Shown in pieces: positions 1-64,000 of a stretch of DNA of 64,000 nucleotides (its first letter is position 1; every line of letters begins with the position of its first letter). The notes beneath the pieces are model-generated. The model had not been told where the DNA came from and ran no database searches. It saw only the letters and a program-made list of their open reading frames with translations. A program made the position numbers and the translations under genes. Source of the DNA: Solen grandis (taxonomy: Eukaryota; Mollusca; Bivalvia; Adapedonta; Solenidae); NCBI GenBank assembly GCA_021229015.1, contig CM037794.1, positions 38,722,815 through 38,786,814 on the forward strand, read 5' to 3'.

Positions 1-20
1 CCGGTCCTCGGGTTCAACAG
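1..20 (+). CDS. polB: polB exon (3' end only)
   Basis: Reads PVLGFN plus two bases of a Ser codon and is followed by the donor gtaaat. It joins in phase to the next exon to complete an ExoII-type motif. Confidence 0.75.
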
Positions 21-3000
21 GTAAATAGTTCGAGTTTCTATCTATCTACCTGTCCGTCTATCTGTCTATCTACCTGTCTGTCTGTCCGTTTGTCTGTCTC
101 TGTGTCTGTCAATCTCGTAAAAAAAAAAATGCGTAACTTTATCTTCACGTATTATATCTATATTTCAGCGCCAAGTACGATCTCAACCTGGTCAAGCGGA
201 AGCTCGCTAAACATCTGGGCATGCATGACCAGGAACGTGGATTCGTGGTGAAGAAATGCAACTCCTACGCGTGCCTCTCGACCGACAAATTTCGTATTTT
301 AGATGTCAGCCACTTTCTTGCTCCGGGTACCTCCTACGCCGGATTCCTGAAAGCCTACGGGGTCGAGGAAGCCAAAGGTTTCTTCCCCTACGAATGGCTG
401 GATAAACCGGCAAAGCTGGAAAGCACGGAGCTACCTCCCCACGAAACCTTTTACAGCGCGCTAAAAGGAAAAAATATCAGCCCGGAGGAGTACGCGTACT
501 GTCAAAAGGTATGGCGGGACGAAAAGATGGTTACGTTCCGGGACTTTCTGGTCTGGTACAACGACCTAGACGTGGGTCCCTTCGTGACGGCCGTGGAACG
601 CTTGCAAAAGTTTTATTTCGAAAAAGACATAGACGTCTTGAAGTCCGCCATGAGCGTTCCCGGCATCGCCCGCCAACTTTTGTTCAAGTCGGCGAGAGAA
701 TTAGGGGCCGAGTTCTCCCTCGTAGACCAAAAAAATGCCGACTTGCACACCACCATCAAAGACAATATCGTCGGAGGTAAGCGTTTATTTATTATCGCGC
801 TTTTTTCGTCTTAAATTTATTATTTACATACTTTATTATAATTATTATTATCATTATTATTGAGCACGCGACGCTGGTAGCGCTTCTGTTCACGCATGTC
901 GTTTACGTTTTAGGTCCCTCCATCATATTTACTCGACATCACGAGGCGGGCAAGACTAAAATCAGGGGAGGTAAACTTTGCCAAAAAATCGTGGGGTACG
1001 ACGCCAACGCCCTCTATTTATGGGCCATCGGGCAGCCCATGCCGGAGGGTATGTTCGTGCGTCGCAGGGCCGAAAACGATTTTAAGCCGGAACACAGGGA
1101 CCACTATATGCAGGCCTTCAACTGGTTAAATTATTTAATCAAGTTCGAAGGTAAAAACATACTGCATCAACGAAACGGAGGTCAAGAGGTCCGGCTGGGC
1201 AAATACCCGGTTGACGGCTATGACCCGGATACTAACACCGTCTACGAATTTCAGGTATATTTGTGTTTTTTCTTTCTTTACATACATTATTTATTTATAT
1301 ACTTAATAACAATATATTCATTTTTTTATTACTTAATAACTTTTAATACCTATTTATTTACGTAATGACTATATATTTTAATAATATCGCAGGGTTGTTA
1401 CCACCACGGCCACGAGTGCGACGTCACCAAAGACGTTAAAAGCGAAAAGTGGCACTCGAACAAGGACTCCCTGAAACGAAAGACGGGAGAAAAAGTAGAT
1501 CAGCTCCGTCGACAGGGCTACAACGTCGTGGAGATGTGGGAATGCGAGTTCCGGGACTTTTGCAAATCCCACCCTAAAATCTACGACATCCGGGATCAGT
1601 GTCGCCCCGCCTTCAGCCAAAAGCATCGGGGTACCGTGTCCGAAACCCAAATTTTGAACGGGGTCCGTTTCGGACATTTATACGGTATGGTCGAGTGCGA
1701 TTTAGAGATCCCGGAAGAATGGAGCCCCGAGTTTGCCCACGTGCCAGTGTCTCCCCGACGCTATTTCGAAGAAATGTGCCCCATTTTCTGCAATACGGAT
1801 GTGGGGTTTGACGATATCGGGGAACACATGCAGGCCCACGTCTGGCAGTACCAGCTTTCCGATAAACCCAGACGGCTCCTCGTGGGCGGAACCAAAGCCC
1901 GCCAAATCCTCCTGGCCACGCCCCTCCTCAAATGGTACTTGGACCACGGTTGAAAGTGACCAAAATCTACCAAGTGGTCGAGTACCGAAAAATGTCCTGT
2001 TTCGAGACCTTCGTACAGGAAGTCAGCGCGGCGAGACGTTTGGGCGACTCGAATCCCGGCTTAGCAATTTTTGCCGACACAATGAAACTCATTGGGAACT
2101 CAGCGTGTGTATATTATTTATCAAATATTATATATATTATTTATTAATATGATAAATATATACGCGTTTATTATTTACGAATATAAGTAAGCGACAAAAA
2201 TGTATTGATATAATAATTTTGTCTTAACGCGTATTTTTTTTTTATATATATTAAAATATATTTATTTAAATAATTAAATTCGTTTCAGTTACGGATCCGT
2301 CATTATGGATAAGACAAAACACCGCAAAGTGTCATACGTGGAGGGGGAAAATAAGGCGTGTTTCGAGGTCAACAAGCCTCAGTTTAGACAAACCACCTGT
2401 CTGGACGAGGTGGACCAGTACTACGAGGTCGAGTCGGCTAAAACGAGCATCAAACTCGACCTCCCCACGCAGCTAGGCTTTTTTATACTGCAGTACGCCA
2501 AACTCAGGATGCTGCAGTTTTACTACGACCTCTTGGATCGATACGTGGACCGCTCCGACTTCGAATATCTGGAGATGGACACGGTAAGTTATGTTTTAAT
2601 GCACTACCACAGCGATTTCGTACTTTTTTTGTCAGGGTTAATTCACTTTTTGTCACATCGTTTTGATATTTGCGTCGATCATTTCAATATTTGTCAATAC
2701 CGATTCATTTTTTGTCACGGTCAATTTACTTTTTGCGCGTTTACACGTAAATCTCCATAGACAGCGTTTCATTTTCTGTCAACGTTAATTCACTTTTTGT
2801 CATATCGTTTCAGATTTTGTCAGCGTCGTTTCGCTTTTTGTATCGGTCATTTAATTTTTTTTTCTTTGTCAATGTCGTGCCCTTTGATCGTTCGTTCTAT
2901 TTAGTATATTTTATATGTTATCTTTTAAGGACTCCGCCTACATGGCCCTGTCGGCGTCGAGTCTCCGGGAGGTCGTAAAGCCGGAAATGATGGCCGAGTA

Positions 3001-3600
3001 CCAGCGTGGACTCACGGGATTATGCGACGACGAGTTCGATCCCGTTGGAGACCGCTGGTTCCTAGAGAATGCTGCGCGAAACACGCCAAATTTGATAAAA
3101 GAGTACCGGGACTCTTCAAGACGGAATACGAGGGGGATGCCATGATAGGTCTCTGCTTCAAGACCTATATCGTGAGCAAAACCGTCCCCTCGAAAGCCAC
3201 CAGCGCCGTCATGACCGCCTCCAAGCTCTCGCGTAAAGCCAGGGGACTAACGCTCAAGAAGAATCATTCTCGCCCTGGTGACACGGATGTAAGTTGTTCC
3301 AAGGATTCGAAGCGCCTGTTTAAGGAACCCCTTACTATATTTAAAAAGGTCCTGCGTACCGGAAAGTCGGCTTCCGGTCGTAATAAGGGGTTCCGGGTTC
3401 GAAACAACGGGATATACAGTTACAACCAGACCAGGTGCGGATTCTCTTATTTCTACTGTAAGCGGCGAGTGTTGTCCGACGGAATTCGCACAGTACCCTT
3501 GGACATCGTTCTGTGCCCCGTGAGACGCGGATCTGAACTCGGTCTCGATCATAATGATCAGAAATTGGTCGAGATGCTCGAGCGTCAATTTAAATTATGA
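1..3600 (+). CDS. polB: Polinton protein-primed DNA polymerase B, 6 exons, two frame breaks
   Basis: Family-B polymerase that copies the element using a terminal protein primer. Exons by GT-AG sites: 1-20, 169-776, 914-1254, 1393-2104, 2289-2583, 2930-3600; phases agree across all junctions. Motifs in order: ExoII-like GFN/SAKYDLN across the first junction, ExoIII YNDLD near 556-570, palm motif A DANALYL near 1000, motif B KLIGNSA/YG split by intron 4, motif C MDT/DS split by intron 5, and FKTY near 3160. Exon 4 breaks frame near 1950 and exon 6 near 3055-3065; both exon lengths fit loss of one base. The N-terminus lies off the left edge. Stop at 3598-3600; a possible polyadenylation signal AATAAA is at 3903. 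It is either a pseudogene or intact with consensus errors. Confidence 0.93.
21..168 (+). other. polB intron 1 with TGTC/TATC microsatellite
   Basis: GT at 21 and AG at 167-168. The first half is a degenerate run of TATC, TGTC and TGTCCG tetramers (35-115), followed by an A-run and a pyrimidine-rich acceptor. Confidence 0.75.
169..776 (+). CDS. polB: polB exon, exonuclease/linker region
   Basis: Starts after tatatttcag and ends at the donor gtaagc. Carries the polymerase-family blocks FLAPGTSYAGFLKAYG and GFFPYEWLD and the ExoIII-like motif WYNDLDV. Confidence 0.92.
777..913 (+). other. polB intron 2
   Basis: GT (777) to AG (913), AT-rich with an ATT-repeat stretch. The splice restores GGPS in frame. 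Confidence 0.85.
914..1254 (+). CDS. polB: polB exon with palm motif A
   Basis: Carries GYDANALYLWAI, the Dx2(S/A)LYx catalytic motif A holding a metal-binding Asp. Ends YEFQ before the donor gtatat. Confidence 0.92.
1255..1392 (+). other. polB intron 3
   Basis: GT (1255) to AG (1392), AT-rich. The splice joins YEFQ to GCYHHGH, a junction block typical of Polinton polymerases. Confidence 0.85.
1393..2104 (+). CDS. polB: polB exon, thumb/palm, frame break near 1950
   Basis: Starts GCYHHGHECD and ends in the first part of motif B (KLIGNSA). The frame ending at 1953 (LKWYLDHG then stop) and the frame starting near 1945 (LKVTKIYQVVEY) belong to one exon. The exon length fits one missing base. 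Confidence 0.9.
2105..2288 (+). other. polB intron 4, splits motif B
   Basis: GT (2105) to tttcag (2288), strongly AT-rich. Splicing joins NSA to YG and so completes the Kx3NSxYG motif. Confidence 0.85.
2289..2583 (+). CDS. polB: polB exon between motifs B and C
   Basis: Starts YGSVIMDKTKH and ends EMDT, the first half of motif C, before the donor gtaagtt. Confidence 0.92.
2584..2929 (+). other. polB intron 5, splits motif C, degenerate tandem repeat
   Basis: GT (2584) to AG (2929). The body is about ten diverged copies of a TTCAnTTTTTGTCA-like unit spaced roughly 25-30 bp apart (2620-2860). Confidence 0.8.
2930..3600 (+). CDS. polB: polB last exon, C-terminal palm/thumb, frame break near 3060
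   Basis: Starts DSAYMALSA (second half of motif C). After the break near 3055-3065 the frame runs ECCAKHAKFDKR, GLFKTEYEGDAM, then GFSYFYCKRRVLSDGI, a block typical of Polinton polymerases, to a stop at 3600. Length fits one missing base. Confidence 0.9.
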
Positions 3601-4015
3601 AAAAAAAAATAGTACGATTGTTTTGTTTTCATACGTATATATATATAATATTTGAACTTGTTATTGTTGTACAGCTCGTAAACTCTTCACATGCGTGTGA
3701 AAAATATTTTTCGAATCGCAGCGCTGTTGTATAAAATGTTTGCATTCGCATAAATGCGTAATGTTTTATTATTGTTGTATTGTTTCAATCTTTTTATATA
3801 TCCTTATTGTTATTTTTATCAGTTTGTATATAAACTTTGACGTTTGTAAAATTGTTATCGAGTGTATATAATGTATGTTTATTTACCGAAAATCGCTTAT
3901 ATAATAAATCTTGTACCCGTATTATCGCTTTTTTCAACTATTTTATCTCCCAGTACGTAAGAAGAGGTACGTGTCCTACAAAATAAATTTGAAATTGATA
4001 TAAACGCGTAAGAAC
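3601..4015 (+). other. polB 3' flank and upstream region of the membrane-protein gene
   Basis: AT-rich non-coding stretch. It holds AATAAA at 3903-3908, a candidate polyadenylation signal for polB, two copies of a CGTAAGAA motif (near 3955 and 4006) and TATAAA near 4000. No ORF of note. Confidence 0.5.
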
Positions 4016-4288
4016 ATGAATGATCAAGATAATGCTATTCCCGAACGGGAGGTATTACTGAATCTTCCGAAACCGGACGATGAAAGCCTGAGTGATAAGT
4101 GGCATTTATTAGGAACGAGAGTACCCCAGGCAGAGATTGTGTATTTTTCTCAGATGATTATCGTTTACGTTATCATTATTACGTCGATAGTCAACTTATC
4201 TCTGCAAAACGGTTCTACGGAGTTGTGGATCAGTTTACTTAGCAGTTGTATAGGCTACGCTCTACCTAATCCTAAACTGAAAAAATAA
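4016..4288 (+). CDS. Polinton small membrane protein (90 aa)
   Basis: Function unknown; small transmembrane proteins at this position next to the packaging ATPase are common in animal Polintons (recalled, not searched). An acidic N-terminus of about 45 residues precedes a hydrophobic segment (about residues 45-63, MIIVYVIIITSIVNLSL) and a second weaker one (about 70-83), then a short basic tail. Its stop codon overlaps the ATPase start by one base (TAATG at 4286-4290), so the two are probably expressed from one transcript. A virion membrane or holin-like role is possible but is only a guess. Confidence 0.75.
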   Translation: MNDQDNAIPEREVLLNLPKPDDESLSDKWHLLGTRVPQAEIVYFSQMIIVYVIIITSIVNLSLQNGSTELWISLLSSCIGYALPNPKLKK

Positions 4289-4931
4289 TGTTTCCGTTCG
4301 AACCTTGTTCCAGCGTGTGTATAAGCGCTCAAACGGGAGCCGGGAAAACGCAATGGGTCTATAAATTTCTAAAAATATACGAGCAATGTATAGCGAGGAC
4401 CCGCCAGTATCCATTTTGTATTGTTACGGAATCTATCAACCGCTTTATGACGTCATGGAGAGAGAGATTCCGAATTTTACGAGTAAATTAGGACTTCCCA
4501 CGGCGGAGGAACTAGATAATTTCACGGAAGACAGACGACACAAACTGATCATAATAGACGACTTAATACAGGAGGTGGTGCGACACCAGGAAATGGAACT
4601 GTTATTTACCCAGGGTACGCATCACAGACGCGTCAGCGTCATTTTACTTTCGCAAAATCTTTACCCCAGAGGCAAACACGCCAGAACTATCGCTTTAAAC
4701 ACGTGGTATCTCGTGCTGATGAAAAATTTGCGGGATGTCTCCCAAGTGAGTGTCCTCGGACGTCAGCTCTTCCCGGGTAAAGTTGGGGGCTTTATACGGG
4801 CTTACCAGGATGCCTTAAGCGAAAAATACGGTTATCTCGTGGTAGATATGAGTCCGCACGGTGATGATAGATATCGATTGCGCGCCCGAGTCTTTCCGGG
4901 GGAAGATACTGTCGTCTATCGATTGACGTAA
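4288..4931 (+). CDS. FtsK/A32-type genome packaging ATPase, frame break near 4385
   Basis: DNA-packaging motor ATPase of the FtsK-HerA superfamily. The first frame (4288-4491) carries Walker A SAQTGAGKT at residues 13-21. The second (from 4386) carries Walker B KLIIIDDL and a following SQNLYPRG sensor-like region, ending at 4931. The switch falls around 4381-4390, and the total length fits one missing base, so this was a single protein of about 214 residues. It sits in the usual Polinton place between the membrane protein and the core-like protein. It is intact apart from that break. Confidence 0.92.
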
Positions 4932-4965
4932 GAAGGATATACACGCCTTTCGACGTAAGAACACC

Positions 4966-5286
4966 ATGGAATTAATGAAACAGCAGCAACATTTTCTACG
5001 CTTATACGCCCAGACGACTACGGCGCAAAGAAAAGCGATATTAAAAACTGTTACAAAGCCGCAGTTAGGGGCCTTGCGCCAGATCGCTTATAATATTATC
5101 AAATTTACTATACGGTTGTCATCGGAAGAAAAGAAAAAACTTAAACGAGAAAAACGTTTCGTGCACTTATTAGCGAGAAAGTCTGCCGGATACGAACAGA
5201 AAAAGCGCGCCATCGTGAACAAGCAAGGACTTATTTCGATATTAGTAAACTTGGCGCTGCATTATTTGGATCCCTTGCTGCGGTAA
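4966..5286 (+). CDS. Polinton small basic core-like protein, copy 1 (106 aa)
   Basis: Small Lys/Arg-rich protein of a family widespread in Polintons and adintoviruses, where it has been compared with the adenovirus core protein pX; I recall this and have not searched it. A helical N-terminal half (FLRLYAQTTTAQRKAILK..., residues 10-50) is followed by a basic stretch (KKKLKREKRF) and a C-terminal block QKKRAIV..GLISILVNLAL. The ATG follows a GTAAGAACACC motif. Its stop overlaps the next ATG by one base. A probable role is DNA condensation or minor virion component. A second, diverged copy lies at 9459-9806. Confidence 0.75.
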   Translation: MELMKQQQHFLRLYAQTTTAQRKAILKTVTKPQLGALRQIAYNIIKFTIRLSSEEKKKLKREKRFVHLLARKSAGYEQKKRAIVNKQGLISILVNLALHYLDPLLR

Positions 5287-5597
5287 TGGAGAAAATGGTA
5301 CTGGTGCCCTACGACAAATATCAACGCCTCCGAGAGCGCGATCTCGTCGGAAAGGGCGATAACGGCGCTAATTATCCTCAACCGCCGGGAGAAAGGGTGA
5401 TAAAAAAATCTATTTCGGAGAAAACCCCGTCTTCCGAAGTTACTCCACCTCCCAGTTTTCCCGCTAAACCCCCAAATATCAAGAAACGACATAGCGCTGC
5501 CAAAAAGAGAAGCTCTGAGAAACCTCCGACTATAAAGAAACGACAAAACGCAGCCAAAAAGAGACGCGAAATATCCCTGCCCTGGCTAGATGTTTAA
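5286..5597 (+). CDS. Polinton Lys/Pro-rich conserved protein (103 aa)
   Basis: Begins MVLVPYDKYQRL (from residue 4), a block I recall at the start of a small Polinton protein. The rest is disordered, with PPSFPAKPP and two KKR-rich repeats (PNIKKRHSAAKKR and PTIKKRQNAAKKR) that form a short internal duplication, and it ends in LPWLDV. Function unknown; the basic repeats could bind DNA or act as nuclear signals. It overlaps the upstream core-like gene by one base and is the last + strand gene. Confidence 0.65.
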   Translation: MEKMVLVPYDKYQRLRERDLVGKGDNGANYPQPPGERVIKKSISEKTPSSEVTPPPSFPAKPPNIKKRHSAAKKRSSEKPPTIKKRQNAAKKRREISLPWLDV

Positions 5598-5841
5598 AAA
5601 ATGAGCGGAAATTCGAAGGATAACAAAGACAATATTTTCATTCTATTCGATTTTTATTTGTATGCAAAATGATAATAAAATTATATAAAATGATATATAT
5701 GTTGTTTTATTTTGTTATATTTGTTATAATAAGGGAGAGAATTACACAATAAACTCTGATATGATAATGAATTACCTAAAATGATACATATACATTTTTT
5801 TTTTATATATTTAAAAAAATACAGGAAAGAGAAAGCGGTAT
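5598..5841. other. Convergent intergenic region
   Basis: AT-rich spacer between the + and - strand gene blocks. It contains AATAAAA near 5673 for the + block and TTTATT-type motifs for the - block, consistent with back-to-back 3' ends. Confidence 0.5.
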
Positions 5842-6273
5842 TTAAAGTATAATTCTTCGCGCTTTCGCGTAATTGATTATAAAGTTTTCGTTCTTTTCAC
5901 GATTAGTGACACAAAATGGTTTCGTAATATCTATCAAAGACTTTTCGCTACACCGTTCCATTATATAATACACGCAATACAGTCCGCAGGTAGAGGAATT
6001 TGGAGCTTGTATGGGGTCGCGTATCATCCAGTACGGTCTCCTTAAGACGTTTTCGAAACCCGCTCGGTAATATTTAGGCTCGTTTCCGAGGGAATCGAAA
6101 TACTCGTAAGGCCCCTCGTTCGGAAAGTAGAACACGGTCCAATGCTCTCCCGGGCCGTCGCTGGAATCGGTGTTACAAACGACGAAACGCCCCCTTTCTT
6201 CGCGTAGCTGATCGGAAGCGCGTATTGTGACCGGATAGGCCCGTAGTATTTTCTCTAGTTGATAGTTATTCAT
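5842..6273 (-). CDS. Adenain-type cysteine protease (143 aa)
   Basis: Maturation protease of the adenovirus/Polinton type, expected to process capsid proteins. All catalytic residues are visible: His44 in GEHWTVFYF, Asp60 in YEYFDSLG, Gln89 and Cys96 in QAPNSSTCGLYC. The length is normal for Polinton proteases and somewhat shorter than adenovirus adenain. Its ATG overlaps the capsid-protein stop by 4 nt (ATGA), so it is translated downstream of the major capsid gene. The reading frame is intact. Confidence 0.95.
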   Translation of the reverse strand: MNNYQLEKILRAYPVTIRASDQLREERGRFVVCNTDSSDGPGEHWTVFYFPNEGPYEYFDSLGNEPKYYRAGFENVLRRPYWMIRDPIQAPNSSTCGLYCVYYIMERCSEKSLIDITKPFCVTNREKNENFIINYAKARRIIL

Positions 6274-7526
6274 TTCACGAATACGGCCCTAGAGTGATCT
6301 ATATTTAGAATTTCCGGAAACTTCGCGTACATCACCAATGTCACGCTTTCCGGTAAAGCGGTGGCAAATTTCAGCTCTAAACGACAGTGCCCTTTTCGCT
6401 TGGTGTTGAAGGAATAATAGGGATCGATGTCTAGCACGTACAAACAATATCCCTTCTTATATTCGTCTACGGACACGTTGACGTCATTTCGAAATGAGGT
6501 CAGGGTTCTGTAGCAGTCCACGTACTGATTTCCTCCGTAATTCGGCTGTAAAGGCTGCGATGGATACGATTGACCGTCCACGAAAAAACCCACTGAGGTG
6601 CAGTCGTAATGTTTGAAATTAAACGGGTTTTTATGGTAATCCCCGGTATACGCGGCGCCGGGTACCAAACCGATGATGAGTTTACTGGGTACCAAGCTCT
6701 GAAAGATGTCATCAGCCGTATAGTTGTAGGATCCGGCTGCTATGGCCGTAGTTTTGATCTCGGAGCGGAGATACGGGTAAACAGCCGGTCCTTCTTGTAA
6801 CAGTTTCTCGTGCGCAACGACCACCGCTCCGTTAACGCGTTGTACGCACAGTTTGAATTTAGCGTCTATAATTTGTACCTTGATAGACGGAGATAAAATA
6901 TCGGTGATGATTCTAAACGCGTCGGGGGCTGGCCACAGCTGAATACCGATGTGAATTCCGTTGATCAGTAATTTTGATTGTTGAAACAGGTCGAGAAGCA
7001 GCGGACCTTCTAAATTGACAGTCGCTCCGCCTAAAGTTTTCTTGTATCTCAAAAATAATCCGGTGTTTTTTCCGGTCTTAACATCATTGTCGTCTAATTC
7101 CGTTTCTTTGTAGAAAAGCTGGCTAGTAAGTACACCGTCTTGCATCTGTCGGTTCGTTTTCAGTATCGTATCGATATAGGCTTTATACGGATAATTATTG
7201 CCCATATGAGAGAGCGGCGTCTGTTGCAAGCTAACGTCGACTTGTTTAAAAATGGTGTGTAAAGGGAGGTTAACGAGTCCCGCAGTTTCAGTATCCGCGA
7301 TAGGCGTTCCATCGGCGTCCGTGAGTCTCAGTTTTAGGTTCAATAAACTTCTCTTCAGGTCCACGTAAGCGGAGGATTGAGCCGGGATGTTAAATTCTAT
7401 GGCTGAATTGTGCGTTATCTGATTAATGGGTCGATATTCTATCCATTCCCGAGACTGGAGCGAAGGATCGGAAGGGGCTGATACAAAGAGAGATAATTCT
7501 TGCTGATGACAATCTTCCCTTTCCAT
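6270..7526 (-). CDS. Polinton major capsid protein, hexon-like (418 aa)
   Basis: Major capsid protein of the double-jelly-roll family. It contains the N-terminal signature EYRPINQITHNSAIEFNIP, followed by NLPLHTIFKQVDVSL and NNYPYKAYIDTIL, which I recognise from the animal Polinton capsid family often annotated as F54H12.2-like. The C-terminal part has YSFNTKRKGHCRLELKF and ends ILNIDHSRAVFVK. The frame is complete and of normal length. It lies directly upstream of the protease (4-nt overlap) and 3 nt after the stop of the preceding gene, implying co-expression of virion genes. Confidence 0.95.
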   Translation of the reverse strand: MEREDCHQQELSLFVSAPSDPSLQSREWIEYRPINQITHNSAIEFNIPAQSSAYVDLKRSLLNLKLRLTDADGTPIADTETAGLVNLPLHTIFKQVDVSLQQTPLSHMGNNYPYKAYIDTILKTNRQMQDGVLTSQLFYKETELDDNDVKTGKNTGLFLRYKKTLGGATVNLEGPLLLDLFQQSKLLINGIHIGIQLWPAPDAFRIITDILSPSIKVQIIDAKFKLCVQRVNGAVVVAHEKLLQEGPAVYPYLRSEIKTTAIAAGSYNYTADDIFQSLVPSKLIIGLVPGAAYTGDYHKNPFNFKHYDCTSVGFFVDGQSYPSQPLQPNYGGNQYVDCYRTLTSFRNDVNVSVDEYKKGYCLYVLDIDPYYSFNTKRKGHCRLELKFATALPESVTLVMYAKFPEILNIDHSRAVFVK

Positions 7527-7529
7527 CGT

Positions 7530-7914
7530 TTACACTTGCGTTTCTTCGTCGTATCTATAGCGTTTTGCGTGCCTCGGCGCCGACTTTTTCACCCTCTTAC
7601 GTGTACTGCCGAACCCCTTCTTACGTTCTTTTTCGCGGCGGATATCGGATTTGGCTATTTCTAAAGCTTGCGCGACGGGGGTGACGAGCTGAACGGCTGG
7701 TTGGTTTTCGGCGTTTCTCATTCTCCTTTCATCTTCTTCTTCTTTTTCTTTCACTTTCCTGTTTTTGGCGCCAATACGACGACATAGCGTCCCTGGTGGT
7801 CGGGTTGAACGTAACCGTCCCGCAAATCCTTGAAATGTTGATACCACTTGTCATAGTCGGGAACGTAAGGCACCCACTCTTGACGCTTATAATCGTACAC
7901 TTCTATCGAACCCA
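7530..7914 (-). CDS. Conserved Polinton protein, frame break near 7755-7775
   Basis: Begins at the ATG at 7914, inside the end of the penton-like gene (12-nt overlap). The first frame (7753-7914) reads MGSIEVYDYKRQEWVPYVPD, then WYQHFKDLRDGYVQPDHQGR; the second (to 7530) reads a Lys/Glu stretch, then QLVTPVAQALEIAKS and a basic C-terminus. Both blocks belong to one protein family recalled from animal Polintons, function unknown. The break lies between them; total length fits one extra base or two missing. The basic tail could bind DNA or act as a nuclear signal. Confidence 0.8.
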
Positions 7915-8328
7915 TCTTTTCTTAAAGTGTAAGACGCAGTGTAATGTCGGGAAATCGTCAAATATGACCGGTTCCAAATTTTCGTTTAATAATCGAAATC
8001 CCAACTGATGTCCCAAATTTCTTCTTACTCTTACGTATGTGGGTCGCGTATACGTCGCGTTCAAGTATTTGTTGAACTTTCCTCTGACTTCCACGTTCTT
8101 AAGCGCCGGGACTCGAGCGCGATTAACGTATTGCTCTTCTAGAAAGTCGCCACATAAATACACTCTGTCGCATTTCGGCGTAAAATTGCAAATGAGAGAG
8201 ATTTCTAACAGCGCGCATTCCCAAATTCCATCGGAAAGCAAAGCGCCAGGCGTATTTTCCCAAAACTCGGCGGGATTCTTTCTCTCCTCCGAATCCTTGT
8301 TAGACAAGTATAGTATGATATCCGACAT
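7903..8328 (-). CDS. Penton-like minor capsid protein candidate (141 aa)
   Basis: Position (just upstream of the major capsid gene block) and size fit the single-jelly-roll minor capsid or penton protein of Polintons. Alternating hydrophobic segments suggest beta strands (LSDGIWECALLEISLI, DRVYLCGDFLEEQYV, YVRVRRNLGHQLGFRLL, PTLHCVLHFKK). The ending with PTLHCVLHF resembles the conserved C-terminus of the Polinton protein I recall in this place. No direct homologue can be named from sequence alone; a structure prediction would settle it. Complete frame with ATG at 8328. Confidence 0.55.
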   Translation of the reverse strand: MSDIILYLSNKDSEERKNPAEFWENTPGALLSDGIWECALLEISLICNFTPKCDRVYLCGDFLEEQYVNRARVPALKNVEVRGKFNKYLNATYTRPTYVRVRRNLGHQLGFRLLNENLEPVIFDDFPTLHCVLHFKKRWVR

Positions 8329-8370
8329 CTTGCTTCGAAAGGATGGTTGTACGGAGGCTCTTACGCACCT

Positions 8371-9462
8371 TTAAAAGTCTCGACATCTTTCGGGGGAAAT
8401 AAAACTATTAAATTTCTTGGGCCAACCCATCCATTTCACGAGTACATCGTTTCCCGACTTTTTCAGGATTTTTTCGATTCTGAACGTAGTGTCTTTATCC
8501 ACCGTAATTTTCGACATTTCGTTGTCGTAAAATGTACCGTCAATCGGTTCTCCCTGAAGATCTTTTACTTTGTAATACGAAATATTCTGTTTTTTACCCC
8601 TTTCCGATACGATAAAGTATTCCGTAGTCCAGCGTTCATCGTATTCTCGTTGAAAAGGCCTCCTCAAATGCGATAGGCGGACGGTATCTCCCACCTTGAA
8701 ACGATACGGTGTACCGGAAAGATTCGCTCGACGTTTAGGTTTCTTTAACGCGTCATAGTTTCGTTGCCATATATCTATCTCGTCCTGCCGCTTTACGGAA
8801 ACGGGCGTCTTTTTAATGGTTCTGTGATAGGTATGATTATAACTTCGCGTCACGTCTTCTAAGACATCGATCCATCTGTGACTTTGCTTCGCGGTCATAT
8901 AGCGGGTTAATTTCATTTTGATAGTTTTTATGGCTCTTTCGGCCACGGCGGCCTTGGTTTCGTTACGCGAATAAAAATGTTTAATTTCTTGCGTTTTCAG
9001 TACCTTCTGAAACGCTAGACTTTTAAATTCGCTGCCGACGTCCGTTCTCAAACATTGCGGTTGGCGACCCTCATCGATAATAGCTCGAAAGGAGGTGGCA
9101 ACTTCGTGTCCTCGCACCGTTTTCAACGGTTCTGTCCAAACGTATTTGGAAAATATGTCAATCACGAGCAGAAAATAACCGTAACCATCATTCTGTTTCG
9201 TAAACTGGTTCATATACGCCACGTCGGCTTCCCACTGATAGTCTATATACGGCGATACGATGCGTTGGCGACTGTGTTTTCTGACGATAGCTTTGTGTAC
9301 GGTATATGTCTCTTGTTTCTTTAACCATTTTTCAATTTTAGCTTTATTCAGTACAAATTTCCCTTCTTTCCTCACGGCTCTGTACAATTTATCCGAGCTA
9401 GAATACGACGCCGGGTGAGAGGGGTCGTAATAAATGTTCTTCAAGTAGTCTTCGTACCTCAT
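8371..9462 (-). CDS. Retroviral-type integrase with chromodomain (363 aa)
   Basis: DDE integrase that inserts the element. Catalytic residues: Asp80 in WEADVAYM, Asp141 in LRTDVGSEF and Glu175 in AVAERAIKTIK, with 33 residues between the second and third. The N-terminal part has the Polinton-type KIEKWLKKQETYTVHKA segment. The C-terminal 60 residues form a chromodomain (FRIEKILKKSGNDVLVKWMGWPKKFNSFI), known to target related integrases to modified chromatin. Complete frame. Its ATG overlaps the stop of the upstream core-like gene by 4 nt. Confidence 0.96.
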   Translation of the reverse strand: MRYEDYLKNIYYDPSHPASYSSSDKLYRAVRKEGKFVLNKAKIEKWLKKQETYTVHKAIVRKHSRQRIVSPYIDYQWEADVAYMNQFTKQNDGYGYFLLVIDIFSKYVWTEPLKTVRGHEVATSFRAIIDEGRQPQCLRTDVGSEFKSLAFQKVLKTQEIKHFYSRNETKAAVAERAIKTIKMKLTRYMTAKQSHRWIDVLEDVTRSYNHTYHRTIKKTPVSVKRQDEIDIWQRNYDALKKPKRRANLSGTPYRFKVGDTVRLSHLRRPFQREYDERWTTEYFIVSERGKKQNISYYKVKDLQGEPIDGTFYDNEMSKITVDKDTTFRIEKILKKSGNDVLVKWMGWPKKFNSFISPERCRDF

Positions 9463-9806
9463 GACTCGCGCGCGGTGCGGACCTCGTCCGTTATGACTTG
9501 TATCAAATAGAGGGTCCTCAATAAGGCGGGGATGAGAGAATGATTGCGTCTAACCAAAGATTTCTTTCTACGCGGTGAAACGTCTGAGGATGCTAGCGTT
9601 CTTAGCAGCGTTCTTTTCCGGCTAAATAGCTGGACGTCCCTTCTCGCGGGAGCCACGACGCCATTTACCACCCGGAGCGCGACTTCGCTCTCGGCTTCTA
9701 GTTGACTGGACGTAATATTCATGAGCATATTTTTTCTCTCAGACGCGGGGGCGTCCTTAAGATGCAGCAAAAAGCGTATATTAAGGTAAACTTTGGAGCC
9801 TTCCAT
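9459..9806 (-). CDS. Core-like basic protein, copy 2 (115 aa)
   Basis: Aligns along its length with the protein at 4966-5286: FLLHLKDAPASERKNML against FLRLYAQTTTAQRKAIL, then NITSSQLEA against TVTKPQLGA, and RRKKSLVRRNHSLIPALL against EQKKRAIVNKQGLISILV. Identity is low, but the order and spacing of blocks agree, so I call it a diverged paralogue of the Polinton pX-like core family. It is 4 nt overlapped with the integrase and thus sits in the early or replication block rather than among capsid genes, which hints at a non-virion role. Confidence 0.6.
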   Translation of the reverse strand: MEGSKVYLNIRFLLHLKDAPASERKNMLMNITSSQLEAESEVALRVVNGVVAPARRDVQLFSRKRTLLRTLASSDVSPRRKKSLVRRNHSLIPALLRTLYLIQVITDEVRTARES

Positions 9807-9829
9807 GTCGTTTAAGATACATTCGATTA

Positions 9830-10354
9830 TTAGCTTCTTACGCTATACAGTTCCAGTTCGATAAGCGTAGGATAGATGACGTCATCAAATTCGAATACTC
9901 TCTTTATACCGGTAATGATAATTTTACCCGTATGGAAACAACTGAATGTGATACCTTTTCGTTTAAGTATCGCTGCGGGGAATAGATCGGGTTCGTAGAC
10001 GGCTTGTCTTTCCATTACTAGTGTCTGTAAATTTAACCCGGAGCTCAGCGTATGATAGGCGGATGCTGTCAGCAACTTGACGTCAGTGAATTGTACTGGA
10101 TAACCTAATTTTTGCAAGCAGCGAGCGTATCTCCTTAATCTTTTTATACCTTCTTTGAAACAGCGGGCTTTACCGTTACAGTTAATGACGCCGTTAGGAA
10201 AAACCAGGCAATTTCCGCCTATTTTCTTGTGTTGCCACTCGAGCCCCGTGAATCTATCGGGATGATATTTAACGTTACCTAATTGCCGGCATAACTGCCT
10301 TAAATCGAAGGAATAACGTAGCTTAGCGCTACACACGACGTTCGTTATAATCAT
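9830..10354 (-). CDS. TATA-binding protein homologue (about 174 aa)
   Basis: Two-lobed TBP core. Lobe 1 shows NVVCSAKLRYSFDLRQLC, YHPDRFTGLEW, CLVFPNGVINCNGKA and RYARCLQKLGYPVQF, matching the cellular motifs YNPKRFAAV, SGK.VCTGAK and KYARVVQKLGFPAKF. Lobe 2 shows YEPDLFPAAILKRKG and SCFHTGKIIITGIK, matching YEPELFPGLIYR and SGKVVLTGAK. The open frame extends upstream to 10420 but with no ATG; the first ATG is at 10354, so the protein is almost exactly one TBP core with no N-terminal tail. A TATAAATA box lies at 10410-10417, about 56 nt upstream. Expected role: binding TATA promoters of the element or of the host. Complete frame, low identity to cellular TBP. Confidence 0.88.
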   Translation of the reverse strand: MIITNVVCSAKLRYSFDLRQLCRQLGNVKYHPDRFTGLEWQHKKIGGNCLVFPNGVINCNGKARCFKEGIKRLRRYARCLQKLGYPVQFTDVKLLTASAYHTLSSGLNLQTLVMERQAVYEPDLFPAAILKRKGITFSCFHTGKIIITGIKRVFEFDDVIYPTLIELELYSVRS

Positions 10355-10409
10355 GTTATCTCTTTCGAATCCGTTGTTAAACTGATATAAAAGAGATGTA
10401 AAACCCGGG

Positions 10410-10417
10410 TATTTATA
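10410..10417 (-). promoter_or_regulatory. TATA box of the TBP-like gene
   Basis: TATAAATA on the - strand, a full-consensus TATA box, 56 nt before the ATG at 10354. Confidence 0.6.
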
Positions 10418-10647
10418 CAAGACGGAGAGCCTGCAGTTTGTAAGTTATATTTATTAATACGCAAATGACAAAAAATGTATAATTTGACATACGATGACGG
10501 TAAAATATGCAAAACATACGAATATAATATATAATTTGACATACGAATACAGTAAAATGTATATAAAAAAAAATACATGTATACAATAGTTGATAGTAAA
10601 AATTCAATACATACACGCATACATATATATATAAACCAAAAATGAGT
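10418..10647. repeat. AT-rich spacer with a two-copy 55-bp repeat
   Basis: Between the TBP-like and PC4-like genes. TATAATTTGACATACGA is present at about 10478-10495 and 10531-10548 with matching flanks. It contains no coding frame of note; it is the 3' end of the PC4-like gene and the upstream region of the TBP-like gene. Confidence 0.55.
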
Positions 10648-11188
10648 CTACTTCGGATAACACTCCGGACATTCCGATACGTTATGATTGTCCATCGTAT
10701 AGCAGGGGATCACATCTCGAAGTTCGGCTACGAAACTGTCGATCGTACGAAGCCCGTTTCTCAGCTCTCTGTACTGTTCGAGCGATAGCGAAACGCCTTT
10801 TCTGGTGGCGCAAATCTCCTCCGCCCCTTCTGGTAGCCAAAATTTTCGAATATCCACGCAGTTGAATCCGCTCTGCGCGGTTACGTACCAGTTTCCGCCG
10901 AGGTGATGTCGATAGAACGTGTCTTCTCCCAATTCCATTCCCCCGATAATCGTATCGAGGTGCGGTAGAAAAGCGTATAGTTCGTTACATCTCTGTAACG
11001 TTAACGCGATCGCGTCTTTGGTCGGAATTTTTCCGGCTAACATACTTTCTCACGTGAATGTATGTGGTTCCATTAAACACGCTGTCAAACAGAAACAGTC
11101 CTTTTCCGATGTCTTGTAAATAACGAGCTTTCTGATTTTCATTCAGAACCCTGTGGGGCGCGTCAGTCAGTTGAATTCTGGTAGACAT
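10648..11188 (-). CDS. Tandem PC4/Sub1-type ssDNA-binding protein, frame break near 11030-11050
   Basis: Two PC4 (p15 transcription coactivator) domains in one gene. Domain 2 is intact in the frame 10648-11043: GGNWYVTAQSGFNCVDIRKF, then ATRKGVSLSLEQYRELRNGL, matching the PC4 core V(D/R)IREYY..PTKKGISLTLEQWKAL. Domain 1 is split: its first half, GKGLFLFDSVFNGTTYIHVR, is in the upstream frame and its second half, IPTKDAIALTLQRCNEL, starts the downstream frame. Total length fits one extra base or two missing. I prefer the Met at 11188 over 11227 because a TATA-like sequence then falls about 58 nt upstream. The C-terminus ends in a Cys/His pattern (CYTMDNHNVSECPECYPK). Likely role: transcription coactivation or ssDNA binding. 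Confidence 0.85.
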
Positions 11189-11245
11189 GATGTTTCTCCT
11201 TTGACGACTTAGAGCGGAATGAGGCATTCCGAGGGTCTAAGCTAG

Positions 11246-11254
11246 ATATAAAAA
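11246..11254 (-). promoter_or_regulatory. TATA-like box of the PC4-like gene
   Basis: TTTTATATC on the - strand, about 58 nt before the ATG at 11188. Weaker than the boxes of the TBP-like and BIR genes but at the same spacing. Confidence 0.35.
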
Positions 11255-11356
11255 TGTTTACTCTCATTTGATTGGTCCGAAGAATTACGTCGTTTGCTAA
11301 TTATAGACGGTGACGCTAGTGTTGTTACGCGTTGTTGAGAAAATCGATATCCTTTG

Positions 11357-11665
11357 CTATATATCGAAGTGACAGGTTCGCGATTCGTTTTCGCGCTTTT
11401 CGCCACCGATCATTTTCAGAAACTCGCAAGGTGACCACTGCCGATGCTCCCGATATGGATCATCACGCTGTTCCCAAGCGTATAAAGATAGTTTGCAGCA
11501 AAAACAAGTAACCTTGTCGTATTGTCCCGTGTAAAAAAATCCGTTTCTCGCCAATGCGAACGGCTCTGGTTTTATTTGCTTTGGCCAAAACTTAAACGTT
11601 TCCAATCGGTCGTCGTACAGCTTCATGTCTCTCCGATTCCAGTCGCTCGCGTCCGGCACGTCCAT
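11357..11665 (-). CDS. BIR-domain (IAP-like) protein (102 aa)
   Basis: One baculovirus IAP repeat fills the protein. Seen: RLETFKFWP at 20-28, GFFYTGQYDKVTCFCC at 42-57, WEQRDDPYREH at 64-74 and Cys80. The zinc ligands are Cys54, Cys57, His74 and Cys80; the last spacing (five residues between His and Cys) is one shorter than the usual six. No RING or second BIR. BIR proteins block caspases or act in other signalling; viruses such as baculoviruses carry them. Bivalve genomes are rich in IAP genes, so capture from the host is plausible. A TATAAAT box lies 52 nt upstream. Complete frame. Confidence 0.88.
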   Translation of the reverse strand: MDVPDASDWNRRDMKLYDDRLETFKFWPKQIKPEPFALARNGFFYTGQYDKVTCFCCKLSLYAWEQRDDPYREHRQWSPCEFLKMIGGEKRENESRTCHFDI

Positions 11666-11716
11666 ACCTTCAGATAGCTAGGCGTAGAATGACTTTTCCG
11701 ATCTAATACATCGATC

Positions 11717-11723
11717 ATTTATA
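11717..11723 (-). promoter_or_regulatory. TATA box of the BIR gene
   Basis: TATAAAT on the - strand, 52 nt before the ATG at 11665. Confidence 0.5.
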
Positions 11724-11757
11724 ATACTGTACATATATGATATATATTTTCTTAAAG

Positions 11758-12174
11758 TTACATAGCCTTCAATTCGCATAATAACATAAGAAAATGCTGT
11801 TCTGCGTAGAGATCTTTACATCCCAGAGTATGTTCTATTCCCTTACCATTTTTCCATAGAAAAATACGCCTGATGACCACATTATCGGTAGCGACATATT
11901 TCATCCATTCTTCCATTATGAGCGCTTCGACGTTAATTTTAACACCATATTTTTCGAGTAAACGTATTAAAAACGTTTTAAATTGTCCGAAAGTGGACTT
12001 TTCGCTTAACCATCGTTTAATATACAATTTGGTCTTCATCGTTGGTTTTCTACACGTTTCGTATAACGCCATTTTGTACATCTCGTATCCGAGAATATGT
12101 TTCAAAGATATAAACGGTTTTTCTACTAGGAAATGGTATATATCGTCGCATACGTGGACGGGTAAAACGTCCAT
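11758..12174 (-). CDS. Unknown protein, predicted helical (138 aa)
   Basis: Not recognised. It starts with the ATG at 12174 and is the outermost gene of the element, about 90 bases from the BIR gene. It is rich in Leu, Lys and aromatic residues, with no signal peptide or membrane segment. The run of amphipathic stretches (YIHFLVEKPFISLKHILGY-like start, KLYIKRWLSEKSTFGQFKTF, LIRLLEKYGVKINVEALIM) could form a small helical bundle. The middle part faintly recalls a death-fold domain (W..S.....F...L..L..YG), which would fit next to an apoptosis inhibitor, but the match is too weak to call. Confidence 0.6.
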   Translation of the reverse strand: MDVLPVHVCDDIYHFLVEKPFISLKHILGYEMYKMALYETCRKPTMKTKLYIKRWLSEKSTFGQFKTFLIRLLEKYGVKINVEALIMEEWMKYVATDNVVIRRIFLWKNGKGIEHTLGCKDLYAEQHFLMLLCELKAM

Positions 12175-12600
12175 GTTTCGCGTTTTAGCGCCGAATGGCT
12201 GTTAACTCGTGGCCTCAAAAGTCACGTGACCTCGTTTAAGGGAGCGGTAGGGGCTGCAGTCCGGTTTGATTGTTTCAGTCGCGTTTTTGCGGTGAATGAC
12301 GTAGTTGATTAATTGTCCCGAATAACAATACGATATGATAAAAGAATCAATATTGCTGTTTACTTATCCTCGAAAATGATAGACGCGTGACCTCGTTTAA
12401 GGGGTGGATAAGGGATTATCATAGCCTAAACAATAGGTCATTGTCCTAATTGTTTAGGGAGACAATTAAAAATGAATATTGCGGTTTTTCGAGAATGTCA
12501 CGTGACCTCGTTAAAGGGATGAGGTCGGGGATTATGTCATACCCTAAACAATAGGCCATTGTCCTAACTCATGACGTCATAGCGTGCTTTCGTTTAGTGC
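12175..12600. repeat. Polinton right-end repeats (probable terminal repeat region)
   Basis: Three diverged blocks share CACGTGACCTCGTTTAAGGG or close variants (near 12222, 12386 and 12499). The last two also share GGGATTAT and AAACAATAGGNCATTGTCCTAA (near 12428 and 12545). Placed after the last gene and before unrelated sequence, they are probably part of the terminal inverted repeat, but the left copy is outside the window so this cannot be tested here. Confidence 0.55.
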
Positions 12601-14410
12601 CTCTGCCTCGAAACCTCCCCAACACCACCTACCATACTACTATTTCCTCTAAAAGTGCTGGGAAAAAATTAATGAAACTTGCCTGTGATGTTCATTACAT
12701 GAATCTCTTCCAAAGTTTTTCAAATGGTTTCGGTCCATTGCATATCTAGTTCACAGGAGCTGAAATAGATTTTAAAAGTGAAATCTAAGATATTTAGTAT
12801 GTGGCATTGTCTAGTGGACCTTTAACAAGTTTGTTCAAATCATGACCCAGGGTCAAAATTGGCCCCGCTCCAGGGGTCACTTGATTTCACATAGAGGTAT
12901 ATAGGAAAATCTGGAAAAATATTCTTCTTAGAAACCCCAAGGCCTGGAGATTGGTGTGTAACATGGCCTAGTGGACCTCTACCAAGTTTGTTCAGATATG
13001 GTCCTTGGGTCAAAATTGGCTCCATCCAAGGGGTCAGATGATTCATATAGACTTTCATAGGAAAAACTTGAAAAAAATCTTCTTAGAACCCGCAAGGTTG
13101 ATAGAATTTTAGATATTTGGTGCGTGGCATTGTCTTATGGACCATTTACCAAGTTTGTTCAAATCATTTCCCTGGGGTCACATGATTTTAATTAAACTTA
13201 AATAGGAAAACTAGCCTTGCATTTAGATTGTTTCAATCTTCTTTTCAGAAACCACAAGGCCTGGAGTTTAGATATTTGGTATTTAATATGGCCTAATGGA
13301 CATCTATAAACTTTGTTCACATCATGACCCTTGGGTCAAAATTGTCCCTGCCCCAGTGGCCACATAGACTTATATAGGAGAGTTTTTTTAAAAAACATTG
13401 TCAGAAACCACAAGACCAAGGGTTTAGTTATTTGGTATATAACATAGATCAAGTTTTCAAATCATGGCTCGGAGGTCAAATTTGGTCCCACCCTAGGGAC
13501 CATTCAACTTTATAGCTAATAATGACCATAAAAATTTTGACCACAGGAACAATTTTTGTACTGAATTACGATTATTAATTTGCTGTACTTCTGCATGGAT
13601 TTTGTATTCAGTATGACTATGTAACAAAAGACAATGTGGGCAATATTTCTCAGGTGAGCGATTCAGTGCCATGTTACTTCAATTCGTGTATTCAAAATGG
13701 TGCCATATTCAGTTTTTTTTTTACCAGGTGTGAACATCATAGGAATCTAAGTCTCCATACTGTGATGCTAACAAAGGTATTCGGTACATTGCTGCTCATT
13801 AAAAAAATCGATGACGTTATATATACTAAGAAGATTGGTAACTTTGTCCTTTGAAAATGTACATTATGTCGTTTCAATTACCGTAACTCCTTTGAAAATT
13901 GGTGGATTTTCATAAAATTGGTCTTATGTTGCGTGGAAGGGTCAATTAAAGACAATCAAGTACAATTAAAAAAAAAAACTCCCTTGCAAAAGGAATTGTA
14001 TTGCAACAGTTTGCTAAGTCACTAAAATGCGTTTGGTCGTAAGAGATCTGACCGACGGAATCTCGCCAATCTCTCCCGTGTAAAACTTAAGAAAAACTGA
14101 AGCAACAGTATCAGTGTTGATTATTTTTCTTTTAAAATTCAGCAGTTTTCGATCAAAGCAACGTACCGGATAACTTTGATTGCTAACATCTCCAGGATTT
14201 TCAATAAAAATTCTAACAACAGACAGAAAAAAACAACAGATTTGGCTTTGGGTCATTGGGGATTAAGGAAAGTATGAATTTCAAATATTGCCAAAAAAAA
14301 CCCTTTTTAATGAGATTTAACCAATGATATGTATAGGTAGTTGGTTACTAATGAAACCGTATGTATATCTAAATGTTTAATGTACTCAGATATCTAATTT
14401 GTATGTGTAG
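12601..14410. repeat. Non-coding flank with a degenerate 155-165 bp tandem repeat
   Basis: From about 12780 to 13520 there are five diverged copies of a unit containing TTTGTTCAAATCATGACCC and GGGTCAAAATTGGCCCC (near 12840, 13000, 13160, 13325 and 13465). The rest (13520-14410) is AT-rich with no supported gene. This is a familiar type of mollusc intergenic repeat; family not assigned. Confidence 0.7.
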
Positions 14411-14533
14411 GGGGACAAAGAAATACTAGAGGTAATAGCAGAGGTGGTGGACAAGGGTGGGAGAGAAATAGGGGCAGGGTTCCAGCTCGCAGTCATTCAG
14501 GGGACAGGTACAACCAAACTGGGAACCAGCCTG
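14411..14533 (+). CDS. ZAP/PARP12-like gene, RGG-rich exon
   Basis: Bounded by gtgtag and gtaagtg. In the phase that joins to the next exon it encodes Gly/Arg-rich sequence (GQRNTRGNSRGGGQGWERNR), an RGG-type RNA-binding tail. Phase (2+40 codons+1) matches the acceptor at 15095 exactly. Confidence 0.6.
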
Positions 14534-15094
14534 GTAAGTGAGTGTGGAAGGTGGAGCTTCAAACTTGATTTCGTTAAACTTATTTATTTTTGCCAATTGG
14601 GAAACAAGTTCTTACAACTTACATTAATCCCTCTTGAAAGTTCTTGGGTTGGACCAGTACTTTGCACCTGGGAAGATCATGAAAATTCCTTGCCCTTAAA
14701 GGGGTTCAAATCCATAGCCTTCAGATCTGCAGTCAGGTATGCTATCACTGGACCAACACACCCTTTATCTTGATTACTTTATTAATTTTTTACTTATTGC
14801 AAATCATGGCTCTTTTTATACTTAGAAATTTGGTCACCACAACTTTTACAAATAAGCGCTTGCTGTCTTACGGACAGGTCTTGCTACAATTTGGGAGTAG
14901 AGCATCACAATCCCATTCCCAAGTAACATGTACATTTAAAAGTCATGATTGGAAGGGGACGTATGTTAAGCTTGTAATACTTCTTTCATATACCTTCCTA
15001 TGGTGTCTTTTTGCCAGCAAATGTACTCATAATGTTGTTTATTTGATTTTGAGTAACCAATATTTTTTCCACCCCCCCCCCCCCCCCGCCTCAG
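14534..15094 (+). other. Intron with a dispersed SINE-like repeat
   Basis: GT (14534) to AG (15094), ending in a long C-run. Positions about 14601-14765 match repeats at 35681-35830 and 55105-55300 (AACAAGTTCTTACAACTTAC, then TTGGACCAGTACTTTG). A TTCAAATCC box and a tRNA-like stretch at its end suggest SINE ancestry. Confidence 0.6.
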
Positions 15095-16110
15095 GCATAT
15101 ATTCACAGCCACCAATGAGGGGACACCCTATGCAACAAGGACCTCACCCTGCTATGAACTACCAAACGTCTTCACAATATCCAGATCAGTATTACCCAAT
15201 CAACGCGACACCTTCGTATGTAAGAATGCCACGACCACGACCACGCGGCTATCCGCCACCTTTACTTGCTAACCCTCCAATGCAGCAGCCCATGGGTAAT
15301 AATTGGCAGATGCACCCTCAGCCTCGGTATCCACCCTATACAAATATGGAGAGAAGTTCCAGCATGAGAAGTTTAAATAGCTTGGATGGAAGTCATGATT
15401 CATATAGAGGCTATCCGCCACCTTTACTTGCTAACCCTCCAGTGCAGCAGCCCATGGGTAATAATTGGCAGATGCACCCTCAGCCTCCGTATCCACCCTA
15501 TACAAATATGGAGAGAAGTTCCAGCATGAGAAGTTTAAATAGCTTGGATGGAAGTGAAGATGGATATAGAAGACAAGAAAGTGATAGAATGTATGATAGA
15601 AATATTGAAAATCTTGAGCATAAATTGTCTGAAATAAAAAATGAAATTGACAAAAGATATAAAAAGATGGATGCAAAAAAGAATGAAATGAAAAAAGACA
15701 GGACAAGAGGGGAAAGGAATAATAGGCAAGAAACCAATAAAATTGATGAAAATGAACAAGCACCTGAGTCAGGAGATTCCAGAGCTTCAACAAAGAACAG
15801 CATATCATCAGCTGACCTTGGTAAAATTTCTTTGTTAACATTATATAACCGGAAGAAAAGGTATAAATTACGTCTTTCAGAAATGAAAAAAGATTCCAAG
15901 TTTTCAGTAACAGATATTGAAAATCTTGAGCATGAATTGTCTGAAATAAAAAATGAAATTGACAAAAGAAATAAAAGGATGGATGCAAAAAAGAGTGAAG
16001 TGAAAAAAGACAGAGCTAAAAAGAACATTTCATCAGTAAGAAAAGGAAATGTGAAGAAACAAACTGAAGAGGAAGCAAAGTGGGAGGATGACAGTGATAG
16101 CAAAAAATAA
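15095..16110 (+). CDS. ZAP/PARP12-like gene, Pro-rich and coiled-coil exon with internal duplications
   Basis: Encodes a low-complexity Pro/Gln/Tyr-rich part, then Lys/Glu-rich sequence predicted to be coiled coil. Two internal duplications are plain. A 57-residue unit (RGYPPPLLANPP to SLNSLDGS) occurs twice in tandem, at about 15243-15412 and 15410-15583, almost identical. A unit with IENLEHKLSEIKNEIDKR occurs at about 15601-15700 and 15916-16010. The frame stops at 16110 beside an A-run (16111-16130), and a Lys-rich frame continues to 16361, so a homopolymer frame error or an unseen splice is likely. Confidence 0.6.
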
Positions 16111-16383
16111 TGAAAAAAAAAAGAAACGATGCAGAAGAAAAGAAAAATGGAAAATATGAGAAGACCGGAGGAAAACCGAAGAGCAAAGAGAAGACAAAGA
16201 AAAAAAACGGAAAATCCTGGACAAAAATGATACACAAAACTTTGAAAGAGATCAAGAAACAAAAAGTGCTGACTCCAAGCCAGGGAAAAAAAGAAAGAGA
16301 AATAAAAGAAATAAAAATGAAGCTTTGTCATCAGATGATGTTGCATCAGCACCTGGTTTAGATGATTTGGTTTTTCCTTAAAT
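16111..16383 (+). pseudogene. Lys-rich continuation in a shifted frame
   Basis: Another frame (16110-16361) carries on the same Lys/Glu-rich composition. It ends before a pyrimidine-rich acceptor (ccttaaatag at 16374-16383). It may be part of the exon above with a frame break, or intron. Confidence 0.35.
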
Positions 16384-17403
16384 AGGAATGTAAAAAATAT
16401 GCTAGAGAATCTGTTGATTTAAATGTGAACAAAAACAGTTCTAAACAGAAATATACTGAAAAGAATCGGAAGCTTTCAGATCCACTTATAAGCCAGACTA
16501 AAACTGAAAAACCTAATGACAAAGAAAGCAAAGACAGAAATGTGCAGACAGGAAAGGTTGAATTCAAAAAGGGTATGCAAAGGAAAGGCTCACAGAATGA
16601 GCCAAATCCAAATGAGGTTTTCAAATTACTTGTTCAGAAAATGAAAGGGGAATGTGAACCTGGGAGGCTCAAGTCTGAATCTAATTTGTTTGCAGATGAC
16701 TTTAACATCGATGGCTGGTTCAATCGTAATAGGAATAAGTTTATTCAAATAAGAAGAAATAAAAAGCTGGTGTCAGTGAGGGCGTATATTAAAGATGTAT
16801 CTTATTGCCTAGATTATATACATGTCAAGTCATGCAGGGGAAAAAATTGTTCAAGATTTCATGTCTGTAGAGATTTCATCACCGGATGTTGCAAGATGTC
16901 TGGTGACTGTAAATTTTCTCATGACTTTTTCGATGAGAATAATGGGAACTTGGCCAAATGTAAAGATTATGGTCTGAGCAATATATTCAACAATGAAGAT
17001 GTACGTACCATTTTACACATGCGGTTTCCGGAAGTTTGTGATGCCTGGGATGAAAATGGGGCTTGTGAGAACAACTCTTGTGTTAAATTGCACATGTGTA
17101 AGAGGTTTTTGCTGGGTAAATGTTTAGATGATGAAGCCTGTCCATTTGACCACAACCGAATGTCTGAGCATAATGGTCCTATCATCAATGCTTATGACAT
17201 TGCGAATTACACCGATAAGATGTTTGCTAGAATAGTCTACTTACCAAGAAGGGAATTGAGAGTACACAGTCATACTTCTTCTGAGGACAAACATGATATC
17301 ATGCCAAATAAAGCAAGTCCGCCAGGGGCATTGCAAAAACCTCCTCCACCCAAAAGGAGAAAGGAGAGAAAATTCGAAAAGAATGCAAATGTTCATCGAG
17401 TAG
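16384..17403 (+). CDS. ZAP/PARP12-like gene, exon with four CCCH zinc fingers
   Basis: Encodes four CCCH fingers in two pairs: C-x8-C-x4-C-x3-H (CLDYIHVKSC..NCSRFH), CRDFITGCC...CKFSH, C-x8-C-x4-C-x3-H (CDAWDENGAC..SCVKLH) and C-x7-C-x5-C-x3-H (CKRFLLGKC..ACPFDH). The linker with an Ile/Leu-rich segment followed by FPEVC and the paired layout match the RNA-binding N-terminus of ZAP (PARP13/ZC3HAV1) and PARP12, which bind foreign or CpG-rich RNA in vertebrate antiviral defence. The exon ends at a strong donor gtaagt (17404). A Pro/Lys-rich tail follows the fingers. No WWE or PARP catalytic domain is seen before the gap, so the 3' end of the gene is missing or elsewhere. Confidence 0.75.
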
Positions 17404-18678
17404 GTAAGTGCTTGAAATGTTTATTTAGACATCTTTGCTTCCAATAGGGAAAATATTGAAATGGTTCCGTCGCAGCTGAGTGTGGACCATTTTTGTTGAG
17501 TTGGTTGTGCAACTGTACTCCAGTAATACTTTAATGATGGCTAAACAAAGTAATAGAAAATTGTATTGGTATAGCTCCTTTGCTTGGCGCTCAGTATATA
17601 AGGGTAGTTCCAGGACTGTTTGGCTTGGTGTGAGGATAATTTGACTGGGTGTGGTATCATGACACTTATCAACGGCATAATCATGAAGTATGGCAGCACT
17701 GTATTTGTCTCAGGTAGAGATTTTTCAAATGACTAAAATACTGGAAATGGTATGTTGACCCAACAATCAGACTTATGATGGCCTAAATCTCTCTTTTTAC
17801 CTTTACTTGGATGATGACACAAAAAAAGACCAAAAGGATATTGGAAGCATTTTCATTGCCTATACACACAACTGTTTGTTGAGATGACAACTAGCGGAAT
17901 TATAGTAATTTTCAGCATTTCCATATAACTGAAAGACTATTGTAGTGCACTTCATGTTTATTCTCCATAACTCAAATTTCCATTAATTGCAGTTATCTTT
18001 TTAGCTTACCATAGCACAACATGCTCAATGTAAGCTATTGTGGTCACCCTGTGTCTGTTGTCACGTTATGACTTAAAAGGATGATAGACCTCTTGAAAGA
18101 AAATTACAGTACACAAGAACATTAACTCTTCACATCATAGTTTGGAGTTTTGCCGTTTGTTTAATTTATGCTTATCCTGCCAGAAAGCGTAGTTCTGGGA
18201 GCATGATCCATTTCCAGTGGTTTCTTGTTGGAGTTGTTCCCCTTTGTTCCCCTTAAAAACTCCTGTTCTACTATTGCTATTGAAATTAAAATTCATTTAT
18301 GGAAAGAAATGAATGAGAGAAAATGTCATAAATTAACCCAATTTTTTCCCTTTTACAATTTCTTGACTGCAAGATAACTCCGGTTCTACTTATGCTATTG
18401 AAACAATTTTCAGTTATTGAAATTGGTAAGAGGAAGTGTCAAACACGAGATCAATATGTCTTGGCAGAACTTGATCAATATAGTTAACCAATTAACTATT
18501 TCCTCCATCAATACTGATGATGTAATTAAAGACTCTATGAATATTAAACAACAAAAACTAGATTTCGTTTGTCCCGGACAAACGGTAGGGCTTTTTGCTT
18601 TGTAAATCAATTTAACTCAGATCAGCTGAATATTCTTTTTACCTGTTCTATGTTATCGTCCGATTGTGCATGGTGTCA
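17404..18678. other. Intron or intergenic sequence downstream of the CCCH exon
   Basis: No supported exon. Holds the SINE-like repeat at 17561-17745 and a mollusc-type TAGCTTACCATAGCAC repeat near 18005. Ends at the scaffold gap. Confidence 0.5.
17561..17745 (+). repeat. Dispersed SINE-like repeat, copy 1
   Basis: Matches 32192-32405: TTGGTATAGCTCCTTTGCTT, TTGGCGCTCAG, GTTCCAGGACTG, GGTGTGAGGATAAT, GTGGTATCATG and a tail with CAAATGACT. Diverged copy. Confidence 0.7.
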
Positions 18679-18778
18679 NNNNNNNNNNNNNNNNNNNNNN
18701 NNNNNNNNNNNNNNNNNNNNNNNNNNNNNNNNNNNNNNNNNNNNNNNNNNNNNNNNNNNNNNNNNNNNNNNNNNNNNN
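18679..18778. other. Scaffold gap (100 N)
   Basis: Exactly 100 unknown bases, a placeholder length. The sequence to the right may not be truly adjacent. Confidence 0.99.
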
Positions 18779-19199
18779 CCCACAGAGCCGAGCAGGCAGA
18801 CGGACCCTAATTAAACGTTATCAGTCAGTCAGGGTCTGTAATCATTCACATCATTTCTTCACATCATTCTCATTCTGGCTCGATCATTTGATCAGGGAAG
18901 ACGTGCTTTGAGCTCTCTCTCTATTGAATTGGTCAGCCACTTAGGATTTCTAAGTTAGGAGTTAGGATAGGAAAAGAATTGTGTTGTGTGATTAGGCTGG
19001 ACTAATAAAAAAAAAAAGTGTTTTTTGTGTTAAATGTGCTATTGTGTTTATGTGGATCTCTCTTCTTCTACCTGAAGTCTCAAGACTCCAGTAAAAGGTT
19101 ATCTTTTATTCTGATTTATTATTCCTATTATTTTCTCTCTTACTCTTATTAGTATTCTGTTGTATTTTTTGTACCCCATTTGTTTCCCTGTATGATAGT

Positions 19200-19470
19200 G
19201 TACATTTGTCTATTTAGTTCCCCCACTCCCCAGTTGGTTACCTAACCAAGAATATCCACTTAAATAATTCCTCCATTCATCAAACTAATAACAAAGATAA
19301 ACACTGCCATCTTGAAGAATTCAGGTCAAACTATACCAAATATCTGTCTATTTGCTCCCCCACTCCCCCAGTTGGCTACCTAACCAGAAATATCCCTTAA
19401 AATCCCCCATCATCAAACTAAAACAAAGATAAACACTGATCTTGAAGAATTCAGGTCAAACTTACCAATT
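19200..19470 (+). repeat. Tandem duplication in the LINE 5' region
   Basis: A unit of about 130 bp (TGTCTATTTAGTTCCCCCAC ... GAAGAATTCAGGTCAAAC) is present twice, at about 19208-19335 and 19345-19465, with small indels. Confidence 0.7.
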
Positions 19471-19741
19471 CCTCTGATAACTCTCATTAAACTGAACAGC
19501 AAGCTGCTAGAACTAAGATTTACAATTTAAAAATAGAGGTCACCCCCCAGGAAAAGGCAACTGGTAATAACTTGTAGCAAACAATAGTAAAAACAATCTA
19601 CCTTCTTCCTTTGTGCCCTATTCTCGAATCAGGTTTTTTTTCTCAAGTTCCCTGGGAATCGAACCCAGTTTTCAGCACAAACTGCACTGAAAAAACCAAA
19701 AGAACTGTTAAGAGAAATAATTCCCATCAAGAATAGGCAAA

Positions 19742-20700
19742 ATGGAAACCCCCACTAACCCATTGGATAACTCAATGGTTAAAGGGACCCCTGAGAACAA
19801 AACAAGAAGGGTACTGTTTCCTATCTCTGAAAGGAAAAAGGGCAGTAGGCCACCCAGCACCCCGGAAACCCCTACTCAGTCAAATACCACTAATGATTCA
19901 AACTCAGATACCCTGACAAACGAATCCCCGGCCCAACATTTGGTTAACACCCCACCCACCAATACTGGTCAAGATGAAATAGAATTTACCACAGTCAGGA
20001 AGAAGAAATCCAGCCCCCCCAAATCAGGGAAAGGATCTGACTCCGACCAATCCTTATGATCAGTTCACCTGAAACCAACCCTGTCACCTGGATATCAGTC
20101 ATTCTGACTGTTATATCCTATGGTAACATCTCATCAGCGAAACTAAATGAAATAGGCTCTGCCTTTATCAACAAATTAGGAGTATGTTTAAACTAAGGAA
20201 AGACAGGCTTCCAGTCCAAGATTTCAATTTCAGAGACTACCAATTCCAAATCAAGCAAACTCAAGAGACAAACTCCAAAGGAATAATCAATGTACCAGAA
20301 AACAGCAACTTTGAATCAGTGAAAGCCACCATATTGAAAAACAAAAATGTCCAAAAAGTAGGTCAAACTAAATCTGGACAATTGGCTGTCACATTCTCTA
20401 CAACAGTAGCCCCCCTACAAATTGATAATCTACAGGTCAAACCAGCCATGCAAAAAACATCCGGTGTAACAAATGTCAGAAACATGGAAAGTACCCCTAC
20501 AAAATACTGCAAAGGAAATCTTATCTGCCCCACTGTGCAGGCCACATGGTCACAACGACTGCACTAATAAACCAACAAGAAATGTGCAAACTGTAGTGGA
20601 GGTCACGGGGCAGCCTACAAGGGCTGTCCTGCATACATTAGGTACAGTAGGCAGGTATCCCAAAAAAAAAAACAACAGTGTCCAAAAAGAATATGAAAAA
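19742..20700 (+). pseudogene. LINE ORF1 (gag-like, CCHC zinc knuckles)
   Basis: Starts METPTNPLDNSMVKGTP; a Ser/Thr/Pro-rich N-terminus is followed by a region of about 130 residues (20184-20450) and then Cys/His clusters. The clearest knuckle, at about 20581-20650, reads CANCSGGHGAAYKGCPAYIR, the last CCHC of Jockey-type gag proteins. At least three frame changes. Product would be an RNA-binding nucleocapsid-like protein. Confidence 0.65.
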
Positions 20701-21198
20701 GCACTTGAAAATAAAAAAACACCAATGAAACTAGAGGACCTAGCTAAGAAACTAGTGGGGAAATCTGAAACTGAAATCCTCTGAAACTGAAATCCTCGAC
20801 ATACTTACCAAAGAATAGAAAATTTCCATACCCCAAAACCAACCACTGAAACTGTTACATGTATAATGAAAAATAAGGAAAAAGCTAACACCCAGAAAAA
20901 AAATACAGGTAGGCAACGGGGGGGAGACAAGCACCCACTCTCAATCATGACATAGGTCCAATAAGCTCACCCTCAGACCCAATGTAACTCAATGCCCACA
21001 ATTCCCGGTTCACAATGGACCCTACTTTCCCCCCATTCCAAACATTAATGTCCACCCATGGTACAGGTATAATCACAGTAGACTGCTGCCACACCATAGG
21101 TTCAACCCATTTAGGAAACAATGGCACTATGGCCCACCCCCACCTTTGCCCGATAGACTAGTATTCAAATACTTCACTTAACAACATAGCCTAAAATC

Positions 21199-22298
21199 AT
21201 GATGGCGGCGAAAAGCCAACAACCTCAAACAACCCACAGCCTCGCCGTCATCTCCTGGAATGCAAACTCAATTAAAACTAATAGAACTAACAAAAAAGCT
21301 TTTGAGCTACAAAATTTTCTAAGCACTAAAGAATATCCAATAGATGTCATTTGTATTCAGGAAACTAAGCTCAAACCAAATCAAACTGCACCGAAACTGA
21401 AAGGATATCAGAATCCAGTCTGCAAAACTAGGTCAAATGGGAATATTGGGGGGAGAGTATGTATTTACATCAGGAATGGTCTCCAATACACTGAAATAAA
21501 CATACCAAATAATAATGAAATTGAAACATGTGGCATCAAACTATATGGCCACAATGACTCAATAGAAATATATGTTTATGTGCCCCATACCAGATTTAAC
21601 ACAAAAACTATGATGAAACTTTCAAAAATATAGGTAAAAACTCAATTTTAATGGGAGACTTTAACCTTAAACACGTTATGTGGAACCCTGTAGGGGATTT
21701 CAGATGTGACGGCGAGGCTGAACACCTCCTTAATTTCTCCAACATTAAAAACCTAAGCATAATCAATGATGGTCAAATCACTAGGACAGCAAATACCCAT
21801 GGTCACCAAGATAGCGCAGTAGATCTGGTGCTAGTCCCTCGGAAACTACAAGCCCAAAGTGAATTTTACACCATAGACAACTCACTAGGCAGTGACCATC
21901 TCCCAATTGAAACTAAAATAACATTCAATGGCCAATGTGAAAAGATAAACTCAAATGCAAAATGGAACTTTAACAAGGCTACACATGAAAACTGGTCAAA
22001 ATTAAAAAAACTAGCAGAAACTCAGCTAGACTATGCAATCAGTGAAATTGATGTAGAAACCAATTTTAACAAATTCTACAACATACTCCAATCTATCCTG
22101 CATGAAACTATGCCCCATAAGAAACAAGCCAAGAAAGTCAGAAACCCTCCTGTACCATGGTGGACTGAGGAATGCGATAAAGAAATTAGAAAAAGAGAAA
22201 GGCTAAGGCACAGGCTAAAGAACAAAAAGAACCCATTAGATTATGAAACTTATAGACAAGCAAGGAATGAAGCTAAACAAATTATAAATAAAGCCTAA
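21199..22298 (+). pseudogene. LINE ORF2, apurinic endonuclease domain
   Basis: Endonuclease motifs in two frames: SWNANSIKTN, DVICIQETKL and GYQNPVCKTRS..GGRVCIYIRNG in 21199-21633, then MGDFNLKHVMWN, VDLVLVPRKL and GSDHLPI in 21651-22298. This order (N, QET, GDFN, SDH) is that of non-LTR APE endonucleases, which nick the target DNA. A stop or shift near 21633 separates the parts. Confidence 0.8.
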
Positions 22299-22349
22299 AA
22301 AGAAAAATGGGAAGAATTTTGCTCTGGTATCACTAGTAAACAAACTCAA

Positions 22350-23660
22350 GGAACTATGGCAATTTATTCAGAAAATAAAGGTAGACCTCCAACTAGCAAC
22401 TCCCCCTTTGTCATAAATAACCAGGTCATAACTGAATCTTCTGACAAGGCCAACGCACTAGTACAGCATTTTCAACATGTTAGCAGTGACTCAGACTTCA
22501 CTCCAGAATTCATACAACAGAAACACACAGTAAAAATTTTTTTAGACAACTACCTGAAACTCACAGAATCTGAAGAAAGATGGGATTTGCCCTATAATAC
22601 TGACTTTTACTATGCTAGAAATGGAAAAAGCCCTAAAAACCACAAAAAATGGTGCCCCAGGAGAGGATGGCATCCATTACTCAGTTTTAAGAAACTTACC
22701 AGCAACGGCTAAACAAACTCTCTTAGCCCTTCTCAATAACTCATGGCGAACAGGCAAAACCCCTGAATCATGGAATGAATCTGTTATAATCCCACTCCTT
22801 AAGCAAAAAGCCAAAAGAAAGCCCAGGGTCATATAGACCAATATCACTTTACCTCGACTTTCACAAAACTTTTACAAAAATGATTAAACCTAGACTCTGC
22901 AGTATCTGGAGGAAAAAACTTAATTTCTGATATACAGTCTGGGTGCAGATCTCACCACTCATGTGAGGACAACCTTGTGAAACTTGAAAATGATATCAGA
23001 AAACCCCAAGCCAAAAACAAATATGTAGTAGCAGTCTTTCTTGATCTTTCCTCTGCTTTCGACAAACTCTGGAGCACAGGAACCATCCTAAATCTCAAAA
23101 ATAGGCATAGAAGTAGAATCTGCTTTGCTAGGGGACTTCCAAAAAACAAAGAAAAATAAAAGTTAAATAGGGAGGAGCCACGTCTGAAACCGTTGTAACC
23201 AAAACGGATGCCCCCAAGGGGAGTGTGCTTTCACCCTTTTTATTCTCTCTCATAATGAATACATTTAGAGAAAAATCATTAAGCATAATAAACTGCAAAA
23301 AAATTAATGAAATCAACTATCAAAATTTTGTTGATGATGGGCAATTTGGACCAGGCATACACTCTATCAACAAAGGAATACAGAATATCCAACTACCCCT
23401 AAACGCAATAGAAAAGTGGAGAAAAAAATTTGGCTTTTTTATTAACCCCCTAAAAACCCAAACAGTCATTTCCGCAAAGAACGTCACACATTTGATGAAA
23501 ATTAGGCCAATATCCCAAAAACTGAAACTCTGGGGCAAAATCTTAGAATATCGACTCTGCCCCCCTACTAGGAATGACATTTTACAAGCAATTAAAAAAG
23601 GAAAAATCAAATACTTAACATCATCAAAAAATGTGAACGAGATTTGAACCAATAAGATGC
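22350..23660 (+). pseudogene. LINE ORF2, reverse transcriptase domain
   Basis: RT blocks across several frames: KNGAPGEDGIHYSVLRNLP, PESWNESVIIPLLKQ, FLDLSSAFDKLW (motif A with catalytic Asp), GVLSPFLFSLIMN and YQNFVDDGQ (motif C; FVDD instead of the usual FADD). Broken by at least four frameshifts, so inactive. Confidence 0.78.
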
Positions 23661-26600
23661 ATCAAAGGTAAAATTTGGGGGATGCAGCAAAAAAGCCCTA
23701 ATGACAGTAAAAAAGGGCCTTATAAATCAAAAATTGATTCCCGGCTGCATAGCATACAACCTGCAAACACCACAATACTTAAAAACTGCAAATACCCCAA
23801 AAAAAAAACCTGAAAATTATTACGGTTGCAAACGTATTGCTCCTACAAAACCCCTTTTATGGAGTGTGCAAAAATTTCCCTTAACTTGCACAGAAAAAAT
23901 GTATGCTCAAATACGGGGCAAGACCATCACCCTAGGAAATAATTTTACCTAAAAAATAAAAAATTTTTAAAAATTGACCCCGGCACCACCCAAAAAGGGG
24001 CCAAATTTTAAAAATTTTTTTAAAAGACCATAAGCTCAAGAAATAATGAAATTTACGGGAAAAATAGGGCCTCAAAATGAGGATATACGGGAAGTCCCTA
24101 TGATGCCTGCGGGGAAACAAAAATTCCCCTGTCAAAGACACCAGCCTGTAAAAAAACAAAAATAAACAAGATAAACAATCCATTAATCAAAAATGCAAAG
24201 AAATAAATGAAAACAAAAATTTAGACATTGGTCAATATTTTCTAAATTTTAGAAAGGGATAAAGAAAAGAAACTTAGCAGGCGCGGGAAATTGTCAAAAT
24301 TTGACCAAAACAATACAATCAAAACAAAAAAAAGGTCTCAAATTTTTGCCCCAGACTGCTCTTTAAATTGTAAATTTGGCAGCAATAAAGATTGTATTAA
24401 AATTTTGGCTCATATTCAAAGCAACTAAAACCCCTTTCCCCCTCCAAAATTGCCCTCTTTACGACTCTCTAAGTGCCCCTTCGGGCCCCTCCCCAACTTG
24501 AAATTTCCAAACTCAAACAGGATCCCTTTTCCCAAAAAAAAGAAAAAAAGTTTTTTTTAATCAAAAATGGAACTCAATTTTACATTAAAAAGGATTCCAA
24601 CCATGTTGGCATAACGGGTAAAAATTTTGGCAACTCAACAAAAAAAAAAACGGGGCCCAATAACTGGAACCAAATCAAAAAAAAATTGGGTCAAAGAAAT
24701 GTAAGTTTTATTAACAGAAAAAATTAACGCAAAATTTAGAACAAACCCAAATTTACAAAATACAAAGAAAAGAAAAGGTTTTTCCTTAGGTCTTTGCCCC
24801 CCAAAATTTAAAACCCAATTTTTAGAGAACCCGTTTACACGACAAAACAATCCCAACTCAATTTCAGAGCAAGCAACTTAGGAGGCGAGAAACACCCCAA
24901 AAAAAACTGCCCCGGGTGCCCTAATTATGAAACCCAAAAGCATATATTTTTTTGAAAATCCCCCAGATATAACAAAAAGAGACAAACAAAAAAAGAGAAA
25001 ATTTTTCTTGTTAAAATATATATAACAAAATTTTAAATAAATAGAAAAATTTTCCTCTTCCCGGAAAAAAAACACCAGAGCAACATTCATTACCTCTTAT
25101 CCTTTTTTCTCAAAAACGTAGGAATCATCAGTCCGCCTTTTGGAAAGGCATGAAACCTCCCATCAAAAATAAAATAAAATATAAAATTCCCCCAACTCGA
25201 GGTATAGGAACCATCAGTCGCTTGGGGGTAGGGCATACTTTGGGGTTAGCAAAAAGGGGCACATCAGAGACCCTTAAATCTCTTTGGCGTACACCCCCTC
25301 CCCTCCTACCTACCCCCATTTAATAGTTTTAAAAACTCAAGCATTTATTTTGAAATTTTTGATATTATACACCCCAAAAAATCCCCCCAAACCTCAGAAA
25401 CATGGGAACCACCTCGCTTGTGGTGGGGCATAACCAAAATTTTTTTGTTTTTTTTTTAGGCAAACTCGGGGGGCACTCAAGATCTTAAATTTTTTTTGGG
25501 CGTACAAAAGGCCCTCCCCTTCTACCTATCCTACCCTGAAGGCTATAACTCAAGCATCTCGACGAAACTCTAACACCAAAAAGATACCCCCTTCAATTCC
25601 AAACTTAATTACAACCAAACTCGACAGGGGGAAATGGCTAAGACCTGACAGAGAGAGAGTCGCACTCCCCCCCGCAGAAATTAACGATAGGTTTAAACCT
25701 GGGTTATCCCCCCCCATTTTGTTATATGTATTTTTTTTTATTATATTTTTTTTAATATAAATTCCCTTTCTACATTTTTTTTTTCCCATTAAGCTTTTTC
25801 CCCCCAACCATACCCCCTTTACTCATTGAACCAACACAAAAGTAACCACATTTCTCTCCCCATTCCTCAGAACTAGGGGACCTGTATGGGGGGGTTTTTA
25901 AACCCAAATGAAACTTTTAAACATTCATAAAAACACACTCCCCCAAGTGAAGAGAAACGGCTAGGTTTTCCCTTTTTTAAATTCCCTAGGCAACTACAAA
26001 TTCACCCCAACCGGAAAAAGAAGGCAAAAAAATGAAAAAAATAACCATTTCAATGTAATTAATGTTCGTTGAAAGAACAAGTTTGGTATAGCAACAGTGT
26101 TTACAATAAGGTTTAAAATTAAAGCGCGCAGAAGGTCAACAAAGTCCGCGCGCTAATAACACAGTTTTTTTTTACTAGAAACATTAGAAAACCCAAAAAA
26201 AAAAGCGCAAATTTAAACTCTACGTAAGAATCCTAATCCAAAACCAACCAAAACCCAAACGTACTAAAATGTCAAAACATTCCAAAACCGCCCAAACATA
26301 GTGCCAAACGGCTGATAAACGCAGTACAACTCTATGAAAATGCGGAGGGAACCACGTGCCCCAAGGGGTAACTCCCCCCATACAATGGGGCAAACTCCCC
26401 CAATTTCTAATACACCTCTAAGAGGAAATTCAGTAAAACATAAATTTCCAAAAACCCTATTTTACAATTTCAAACATAGGGAAAAAGATAGAAAAGTTCT
26501 TCTTGGTCATAAACAGAAATTTCAAGCTCATAAGCTTTTAAAATTATCTCCCAAAAAGGGAAAAAAAAAAAATCTTTTATATCCCAAATCTTAACAATCG

Positions 26601-28620
26601 AACTCTCAAGACAACCACACAAAAAACAGGTCTCTAACTTGAAACTAAAAAAAAACCAAAACCAGAAAAAAGAAATAAAATTACCTCCCACCTAATTTTC
26701 CATCGGGTTTCCTTAACTTTAACAAGAAAAGGCTCAACTTTAAAAAGCAAAACTTCTAAATTCCACTCAAATTCAAAATAAAATCAAGAGATAAAATTTA
26801 AGTATTAAAATATTTTTTCCCCCATCCATACAACTACAAACAAAAAAAGAGAGGGGGGGGGGGGGGGGTTTTTGGTTTAAAAGGGAAAAACTATGTGCAT
26901 AAGGAAAATTCCCATTGTCCCTTAAAAAAAAAAAAAAAAAAAAAAACCGAAACCCCCCTCAACCTAACACCAATCCCAGGGATCCCAAAAGATTCCCATA
27001 AGTAAAAAAGACACCAAACAAAAACAATTTGGGCACCTGGGAATTTGAACCCACCACTTGACAAAAAGACAAATGTACCCCATAATCCCCAAAAACAAAA
27101 AGGTTGGGGTTGGGATTCTCAAAAAGACCTTAAAAAAGAAAAAAAGAGAAAATTTTTATCAAAATCAAATGGAAAAATAACAAAATTTTAAATTTTTTTC
27201 AAATAAGAAAAGAATGAATCTCAAAAAAGGGGGGGTTACAAAAAATTGACATCTAAGTAACACCAAGGCAACAAAGAGACCTCAAAAAAATTTAAAAATC
27301 AATTAAAAAAAAATGGGGTACAATACAAAAGGTAAATTTGAAAATAGGGAGAAAAGTATGTAGATAATAAACATGAACGATAATAGCCCCAAAACCAACC
27401 AGAAGCCCCTCAACACATAGATATAAAATAGGAACAAAAAAGGGAAAAAATACATTAAAAGGTAGAATATTTTAAAGCATAAATATATAAAAGCTGTAAT
27501 AGCTAAATAGTTTTGTATTTGCCTTAACTAGAACTTACTACAGAATAACAAAAATAAATTTTAGAGTAGATGAAGGACAGGGGGGCCGAGAATATCAAAA
27601 CAAAAAATTTAAAAAAAAGGGGGCTTTCCCTAATTTAAAAAGGTTTCGATGGGAGGGAAATAAACAAACCAAAAAAAAATACACCTTAAAAAAAAATTTT
27701 AAAACCTCCCAAAGGACAAACCCCCTTTTAGCCCTTTTTCAAAAAAAAGGGGCACCCCTCCAGCCCACAAGGTCTAGCTCCATATGAGCCCTACAATAGG
27801 GGCACCCAAAAAAAAAGAGCCCCACAAAGGGGAAGCCCGCCAAGACCCCCAATATTTAGGAAAGTAAAAGCCCCACACCTTCCTCATAAGGGAAAACACA
27901 AATAACAAAAAAAGGGGCCAGGGGATCCCACAGTTCACCGAGAGACAATATAGGGCTCTCCTAACCCCTGCCCCAAAAGAAAAAAAGCAAATTTAAAAAA
28001 AAAAATTTTTTTTATTTCCTTTTCAATTTAAAAACCAATACTCTCGTTTTCCAAATAAAAATTTCTAGGGGACTTCCGGGTCGACTTTCAAATTTCTTTT
28101 CCCTTTTGGCAAAAAAACTTTCCCCCTGATTGCAACAAACTCTAAATTCAAACTCTAAATTTAACCCCTTATTCCAAAAAACTTCTTTAATAAATAAAAA
28201 TAATCTTTATTCTTTGGCGTAAAATCCCATACAAAGTTGAAAGTATCCTTGCTAGCCGAAATTGGGTATCTAAATTCAAAAAAATTCCCCCCTAAAGGGG
28301 CCGTCTTTTTTTGGGAGTTTTCGGTTACGAGGGTTTTTGTTTTTCTGGCCTTCAGCCCCTTTTTCCCCATTTCCCAAAACTTAAAACCCACTCATGAACC
28401 AAAGCCCCAAAATTTTTTCGGCACTGAAGAGACGGTTTTTTACGGTCCCCAAGGGGAAAAAACGGGCACCCAAGTGCAAAGTTTTTCCCCCCGAGACAGA
28501 AAAAAGGAACACAGTTTTTACCTCCAACCCCCATCCGACCAGTTTTTTACGGGCCACGTGAGCAACATTTCAAAACCCCTTCCAAAACCCAATGATAATT
28601 AACATCTCCAGCTCGAATTA
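23661..28620. other. Low-quality, homopolymer-rich region, no genes
   Basis: Nearly continuous short homopolymer runs (AAAA, CCCC, GGGG, TTTT), including G17-like and A20-like runs near 26857 and 26925, and no frame of note. It looks like uncorrected long-read consensus of repeat sequence rather than real biology. A repeat unit is still recognisable at 25120-25560. Confidence 0.6.
25120..25560. repeat. Degraded tandem repeat
   Basis: Units sharing GGAACCATCAGTCGCTTG, GGGGCATA, GGGCGTACACCCCCTCCCCT and ACTCAAGCAT recur near 25121, 25206 and 25404. Boundaries are blurred by the poor sequence. Confidence 0.4.
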
Positions 28621-28759
28621 GCTCGGTTAATTATCAAATTTTTTAGACACTAAAACCTCTATTTTTGACATTAAAGTAATAAATCTGTAAATTACAGGTT
28701 TTCTTTCAAAATCTGAACCACTTTAGGCCTCTAAATTTTTACTTTTATAGGAGTGAGGG

Positions 28760-28880
28760 GTCACACACTCGGGGTCCACCCACAAAGCCGAGCAGGCAGA
28801 TGGACCCTAATTAAACAACGATATCAATCAAAATCAAGCTGTAACATAGCTCGGTAATAAAATGGATTATACTGAATTCA
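28760..28880 (+). repeat. Second copy of the LINE 5' end
   Basis: AAGCCGAGCAGGCAGATGGA and the following CCCTAATTAAAC repeat the first bases after the gap (18779-18815). Similarity ends soon after, so this is a fragment of another copy. Confidence 0.6.
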
Positions 28881-29740
28881 AAGGGAAACCGGTTTGACCG
28901 GATGATTATCACCTCCCAACGGAAGACCGGGGGACATGTCGAAATCTCGGGAGATCTTATTCCCGGACTTTTCCCGGACCAAGTTCGTATTTTGTTGAAT
29001 TTAAGAGTTTAAATTTTCCCGGACTTTTCCCGTTTTCCCAATAGGTGGCAACCCTGTAATTCAAAATCCATGATTTTGCGTCTTTTCATTCACCTAGTTC
29101 TGAACCCTGCAGCAATAGGCGATCTCATTATTTCTAGGGTAATTTTGCATAAACGCCACTAAATCACCAGACAAAATTTATTGTTCCAGTATGAAGTGAA
29201 CAACTCTGCAAGGTGTGATCTTCCGTTTTTGCTATTAACTAATTTATTTACCGTGATTGACTGGTACAGCTATTTCGGACCATGTTTTAACGTCACATGA
29301 CAGGTTTTGGCAGAAGGTGGAGGGGCCAACACAAAGTAGGTTAGGATCTGTAAAGAAAAAACTTCACAAGCGCTTACGTATAATTAGTCCAAAAAGGATC
29401 ATAAATAGGCAAACATATTTGGAAAAAGTACAATTCTTTTTTATCTACTGGTTGGTCTGATAATGATTAGTGCATGAATGAAGTTTGAAGGAGGGGATCT
29501 CTGCCATTTCTTTTTCTAATTGAAATTTCACAATGGATATATTACACCTTTAAGATGCTTATTATATTTACACTATTCTTAAAACATTTACATTTCTTAT
29601 TATAAGTTTGATAGTATTACTTGAAAATTACGAGTTTCTGTTTGCGACTGTTTTTTCTTTGAAGTCAATCAAGAATTTATAACTATGAAAATAATTACGA
29701 TTTTAGAAATGTGTTGTGTGGACTCTATGTTATAGTCAGT
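28881..29740. other. Non-coding repeat-derived sequence
   Basis: Holds a stretch with repeated TTTCCCGGACTTTTCCCG (28965-29040) ending GGTGGCAACCCTG near 29044, which read backwards is CAGGGTTGCCACC, a hAT-type terminus. No coding support. Confidence 0.45.
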
Positions 29741-29748
29741 GTTTTTTT

Positions 29749-29933
29749 AAGAGAGAATTTAACAGTTAATGAGCCAGAACGAGCGTAGCGAGTGATGTCT
29801 TCTTAACTGTTAAATTCTCTCTTAGTATAGGTTAGTTTTTTTTAGTAAGCATTAATGAAAATAAATCGGTCTTATGGGCAGCCGCGCGATAAAATTTTAA
29901 TGGTATTAATGCTTACTAAATAACACTAACCTA
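29749..29933. repeat. Double foldback repeat
   Basis: Two nested-in-series hairpins: perfect 21-bp arms at 29749-29769 and 29803-29823, and near-perfect 28-bp arms at 29828-29855 and 29905-29933 (TAGGTTAG... / ...CTAACCTA). Likely a small foldback element. Confidence 0.75.
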
Positions 29934-31837
29934 CTTAGTGGTTGAATTATGTTCTGAAATTGAACGCAGTCGCACAGTCCAGATATAGTATTTATTTTTG
30001 AGACTCAGCCCTATCCACCTGTTCCCGGCGTGAATTACATCACATGACATGTAATATGTTATGTCAAAGGTCAATGGGGTCGCTCTAGGTGTGCATAGCT
30101 GTGTAAATCCGCTGAAAAAAAAAAGAGCACTGAACCAGACCCCGACTTTGATCTCTTCAGCAAAAAAGTGGTGATTGAAATAAAAGATACTGTTTAGAAA
30201 GGTTCATATATCTGCACCTATATATGTTATGTTGTGCTTTTGACATTTTTTTTTTTCGTTTTAGTAACCCTTGTTTGTTAGTGGTTTTTTTCTTCACTTC
30301 TGATATATTTAACCGGATATTTACTTAATTGTTTTGTTTAGTAATTAGTTAAAGATTGCATATTCTATGTTAGCATGTGTAGACATTAAAATTACACACG
30401 CGCCTTTAAAGAGAGGCCGATACTAATGCTGTTAGAACTTATGGTCATACCAGTTTAATTATTTTGTAAAAACTTCAATGTTGTATCATCATTATATACG
30501 ACAATAAAACATGTTTGAACTAAATTAAGCGGAAGGGTAGAGTTCTTTTGTTACTTTGGATAAATCAGATACCTGGCGAGTACATGTTTGTTCACTATGG
30601 TTGTTGTGTTTTAGACGGCAGCTTGCCTCTTTAGTAGCTAGAAACGCTTACCAGGTATCGCTGACCTTGTTTATTTGCATATTTTCCATGACAAGTTTAA
30701 CTGTACCTCTCCGCGATTCTGCACTTACGAATACGAATGGAATATGTTACGCAGACATTTTATTCATAACCGTAACCGCTATTCTTGTGCTGTTGTTTGT
30801 AAACGTCTTATTTTGCTCTGTAAACAAACATTTTAAGCGCCAACAATATATCCGTGAAAATTTATAAATCAGAACAGCAACCCATTATAAATACTCGAAG
30901 CCTTACTCCTGTAAAGAGTAAAAAAAGGTAGCGCTTCGAATGTCTGTAATTAACCTAAAGTAGTTTACTCGTAATTTTGCATGAAAGCGAGTTCGGTTTC
31001 TCCCAGAGCATTTCTGAACTTTGAAATAGAAACAAACACTCAAGAAATTTAACACATCAAGTAACTTTTTATGTTCTACACTCAAGCAGCAGTAGAGAGT
31101 GTAAAATAAATTGGGTCCTAGGGAATGACCTACTTCTGAAGTTTAAAACAGTCAGGTTCATGACCCTAATTCCGGATTGTTTTGTAATAAATAGAGTGCG
31201 TATTCGATTGTCTACTACCGACTATATTTGCAGGAGAGTGTGTGGAGTTTTTGCATCATGTGGCTTTTGTCTCTATTGTATCAACTATTAAGAATCATAG
31301 CTTTTTTCCTATTAATCCCGGGTGCCGTCTCTCAGCGCATTTAGCGCTTTGATATTCTTTATCGATGTTCAAAGCGTCCACATCAAAAATCACTGTAACA
31401 CGTTACACATGCGTGATATTTGGTAAACACATAAAGCTCCGTCCCCTTGACACAACTCGACGCACATGCGCACTGAAGGTGCTTGAAGCTGGTTTAAACT
31501 GATCAGCTGATTTAACGGAATAGTGTTTAGTGACAAGTTTATGCCGATTAAATGAATTAAATGGAGACAACAAATTTTAAAAATTGGAAATGATCTCATT
31601 GGACAAAATATAATTATAAATATGGATGTAACACATAAAATTCGCGCGTTTTTCTTTGGCGTCGGCTCATTTTTTTTTCTTTTTATTTCAGATTTCAATC
31701 AAGAAGCAAGAAAGTTTGAGTGATGGCTTTTTTATTTTTTTATCTATGATTTTTTTTTTTTTATCTTGTTCTATTGTTTTATTAGTTAAGACATCAAAAA
31801 CAGCAACTGATTGACGTTAAGGAAAGAACGAGATTTT
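29934..31837. other. Intergenic sequence, no supported gene
   Basis: A frame at 30556-30867 (103 codons, opening with TTG, not ATG) has two hydrophobic stretches (QVSLTLFICIFSMTSLTV and ILFITVTAILVLLFVNVLF) and could be a last exon of a membrane protein, but has no other support. The rest shows nothing recognisable. Confidence 0.4.
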
Positions 31838-32062
31838 GGGTGCCTGGATAGCGTAGTGTTAACGCGTTTCACCAATGCGTCCCGGGTTCGATTCCTGGTC
31901 ACGTACGTGAGAGGGTACAGTGGTCTCCCGTCCACACACGTATGTTTTCTCCGGGCTCTCCGGTTTCCTCCCACAATAATAACCTCATACGCCGCCACCA
32001 GAGCCATCGAGAGTGATAAAAACTGGCTTCGCAATCGATGTAAAATAAATAAAGTTTAAACT
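31838..32062 (+). repeat. tRNA-derived SINE
   Basis: Begins with a tRNA-like head: box A GGATAGCGTAGTGTTAACGC and box B GGGTTCGATTCCTGG (near 31884). A conserved middle follows with CCGGTTTCCTCCCACAATAA, then a short tail ending in TAAAATAAATAAAG. Polymerase III transcript that moves using LINE enzymes. Confidence 0.75.
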
Positions 32063-32191
32063 AAACGAAATATGTAGATAATAGTCGTTTAGAAAAGCCG
32101 CTGTCAGCCTAGGTTAATACACAATCTGTAAGTTGTTTATTAACGTTATATCAATTTCAATTCTTTTATTTACCAAATTCGTAAACACGGG

Positions 32192-32405
32192 TACTGGTAT
32201 AGCTTCCTTGCTTGGCGCTCAGCATAATAATTATTTAAGTGCAGTTCCAGGACTGATGGCCAGGTGTCAGGATAATGTGACTAGGGGTGGTATCATGCCA
32301 ACTGTCTACGACGGGATACTGTGCATTGTGAAAGCACTTCATCTGTCTCAAGCAGACATTGTCTCCAAATGACTTCAATACTGCCGATAGGACGTTAAAC
32401 CTAAT
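32192..32405 (+). repeat. Dispersed SINE-like repeat, copy 2
   Basis: Same family as 17561-17745 and better preserved: GGTATAGCTTCCTTGCTTGG, GTGTCAGGATAATGTGACTA and the end GATAGGACGTTAAACCTAAT. Confidence 0.7.
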
Positions 32406-32741
32406 TAACAAACTATCCTTGTATTTTAGTATTTATTTTAGTATCTTATTCTTTCCTTTTGTCCGTTTGGATCGAGCTGGTAATCAACCCTTTACAAAAA
32501 ATATATCCGAAACTTCTTTGATCCTGTATGTTTTAAAAACATCCTACTGTACACATAAATATCAACAAGGATGGACACAAAGTTGGGGGTCGACTCGCTT
32601 CAACTCGATTTTTACAAATCATTCAAATTAAATCAATAAAATTTACATATGGAATCAGTAAAATATACTTTAGTCTTTTGAAATATACCAAAACATTGTG
32701 AAACTTATCTCCCTAGGTCTGCTTATTCATTTGAAAAACTT

Positions 32742-32992
32742 GCGAATAAACGCGATATTTTCGCGTTATAACGCGAAACTTCCGCGAATTAACGCGATAC
32801 TTTCGCGTTATAACGCGAAACTTTCGCGAATTAACGCGATATTTTCGCGTTATAACGCGATATTTTCGCTTTAACGCGAAACTTCCGCGAATTAACGCGA
32901 TACTTTCGCGTTATAACGCGAAACTTTCGCGAATAAACGCGATATTTTCGCGTTATAACGCGAAACTTTCGCGAATTAACGCGAAATTTTCA
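32742..32992. repeat. 42-bp palindromic minisatellite
   Basis: About six units with 42-bp period (starts at 32751, 32793, 32835, 32896 and 32938, with one shortened unit). Each unit contains the palindrome TTCGCGTTATAACGCGAA and a CTTTCGCGAATTAACGCGAT segment. It stops 46 bases before the scaffold gap. Confidence 0.9.
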
Positions 32993-33038
32993 GGTGTGTG
33001 AAGTTAGCGCGTAGATTGAAGATCGTAAATCAACACTA

Positions 33039-33138
33039 NNNNNNNNNNNNNNNNNNNNNNNNNNNNNNNNNNNNNNNNNNNNNNNNNNNNNNNNNNNNNN
33101 NNNNNNNNNNNNNNNNNNNNNNNNNNNNNNNNNNNNNN
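33039..33138. other. Scaffold gap (100 N)
   Basis: Exactly 100 unknown bases. It follows the minisatellite, which may have broken the assembly. Confidence 0.99.
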
Positions 33139-34885
33139 ACATGCAGGAAATGGGATATCGGAAAAAACAGGCTAGACAACAGGAAAAAAAAAATTCCCAT
33201 CTGTTAATCTACGATGACAGAATGATGAAAAAGTGCACAAAAAACTGTATGAAAGAAAAGGGTACCCTAATTATATGTACTTCAAAACATGGCCAAAATG
33301 ATAAAAAAAATGAGAACAATGAATGACAAGAGAGATGATTCTATACACTGACTATATACACACACATATATATAACTTTTTCATCTATACATCAGCAAGA
33401 GTTGAGAGTGACAGGCATTGATGATACTATACAACTAATATTTACACAAGAAAGAGCTAAAATGACTGTAAGCAACTGAATATATGTATTTACAGTCTTC
33501 CTTCCAAACACTTTTATCCTAAAGCGCTGGCAAGGATCCAATACCGATTGGACATATATAGAAACCAACAAAATAAAACGGCTATGTTAAAATTACATAT
33601 GCATTCCTGTCCAACATTTATAATAACTTTATACTCAAATATCGATGTAATCTAACACTTTGTGTAACCAGTGAATACTTTCTTCTTGCCTTGAAAGACC
33701 TCTGTTTGAACTGCTTTTGTGCTACACTTGATTGGTCATAGTTTCCAATAGCTAGCAAGCTGCTTTACATTGAATATCCTCCAAGCATTTGAAGGCTACG
33801 GGCTACTCCTGTTGAACCTGCTTCCATTGACCACTTCATAGGTTGCAAATGTAAAGAAAGGGGTCAAAAACCACACCTCACATTATCTACGTTTCATTCT
33901 AAAAGAAACACTGGTTTGATTGTCCAAACTTAAGCAGAATTACCAGTCAGACAAGAGACAAAAGTAAGGCCAAAGTTTTCCAATGACAGACAAACTAAGA
34001 TTTTTTTTATTCAATAATGTATATATAGTCTCAAGTCCAAATCATAAATCTCATCGAAATGAGAAAAATGTCTTATTTAATTATCTTTTTTCATTAATAG
34101 AAGAAGACATCTGTCAGATATTGGTCCACTACTTCTATTTCCATTTTCTAAACAGTACACAAATACACTATCATAACTAGATATTGACAAAATATTACAA
34201 TAAGCATTTCATAACAAAATTTTAACAAATTATTTTCAAAAAGAAAATCACCACCATTTACATTCAAATAAAGATCTCATGCAAACAAAAGGTAATAGCT
34301 GCACGAATAACAGCTCTAAAATAAGTAAAACCCACAGATAACATGGTAGTAACAACAGTATAATTATAATGTAGAAAAAAAAACATGATTAACAAGCAAT
34401 TTAAGGAAAAAAGAAATCACATACTCCATGCAGCCCTTAAGCAGTGTTTTAAAGACTTCAGCTTCTATCACTCCTCTTGTCACGCCACACGACTATCTCC
34501 TCCTCCGTTCTCCAACATGATCCTCCAAAAGATAACACACTAAGATACTGCCTTCCGAATACTTCATCCACAGCATCAAAACCAACTGTGAAAAAACTTC
34601 ACTGAGGGGTATTCACCCAACATCAATGCATCATGCTGGACATGATCAACTCCTCTCCAGCATCCATTTTAACCTTCTTCCTATCGTCATCCACTTAACT
34701 CCCTTTTCCCGCAACTTTCTCCTACTTTATAAAATCATCTCCACAAATTATGTCACCCTTATCCCAAAATGCAATTCTTCCTTCCCATATCCCAAAATAC
34801 AATTCTTCCTTAAGTAAAAAAAAAAGGAAAAGAAAGAAAACACAATTTCACAATAATAACCACATCCACAATGGTTTGACTGGAT
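33139..34885 (-). other. Pumilio 3' UTR and downstream region
   Basis: Follows the Pumilio stop at 34886. TTTATT near 34006-34011 is AATAAA on the - strand, which would give a 3' UTR of about 880 nt; a longer form is possible. Three Pumilio-type sites lie further on (33353-33494). No other gene is seen. Confidence 0.5.
33353..33494 (-). promoter_or_regulatory. Cluster of three Pumilio response elements (UGUANAUA)
   Basis: On the - strand, UGUAUAUA at 33353-33360 and UGUAAAUA at 33439-33446 and 33487-33494. They match the known PUF recognition octamer and lie about 1.4-1.5 kb after the stop of the Pumilio gene on the same strand. Confidence 0.45.
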
Positions 34886-35120
34886 CTACTGCAGTGCTCC
34901 GTTTGGCGGCATTCCAATTGGACCCAGATCCGAGCTATTCTTCAAGATAAACTTCTCGAGTTTCGCCAGAATGTGTTTGCCGTACGTGTATTTACGGAGC
35001 GTGCTGATGTGAGGCCTGATCTTGTGCATGAGGATCTTGCGATGCGGGGGCTCAGCCACGTCGATCATCTTCTGTACCACGTAGTTAGCGAACTGGTCCT
35101 TCATCATGGTGTAGAGGGCC
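34886..35120 (-). CDS. pum: pum last exon, PUF repeat 8 and C-terminus
   Basis: [20 protein letters not shown] (repeat 8), then [20 protein letters not shown] and the end [12 protein letters not shown] with stop TAG at 34886-34888. Confidence 0.98.
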
Positions 35121-37400
35121 CTGCAACACCATAGCAATCTCCATACAGTCACGCAAGAACCTCGGACTGAGCTAGAATTATCACTAGGAATTATTAAAGC
35201 CCTTTCTAAACCATCTTGTTTTGGAACATTTTGTGAGCAGGAAAATGCTGAAACGCAACACAGTGTGCGTCTCTCAGGGCTGTAACAATCACTGTGAATG
35301 AACTTGATCATCTCTAAATGACATTTAATAGTCATGAAACGGACTTTGTGTCAAAATAAAGATAGTTTACAAGGTAGTATATATCTGGTATCATTGAAGA
35401 GATTTCATTCATAGAGATGTATCGAAATATGTATATTTAAGTTTGCAATGTTCACCCGGACAGCTGATTATATATAAAATGCATCCCCATCCCACCCCCA
35501 AGGGGTGCAGACAGTCACCGACATACCACATGCCAGCTGGAAGCCTTTCTAACAAGAACAATCAAGAGTGAACCAGACCAGCAATGACGGCCAAGTGATA
35601 CCAAGTCAAGGACATTAACCACTAGGCCACGGTGTATTTTTAAGGTAGTTAGTTAATTTAAACTTGTTAATTTAATGTCAATTTGGAAACAAGTTCTTAC
35701 AACTTACACTAATCCCTCTCAACAGTTCTTGGGTTCAACTAATATTCTGGGCTTGGAAAGGTCATGAAAAACAAGCAGTTTGAACCCACAACTTTTGGAC
35801 CGTCAGATGAGTAAGTTACCACTTAAACAGGACTTGCAGAAAATGGAAGACTTACCCATCATTCATTGAACACACTTCGTCAATGAGACAGGCTCGCTCT
35901 TGTCGGGATGAGAATGAGACACACTTCTCCACCACGTTACTGCAAAACACGAGATGAGTGAAGCATGTAAAAGAAAACCTATGTCATTTCAAACAGTGAA
36001 CAAGCTTTTGAAAGAGTAACATGCTGATAAGATTTATTTTAACTGTTAACAACTTGCTAGTAATTTTTACATGAGATGAAAGTAGAACATGACTGCTTTC
36101 AATCTTTTCCATTTGTTTCAGTGTGGGGATTCAAAGCTACCTTAAATAATAGTTAACAAATTTAACGGCCAAAAGTAATTAAAATCAACCACCTTTTCAG
36201 GCAGCTTGTGAAATTAACTTAAAAACATTTATTTCTTCCTAATTGCTTCTAAGTTCTGGGTGCGGTATTCAAAACTTGATAAGAAACTATCAAACCAAAT
36301 GACTGATATAGGGCTCATGTTCATTACTGTTTAATTTTTCAGGAAAAGGACAGCCAAGTAACGTCCCCTTAGAGAACATTTCAACCATAGATGATATACC
36401 TGGCAAATTTGTGTTGACTCAACGCCAGCACCTTGCCTCGCATCTCGTTCACGATCTTCGTCTTGTCCTCTCCTTTCCCGTGCTCCAGCACATGCTGAAT
36501 GACATAGTTTCCATACTGGTCCTGCACCAGACGCTCCGTGTGCTCGTGCAGTTCATCCAGTATTGGTTGAGTCTGCTCAGGCGTGCAGTGTTCCAAGATG
36601 CGCTGTATCACCCGGCAACCGTATGGATGGGTAGACAGAGTGTACACCTGTAGAGAAAGTTGACAATGAGATTTATCTGTTGAGAGGAATAGTAAAACCT
36701 CCACTGGTCCTGACACAGCAGAGAGAGAGAGAGAGAAAGAATACACAGGTGACGAATACACAGGTGACAATAAGAAACTCGAGCATGAATACAATGTTGG
36801 ACACAGACATTTAAACACACACTGTATGAAACAGAGAGAGAGAGAGAGAGGGAAGGACAGATCTGAAAACAGTATATACATACACAATGATTGAATAAAA
36901 GAACTACAAACAAAGTCCGATAGAAAAATGTGTCAGAGAAAGATAGACTTGGAAACTTTTTGAAACAAGTAATAATTGTAACAGTGAACTGTTACTAAGT
37001 CTCCCAAACAAAGTTTAAGAAATAACTATGTCATAAGTAAATTTGAGGGGGCGGGGCCTGCCCCTGGGTGACGCCAAAATATTACTATTCAATCTTCTCA
37101 TTTTTATGAACAAAAAAACAAAAAACAAAAACAAAAACAAAAACATTCAGGGTTGAAAATTTGAAATATTTAACCAATATACATTTTTTTTAATTCAAAA
37201 ATCCATCTTTGAGGGGGTGGGGCCTGACCCCAAGTGACCCCCCCCCCCCCCCCAAATTTACACTAGATGTGGGTGTTCCTCGGAACACTTGTGTCGCCTG
37301 CATTTAAGCATGTTTGATGAAAGAATTGACTAGAAAATCGATCTTTTGACAAATTTGATAAAGCATAATCTATTTTGTGAGGTACAAAATAACACCAAAT

Positions 37401-37438
<38 letters not shown>

Positions 37439-40400
37439 CAGTGGTGCTAACGTATCAGTTGTCAAAAAATACGATTGGAATACGATAGAAATAATTTCCT
37501 TTACGATTTACGATCTGCAAGCAGGTATAAATGGCATTTTTTACAACTGTTACAACTAGATTTTACAATAAGTTCAAAAATATGAAATATCAACTAAGCT
37601 TTTAACAATATTTATCACAAGCCGTGTTTTCATCTGAAATAGACAGCGGAAATAAACAAAACGGGAAACAGGAAATGGGGACAAACTAAATTGCGGGTCC
37701 TCTAGAAATGTTACGGACTCTGTTGTCTTCGTCAAAAACAACCTAAGCACGTGTAATGAAAAACTGATTTTTTTCCTAATGAGGACTCATAAAAAAATGT
37801 ATTAATTATGCTTTATTATTATGTGTTTTGATATTAATCACATTAAAAAAACAAACAAATGATACCAGTAATCATTCAATATCTAGTACGCTGTCATTTG
37901 TGCTAATTAAAACAATATCTTCGGGCATTTTTCAAACTTTGCATTTAATCCATCAAACTTTAATGTATATATAATTTATTGGATGTATCAAATATCAAAA
38001 GAACGCGAGTGAGTGTGGTAGAATAGCACCGTATCTATTTTCTTATTAGAATATTCGTATATATTACAAGTAGGTACAATGTAACTGTCATAGGTATAGA
38101 TTTAATATAAATATGTTTTCATATACTTTAACCAGAAGCTCGGAAAATCCGCTATTGTTTTAAAAAGCCCTAAGCCCGAAGAATTGTTGTTGGAAATTGA
38201 CCTTGGTAATTAAACAATTAAATACATGTACATTAACATGGGTCGAAAAGCTATCTTTGTCGAAAAGATGCCATGAGTGAAGAGGCCGCCGTTTAACCGG
38301 GTATTCGTGAGAAATGTCATACGCCGCCATGCGTATACAGTTTAATATGATTTGTTTCGTTAATCGAGTACAAGAATAAAATAGTTGCCAAATCGGTTAT
38401 ATCTCATTTGACTACACCCAGTTCATCTACTGTATAAAGTTATTTCACACCTTTCCAGACATGTTTCCAGATTGTCTAACACATGCATTACTACATGTAA
38501 AGGATATATAACTAATTGTCTCTTATTAAGTAGGGAAATATCATCATGTGTTGGGCTTTCAATATTTTGTAATGGTATCCATGTTTTTGACCAAGTATTA
38601 TTGTAAAATTATTTAAATGTAAAGTATTTAATATTTTATTAAATATTTATGATATAAAATTTATATTGTGTGCATATGTATCATCCCCGCACTAATTCAC
38701 TGTGTCTTCCGCATAAATATGCATTCATCTCTCCTCCTCCTCTCTCTCTCTCTCTCATCCTATATTTTGAGCTAATGGTCATTAATGTTATCATGTATGT
38801 GGTTTCGAGACACATTTCAATTTGCAGAAATTTTGATTTGTAGACACAATGGGTTTCAATCGGAAGAACAAATTAAAAAAAAAAAAGTCTATTTAAAATC
38901 TGTGTATTTTACTCGCCGTTTTAACTATCAAAATATTTTAAAGAATACCCTATGATTCTCTCATTTGTGATATAAAAATAAGTCCATAAGTCATACACAT
39001 GTGTGCCCGCACACTCCCTTACAAATGTATTTTTGATACATGTATCATCATTTTCATCCTCGTGTACATTTAAGATTTTTTTTCTCTCTTCGAAATATAT
39101 TCTGTGCCTCATACCTAGATTGGAAACAGTTTTATTATTATTATTATTATTCTATGAATATTGGTGTGTTTAAAATAGAATTTCAAATTATTGCTAAACA
39201 TTGTAATCTTTTAGTACCGGAAATAACATTCACTCTGTGTACATGTCAAAAGTCTTCTCCTCTGGGGGTGGTATACCGGCAGCGGCGAGACATAAAGGTG
39301 ACATATCCGGTCAAAATAAACACATGCTGTGCCTGCTGATAAGAACTTATGGCACGCCTCCGGTATTGCTAAACACACTTTTTTCACTTAATTATACATA
39401 AAAGATTAGGGATATGCAAGAAAATGTTCTAACCTATTATATCTCTAGCAAACTGTAATAATATGGAAATGAGATCTTTAGCGAACTGTAGTAATATGGA
39501 AACAAGATCATTTTCTTTTAACTATTATCATGTCAGTGAACTCTGTGTTATCACGGAATAAAATACATCAGTTATTTTATAACAAATCTTCCATTCCCAT
39601 GTAGGTTTTATGTTTATTTTTCTATTGTTATGGCTTGCAATAATTCCTGGTTTATCATATTAAATATTAAGACATAGCAGTGAAGCATATCACGAAAATG
39701 TGGTCCCGTTTTATCATTGTTTTTTTTTTCCATATGAAAGAGACAGTTGTTGGATACAATTAAGTTCGGGTGTGATACCCATGCTAATTTCGCAAATATA
39801 CGTGTCCGAGGTATAGCACCGATATACTGTAAACATGTTCCTGTGTAGAACTAGTACTTAGAGCTCCGTGTTCTCAAAGCAATACCGATGCATCTTGTAC
39901 ACATCATATACGTATTAGGATTTACGCGATCATCGGAAAAAATGCTCCGGTTTGGATTTTCAGTCTCCACCTACCTGAATTTTGATTATCTCCGTACTGA
40001 TGAAAAAGGGGGGGAAAAAGAAACATAATTTGCACTCATTCATCCAATTTTTTGGAAGTGTGTGTGTGCGCGCGCGTGTGCATAATGAAAGAGAGATAGA
40101 GAAACCTAAATAAAATAGGAAATAATTAAATAAATAAACTATATTCGTAAATTACAATTATCTTTTGTTCACGAATTCATTAAATAATAAAGAAAAATGG
40201 GCATTCGAGTAAATACAGCAGTAAAAAATGTCCCGGGAAATAAATAATTACACGAAAGCAACATTTCGGACGATCTTGCATAAGTAGGTAAGTTTTAATT
40301 TGTTAGTTTTTAGACAGGTTAATAAAGCAAACATTGATCAAACATATCGATTACACATATTTTAAAATTATTCCACTTTAATACTGATATAGTCACGAAG

Positions 40401-43400
40401 CTATATTAAAGGTATTTACGTCTCTGATATAGTACTTTTCACACGTGCATCAAATTATATAACATCGCATGGCGTCTGCTCCTGAAAGTCACGTAGGCCA
40501 TAACACATGTATAAAATAATAAAGTAAAAGAAATATAACTATTACAATTGGTAAAATATGAAAAAAAAATGTACTGCATAATGTGATTTAATGATCCACC
40601 ATTAATAAACTTAAGCAAATATTAAATTTAAAGACACGAACATTAATTATTTCTGAAATATCGATAGTGTCCCGTAACTTACACTGTCCTAAACCACTGG
40701 GTGGTTCAATATGATATACGTTATGCGATTTACGATATACGATTACCGATATACGGTTTCCTTACGATGCGATGCGATACAATCCCGTTTATTATGTCTA
40801 ATACGATTGAATGCGATAGAATACGATTCCATACGTTACGATGCGATTGAGTAATATATACGTTACGATACGATGCGATACGAACGATATACGCTATTTT
40901 TGACAACTGATACGTTAGCACCACTGTATATATATATATATTTTTTTTTTTTGGTGGGGGGGGGGGGGGGGGAATAAAATATTCAAACAGTGCAATATGT
41001 AATAATTTTCCCGAGCACTTTCAACTATACAGTCTTCATCAGAGGAGTGTCAGAATGACTATGAATTCAAAACATTAACTGTAAGAAAAATTATGACGTC
41101 ATTAAGCACTTATGACGTTAATTATATATATGTTGCAAGTTTGTAGTCATCATTATCATTATTGAGTTATCATTCTTGTGTACTGCACTCAGACCAATGA
41201 GATCTATCTACTATAAATGTTTAAGGCAACACTTCAAATACTTTACAAGTTATGCACCACACAAGAATTAAATCCAAAAAAATAAACAAAGGGAAATAAC
41301 TCCAAAAATACAACAGTTATCATTCTTGCACAATGCACTCCATGAGATCTTTCCATCTATGAAGTTTCAAAGCAATATCTCAAATACTTTTTATGTTATG
41401 CTCCTGACAAAAATAAAGACTGAGAATCAACAAAGGACAATAACTCAGGAGAAAAGAAAGTGAGAGTTATCAAAACTCCTCTTCAATGAGATCTATCTAT
41501 CTATAAATTTTAAGTCAGCACCTCAAATACTTTTTGATTCCCAAAAATTAATGAAAATCAACAAAGGGCAATAACTCAGAAAATATGAAAGTCAGAGTTA
41601 TCATTCTTGTGCACTGCACTCCACCTCAATGTGATCTATCCATGTTTTAAGTTTCAAGGTGATACCTCAAATACTTTTTGAGTTATGGTCCGGACAAAAA
41701 TAAAATCTCAGAATCAACAAAGGGTAATAACTCAGAAAATACGAAAGTCAGAGTTATCATTCTTGTGCACTGCACTCCACCTCAATGTGATCTATCCATG
41801 TTTTAAGTTTCAAGGTGATACCTCAAATACTTTTCGAGTTATGCTCCGGACAAGAAAGTGTGACGCCGACGCCGACGACGACGACGACGGACAAAGTGAT
41901 CCCTATGTGTCTGCCATGCTATGCAGGCGACACAAAAAATCAGGGAGGCCCCACTACTCATTGAAGACTATAAGTGTGTGAATTTTTGTAAAGATAGGTC
42001 AAGCAGCCTCTGAGATATGGCCTGTACAAAGTTGTCGGCGCAAGAAAGAAGAACAATAGTAAGAAGAAACGAAGTAAAAACAATAAGTCTCCAAACATTG
42101 TTTGGGAGACTTAAATATTAAACAGCTACCAAACCATGTAGAAAATATTGCACAGATTGTGTAAGTAAGATACAAAGTAGGACAGACAGATAGCTATAAT
42201 CTATAAAAGAGAAAAGAAGGGAACAACAGTTACCTGGCCTTTGAAGGCGTCAATGATGAACTGCAGCTGTTTGGGCTCGACACATTCAATACACTTCTGT
42301 ACGACGTGATTACCGTTCTGGTCCTTGACACACTTGGCCACGTGTCCGTCCAGCTCCTTCACGATCTCCACCTGTAGCGACACAACACATGCTGGGATAG
42401 ACATGGCACACTTAACACCTCATGACATGCTTTCCTTTCTAAATCTTTTTTCTCTGCCCCCCCCCCCCCCACCCAAATTACACTTAGCTAGAGCTATCAC
42501 TGAAAGGGATGAACAGCCTTCTACACTGCCCTGACTCAAATACATGTTGTTAATTAGTATTTGTCAATTGCACTCTGCGGTGGAACAAAGTGTGGGATTC
42601 TTACATATTTTCAAGTAGGGGTAAAATAAAGATAAGAAAATATTATGAATGATATACAAGACAGAACCTAAATACTTTGAGACCCATACAATTTTAAAGT
42701 AACTAGTAACTTTTCATTTGTAATCCCTTGATCTTTTAATTTTTTAATTCAACTACATTTGTCCTTCACATCCGAGAACAGACAACCTGCCTGAGTATAT
42801 CCTACAAGACAGAGAACAAATGACATACCTGCATGTCAGGAGGTATAGATTCCAGAGCCTTCTGTATGACACGACAGCCGTACATCTGTAACGCCAAAGG
42901 CAGCACGTGTCCCCTCAACCTCTGTGCCAGCGTCTGCTTCTGCTCCTGTGTGCCAAACTCGAAGAACTTCTGAATGACGTAGTTCCCAAACACGTCTGTC
43001 ATGAGACTATAGGCTGCTGACAGAATCTCGTTGAACACCATGGCCTTCTCCTGGGGCGAGGCTCGCTCCAGCTTCTGCTGAATAAATCTGCAACACACAC
43101 CAATCTCGGTAAACATAATATACAAAACAATGTTCTAGTGTTATATCCTTGCGTCCATACTCTTTAAAGGACATTATTTGAAAAGAACTTATGGTTAAGA
43201 TGTCACAAATAAGCTTGACTATTAACAGAGTAAACATCTTGATAAGCAAAATGACAGTAGCATACTTGCAGCAGTTATACTCACAGGAGAATCTCACTGG
43301 TTTTGCAAGCATATCATACTGGAAAACAGTAACAACAAACCCATCTACCATGTCCAAGCAAATAGACAACTCATCAAAGGGCCAATTACAAGCAAACTTT

Positions 43401-46400
43401 TAATTCCGTACCCATGTAGCATCACGTGTACCTGCAGAGCTAATGTCTATACTGTTTCACTTGATATTTATACAAAGGGTGTCCCGACAGTTAATCTCTG
43501 CTGTCTAGATTACAGCACACGGCTTCAACAGAATTAAAGCAGAAAGCTATGAAATCAGGCATGAGGAATAAACTAGAGCTGAAAGTGGGGGTGTTAAATA
43601 CCCTAGCCACACTAACTTTTGATTCAACAATTTAAGAAAATATTGAACTTTTTATAAAGCAGGATATAACGTGATGGGACAATGTGCTGATTTCTGCACA
43701 GACCTGTAAACACCACTGGCCATACTTTCAGGTTTCATCTACCTCAATTGGATGGATTAAGTCCACTTCTTTTTTAACCTAATCATTAGTTTTTGGGATG
43801 ACATCATACATTACTAGCAAAGCTAGTTTCAATTCATAGCTTTTCATACAAAGGGTGTCAGTAAGTATTAATCATTTGTCATCCAATTGTTTTAATATCA
43901 ATCTTTTTATACATGGCTTGATCACTTAAAATACAAACTGTCATGACCTTCAGTGGTACAGTAGACTCCCTGTCTACAGTGACCATTTTTGCTGTCTCCC
44001 AAAGAAGGTCACTGTAGACAGTCTCAACTGTACCATAGTTGGATGGTAAATCTTCACAGCAGAGTAGTCACAGACGTCTTGGGATGACATCATACAATAC
44101 TAGCAAAGCTAGTTTTAATTCATAGCTTTTCATACAAAGGGTGTCAGTAAGTATTAATCATTTGTCATCCCATTGTTTTAATATCAATCTGAAGAAGGCT
44201 CAATGTTGGATACAATATTTTTATATATTGGACATAATTTCCCCCATGGTTTTGGAATGCTTGCAACTCTAGTCTATGTAGTCCTGTATTTCAAGTTACA
44301 TGCCAAATAAGATATAATGAACATATACAGTAAAACTGTCCTAGTCCATGGAAGGATTTTCTGAGTACAGTAAAGTTCATTTATAACATTATGCAGGGGA
44401 CCAGGGTGATTTGAATGTTATAACCCATATGTTATAAACATTTTTCTTTCTATGAACAGACTTGCTTTACACTCGGTAATTACTGAGTGTTTCCGAAATC
44501 TGTGCATAAATAAGTTATGCTTATGTAGTTGTGTGATTTAAAAATAATATTTATTACGTTAATATTTTATAAATGCAGGTGAACAAGTTATTCACTATAT
44601 TGATAAATTACCAGGTAACTTACTTTATTAACCCGATACACTGTGAAATTTATCAAAAAGGATACTCAAATTTGAGCCCGAGATCGTACTCAAATAAAAT
44701 ATAAAGAAGAACTTAAAGCCTTGTTTCTACACAGAAACGATACACAGCATACCACTAGGTTTTATCTACCACTTGGATGGAATAAATCTTCATTTAGAAA
44801 ATGTTTAAAGTCAATCAGATTTTGGGACAACATCATACCATACTAGCAAAGCTAGTTTTAATTCATAGCTTTTCATACAAAGGGTGTCAGAAAATATTAA
44901 TCATCTGTCGTCCCTTTATCTTATTAACTATTAATTGGGAGAATCTACCTCTACCTTACAGCACATCTTGAAGACATTCACCTTATCTCCATGGAAAGAA
45001 AGCCCTACTGGCATTTGTGTGAAGGTTTTTGTTTTTTGTTGTTGTTTTTTTGTGCGTGTGTGCGCGCGCGAGTGCGAGGGAGTAGGTAAAATTCTCAATT
45101 TCTGAAAATTTGAAAAACTAAATTAAAAAGACTTCAGTATTTTGCAACATTTTTAAGTTTACTTAAAACAAAGGCGAGTTGCTCACATAATGTGTTTCAA
45201 AAAGTTTTGTTATCTGGTTCCTGACTGGAGTGCCTTCCCCTAACACTCAAGTTACTGATTATCTTGCGTATTATCTGAAACCTCAAAATAAAATGCACTG
45301 AAACTATTTGTGTGTGCACTTCGCCTCTGGTTAACAAGTGAAAAAACTTAACACAAGGGTATTTCTTGGAACACGTGTAACCTGCTGAAACGTGATGGAA
45401 AGTGTGACAGAATATCAATTCATAGCTTTTCATACAAAGGGTGTCAGTAAGTATTAATCATTTGTCATCCAATTGTTTTAATATCAATCTATAGAAGAAT
45501 GAAGCTTTTATGCATATTAAAATTTTGACTTTTTTAAAATACGTTTATATTCATGTATTAATCTTATGTTTTAAATAAATGTTGAATAATGAGGCATCTT
45601 TTTATACATGGCTTGATCACTTAAAATACAAACTGTCATGACCTTCGGTGGTACTGTAGACTCCCCGTCTACAGTGACCTTTTTTGCTGTCTCCCAAAGA
45701 AGGTCACTGAGGACAGTCTCGACTGTACCATAGTTGGATAGAAAAATCTTCACAGCAAAACAGTCACCGACTTTCTGGGATGACATCATACAATACTAGC
45801 AAAGCTAGTTTGAAATCATAGCTTTTCATACAAAGGGTGTCAGAAAATATTAATCATTTGTCATCCCATTGTTTAAACACCAACCTGAAGAAGACTCAAT
45901 GCTGGATACAATATTTTTATATATTGGACATAATTTCCTCCCAAGGTTTTGGAATGCTTGCAATTCTAGTCTGTGAAGTCCTGTATTTCAAGTTACATGC
46001 CAAATAAGACATAATGAACATATACAGTAAAACTGTCCTAGTCCATGGAAGGATTTTCTGAGTACAGTAAAGTTCATTTATAACATTATGCAGGGGACCA
46101 GGGTGATTTGAATGTTATAACCCATATAATGTTATAAACATTTTTCAATCTATGAACAGACTTGCTTTACACTCGGTAATTATTGAGTGTTTCCGAAATC
46201 TGTGCATAAATAAGTTATGCTTATGTAGTTGTGTGATTTAAAAATAATATTTATTACGTTAATATTTTATAAATGCAGGTGAACAAGTTATTGATAAATT
46301 ACCAGGTAACTTACTTTATTAACCCGATACCCTGTGAAATTTATCAAATAGGATACTCAAATTTGAGCCCGAGATTGTACTCAAATAAAATATAAAGAAG

Positions 46401-49400
46401 AACTTAAAGCCTTGTTTCTACACAGAAACGATACACAGCATACCACTAGGTTTTATCTACCACTTGGATGGAATAAATCTTCATTTAGAAAATGTTTAAA
46501 GTCAATCAGTTTTTGGGACAACATCATACCATACTAGCAAAGCTAGTTTTAATTCATAGCTTTTCATACAAAGGGTGTCAGAAAATATTAATCATCTGTT
46601 GTCCCTTTATCTTATTAACTATTAATTGGGAGAATCTGCCTCTACCTTAAAGCACATCTTGAAGACATTCACCTTATCTCCATGGAAAGAAAGCCCTACT
46701 GGCATTTGTGTGAAGGTTTTTGTTTTTTGTTGTTGTTTTTTTGTGCGTGTGTGCGCGCGCTATGCGAGGGAGTAGGTAAAATTCTCAATTTCTGAAAATT
46801 TGAAAAACTAAATTAAAAAGACTTCAGTATTTTGCAACATTTTTAAGTTTACTTAAAACTAAGGCGAGTTGCTCACACAATGTGTTTAAAAAAAGTTTTG
46901 TTATCTGGTTCCTGACTGGAGTGCCTTCCCCTTACACTAAAGTTACTGATTATCTTGCGTATTATCTGAAACCTCACAATAAAATGCACTGAAACTATTT
47001 GTGTGTGCACTTTGCCTCTGATTAACAAGTGCAAAAACTTAACACAAGGGTATTTCTTGGAACACGTGTAACCTGCTGAATCGTGATGGAAAGTGTGACA
47101 GATGGATAGACAGAACAGTAGAGTGATCACTTTGTGTCATCTCTGCTTACAGCAGGTGACACAAAAATGATCATTAAACCTAACGAGAACTAACTGTAAT
47201 GCTGTAATGAATGACATTATAATGAAAAATCTCCCACCCCAGTAATTCGACCCTTCAAGTGCATACATTTCTGGAGAATGTCACAAGACATGGAGATACA
47301 TACCTGGAGCCGTGCTGATCCTGGGAGAACTCCACCACATGGTTCATAAGGTCCTTCAGTTGCAGGTTCGGGATCCGGTTGTTTCGGAAATCTTCCAGTA
47401 GACGACTCCGGCCCGTCACCTCCTTGGACAGACTGCTGCAAAAGAGGGAACAGTTCACCGTCAGGGGCAATTTGTTTCATCAAGTGACGATAAACTGATT
47501 GCAATTAATGTTACTTTGACAGCATTTCCTGTTTTCAGCACATTCCAGTCAGATGACCCCCCCCCCTCAGCTTACTTCTGGAAAGCTTACTCACATGAAC
47601 CATATAAAGTTCCCAGTCAGGATCAAACCCACAAAGTGAATGTCTATAGATCAATGACTACAATTAATGACCGTTCCAGCTAGGAGACTCTTTCATATGG
47701 TAATATACAGAGGAACAAATAAGCAATTTTGGTCATTTGAATATTATGCATCCCTTTCGAAAGTATTTGTGCATTAATAAAATGAGATAAATTACTTTTA
47801 TTTTTCCCCATAATGGTCATCACATACTCCCTGTTCCCTATATACACTTTGAAACATTATCAGGTACAATGAAATAACATAAGGTCCATTCCAAGTCATT
47901 TCATATTTGTGATGGTTGTAAATGATAGAGATGTTTAAAGACCTTAAAGTAAAATAAGATCTGCATCTATACTCCAATAGCATCTGTTGCCACATCATTT
48001 TAAATTTAATTTCAGTATATCAAGAGTGAAGATCCTTGATTTTAAAAACAAAACAAAACAAAGTGCTAAGCATTAACTTGGTACAGAACGTATGCTCAAT
48101 TCAATTCTATTGAAATATACTAATGACACAGAATGTGAAAAATATTGTATCCAGGAGGATAATGATTAAAACAGTAATAATTTAATACAATCATAAGGCA
48201 GTTTCTGACCAGCCCTAGCTCAAACTTACCTCCTCGACTGCATGGTAGATCTACCCGGGAACAAGGATCCGAACAACCCGCCTGTGGCCCCTACAGATCC
48301 GCTCCGGAATTTCGCCTCTGCCCCTGGGGCTGCGTTGTACAGTCTCCCTCCATTCCCAAGACCTGGGTACAATACACATTATACAATGTACTATCATGTG
48401 TCAAACCACACTTTCGTGGAAGACATCACATATCAACATTGTTTTTGCTTGGGACAACATCATACAATACTAGCAAAGCTAGTTTTAATTCATAGCTTTT
48501 CATACAAAGGGTGTCAGAAAATATTAATCATTTGTCATCCCATTATTTTTACACTTATTTTGACCCACAAGTAAAGTCAAAATGTAAGAATTTCATTTAC
48601 CTAAAGAAGTGAAAATCAAGTGGATGGAGACTAATGCAAGGAATGCGTAGTTTCATAGAAAAGGCCTTCCACTCTATGCAAAAGTGTTTTAATCAGAAGA
48701 AAAAATAAGCTTCTTTGGTTAATAAAGTTAAAAACTAATCAATATTTCATTACATAAAAAATTTACCATCACTTTCATTATAATAGAGTACTTCAATACT
48801 CATTACTTGTGTTTTTCAATTTTTAAACTGTGCACACGCCTTCGGCGTGTTATTTGATAAATGACCCATGTATCCTTAACTTAAGTCTTTAATATGAATA
48901 ATATACATTAGGTCCAGAATTTCTCAAACAAGTTATGCTAGCCGATATTTACAGTTATTGATCCCATTTTGCCTATTGGAAAACAAGAGAGTATTTGAAA
49001 TTTTTTTAACAGAGTAAGTAAAACAAAAAACGTTGCCTGTCTGTTCCTCAGCTAAACAATCTGGTAGTCCTTACCTGACAGGGGTGGAGTCATCGACTGT
49101 CCGGGCTGCACCAGTCCCATGGGGCCGGCCGGGGACCCGAGGTTACCTAGGGAACCATAATACTGATTGATAGGAGTCATTTGTCGTGCTTTGTACTCCA
49201 GGGAATCTCGCCTCTGTCCAGTACCTAGACCTAATCAACAGAAGGCAAGATACTGGAGTCGTTGGCTGCATGCATTTAACAAACCAAAACACACTCAGAG
49301 AGACCCTTTAATCTACTTAACTATAACATGCATGTGTGTAATTGAAATACAATCTGAATGCTATTACAGCGGTCAACACTAACAGACTTGGGGTCCAGAG

Positions 49401-52400
49401 GACACCTAAAATTTGGAAGGGACTCCTGAATTGATATGCCAGGGTTTCCATCTGGACACTTACTATTCGATTAAAAGTAATTTGAGGAGTCACATTTGTT
49501 GTAAACCAATGTAACATTTTTCATAAAACATTCTGATTTGTAACCCTCTGTAACTTTTCAAGCAATGGTTGTGCGAAGAAAGCCATCCAATATCCAAATA
49601 GTGTGCCAGGGAATCCTGAATTCCAAAGCAGGTGTTCCGTCGGGATACTTCGCTAATATGTTCGTGTCAAACGCTGTGTTACATGTTGAGACAACATCCC
49701 CTTTAATACAAATCATCACATCTATATTTAAACCCCAAGACGTTTAAAAATACCTGGTTTGTAAAACAAGTTGAGAATCTCAGAGCACCTACCAAATGGT
49801 TCGTTAGAGCCGATGGTTCCCTGCATGCCTGAGCCCAGACTGCCCAGTCCCGAGTTGCCATAGTTACTCTGCTGGTTGAGGCCTGCACTGATGGGGGTGA
49901 AGAGACTAGAGGAGACCTGGGTGTAGCCCATACTGCTGGACTGGCTGTAACCTGCAGGGAACCAGCATTGCTTATACAGTTCATCACACTTCTACTGGAA
50001 ACCAGCACTAATATAGTTTATCACATTATAAAGGAAACCAGCACTGCTTATACAATTCATCACACCTATGCCGGAGACCAAGATTATACTTCATACACAT
50101 GAACCAGCAGTTTTAAATGGGATTTTTCATTATACTTCACCCGGGGACCAGTGGTCTTTTACACATACTTCCATTTTATACTTCCATGGAATATTAAATA
50201 TTGATATAGGGTTCACATGAATTACTCAAAAGAACACAAAGGGATTGTTTGAGATACAGAGCCATTGGACCTCAAGAATGGGAAACCATCCCTAACGAAG
50301 GCTAAAGGTGTGGCTCATATTTTTTTCAATGCTAAAATCTGGGAATGTGCAAACTAAAAGAAGCTTAACCCTTTCCCTCATATAGACTCATTTTGACGCA
50401 CTCAATAGGTACCACATAAAGCCTGATCTGCAGAAAACCACAGTTAAACCTTACCAAATTTAAATATAAAATCCTCATTTCCAGACCACTGAGGAGCAGC
50501 GAACAGCATAAAACCTGATCAGCCTGCGAGTTACTCGCAGGCTGATCTGGTTTTATGCTGTTCGCATAGGTCTTTTCATGGTTTCCTCTATGAGGGAAAG
50601 AGTTAAAGAATTTAAAGGTCTGATTAAGATAACCATGGTACCCTCCTCCTTCTTATGAAATACTAAAATTCTGTTTGTGTAAATAACATAAGAGGAGCCA
50701 AACCCACAAAACAGAAGTTCATCAGAGTAGTGATGAGATTATGCATAAAAAATGTGAACCAGTCATACAAAAGGCTTAAACATCTCATTGGATTTAAAGA
50801 CAATTCTCACTTATTTTTGGCCAAATGAGACATTTTACCTCAATTTATTCCGACCAGGTTTCCTAGCAATGTGAGGCATCATACAGTCCTAGCATAGCTA
50901 GATTGAAATCATTGTTCTCATACAAAGGGTGTCAGAAGCTGATAATCATTTGCCTCACATGCTGACGTTAAATACACAATTTGCCATTCACTGTTTCAGT
51001 CATAAGACAGAATTCAAGATTCAAGAGGAAGAAAAAAATCTTCACTATAGTTTCCAATTCTCATATCTTACAACTTTGACCACCTCAACTACTGCTTAGT
51101 TTTTCACAATAATTCTTCTGAGATGACCACAAAGATGGTAGAAATCACCAGTATAAAATGCTCATTTTCATAAACTGAAATAATCCTTGACTGCCATATT
51201 TTCAGAATTCCCTGACCAAGGGCCCATTTCATGTAGCTTCCTTCAAAAAAATTTGATCTTATACATAAGATCCTATGTCCTTCATAGAGGCTACTTATTT
51301 ATTTGCACAAGGAAACAGAGAAAGGACATAAGTCATAACTTTCTGTGTCAGAAGAAAAGTCACAAAAATATATATATTTTTTTTTCCGACAAGAGTGTTC
51401 TTTGAAACATGCGTGTCAACCTGCTGACGGACAGATGACGGAAAAGAGATCCCTATGTGTCACCTCTGCTTACAGCAGGTGACACAACAAAATTTAGTAT
51501 AACGGGAATTCCTACAAAAACAAGTGAACAAATACTTCTGCAACCTAAGGACCACGGAGGCCATGTTTCAGATTGAACATACAGCTTGTTTGCAGAGATA
51601 AAACATTTTAACAGTACAAATGTATAAGACCTTGCAATGAAGCATGAATTTCTCTTAAAATGAATAATATTGAAAGCAATGGTTGACAAAATTGCAGGGA
51701 AACCCCGAGGGTATTCTTATTAAAGCATGGCATCATTAAATACTAGCAGAGCTAGGCTGTATTCACCAGTATCTCATACAAAGGGTGTCAGTTACGTTAA
51801 TCATTTGCCATGTCTCCTTCCCCATTTCCCACCCTACATATACCCTGTTCAAACAGCCGGACAGCTGCTACAACTTTGTACTTACCTAGAGAGTTCTGTG
51901 GTGTGTTGTTGTTACTACTAGAGAAGATAGGTGGGGTGGTGGGCATCTGCTGTGGCTGGGTGGTCAGTAACCGCAGGGGGTTGCTTCCCAGGTTGGGCGC
52001 ACCTCCTGCTCAAAAGACAGCGGGGATATGTGATGACATGGAATAACATCATACATTACATCAACAGTATTCTCAGTGGTTTGTATCTTGAAACTTCATT
52101 CAATAGAATAAATATAACTTGAGATATCACTAATGGGGATTAATACCCCCTCATCCCACCTTGTCTTCATGTAAAGTGAGTAGAACATGAAGGGACAAGC
52201 ACCATTGCTATGAAGCTTCCACTTTTGTAAAGTGGGAGTACAATAATATTACTCCTCCTTTATATAAAGGAGTGGACGTATTGCTGAGACATACCAATAA
52301 TGAGATATTATTCTGCTTGTTAAATAAAAATGGCTATATTTCAAAATGCATGGAATTTAAAAGTTCATCAGGGGTGTAAATTTCCTGAGTTTAACAACCA

Positions 52401-55400
52401 CCCTTATAAAGTTTGAGATGGTCAAAGAGAAAATACAAAGGAATTTTCTTTTTCTTCACTTGCCCTGCGCAAGTGGAATTTTACATCCCTGGTTCCATGT
52501 CCCTATCTATAATGGTTCCCAGCTCAAAGGTGTACCTACCTTGTTGGTTCCCAGCTGAAACAAGTACAGGGGCAGGGGAAACCAGCCGCATAGACGCTCC
52601 AGCCAATCCGCGAGGATTACCCATCACTAACTGTCCATTTTGGTCATAGTAGGCCGGGGCCAGGATCTGGTACTGGGCACCTGTCAAAAGATGTTCTCAC
52701 ATTAAGATTGTTTGCCTGGGTTTAACAACCCACCAACAGTATTTCAGTCATTTAAGGACACAAGGACAGATATAGTGCTGCCTTTTCACAACATCATACC
52801 ATGGCAAAGTGGCATGATAGCCATACCTTGTCATCAGAACAATCAGTTCTGGAACTACCGCCTTGTGCTTAGCACCAAAGCAAGGGAGGGATATACACTA
52901 ACACAAACCAGCACTTAACCCTTTCCCTCATAGAGGACACCATGAAAAGACCTATGCGAACAGCATAAAACCAGATCAGCCTGCGAGTAACTCGCAGGCT
53001 GATCAGGTTTTATGCTGTTCGCTGCTCCTCAGTGGTCTGGAAATGAGGATTTTGTAAATAAATTTGGTACGGTTTAACTGTGGTTTTCTGCAGATCAGGC
53101 TTTATGTGATACCTATTGAGGGCATCAAAATGAGTCTATATGAGGGAAAGGGTTAAGTCTCACATTATGCATAGGGTGGTTAAATATGAAGAACAATTTA
53201 TCTGCGGATCTTACGTCAAGGCATTGAAAAGCATCATCTTTATGCCCAAGTTACCATGACAACCAAGGACTGTATACGTACCCTGTGTGGGCTGCATCTG
53301 CTGCTGTATCTGACTACCGGAGTCACTCTGCCCGGAGGGGGTGAGGCGACCAGACCGGCCCTGCATCTGGAGACCCTGGGGTGTCTGCTGGCCCTGGGCC
53401 TGGATAAGGTTAGCCGGGTAGATGCCCCAGGGGGTCTGAACACCGTAGTACTGGGGGTGGATGACCGTGGGACCTGCTGACAGACACATCATCGCCGTCA
53501 ATATAAGAGGCACAGTCAAAACACCCATACACCCAACAAGGAATACCCAAGTCAGCCATAAAAAAAATTACTTGCATTTACCATTATTACCCACAAAGAA
53601 TGCTCCTACTCAAATTTTCTTTTCACCTGTTGAGTAATTTTGCTTGTTTGTTCAATTTGATCAATTCAAACTTCAAAAACACATAGCAGGTTTGACTAAG
53701 TTTCCCCAGATGTTTCAATAAAGAACATATTAAGGTGGTAAAAACCCTGTAATCTATGCTTTTTGACATTCCTTCTGGTTAAGCCGATTAATACCCTTGC
53801 ATAGTATTTATGTAATGCAAGTGTAGGAGTACATTCCTATATATAGCCCTAACTTCAGTGAAGAGAGTTTAATTACAAATTTTTGAGGAGATAAAGAGAT
53901 ATAACTAAGGTTTAATTACCCTTATAGGACCTGAAGTGAACCACCTCATGAAAATTCATGTACAAATAATCGACTCAGATGAACTTAAAAATGCTATATC
54001 AACCAATAGGTTCCCCTTTGCAGTACAGACTGAGTAGAATTAGAGCTACACTACTGGAGACCCTGGAGCTGCATCATCTACGTCTGATACTAGCCAAGGT
54101 GTCCAAACATTTCTTTATCAGGTAAAGGCCAGTTTCTTGCAAAAACAAATGGCACCCATGTCATATGTCCTCCCACGAACAAAAAGAAAAAGATCCTTTC
54201 CTTTAATTGTAGAGTTTAAAGAAGACCAATGATCAAGTTATTTTATGACATAAACCATTTCATGACATAAATGAAGGACTGTCTGCAGAACTGTTCCATC
54301 TTTAATTTCGATATGCACATGGAACAGTTTTGCAGACGGCCTTCAAAATGCGCTTTTATTTTCCCACAACTCTGATCACTCTACCCCTGGGTATCCCAAG
54401 GTTCTAATACAAGCATCTGAACCCTCCTATGAAACATTTTCCCTCTATAAAATATACAGCATCACCTTACAGTAGCTAAACAAGACTGGCTAAAACTCTG
54501 CAAACCATCCTTTGCGCTAAGTAATACTTTAAATACTTAAAGCTAGAGAACAGATACAAGAATGTTGAAGATTACATACTTATGTATTGAAATATTGCTT
54601 AGCAAAAATCAAGGTTAGTGATAGAGATGGATGATGTCGTCTAATCTAGCAAGCAGATTATTGTTATCATTACAAACAGAAATCTATTGCACATAAATAT
54701 GTCTACTTCCAATTTAATCATGAGTCAGTGTAATATGCAATTCAGTGTAATGCTAAAGGATGAGTGTGTTATTCAGTTAATTACTGGCATTCATCTACAC
54801 AAACTCTAAACAAGTAAATTATCTGAAACTTTAAAATCCTTTTAAAAGGATCCCCCACCCCTCAGAGTGTAGCCAAGATATCTTAAGGACCTACAAATAC
54901 CCTAGATTCAGTTTGCAGTCTTATAACAATACCATACTAGGTCAAATTTTCTTATCAATTATTTCTCATTATCAATGAACAACAAATGCTTGAAAAATTT
55001 AAGCGTAATAAATACAGTTAGACCGGTGTCAATGAAATATCAGGAAGATTATACTCATCAAAACACGTACAACTACTATTAAAATATATCAATTTTCTCA
55101 TTGATTAGGAAACAAGTTCCCACAACTTGTAACAATGCTTCATGAAAGTTCTGGTTTGGACCAGTACTTTGTGCCTTGGTAGGTCATGAAGGATTTTTAT
55201 CCTAAGGGCATTTAAAGACATAACTATTCCTCCTAATAGTATTTACAGACATAACTTTCAGAACTGCAGTCACATAAGCTACCACTGGACCTATACAACA
55301 CTATTCTAGAGACCGAGACATAACATGATAGCATTCACATGGTCCTTTTTTAAAGAATGAAGTTTCTAGCAGGGGTTTCCCTTGATGTTTTAAATGGGGG

Positions 55401-58400
55401 TCAAATAACCCTTTAATATATAGATAAAAACACAAATTTTGGAATATTTGTGGGTCATCTAGAAAATTTGAAGGTCAAAGTGGACAATCTTGTGCAGCAC
55501 ACACATTCAATCAATATGCCACCAGTACAGTTCCTATTTCTTGCTACGGCCCCGCCCCAGACATACATAGCACACACACATGCCTGGTGGTCATGCACAG
55601 TGGAAGGCTATCACCATCACTCACCAGCTACTTATACCCAGTCTTAAGCTTGCCATACCATAATGCTACAGAGAGCTCTAGCTCTACTGACCCAGTAGTT
55701 CATTAATGAGTTAAATACAGCTCTTAAATTGGGAGTTCAAATAGTTTAACAAGGTCAACATTCCTTCTGACCTTTAAAGTACATTTTGCCATCCCAAATT
55801 TTATTTTTTCAATAATAAGAAGTGTCCTTTTAATTTTAAGCATACAAGCATTTCCACAGATGGTTGAAGAGAATGCTGAAGGCTTATTTGAACCTGAATG
55901 TAAGTATATGTTAGAAGTAGATCACAAGATTTAAGTAATGCATATATCATTACATTGTTGTGCTAAAATCAAGCGATTCATTTAAACTATCCTCTATATT
56001 TGCATGTCATAAATGGACTTATGTTTTCTATCAAAGCACTTGACAAATGTCTTGTTTTCTATCAAAGCACTTGACAAATGTCTATCTATTACAGTATCTG
56101 TTGGTGATTTCCAAGGACACCAATTCTTTTAATCATTTCTACATACAAACTTTTTCTCCACCACATTCCTTACTTCCCAATGACTGCAGTACTCTCCAAC
56201 TGCAAATATCAAGGGATAAGACAGTCCATGGCAGGGACGGCTACCCCACAAAATAAACATAACTTTAAGCCAGACAACACTCAAACATCTAAAACTGCAT
56301 GCCTTAAAACTGTGATCGTTGAAATGCAAAGCGCTGAGAACGCAAGGTTACCGGTTTATAGTTCCTGGCATTTACCTGTACAGGTAAAGCTGAGAGTATT
56401 GTTGGTAAGGTTAGGAATATTAGAGTTTGCAGCTGGGCATCTACAAGGTCAAAATATACCGTGGCCAGCTGTAGACCTGCTGGAAGTATCGAGAATACTT
56501 TTCTTGTACTAAAGTTGGCAATGTGTACATTTACACTGCAGCATGGTTTAGATACTGCTCTATTTTCTTTCACCCAATCAATAATGACTCTACAAATGGG
56601 AAACGGAATTAGGGAGGGTTAACGGGGAAGGGATCTGGCTATTCCCCCATCCCCCAATGTGTGGTTACACTGCCCCTAGTTTTGGCCAGTCTGCTTTTAA
56701 TTATCTCATTTCCCCCATGTGACCCTCCTATGAGTACCTCTACACCCTTGACTGGAGATCTAGATTATAATCATGGACAATGCCTTAAGACAGATGAACA
56801 AGACACTACGGGATGTTTCTACGAGGTTCAACACACGTCACCTGACCTGTTAGCGGAATGCCGACTGTGTAGGGATCCTGGCTCAAAACGTAGGGAGTCG
56901 GGGTAATAGCTCCGTTGAGTCCTAGACCAAGAAAGAAATAGTAGCAAAATAAACGTCACTGTAAGCCATGCAAAAATAAAATTGTAAAAAAAAATAAAAA
57001 TGAACATCAACACATGCATAACTGTAAATGGGAGTAAGGGGGCTTTCCTGCAGTGGATCAAGGCACAGTGGTCCTTCCTGTATCATCCCCTGTGGACATT
57101 ATTTCTAGACCTTAATATAACGCTCAAAATATAATTCAAATGCCTAAACCTTAATGTAACGCTCAAAATATAATTCAAATGCCTAAATGATCATTCATAC
57201 CTTCTCTATTTTCTAAATTTTGTTTTGCCTTGTTACTTAAAATTGAAAGGCCAATTCAAAACTTCATCTTTTGTACCCCTACCATATTGCTGTCATTTCA
57301 TGATCAATTGGAAGGGGGTTTATTCAATAATTGAAATTTTATTTAATATTAACTTTATTGCTGTCAGCTGCAGGTTAGCCAATGTTACATTCCATTTAAG
57401 CTCTGGTAGCACCCAATTCAACAACGGGCTGTCAACACAAGACAAAAGTACAACTGCTCTTGATCACTGGAACATCTCTGCTCTCAATGCCTGGCGGGTG
57501 AATATAAAACCTTGAACTACTACATGATTGAACAGGTTCTATTTCACGGCTTCTGACGACACATCACTTTCAACGGAGCAGCAATCAATATAAAACCTGA
57601 TCAATCTGCAAAGCACTTGCAGATTGATTTGGCATTTCAGTGTTTCTGGGGTCATAAAAATTCAGCCATTATTAGTGTACAGAACCTGAAAATTGAATCG
57701 TGGATACAGCCCTCAAACTTAAACATGACAGAAATTGCCAGAACCAAAGTTGAATACTTTTCTAATTTTTATACCTACACCAGTAACCAGCAGTGAAAAG
57801 CAAGCACTCCAACCAATAAAGTTTGATTTTATGATATCTAGGGTTTTCCAGGGCAGTACAAACAAGATGCTAGGTCAATCCTATTGAGCATTTCATCTTG
57901 TATGAATTAATCTATAACTGTTTGCAGAACATTTATCAATTCTGAGTCAGATTAGCTTAGGTAAAAGAGACATCCTTTTTACCTCCGGGTATGATAAGAT
58001 AAAATATTTAATGTAAAAAAAAAAAAAAAAAAAATCTGGCCTGTCTCTACACAAACACACACACTCACACATATAACAACAAAACAGGTCAACTTAGGAA
58101 ACTGCGCACTTGCAAACATTTCTTGCTGTGTATTAAAAGCTTAAAATTTCTACCAATCATCCAAACCCCAATCTGTATAAACCATCAAAATTATCTCTAT
58201 CTAGCCAGAAACTGACAATTTTCAATAATTTACTGACATGATCCCCACTTTGTCCCATTTTATGGAAAATTGGTCTACCTAACCGAAGCACGATTCTCTA
58301 ATTGTGTTCAGCCCATTTAAACAGTGTCAATCACTACAGCTATCTAGTGCATTCTTAAAATGGTACCAAAATTTATTATATCTTTTGCTCATATCAACGA

Positions 58401-61400
58401 CTAATTTTACTCCATACTGAGATCTACCATTTAACCATTACTACTTACATTCATCTGGCATGGAAAATGATCATAATGGATTAGATTTCTCAAGTATGCA
58501 TCAGAATTAAGTTTTTCTAAGACATTAACATTTGAGGGGTTCCTAAAGTTAAGTCAATAATAACTTTTCGCCAAATATCAGTGAAATTTATAAACAAACC
58601 ATTACAATGTCAATTTTAACAAAGAATTGTTACAAATGTTTACATGTCTCTAGACAACAACCATATCTGCTCATGCCATAACATGTACATAAACAACTAG
58701 TATCAACCTGGGGACACAGCAGCTCACAATCACAGGGGTTTGGCACGAAAGTGTGGGGGGGGGGCATAAAATCACTATATATAATACAAGGGATACAACT
58801 TCCGATTGATCTAAACCCATACCTTCATCAGGAAAAAGCCAACAACTCAGCCATTTATGAAGGTATCTTTGAATACTTTGCACCTATCGCAAGCGTATAC
58901 ATTTATGTAACCAAAAATCACCACTTTTTCACCCATGCGAACTCAAGTATTCAACAACGAAACCCGCAATGCGAAACTAACCCCTGTTTTCCAAAATCTC
59001 GACACGCGTTCGTACAGGGTCGCTCACTCGGTCTACCAGTGTAAACAAGCGTTTCTGCGACAAGACAATATAAACCGATGCAATTATTCCATAAAACATA
59101 TTGATTACTTACATCGGCATGCACAAACTTCCCTCGGTACAAAGGAAATTCAGCAGAAATCGCAAATTTCAACCGCTGGCCTACCTTCACTTCCATTTTA
59201 GCCTTTATGCAAATTACGTGACCAGTAATGCTACGCTGAATGCGATTGGTTTTAGAGGTAAACAAACAACTTCCTGGTTCCCGATCTGCCCGTTAACTCA
59301 TAGGCATAAAACGGAATAAAGCTATATTTCCGGTATTTACCGCACGTAATTTCCATAATGGCTAAATGGAAGTGAAAGTAGGTCAACGGTTGAAATTGAC
59401 GATTTCTACTGAATTTCTTTTGTGCCGAGGAAAGTTTCTGCATGCTGATGTGAGTAATTAATATGTTTTATGGAATCATTGTATCGGTTTACATTGTCTT
59501 GCCGCAGAAACGCTTGTTTACACTGGTAGACCGAGTGAGCGACCCTGTACGAACGCGTGTCGAGATTTTGGAAAACGGGGGTTAGTTTCGCATTGCGAGT
59601 TTCATTGTTGAATACCTGAGTTCGCATGGGTAAAAAAGTGGTGACTTTTGGTTACATAAATGTATACGCTTGCGATAGGTGCAAAGTATTCAAAGATACC
59701 TTCATAAATGGTTGAGTTGTTGGCTTTTTCCTGATGAAGGTATGGGTTTAGATCAATCGGAAGTTGTATCCCTTGTATTATATATAGTGATTTTATGCCC
59801 CCCCCCCCCCACTTTCGTGCCAAACCCCTGTGCTCACAATGTACAGTTAGGGGGTGGGGGAGGGGATAACGAGGGTAGGGGGAGGTGGGGAGATCACCAC
59901 ATTGTCACCATAGTAACCACAACAATGACTGCACACGTACCTAGCTGTTGTTGCTGGGTGGCCAGGGCATACTGTTGCTGGGTGAGGACTGCTATTGGCT
60001 GCTGACGTAGTTGCTGTGGAGACATGGAGAGTGGAGGTCAAATAAAACTGCTTATACACACACTGTGAAATCTCTTTAAACATGTTTATGTTATGCATGA
60101 TGCAATCTTTTAAAGATCCTTTTTACTTCTTCATTTGGGAAATTTTTTTTATACATTCCCCCTTTTAAATTCCAAACTCTCAAACCAAAAAGCTAATGTC
60201 TACCATTATGACCCTTTTTATTAAAATCTATTAAAAGATATAGCAGAAATATTCCCCAATAAAAATCGTTATTTCGATACTTTATGAATACATATCCTGA
60301 GCCCTTTGGCTCACCTGGAGACCACTTACTGGCTAGACCCCACCCTCCCAGGCCAATGCCCACCCTACCTGCTGATAATCCAGATTGTAACTGTTTGGAC
60401 TGTCCATGGACGGTACCTGGCCCAGCTGATTGTTGTAGTCAAACTGGCCAGGGTCAATACCCATGGGCTCATTAATGCCCAGCTGGGATGGATCCAGCTG
60501 GAAACCGGCCATTTGTTGGGGCATCAAGTTCTGCTGATCCAGAAAGTCCCCATCATTTTTGGCCATGTGGGGCTGTCGGTCCTCCCCAGTTGGGGAGTTC
60601 TGCCGGCTCCCTCGGCGCCTGCAAACATAATTATCATCAGAAGTGCAAACCTTCAGTACAAGGGAGATCAGTCTATATGCTCTCAGAAACTAATGTGCGA
60701 CCAAAATTTAATATTCTCAAATCAAAAGAGTTTTCCGCAATGTCATCTAAAAGATCATCTAAAAGACTTCCATTAGATTTTAAAATCTGTCTCCCAATCT
60801 TTATATCATAGAAGTCACACAGACAAATATATATTTAGAGTTAAAAGGAATTGAACACGTCCTTATCTTAACCCCCATCAACAAGATCCAATACTCTATT
60901 TTGCATACATCATTTATTCTTTTTATTCTCTAAAAACATTTTTTTTTTATTATCATAAATTTTATCCCCTTCCTTTCTAATAACAAAATCTAGTTCAGTT
61001 AACAAATGGTCATATCGACAACAGCACTCTACCCATAATCCTCCTTGATTCCGTTCTGCATGATTCCATTTGGCTGCATTCCATCCTGTATCTCCAGGGT
61101 GCCGTCTCCGTCTGCTTTGTCAAATGGCGAGGGAGTCTTGCTCTTCTTGTCAAGGTCACCTTGTTCTGGCTTCATCTTGTGCATCTGTTGTCATAGTAAC
61201 AGTCAGTGGTCATAACAAAACCATTAGCCTTTCAGAATCTATGCATAGTGTGACAATGAAAAGGTGAAGGCAAGACGCATTTTTGTTGGGTTTCAAGTAA
61301 TCCCCACCCTAGCTTTCTCCTCTCCTAGCCTGCCAATACAGAAGCTGGACTAAGACAGCGGTCCACTACACTGGGGGAAAACCCTTATTTTACCAGCTGT

Positions 61401-63910
61401 GCATGTATGTTAAGGGCATAGTGCAAAACTCTTGTAATTGCTGCTTTATTCATTATTATCACCAGCCTTACATCAAATCCTTTATTAACATTAACAATTA
61501 ATCTGACCTTCATCAATTTACTTTGACTGACAGTAGTGGTGCCAAAGTATACAGGGACACCACAGAAAGACGACACTGCGATAGTTTTAACCCTTTCCCT
61601 CATATAGACTTATTTTGAAGCACTCAATAGGTACCACATAAAGCCTGAGCTGCAGAAAACCACAGCTAAACCTTACCAAATTTAATTACAAAATCCTCAT
61701 TTCCAGACCACTGAGGAGCAGCAAACAACATAAAACCTGACTAACTCGCAGGCTGATCTGGTTTTATGTTCGCATAGGTCTTTTCATGGTTTCCTCTATG
61801 AGGCAAAGGGTTAAGCGGTATTTTTAGATGTATTAATCATGTCAACTTTTCCACATATTAACCGTTTATGATTCAAGAAATCCATATTTTTATCATTTGA
61901 ATTTCAATGTATATTCTTTTCATGCTTCTAGGCTTTGAACTTTATCTAGCAGTTTTACATTAAATGAAATACATTTGTACATGATTTTGACCAAGCAAAT
62001 TCAGGTATTTATAGACAGGCAAAATGTGCACTTTCTTTCCATAAATGTGATTAAATATGACCAATATAACACAATCTCATTTTCACAAGCCACCTTTAGA
62101 CTAGCGCAAATTTCCATGACCGAAATACCCTGTGTTATGTACTGGCAAATGTGATGTGATCTCTTCATAAAGCAATATATTGCTGTGCACTCTTAGCGTA
62201 CCATGACCCCTCAAAATTGACATTATCCAGCAAGGGTAGTGCCACAAACAAGATTTGCATACAAGACTGTCTTGTATTTATCTTTTTTTTTGTGCTATGC
62301 TGCAGGAAGAAGTGAGGTATGAGGAGCTACATTTCAAACATGCCTCACACATTAACCCTTTCCCTCATATAGATTCATTTTGAAGCACTCAATAGGTACC
62401 ACATAAAGCCTGATCTGCAGAAAACCACAGTTAAACCTTACCAAATTTATTTACAAAATCCTCATTTCCAGACCACTGAGGAGCAGCGAACAGCATAAAA
62501 CCTGATCAGCCTGCGAGTTACTTGCAGGCTGATCTGGTTTTATGCTGTTCACATAGGTCTTTTCATGGTTTCCTCTATGAGGGAAAGGGTTAACATGATC
62601 ATTGAACATCAACAGTAATGTTATCGATTTTCAGTTTTTGTATGGGTATTTCTTAATTGCTCACTAAATGGCTTTATTTGTCGTATCTGTTTGCAGGTAT
62701 AAAAATAACTGTCAATGAGCTAGATAAATGCATGGACCATCTGTTAAATATTGCAAAATGATATTAATTGCAATAGAAAATTGATGTTATGTTTTGAGTC
62801 CATCTTGAGAATACCATGTTGAAATTTTTTGTCTAGGAAATGCACCCAAAGTAAGAATTTCCGATTTTATATTCATTTTTCCTAATATAGAGAAATCAGA
62901 TTTGACCAAATAACCCTTGGCTTAGTTCAGTCCATAGAATCTTAATCCAGACACATGTGTCAATTACTGATAATTTACCGATTTTGAACTTTAGCCGTCC
63001 TGGAATAATTTTCCACATTCCCCCAGTCTTTCATGGGCCTGCTTTAGAACTATGATAATTACATAAATACTGAGGCAGTTACAGCAGATTTGCACCTAGT
63101 CCTCAGTTTGATTAACCCTTTCCCTCATAGAGGACACCATGAAAAGACCTATGCGAACAGCATAAAACCAGATCAAGTAACTCGCAGGCTGATCAGGTTT
63201 TATGCTGTTCGCAGCTCCTCAGTGGTCTGGAAATGAGAATTTAGTAATTAAATTTGGTAAGGTTTAACTGTGGTTTTCTGCAGATCAGGCTTTATGTGGT
63301 ACCTATTGAGTGTGTCAAAATGAGTCTATATGATGGAAAGGGTTAAGGTATTTTTGACCAAATTTACTCCAGAATAAGAGCAGGGTTTTCACTAGGATAA
63401 GGAAAACTAGAGTCCTAGACAAGGGATATGACACATGTTGGGAGTCCCCCTATGTCTAAATGAAGGCTGGTCTGCGGAAAATAAGGAGTCTTGAGACTCC
63501 CAATTAGAGGAGTAATGGAGAACCCTGGAGAGATGGGAAAAACAACAACAACAACAACAAAAAAAACCCCCAAAAAACCCCCATAAATATGGGCATTTTC
63601 AGTGTGTAATAGTACAGACTTTTTTGTTAAGAAATCCTAAGATCTCAATCTTACAGGATATTTGTACAACTTACGTAGGGGTTGTTCATCCCTGGCCGCA
63701 TGCCCATGGTTTTCCCGGCGACATTCGGCGAGCCACCCAGCACGTACTCGACCATGTTGACACCCAGGGCACCACTACCACCTTGCTCTGAACGAGACAC
63801 GAGGAAGTTAGTAGAGTCGAACCTTACTGGCGATGTTCCAGGAAAGCTGCCGGGCCGACGGTGGACCGACAGTGGGTAGTGTGCCGTGGTAGCTTGTGTA
63901 ACATTTGTGT
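34886..63910 (-). CDS. pum: Pumilio RNA-binding protein, 17 exons (C-terminal 924 codons)
   Basis: Sequence-specific mRNA-binding repressor of the PUF family. Seventeen exons were mapped by GT-AG sites and protein match; all phases agree and the joined coding length is 2777 nt. The N-terminal half carries Pumilio blocks ([56 protein letters not shown]) and long Gln/Pro-rich stretches. The C-terminal half is the PUF domain with eight repeats; the base-contact residues (SR-Q, NY-Q, CR-Q, NH-Q, CR-Q, NY-Q, SN-E, NY-Q) equal those of fly and human Pumilio, so the target should be UGUANAUA. First exons lie beyond the right edge. Introns contain most of the mobile DNA of this region. It is the only clearly intact host gene. 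Confidence 0.97.
35121..35855 (-). other. pum intron with SINE-derived sequence
   Basis: A tRNA-like head on the - strand near 35590-35640 (GTGGCCTAGTGGTTAATGTC) and a copy of the dispersed repeat at 35681-35830 (see the intron at 14534). Confidence 0.55.
35856..35939 (-). CDS. pum: pum exon, PUF repeat 7
   Basis: [20 protein letters not shown] and DEVCSMNDG. The contact residue Ser is formed across the splice junction (AG/T). Confidence 0.97.
35940..36399 (-). other. pum intron, nothing notable
   Basis: AT-rich, 460 bases, no repeat or motif recognised. Confidence 0.6.
36400..36647 (-). CDS. pum: pum exon, PUF repeats 5-7 (start)
   Basis: [17 protein letters not shown] (repeat 5), [15 protein letters not shown] (repeat 6) and the beginning of repeat 7, SQHKFA. 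Confidence 0.98.
37439..40926. mobile_element. hAT-like non-autonomous transposon (3488 bp)
   Basis: Perfect 30-bp terminal inverted repeats beginning CAGTGGTGCTAACGTATCAG (37439-37468 and 40897-40926), flanked on both sides by TATATATA (37431-37438, 40927-40934), consistent with an 8-bp target duplication. Both ends carry arrays of TACGAT/ATCGTA hexamers, as in subterminal repeats bound by hAT transposases. No transposase frame is found inside. Confidence 0.82.
41100..41960 (+). repeat. 150-bp tandem repeat, about 4.7 units
   Basis: Units begin GTTATCATTCTTGTGCACTG (near 41166, 41313, 41466, 41597 and 41753) and contain CCTCAAATACTTTTTGAGTT and AGGGCAATAACTCAGAAAAT. The array ends in a (GACGCC)/(GAC) microsatellite near 41870. 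Confidence 0.85.
42234..42371 (-). CDS. pum: pum exon, PUF repeat 4
   Basis: [20 protein letters not shown] then [20 protein letters not shown]. Exactly 46 codons, phase 0 at both ends. Confidence 0.98.
42829..43087 (-). CDS. pum: pum exon, PUF repeats 1-3
   Basis: [10 protein letters not shown] completes repeat 1, [15 protein letters not shown] is repeat 2 and [14 protein letters not shown] repeat 3. Confidence 0.98.
43418..43502 (-). repeat. Possible diverged tenth copy of the intronic stem element
   Basis: TACAAAGGGTGTC near 43471 with GCATCA upstream and TTAATC downstream in the right order; the hairpin is only half kept (CTGCAGAGCTA). Confidence 0.3.
43793..43886 (-). ncRNA. Structured intronic element, copy a
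   Basis: Closing stem GGATGAC/GTCATCC, hairpin CTAGC-AAA-GCTAG, invariant TCATACAAAGGGTGTCAG (+ strand), then AATCATTTG. Candidate structured RNA read from the - strand, sense to pum. Confidence 0.5.
44080..44172 (-). ncRNA. Structured intronic element, copy b
   Basis: Perfect 9-bp stem TGGGATGAC/GTCATCCCA with the same hairpin and core as copy a. Confidence 0.5.
44823..44914 (-). ncRNA. Structured intronic element, copy c
   Basis: Stem GGGACAAC/GTCGTCCC: the single non-Watson-Crick position is a G-U pair only if the - strand is the RNA. Confidence 0.5.
45417..45472 (-). ncRNA. Structured intronic element, copy d (truncated)
   Basis: Lacks the first stem strand and the CTAGC hairpin; it marks the junction of the 1.6-kb tandem duplication. 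Confidence 0.4.
45776..45868 (-). ncRNA. Structured intronic element, copy e
   Basis: Perfect stem TGGGATGAC/GTCATCCCA; duplicate of copy b. Confidence 0.5.
46514..46605 (-). ncRNA. Structured intronic element, copy f
   Basis: Perfect stem GGGACAAC/GTTGTCCC. It is the duplicate of copy c, in which the wobble pair has become a full pair (or the reverse). Confidence 0.5.
47304..47435 (-). CDS. pum: pum exon, start of PUF domain
   Basis: Encodes [20 protein letters not shown] and the start of PUF repeat 1, [12 protein letters not shown], with the contact residues Ser, Arg; the Gln lies in the next exon. Confidence 0.97.
48230..48362 (-). CDS. pum: pum exon
   Basis: Encodes [20 protein letters not shown] and [16 protein letters not shown], equal to [18 protein letters not shown] of vertebrate PUM. 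Confidence 0.93.
48450..48542 (-). ncRNA. Structured intronic element, copy g
   Basis: In a different intron. Stem TGGGACAAC/GTCATCCCA: two mismatches on the + strand become two G-U pairs on the - strand. Confidence 0.5.
49075..49224 (-). CDS. pum: pum exon
   Basis: Encodes [39 protein letters not shown]; matches SRRDSL..LTPIG and PGPVGMPL..GHSQTPPPSL of vertebrate PUM. RRDSL is a likely phosphorylation/14-3-3 type motif. Confidence 0.92.
49793..49951 (-). CDS. pum: pum exon
   Basis: Encodes [20 protein letters not shown] and a Ser/Gly/Asn-rich low-complexity part; phases agree with both neighbours. Confidence 0.85.
50365..50606 (+). mobile_element. piggyBac-like MITE, copy 1
   Basis: TTAA target duplication and terminal inverted repeat CCCTTTCCCTCATA. 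The centre is a long palindrome (CAGCATAAAACC ... GGTTTTATGCTG) around GCCTGCGAGTTACTCGCAGGC. Confidence 0.88.
50869..50960 (-). ncRNA. Structured intronic element, copy h (diverged)
   Basis: A third intron. Stem ATGTGAGGC/GCCTCACAT is perfect 9 bp yet unlike the other copies in sequence. Hairpin CTAGC-ATA-GCTAG and the 18-nt core are kept. Confidence 0.55.
51726..51812 (-). ncRNA. Structured intronic element, copy i (diverged)
   Basis: Same intron as copy h. Stem CATGGC/GCCATG, hairpin CTAGC-AGA-GCTAG and the 18-nt core are kept; the sequence between is largely changed. Confidence 0.55.
51886..52005 (-). CDS. pum: pum exon
   Basis: Encodes [20 protein letters not shown] and [16 protein letters not shown], aligned with the GPFRPLGTQQPQ..NNNLASSSF part of PUM. 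Confidence 0.88.
52540..52680 (-). CDS. pum: pum exon
   Basis: Encodes [20 protein letters not shown] and [14 protein letters not shown], matching LAPAAYYDQTGALV..VRLVAPAPVI of vertebrate PUM. Confidence 0.94.
52915..53156 (-). mobile_element. piggyBac-like MITE, copy 2
   Basis: Same element as copy 1, opposite orientation, with TTAA at both ends and an intact central palindrome. Confidence 0.88.
53282..53473 (-). CDS. pum: pum exon
   Basis: Encodes [20 protein letters not shown] and a Gln-rich tail, a hallmark block of Pumilio N-termini. Confidence 0.93.
53474..56846 (-). other. pum intron, mostly unremarkable
   Basis: AT-rich. Apart from the SINE-like copy at 55105-55300 and the 27-30 bp duplication at 56025-56082, nothing is recognised. 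No exon support in the expected protein gap. Confidence 0.6.
55105..55300 (+). repeat. Dispersed SINE-like repeat, third copy
   Basis: Shares AAACAAGTTCCCACAACTTG, TTGGACCAGTACTTTG and GTAGGTCATGA with 14601-14765 and 35681-35830. Confidence 0.65.
56847..56921 (-). CDS. pum: pum exon
   Basis: Encodes [20 protein letters not shown] and GIPLTG, matching NPYIISAAPPGTDPYTAGL of vertebrate PUM. Phases 1 in and 1 out agree. Confidence 0.88.
56922..58730 (-). other. pum intron part upstream of the foldback element
   Basis: Holds the 37-bp duplication (57104-57190), an inverted stretch with AAAACCTGATCAATCTGCAA / TTGCAGATTGATTTGG near 57592-57632 related to the MITE centre, and an A-run near 58015. 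No gene. Confidence 0.5.
57104..57190 (+). repeat. 37-bp tandem duplication
   Basis: ACCTTAATATAACGCTCAAA plus ATATAATTCAAATGCCTAA occurs twice in a row. A similar 27-30 bp duplication (TTTCTATCAAAGCACTTGAC) lies at 56025-56082. Confidence 0.85.
58731..59832. mobile_element. Foldback element with about 490-bp inverted arms and 8-bp TSD
   Basis: Arms 58731-59222 and 59343-59832 are inverted copies (ends CACAGGGGTTTGGCACGAAA), separated by about 120 bases. Both sides are flanked by the direct repeat CTCACAAT (58723-58730, 59833-59840), an 8-bp target duplication as made by hAT or P-type transposases. No transposase inside; the arms give matching open frames on both strands (for example [17 protein letters not shown]), which are a by-product of the inverted symmetry unless shown otherwise. 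Confidence 0.88.
59941..60013 (-). CDS. pum: pum exon, Gln-rich
   Basis: Short exon encoding [20 protein letters not shown] and QQQQL, equal to the LTAAQQQQYALAA part of vertebrate PUM. The 1.1-kb foldback element ends 100 bases downstream of it. Confidence 0.88.
60369..60618 (-). CDS. pum: pum exon
   Basis: Encodes [20 protein letters not shown], then FQLDPSQLG and [11 protein letters not shown], like the QFDYSG / LFDYNSQ part of vertebrate Pumilio. Ends DYQQ at gtaggg. Confidence 0.9.
61033..61184 (-). CDS. pum: pum exon
   Basis: Encodes acidic/Lys-rich [20 protein letters not shown] and QNGIKEDYG; donor gtagag. Phase 0 in, phase 2 out, fitting both neighbours. Confidence 0.85.
61587..61814 (+). 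mobile_element. piggyBac-like MITE, copy 3
   Basis: TTAA-flanked. The central palindrome has lost part of one arm (GACTAACTCGCAGGCTGATC). Confidence 0.86.
61815..62351 (-). other. pum intron, nothing notable
   Basis: AT-rich sequence between MITE copies 3 and 4 with no recognised feature. Confidence 0.6.
62352..62593 (+). mobile_element. piggyBac-like MITE, copy 4
   Basis: TTAA-flanked, full length, same orientation as copies 1 and 3. Confidence 0.88.
63112..63346 (-). mobile_element. piggyBac-like MITE, copy 5
   Basis: TTAA-flanked, orientation of copy 2. A short deletion removes part of one palindrome arm (CAGATCAAGTAACTCGCAGG). Confidence 0.86.
63675..63910 (-). CDS. pum: pum exon (first in window)
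   Basis: Acceptor cccaattttag, donor gtaagt. Encodes [29 protein letters not shown] and the conserved [10 protein letters not shown]. Confidence 0.85.
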
Positions 63911-64000
63911 CTAAAATTGGGCAAATTAAGGTACGTCAAGTCTTTGCTAAAGTAATCATCCAGAATATTATTCATATTACTCTCCATAAAAATTCAATCT

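Follow-up and report, generated by a model that had tools for sequence, protein, structure and literature searches.

A Polinton of a bivalve encodes a two-lobed TATA-binding protein whose presumed base-reading residues differ from those of cellular homologues

Does a Polinton in a bivalve genome carry a TATA-binding protein (TBP) of its own, and if so, what would it do for the element? The question arises from one open reading frame in the window, the 64-kb stretch of DNA analyzed here, which starts with an ATG at 10354 on the minus strand, has a stop codon that ends at 9830 and requires no intron. Its 174-residue product matches the Pfam TBP family in two stretches (PF00352, E = 1.2e-23, with 83.2 bits where the cut-off is 22.9), and a PDB sequence search aligned human TBP to residues 4-164 with E = 3.1e-19. 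We modeled the protein with AlphaFold from an alignment of 100 family rows, yielding a mean pLDDT of 95.2 and a pTM of 0.84, and a Foldseek search of the PDB with this model returned solved TBPs as best matches (E = 2.6e-16). All 44 PDB matches with E ≤ 0.001 were TBP-containing chains, with TM-scores on the query of 0.81-0.92, and comparison of the model with solved TBPs places the saddle fold over the full length of the protein. Like the window gene, most relatives start at the core domain, and the length is 170-176 aa in 66 of the 100 rows of the family alignment. Positions 9830-10354 of the minus strand encode a complete two-lobe TBP. An earlier note on this DNA had described an intron-less TBP gene that begins at the core domain and contains both lobes, and had named the absence of a TBP fold as grounds for rejecting the idea; the description is borne out, and the predicted structure has the fold.

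The gene lies, as that note had also proposed, between a PC4-like gene and an integrase gene. The features of the element, in order of position, are as follows.

137..3600, plus strand: remains of a PolB gene in several frames; PF03175 match below the cut-off
4016..4288, plus strand: short ORF (TM) ahead of the ATPase gene; TAATG overlap
4288..4931, plus strand: putative packaging ATPase in two frames; Pox_A32 match below the cut-off
4966..5286, plus strand: ORF106b, 106 codons
5286..5597, plus strand: ORF of 103 codons; TAATG overlap with the preceding ORF
5842..6273, minus strand: putative adenovirus-type protease; Pfam match below the cut-off; ATGA overlap with the capsid gene
6270..7526, minus strand: major capsid protein (MCP), double jelly-roll fold by structure model
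7530..7921, minus strand: small ORF106 between PX and MCP, in two frames
7903..8328, minus strand: PX-like ORF, putative penton, syntenic with a Solemya Polinton
8371..9462, minus strand: rve integrase (1.1e-10, 42.1 bits against a cut-off of 32.6)
9459..9806, minus strand: ORF115, 115 codons; ATGA overlap (4 nt) with the integrase start
9830..10354, minus strand: TBP gene, 174 codons, ATG start, intact
10410..10417, minus strand: TATAAATA box upstream of the TBP ATG
10648..11188, minus strand: PC4-like gene (PF02229, 9.5e-7), split, with the N-terminal part (ATG 11188) in another frame
11357..11665, minus strand: single-BIR (IAP-like) gene (PF00653, 8.1e-23)
11758..12174, minus strand: 138-codon ORF without a Pfam match above the cut-off

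The PC4-like, BIR, integrase, protease-like and capsid genes share the strand of the TBP gene, and the plus strand carries the ATPase-like gene and the PolB remains, both with Pfam matches under the cut-off: PF04665 scored 16.7 bits against 22.8 in the former, and PF03175 scored 20.6 bits against 25.8 (2.3e-4) in one of the six PolB pieces scanned. The model of the MCP (418 residues, pLDDT 78.2) matches the double jelly-roll capsids of Sputnik (5.0e-16) and mavirus (4.8e-14). PF00770 in the protease-like ORF also remained below its cut-off (E = 0.0011, 19.1 bits against 21.3), as did a chromodomain match at the C terminus of the integrase. The left end of the Polinton appears to lie upstream of the window start, probably together with the N-terminal part of PolB, and some of the PolB frame breaks may be introns. 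The PC4, ATPase and PolB genes are each spread over several frames while the TBP frame is intact, and from this decay the window copy may be dead. The PC4-like neighbor named in the earlier note is present, with the correction that this copy has it divided between frames.

For comparison we scanned genome contigs for Polinton loci, which returned a single locus (L001), and queried viral contigs with the TBP, the capsid and the integrase, among which no locus was found. L001 is a Polinton at the end of the Solemya velum gill symbiont scaffold NZ_JRAA01000003.1 and is probably host DNA in a bacterial assembly. It is syntenic with the window element, with identities of 42% for the integrase, 30% for the PX-like ORF, 47% for the capsid and 36% for the protease, the last being a protein that itself has no Pfam match. 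A 152-aa ORF of this Polinton, PC4-like by eye, gave no Pfam match at E 0.01 and was rejected as PC4. Both Polintons have ATGA or TAATG overlaps between neighboring genes, at 4288, 5286, 6270-6273 and 9459-9462 of the window and at 1907-1910 and 3546-3549 of the Solemya element, and this arrangement suggests coupled translation in an animal element. We also considered ORF115 and the 106-codon ORF as paralogues, an idea rejected on a BLASTP comparison (E = 0.39). The BIR gene of this TBP-bearing Polinton is a possible apoptosis blocker. Elsewhere in the window are a broken non-LTR retrotransposon (21199-23647, plus strand) with two endonuclease matches above the cut-off and a reverse-transcriptase match below it, an array of 21-bp units that are palindromic and CGCGAAA/TTTCGCG-like (32700-33033), a foldback element with 444-nt arms, 95% complementary, around a 165-nt spacer (58755-59807), and a host-like ORF with PARP12-type CCCH zinc fingers (16425-17447, plus strand) preceded by a duplicated 162-nt segment (15247-15570).

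To place the TBP among its relatives, we searched 5.8 billion proteins, and 99 of the 117 candidates obtained (E up to 10) were TBP homologues, all with PF00352 and 48-65% identical to the window protein. Their named sources are Mercenaria, Pinctada and two metagenome-assembled genomes (MAGs; Sedimenticola sp. and Ca. Thiodiazotropha sp.), both of which we take to contain bivalve-host DNA. Up to 288 member sequences stand behind single homologue clusters, as expected of a mobile gene. Linkage to other Polinton genes was assessed by pairing homologues on equal-sized contig records from a shared source, against 100 size-offset controls. For the capsid we used the best 120 of 285 homologues, of which 118 were usable for size pairing; the PC4-like gene had 27. 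Among the matches listed there were 9 TBP-capsid pairs, compared with 0.27 expected (maximum of 2 in the 100 offset controls), and TBP paired with PC4 6 times, compared with 0.10 expected (maximum of 1 in the same number of controls). A single capsid-PC4 pair among the matches listed, against a control mean of 0.08, was reached by 7 of the 100 offsets, so the case for a contig with all three genes, which size pairing places on a 6,239-bp record, rests mainly on both TBP pairings.

Three of the TBP-capsid pairs were discarded: one on a 1,729-bp record is a chance pairing, the record being too short for both genes (166 and 420 aa), and two on records of 3.6 and 62.7 Mb were set aside as weak. 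With records over 3 Mb left out here and in the TBP-PC4 set, this places TBP with capsid, among the matches listed, on 6 contigs of 4,455 to 13,318 bp, and TBP with PC4 on 5 contigs of 2,048 to 7,391 bp. One TBP-capsid pair, from the MAG named Sedimenticola sp., has the neighboring locus tags ABW072_02025 and ABW072_02035. The evidence from equal-sized records is indirect but repeated, and it indicates that TBP is a recurrent Polinton gene.

Could the gene nevertheless be a recent retrocopy of a host TBP or TBPL1 captured by one element? The lack of any required intron would fit such an origin, and NCBI names one of the homologues TATA-box-binding protein-like 1. Against it, the identity of the window protein is only 28-32% to the TBPs of human, Arabidopsis and yeast, and 34% to human TBPL1. 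In a tree of 28 sequences (LG+G4; 7 references, eukaryotic TBPs and TBPL1 among them, with 21 family rows sampled from the 100), the family forms one clade, which a branch of 1.2 substitutions per site with 100/100 support separates from the references. The linkage of TBP to Polinton genes on several contigs likewise speaks against capture by a single element. We therefore give the retrocopy reading almost no credence, and the restriction to one element that the earlier note had offered as a counter-explanation fails on the 99 homologues, their single clade and their linkage. The placement of the family relative to TBP and TBPL1 drew support of only 53/38, and the family profile scores TBPL1 lowest among the seven references (77.3 bits, compared with 91.2-105.6). 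As judged from these alignments and the tree, the Polinton TBP is not a recent host retrocopy, and an ancient capture from a host is likely.

We then compared residues of the family with those of cellular TBPs, using roles in base reading, DNA kinking and contact with TFIIB or TFIIA that are described for cellular TBPs and that we presume to hold here. Counts below are over 100 family rows that are related by descent and do not represent independent events. The kinking phenylalanines are kept (F197 in 96/100 rows, F214 in 100/100, F288 in 97/100 and F305 in 82/100), the fourth being replaced by histidine in 12/100, and the window protein has all four (Phe-35, Phe-52, Phe-125 and Phe-140). The TFIIB contacts are also maintained, with E284 in 91/100 rows, E286 in 92/100 and L287 in 85/100; in the window protein the equivalents are Glu-121, Asp-123 (a conservative change at E286) and Leu-124. 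The base-reading positions differ from the canonical minor-groove set (N167, V169, V220, T222, N257, V259, V311 and T313) at four places, with V220 replaced by Asn or Gln in 94/100 rows, T222 by Asn or Gln in 96/100, N257 by Thr in 99/100 and V259 by Ser in 95/100. In addition, V301 is mostly Asn, Thr or His, and L303 mostly Cys, Ser or Thr. The ten base-reading positions spell NVVTNVVLVT in six cellular TBPs, three from eukaryotes and three from archaea, the exceptions being N220 in Methanocaldococcus and S313 in Pyrococcus. The commonest Polinton signature is NVNNTSNCVT (33/100 rows), and positions 220 and 222 change together, as NN in 75 and QQ in 17 of the 100 rows. This pattern suggests that the Polinton TBP would still bend DNA and recruit TFIIB, yet would read another sequence.

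The reading that we consider probable is that this is a long-standing Polinton TBP gene whose product would act with host TFIIB as a general initiation factor for the genes of the element itself, likely at non-TATA promoters. The protein would bind and kink the promoters of the element through its four phenylalanines, and the kept E-P-E/D-L stretch would dock host TFIIB and thereby host Pol II; it is from the kept TFIIB-contact residues that we infer a role in Pol II initiation. Pfam scans of the ORFs of the element found no RNA polymerase among them, so the element would have to use host Pol II. That the protein reads a core element other than TATAAA is less certain, and is suggested by the family-wide replacement of base-reading residues in both lobes.

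A TBP with its TFIIB-contact residues kept and a changed DNA-reading face might instead interfere with the host, as a decoy that would sequester host TFIIB or sit on host promoters and so damp host transcription. The replacement of the TFIIA-contact residue E191 by Arg or Lys in 90/100 rows is compatible with such a role, and the adjoining BIR gene hints at interference of the element with host processes. A pure decoy would have no need of a changed DNA face conserved within the family, and the kinking phenylalanines are kept in most rows; the link by equal-sized records to PC4, another initiation cofactor, also speaks against a decoy. We regard interference as unlikely.

If the protein were an ordinary TATA-reading TBP, it could simply supply an extra dose for TATA promoters, its own TATAAATA included. 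The four phenylalanines of the window protein would suit this, as would the TATAAATA at -63 before the TBP gene and a TATAAATG at -58 before the BIR gene. The earlier note had placed the upstream box 56 nt from the gene, which is correct for its last base (the first lies at 63 nt), had drawn its span up to 10417 so that the box falls within it, and had suggested self-regulation through it. As a signal the box does not stand out: each strand of the element has two TATAAAT[AG], coding and opposite alike, with an expectation of 1.0, and 271 of 1000 resamplings reach 2, so that the boxes before TBP and BIR are at chance level. Self-regulation through TATAAATA is thereby undermined, and is further disfavored by the DNA-reading residues of the family, which differ from those of TATA-reading TBPs. 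The TATA-reading residues are replaced in 94-99 of the 100 rows and are nearly invariant in the six cellular TBPs, and an ordinary TBP is in our judgment decidedly improbable.

What else might the protein read? A candidate target is a TAAGA element found 36-41 nt before the ATG of structural genes, with distances taken from the 8-mer's first base. The coding strand of the window element contains the form CGTAAGAR nine times, the opposite strand not once (shuffle mean 0.70, maximum of 4 in 300; 0/1000 resamplings reach 9), at the following sites.

3956..3963, plus strand: CGTAAGAA, 60 nt ahead of ATG 4016, with a second copy at 4007-4014
4927..4934, plus strand: CGTAAGAA, overlapping the stop codon of the ATPase gene and 39 nt ahead of the ORF106b ATG
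4954-4961, plus strand: second CGTAAGAA copy before ORF106b, intergenic
7618-7625 and 7594-7601, minus strand: two CGTAAGAR ahead of the MCP ATG, within the upstream coding region
8028..8035, minus strand: CGTAAGAG, 120 nt ahead of the ORF106 ATG and within the PX coding sequence
8358..8365, minus strand: CGTAAGAG, 37 nt before the PX ATG, intergenic
9835..9842, minus strand: CGTAAGAA, in the 3' end of the TBP coding sequence and 36 nt ahead of the ORF115 ATG

The Solemya Polinton has TATAAGAG five times on the coding strand and not on the other (shuffle mean 0.06, maximum of 1 in 300), at -39, -36 and -41 in three of six genes, PX among them. The locus is truncated ahead of the TBP position, and TATAAGAG and a TBP gene are not seen on one molecule. 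The promoter evidence comes from these two elements: of their 20 gene starts, 6 have TAAGA within a single 8-nt slot that lies 32-39 nt ahead of the ATG. The motif was first spotted by eye, which makes the targeted counts post hoc but not the k-mer searches. When all 5-mers were searched in all 8-nt slots, 1 of 300 null sets was as good as 6/20; a positioned 6-mer search was weaker (22/300). Without position, the best 6-mer was not significant (83/500), and the best 7-mer, CGTAAGA, was (2/500). Many gene starts have no such element: the 36-41 slot is empty at 11 of 14 starts in the window, that of TBP among them, and at three of six in the Solemya Polinton, and 8 of the 14 window starts, including TBP, integrase and protease, have no CGTAAGAR within 130-150 nt. 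Four of the nine sites are wholly coding (9842 in TBP, 8035 in PX, 7625 and 7601 in ORF106) and that at 4927 lies over a stop codon, so codons may explain some of them.

The element might also work in RNA, through stop and re-initiation or as a splice site, or as a transcription start motif, in each case unrelated to TBP. GTAAGA resembles a 5' splice site, and TAAG resembles the late start motif of baculoviruses. At three of the six well-placed sites (4927, and 956 and 1449 of the Solemya Polinton), the TAA doubles as the stop codon of the gene upstream, and the overlaps between neighboring genes resemble those of coupled translation. Yet the sites at 8365 and at 4049 of the Solemya Polinton are noncoding and keep the 37-41 nt spacing, and TATAAGAG in the latter element lacks the GT of a 5' splice site. 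We hold this explanation to be a real possibility, if not the one we favor; it concerns the promoter part only and is compatible with the general initiation factor proposed for the protein. More tentatively, and from sequence comparison, bivalve Polintons may have a private promoter code in which the re-coded TBP (subfamilies NN, QQ and others) would co-evolve with a TAAGA-type element, an early phase being driven by host TBP and followed by a capsid program that would use host TFIIB and Pol II.

Viral TBPs are known from large DNA viruses, in which, according to the excerpted text of PMC11410667, three families had been recognized and four were added. The corresponding text of PMC10132985 reports a TBP in 59% of mirusvirus genomes, as well as mirusvirus RNA polymerase subunits, and that of PMC10675990 describes TATA-binding proteins in putative mirusvirus-derived elements of an alga. 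In the partial texts retrieved by literature searches for Polintons with TATA-binding protein, TATA-box or PC4, we found no report of a Polinton TBP. A term search found TATA and TBP unmentioned in the Polinton, PLV and adintovirus papers PMC10120064, PMC8097293, PMC10328495, PMC8363768 and PMC4642659, and neither TATA nor transcription in PMC4028283. Within this literature, TBPs of large DNA viruses are known, and a TBP in a Polinton is new. If the proposed role is correct, giant viruses are not alone in carrying a general Pol II initiation factor, which is then present in a small Polinton-type element of an animal too, and Polintons gain a concrete, testable expression program. The family would also offer a natural collection of TBPs altered in their DNA-reading residues as a probe of how TBP reads DNA. 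This question has otherwise been approached with altered-specificity mutants made in the laboratory.

Compared with the eukaryotic TBP core of human, Arabidopsis and yeast, the Polinton protein has the same full-length fold with two repeats, the four phenylalanines and the TFIIB contacts. It differs in its low identity to these proteins, in having no N-terminal extension and in the family-wide replacement of V220, T222, N257, V259, V301 and L303. It shares an ITNVVC stretch at the start with TBPL1/TRF2, to which its identity is 34% for the human sequence; TBPL1 keeps only one of the four phenylalanines, whereas the Polinton TBP has all four. With the TBPs of nucleocytoviruses and mirusviruses it has in common that a virus encodes the TBP fold (E = 2.8e-12 and 20% identity for the best BFVD match), although those viruses are large, unlike the window element. 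Finally, the element shares with Polinton/Maverick elements the rve integrase, the double jelly-roll capsid and putative protease-, ATPase- and PolB-like genes, and to this described set it adds genes for a TBP, a PC4-like protein and a BIR protein.
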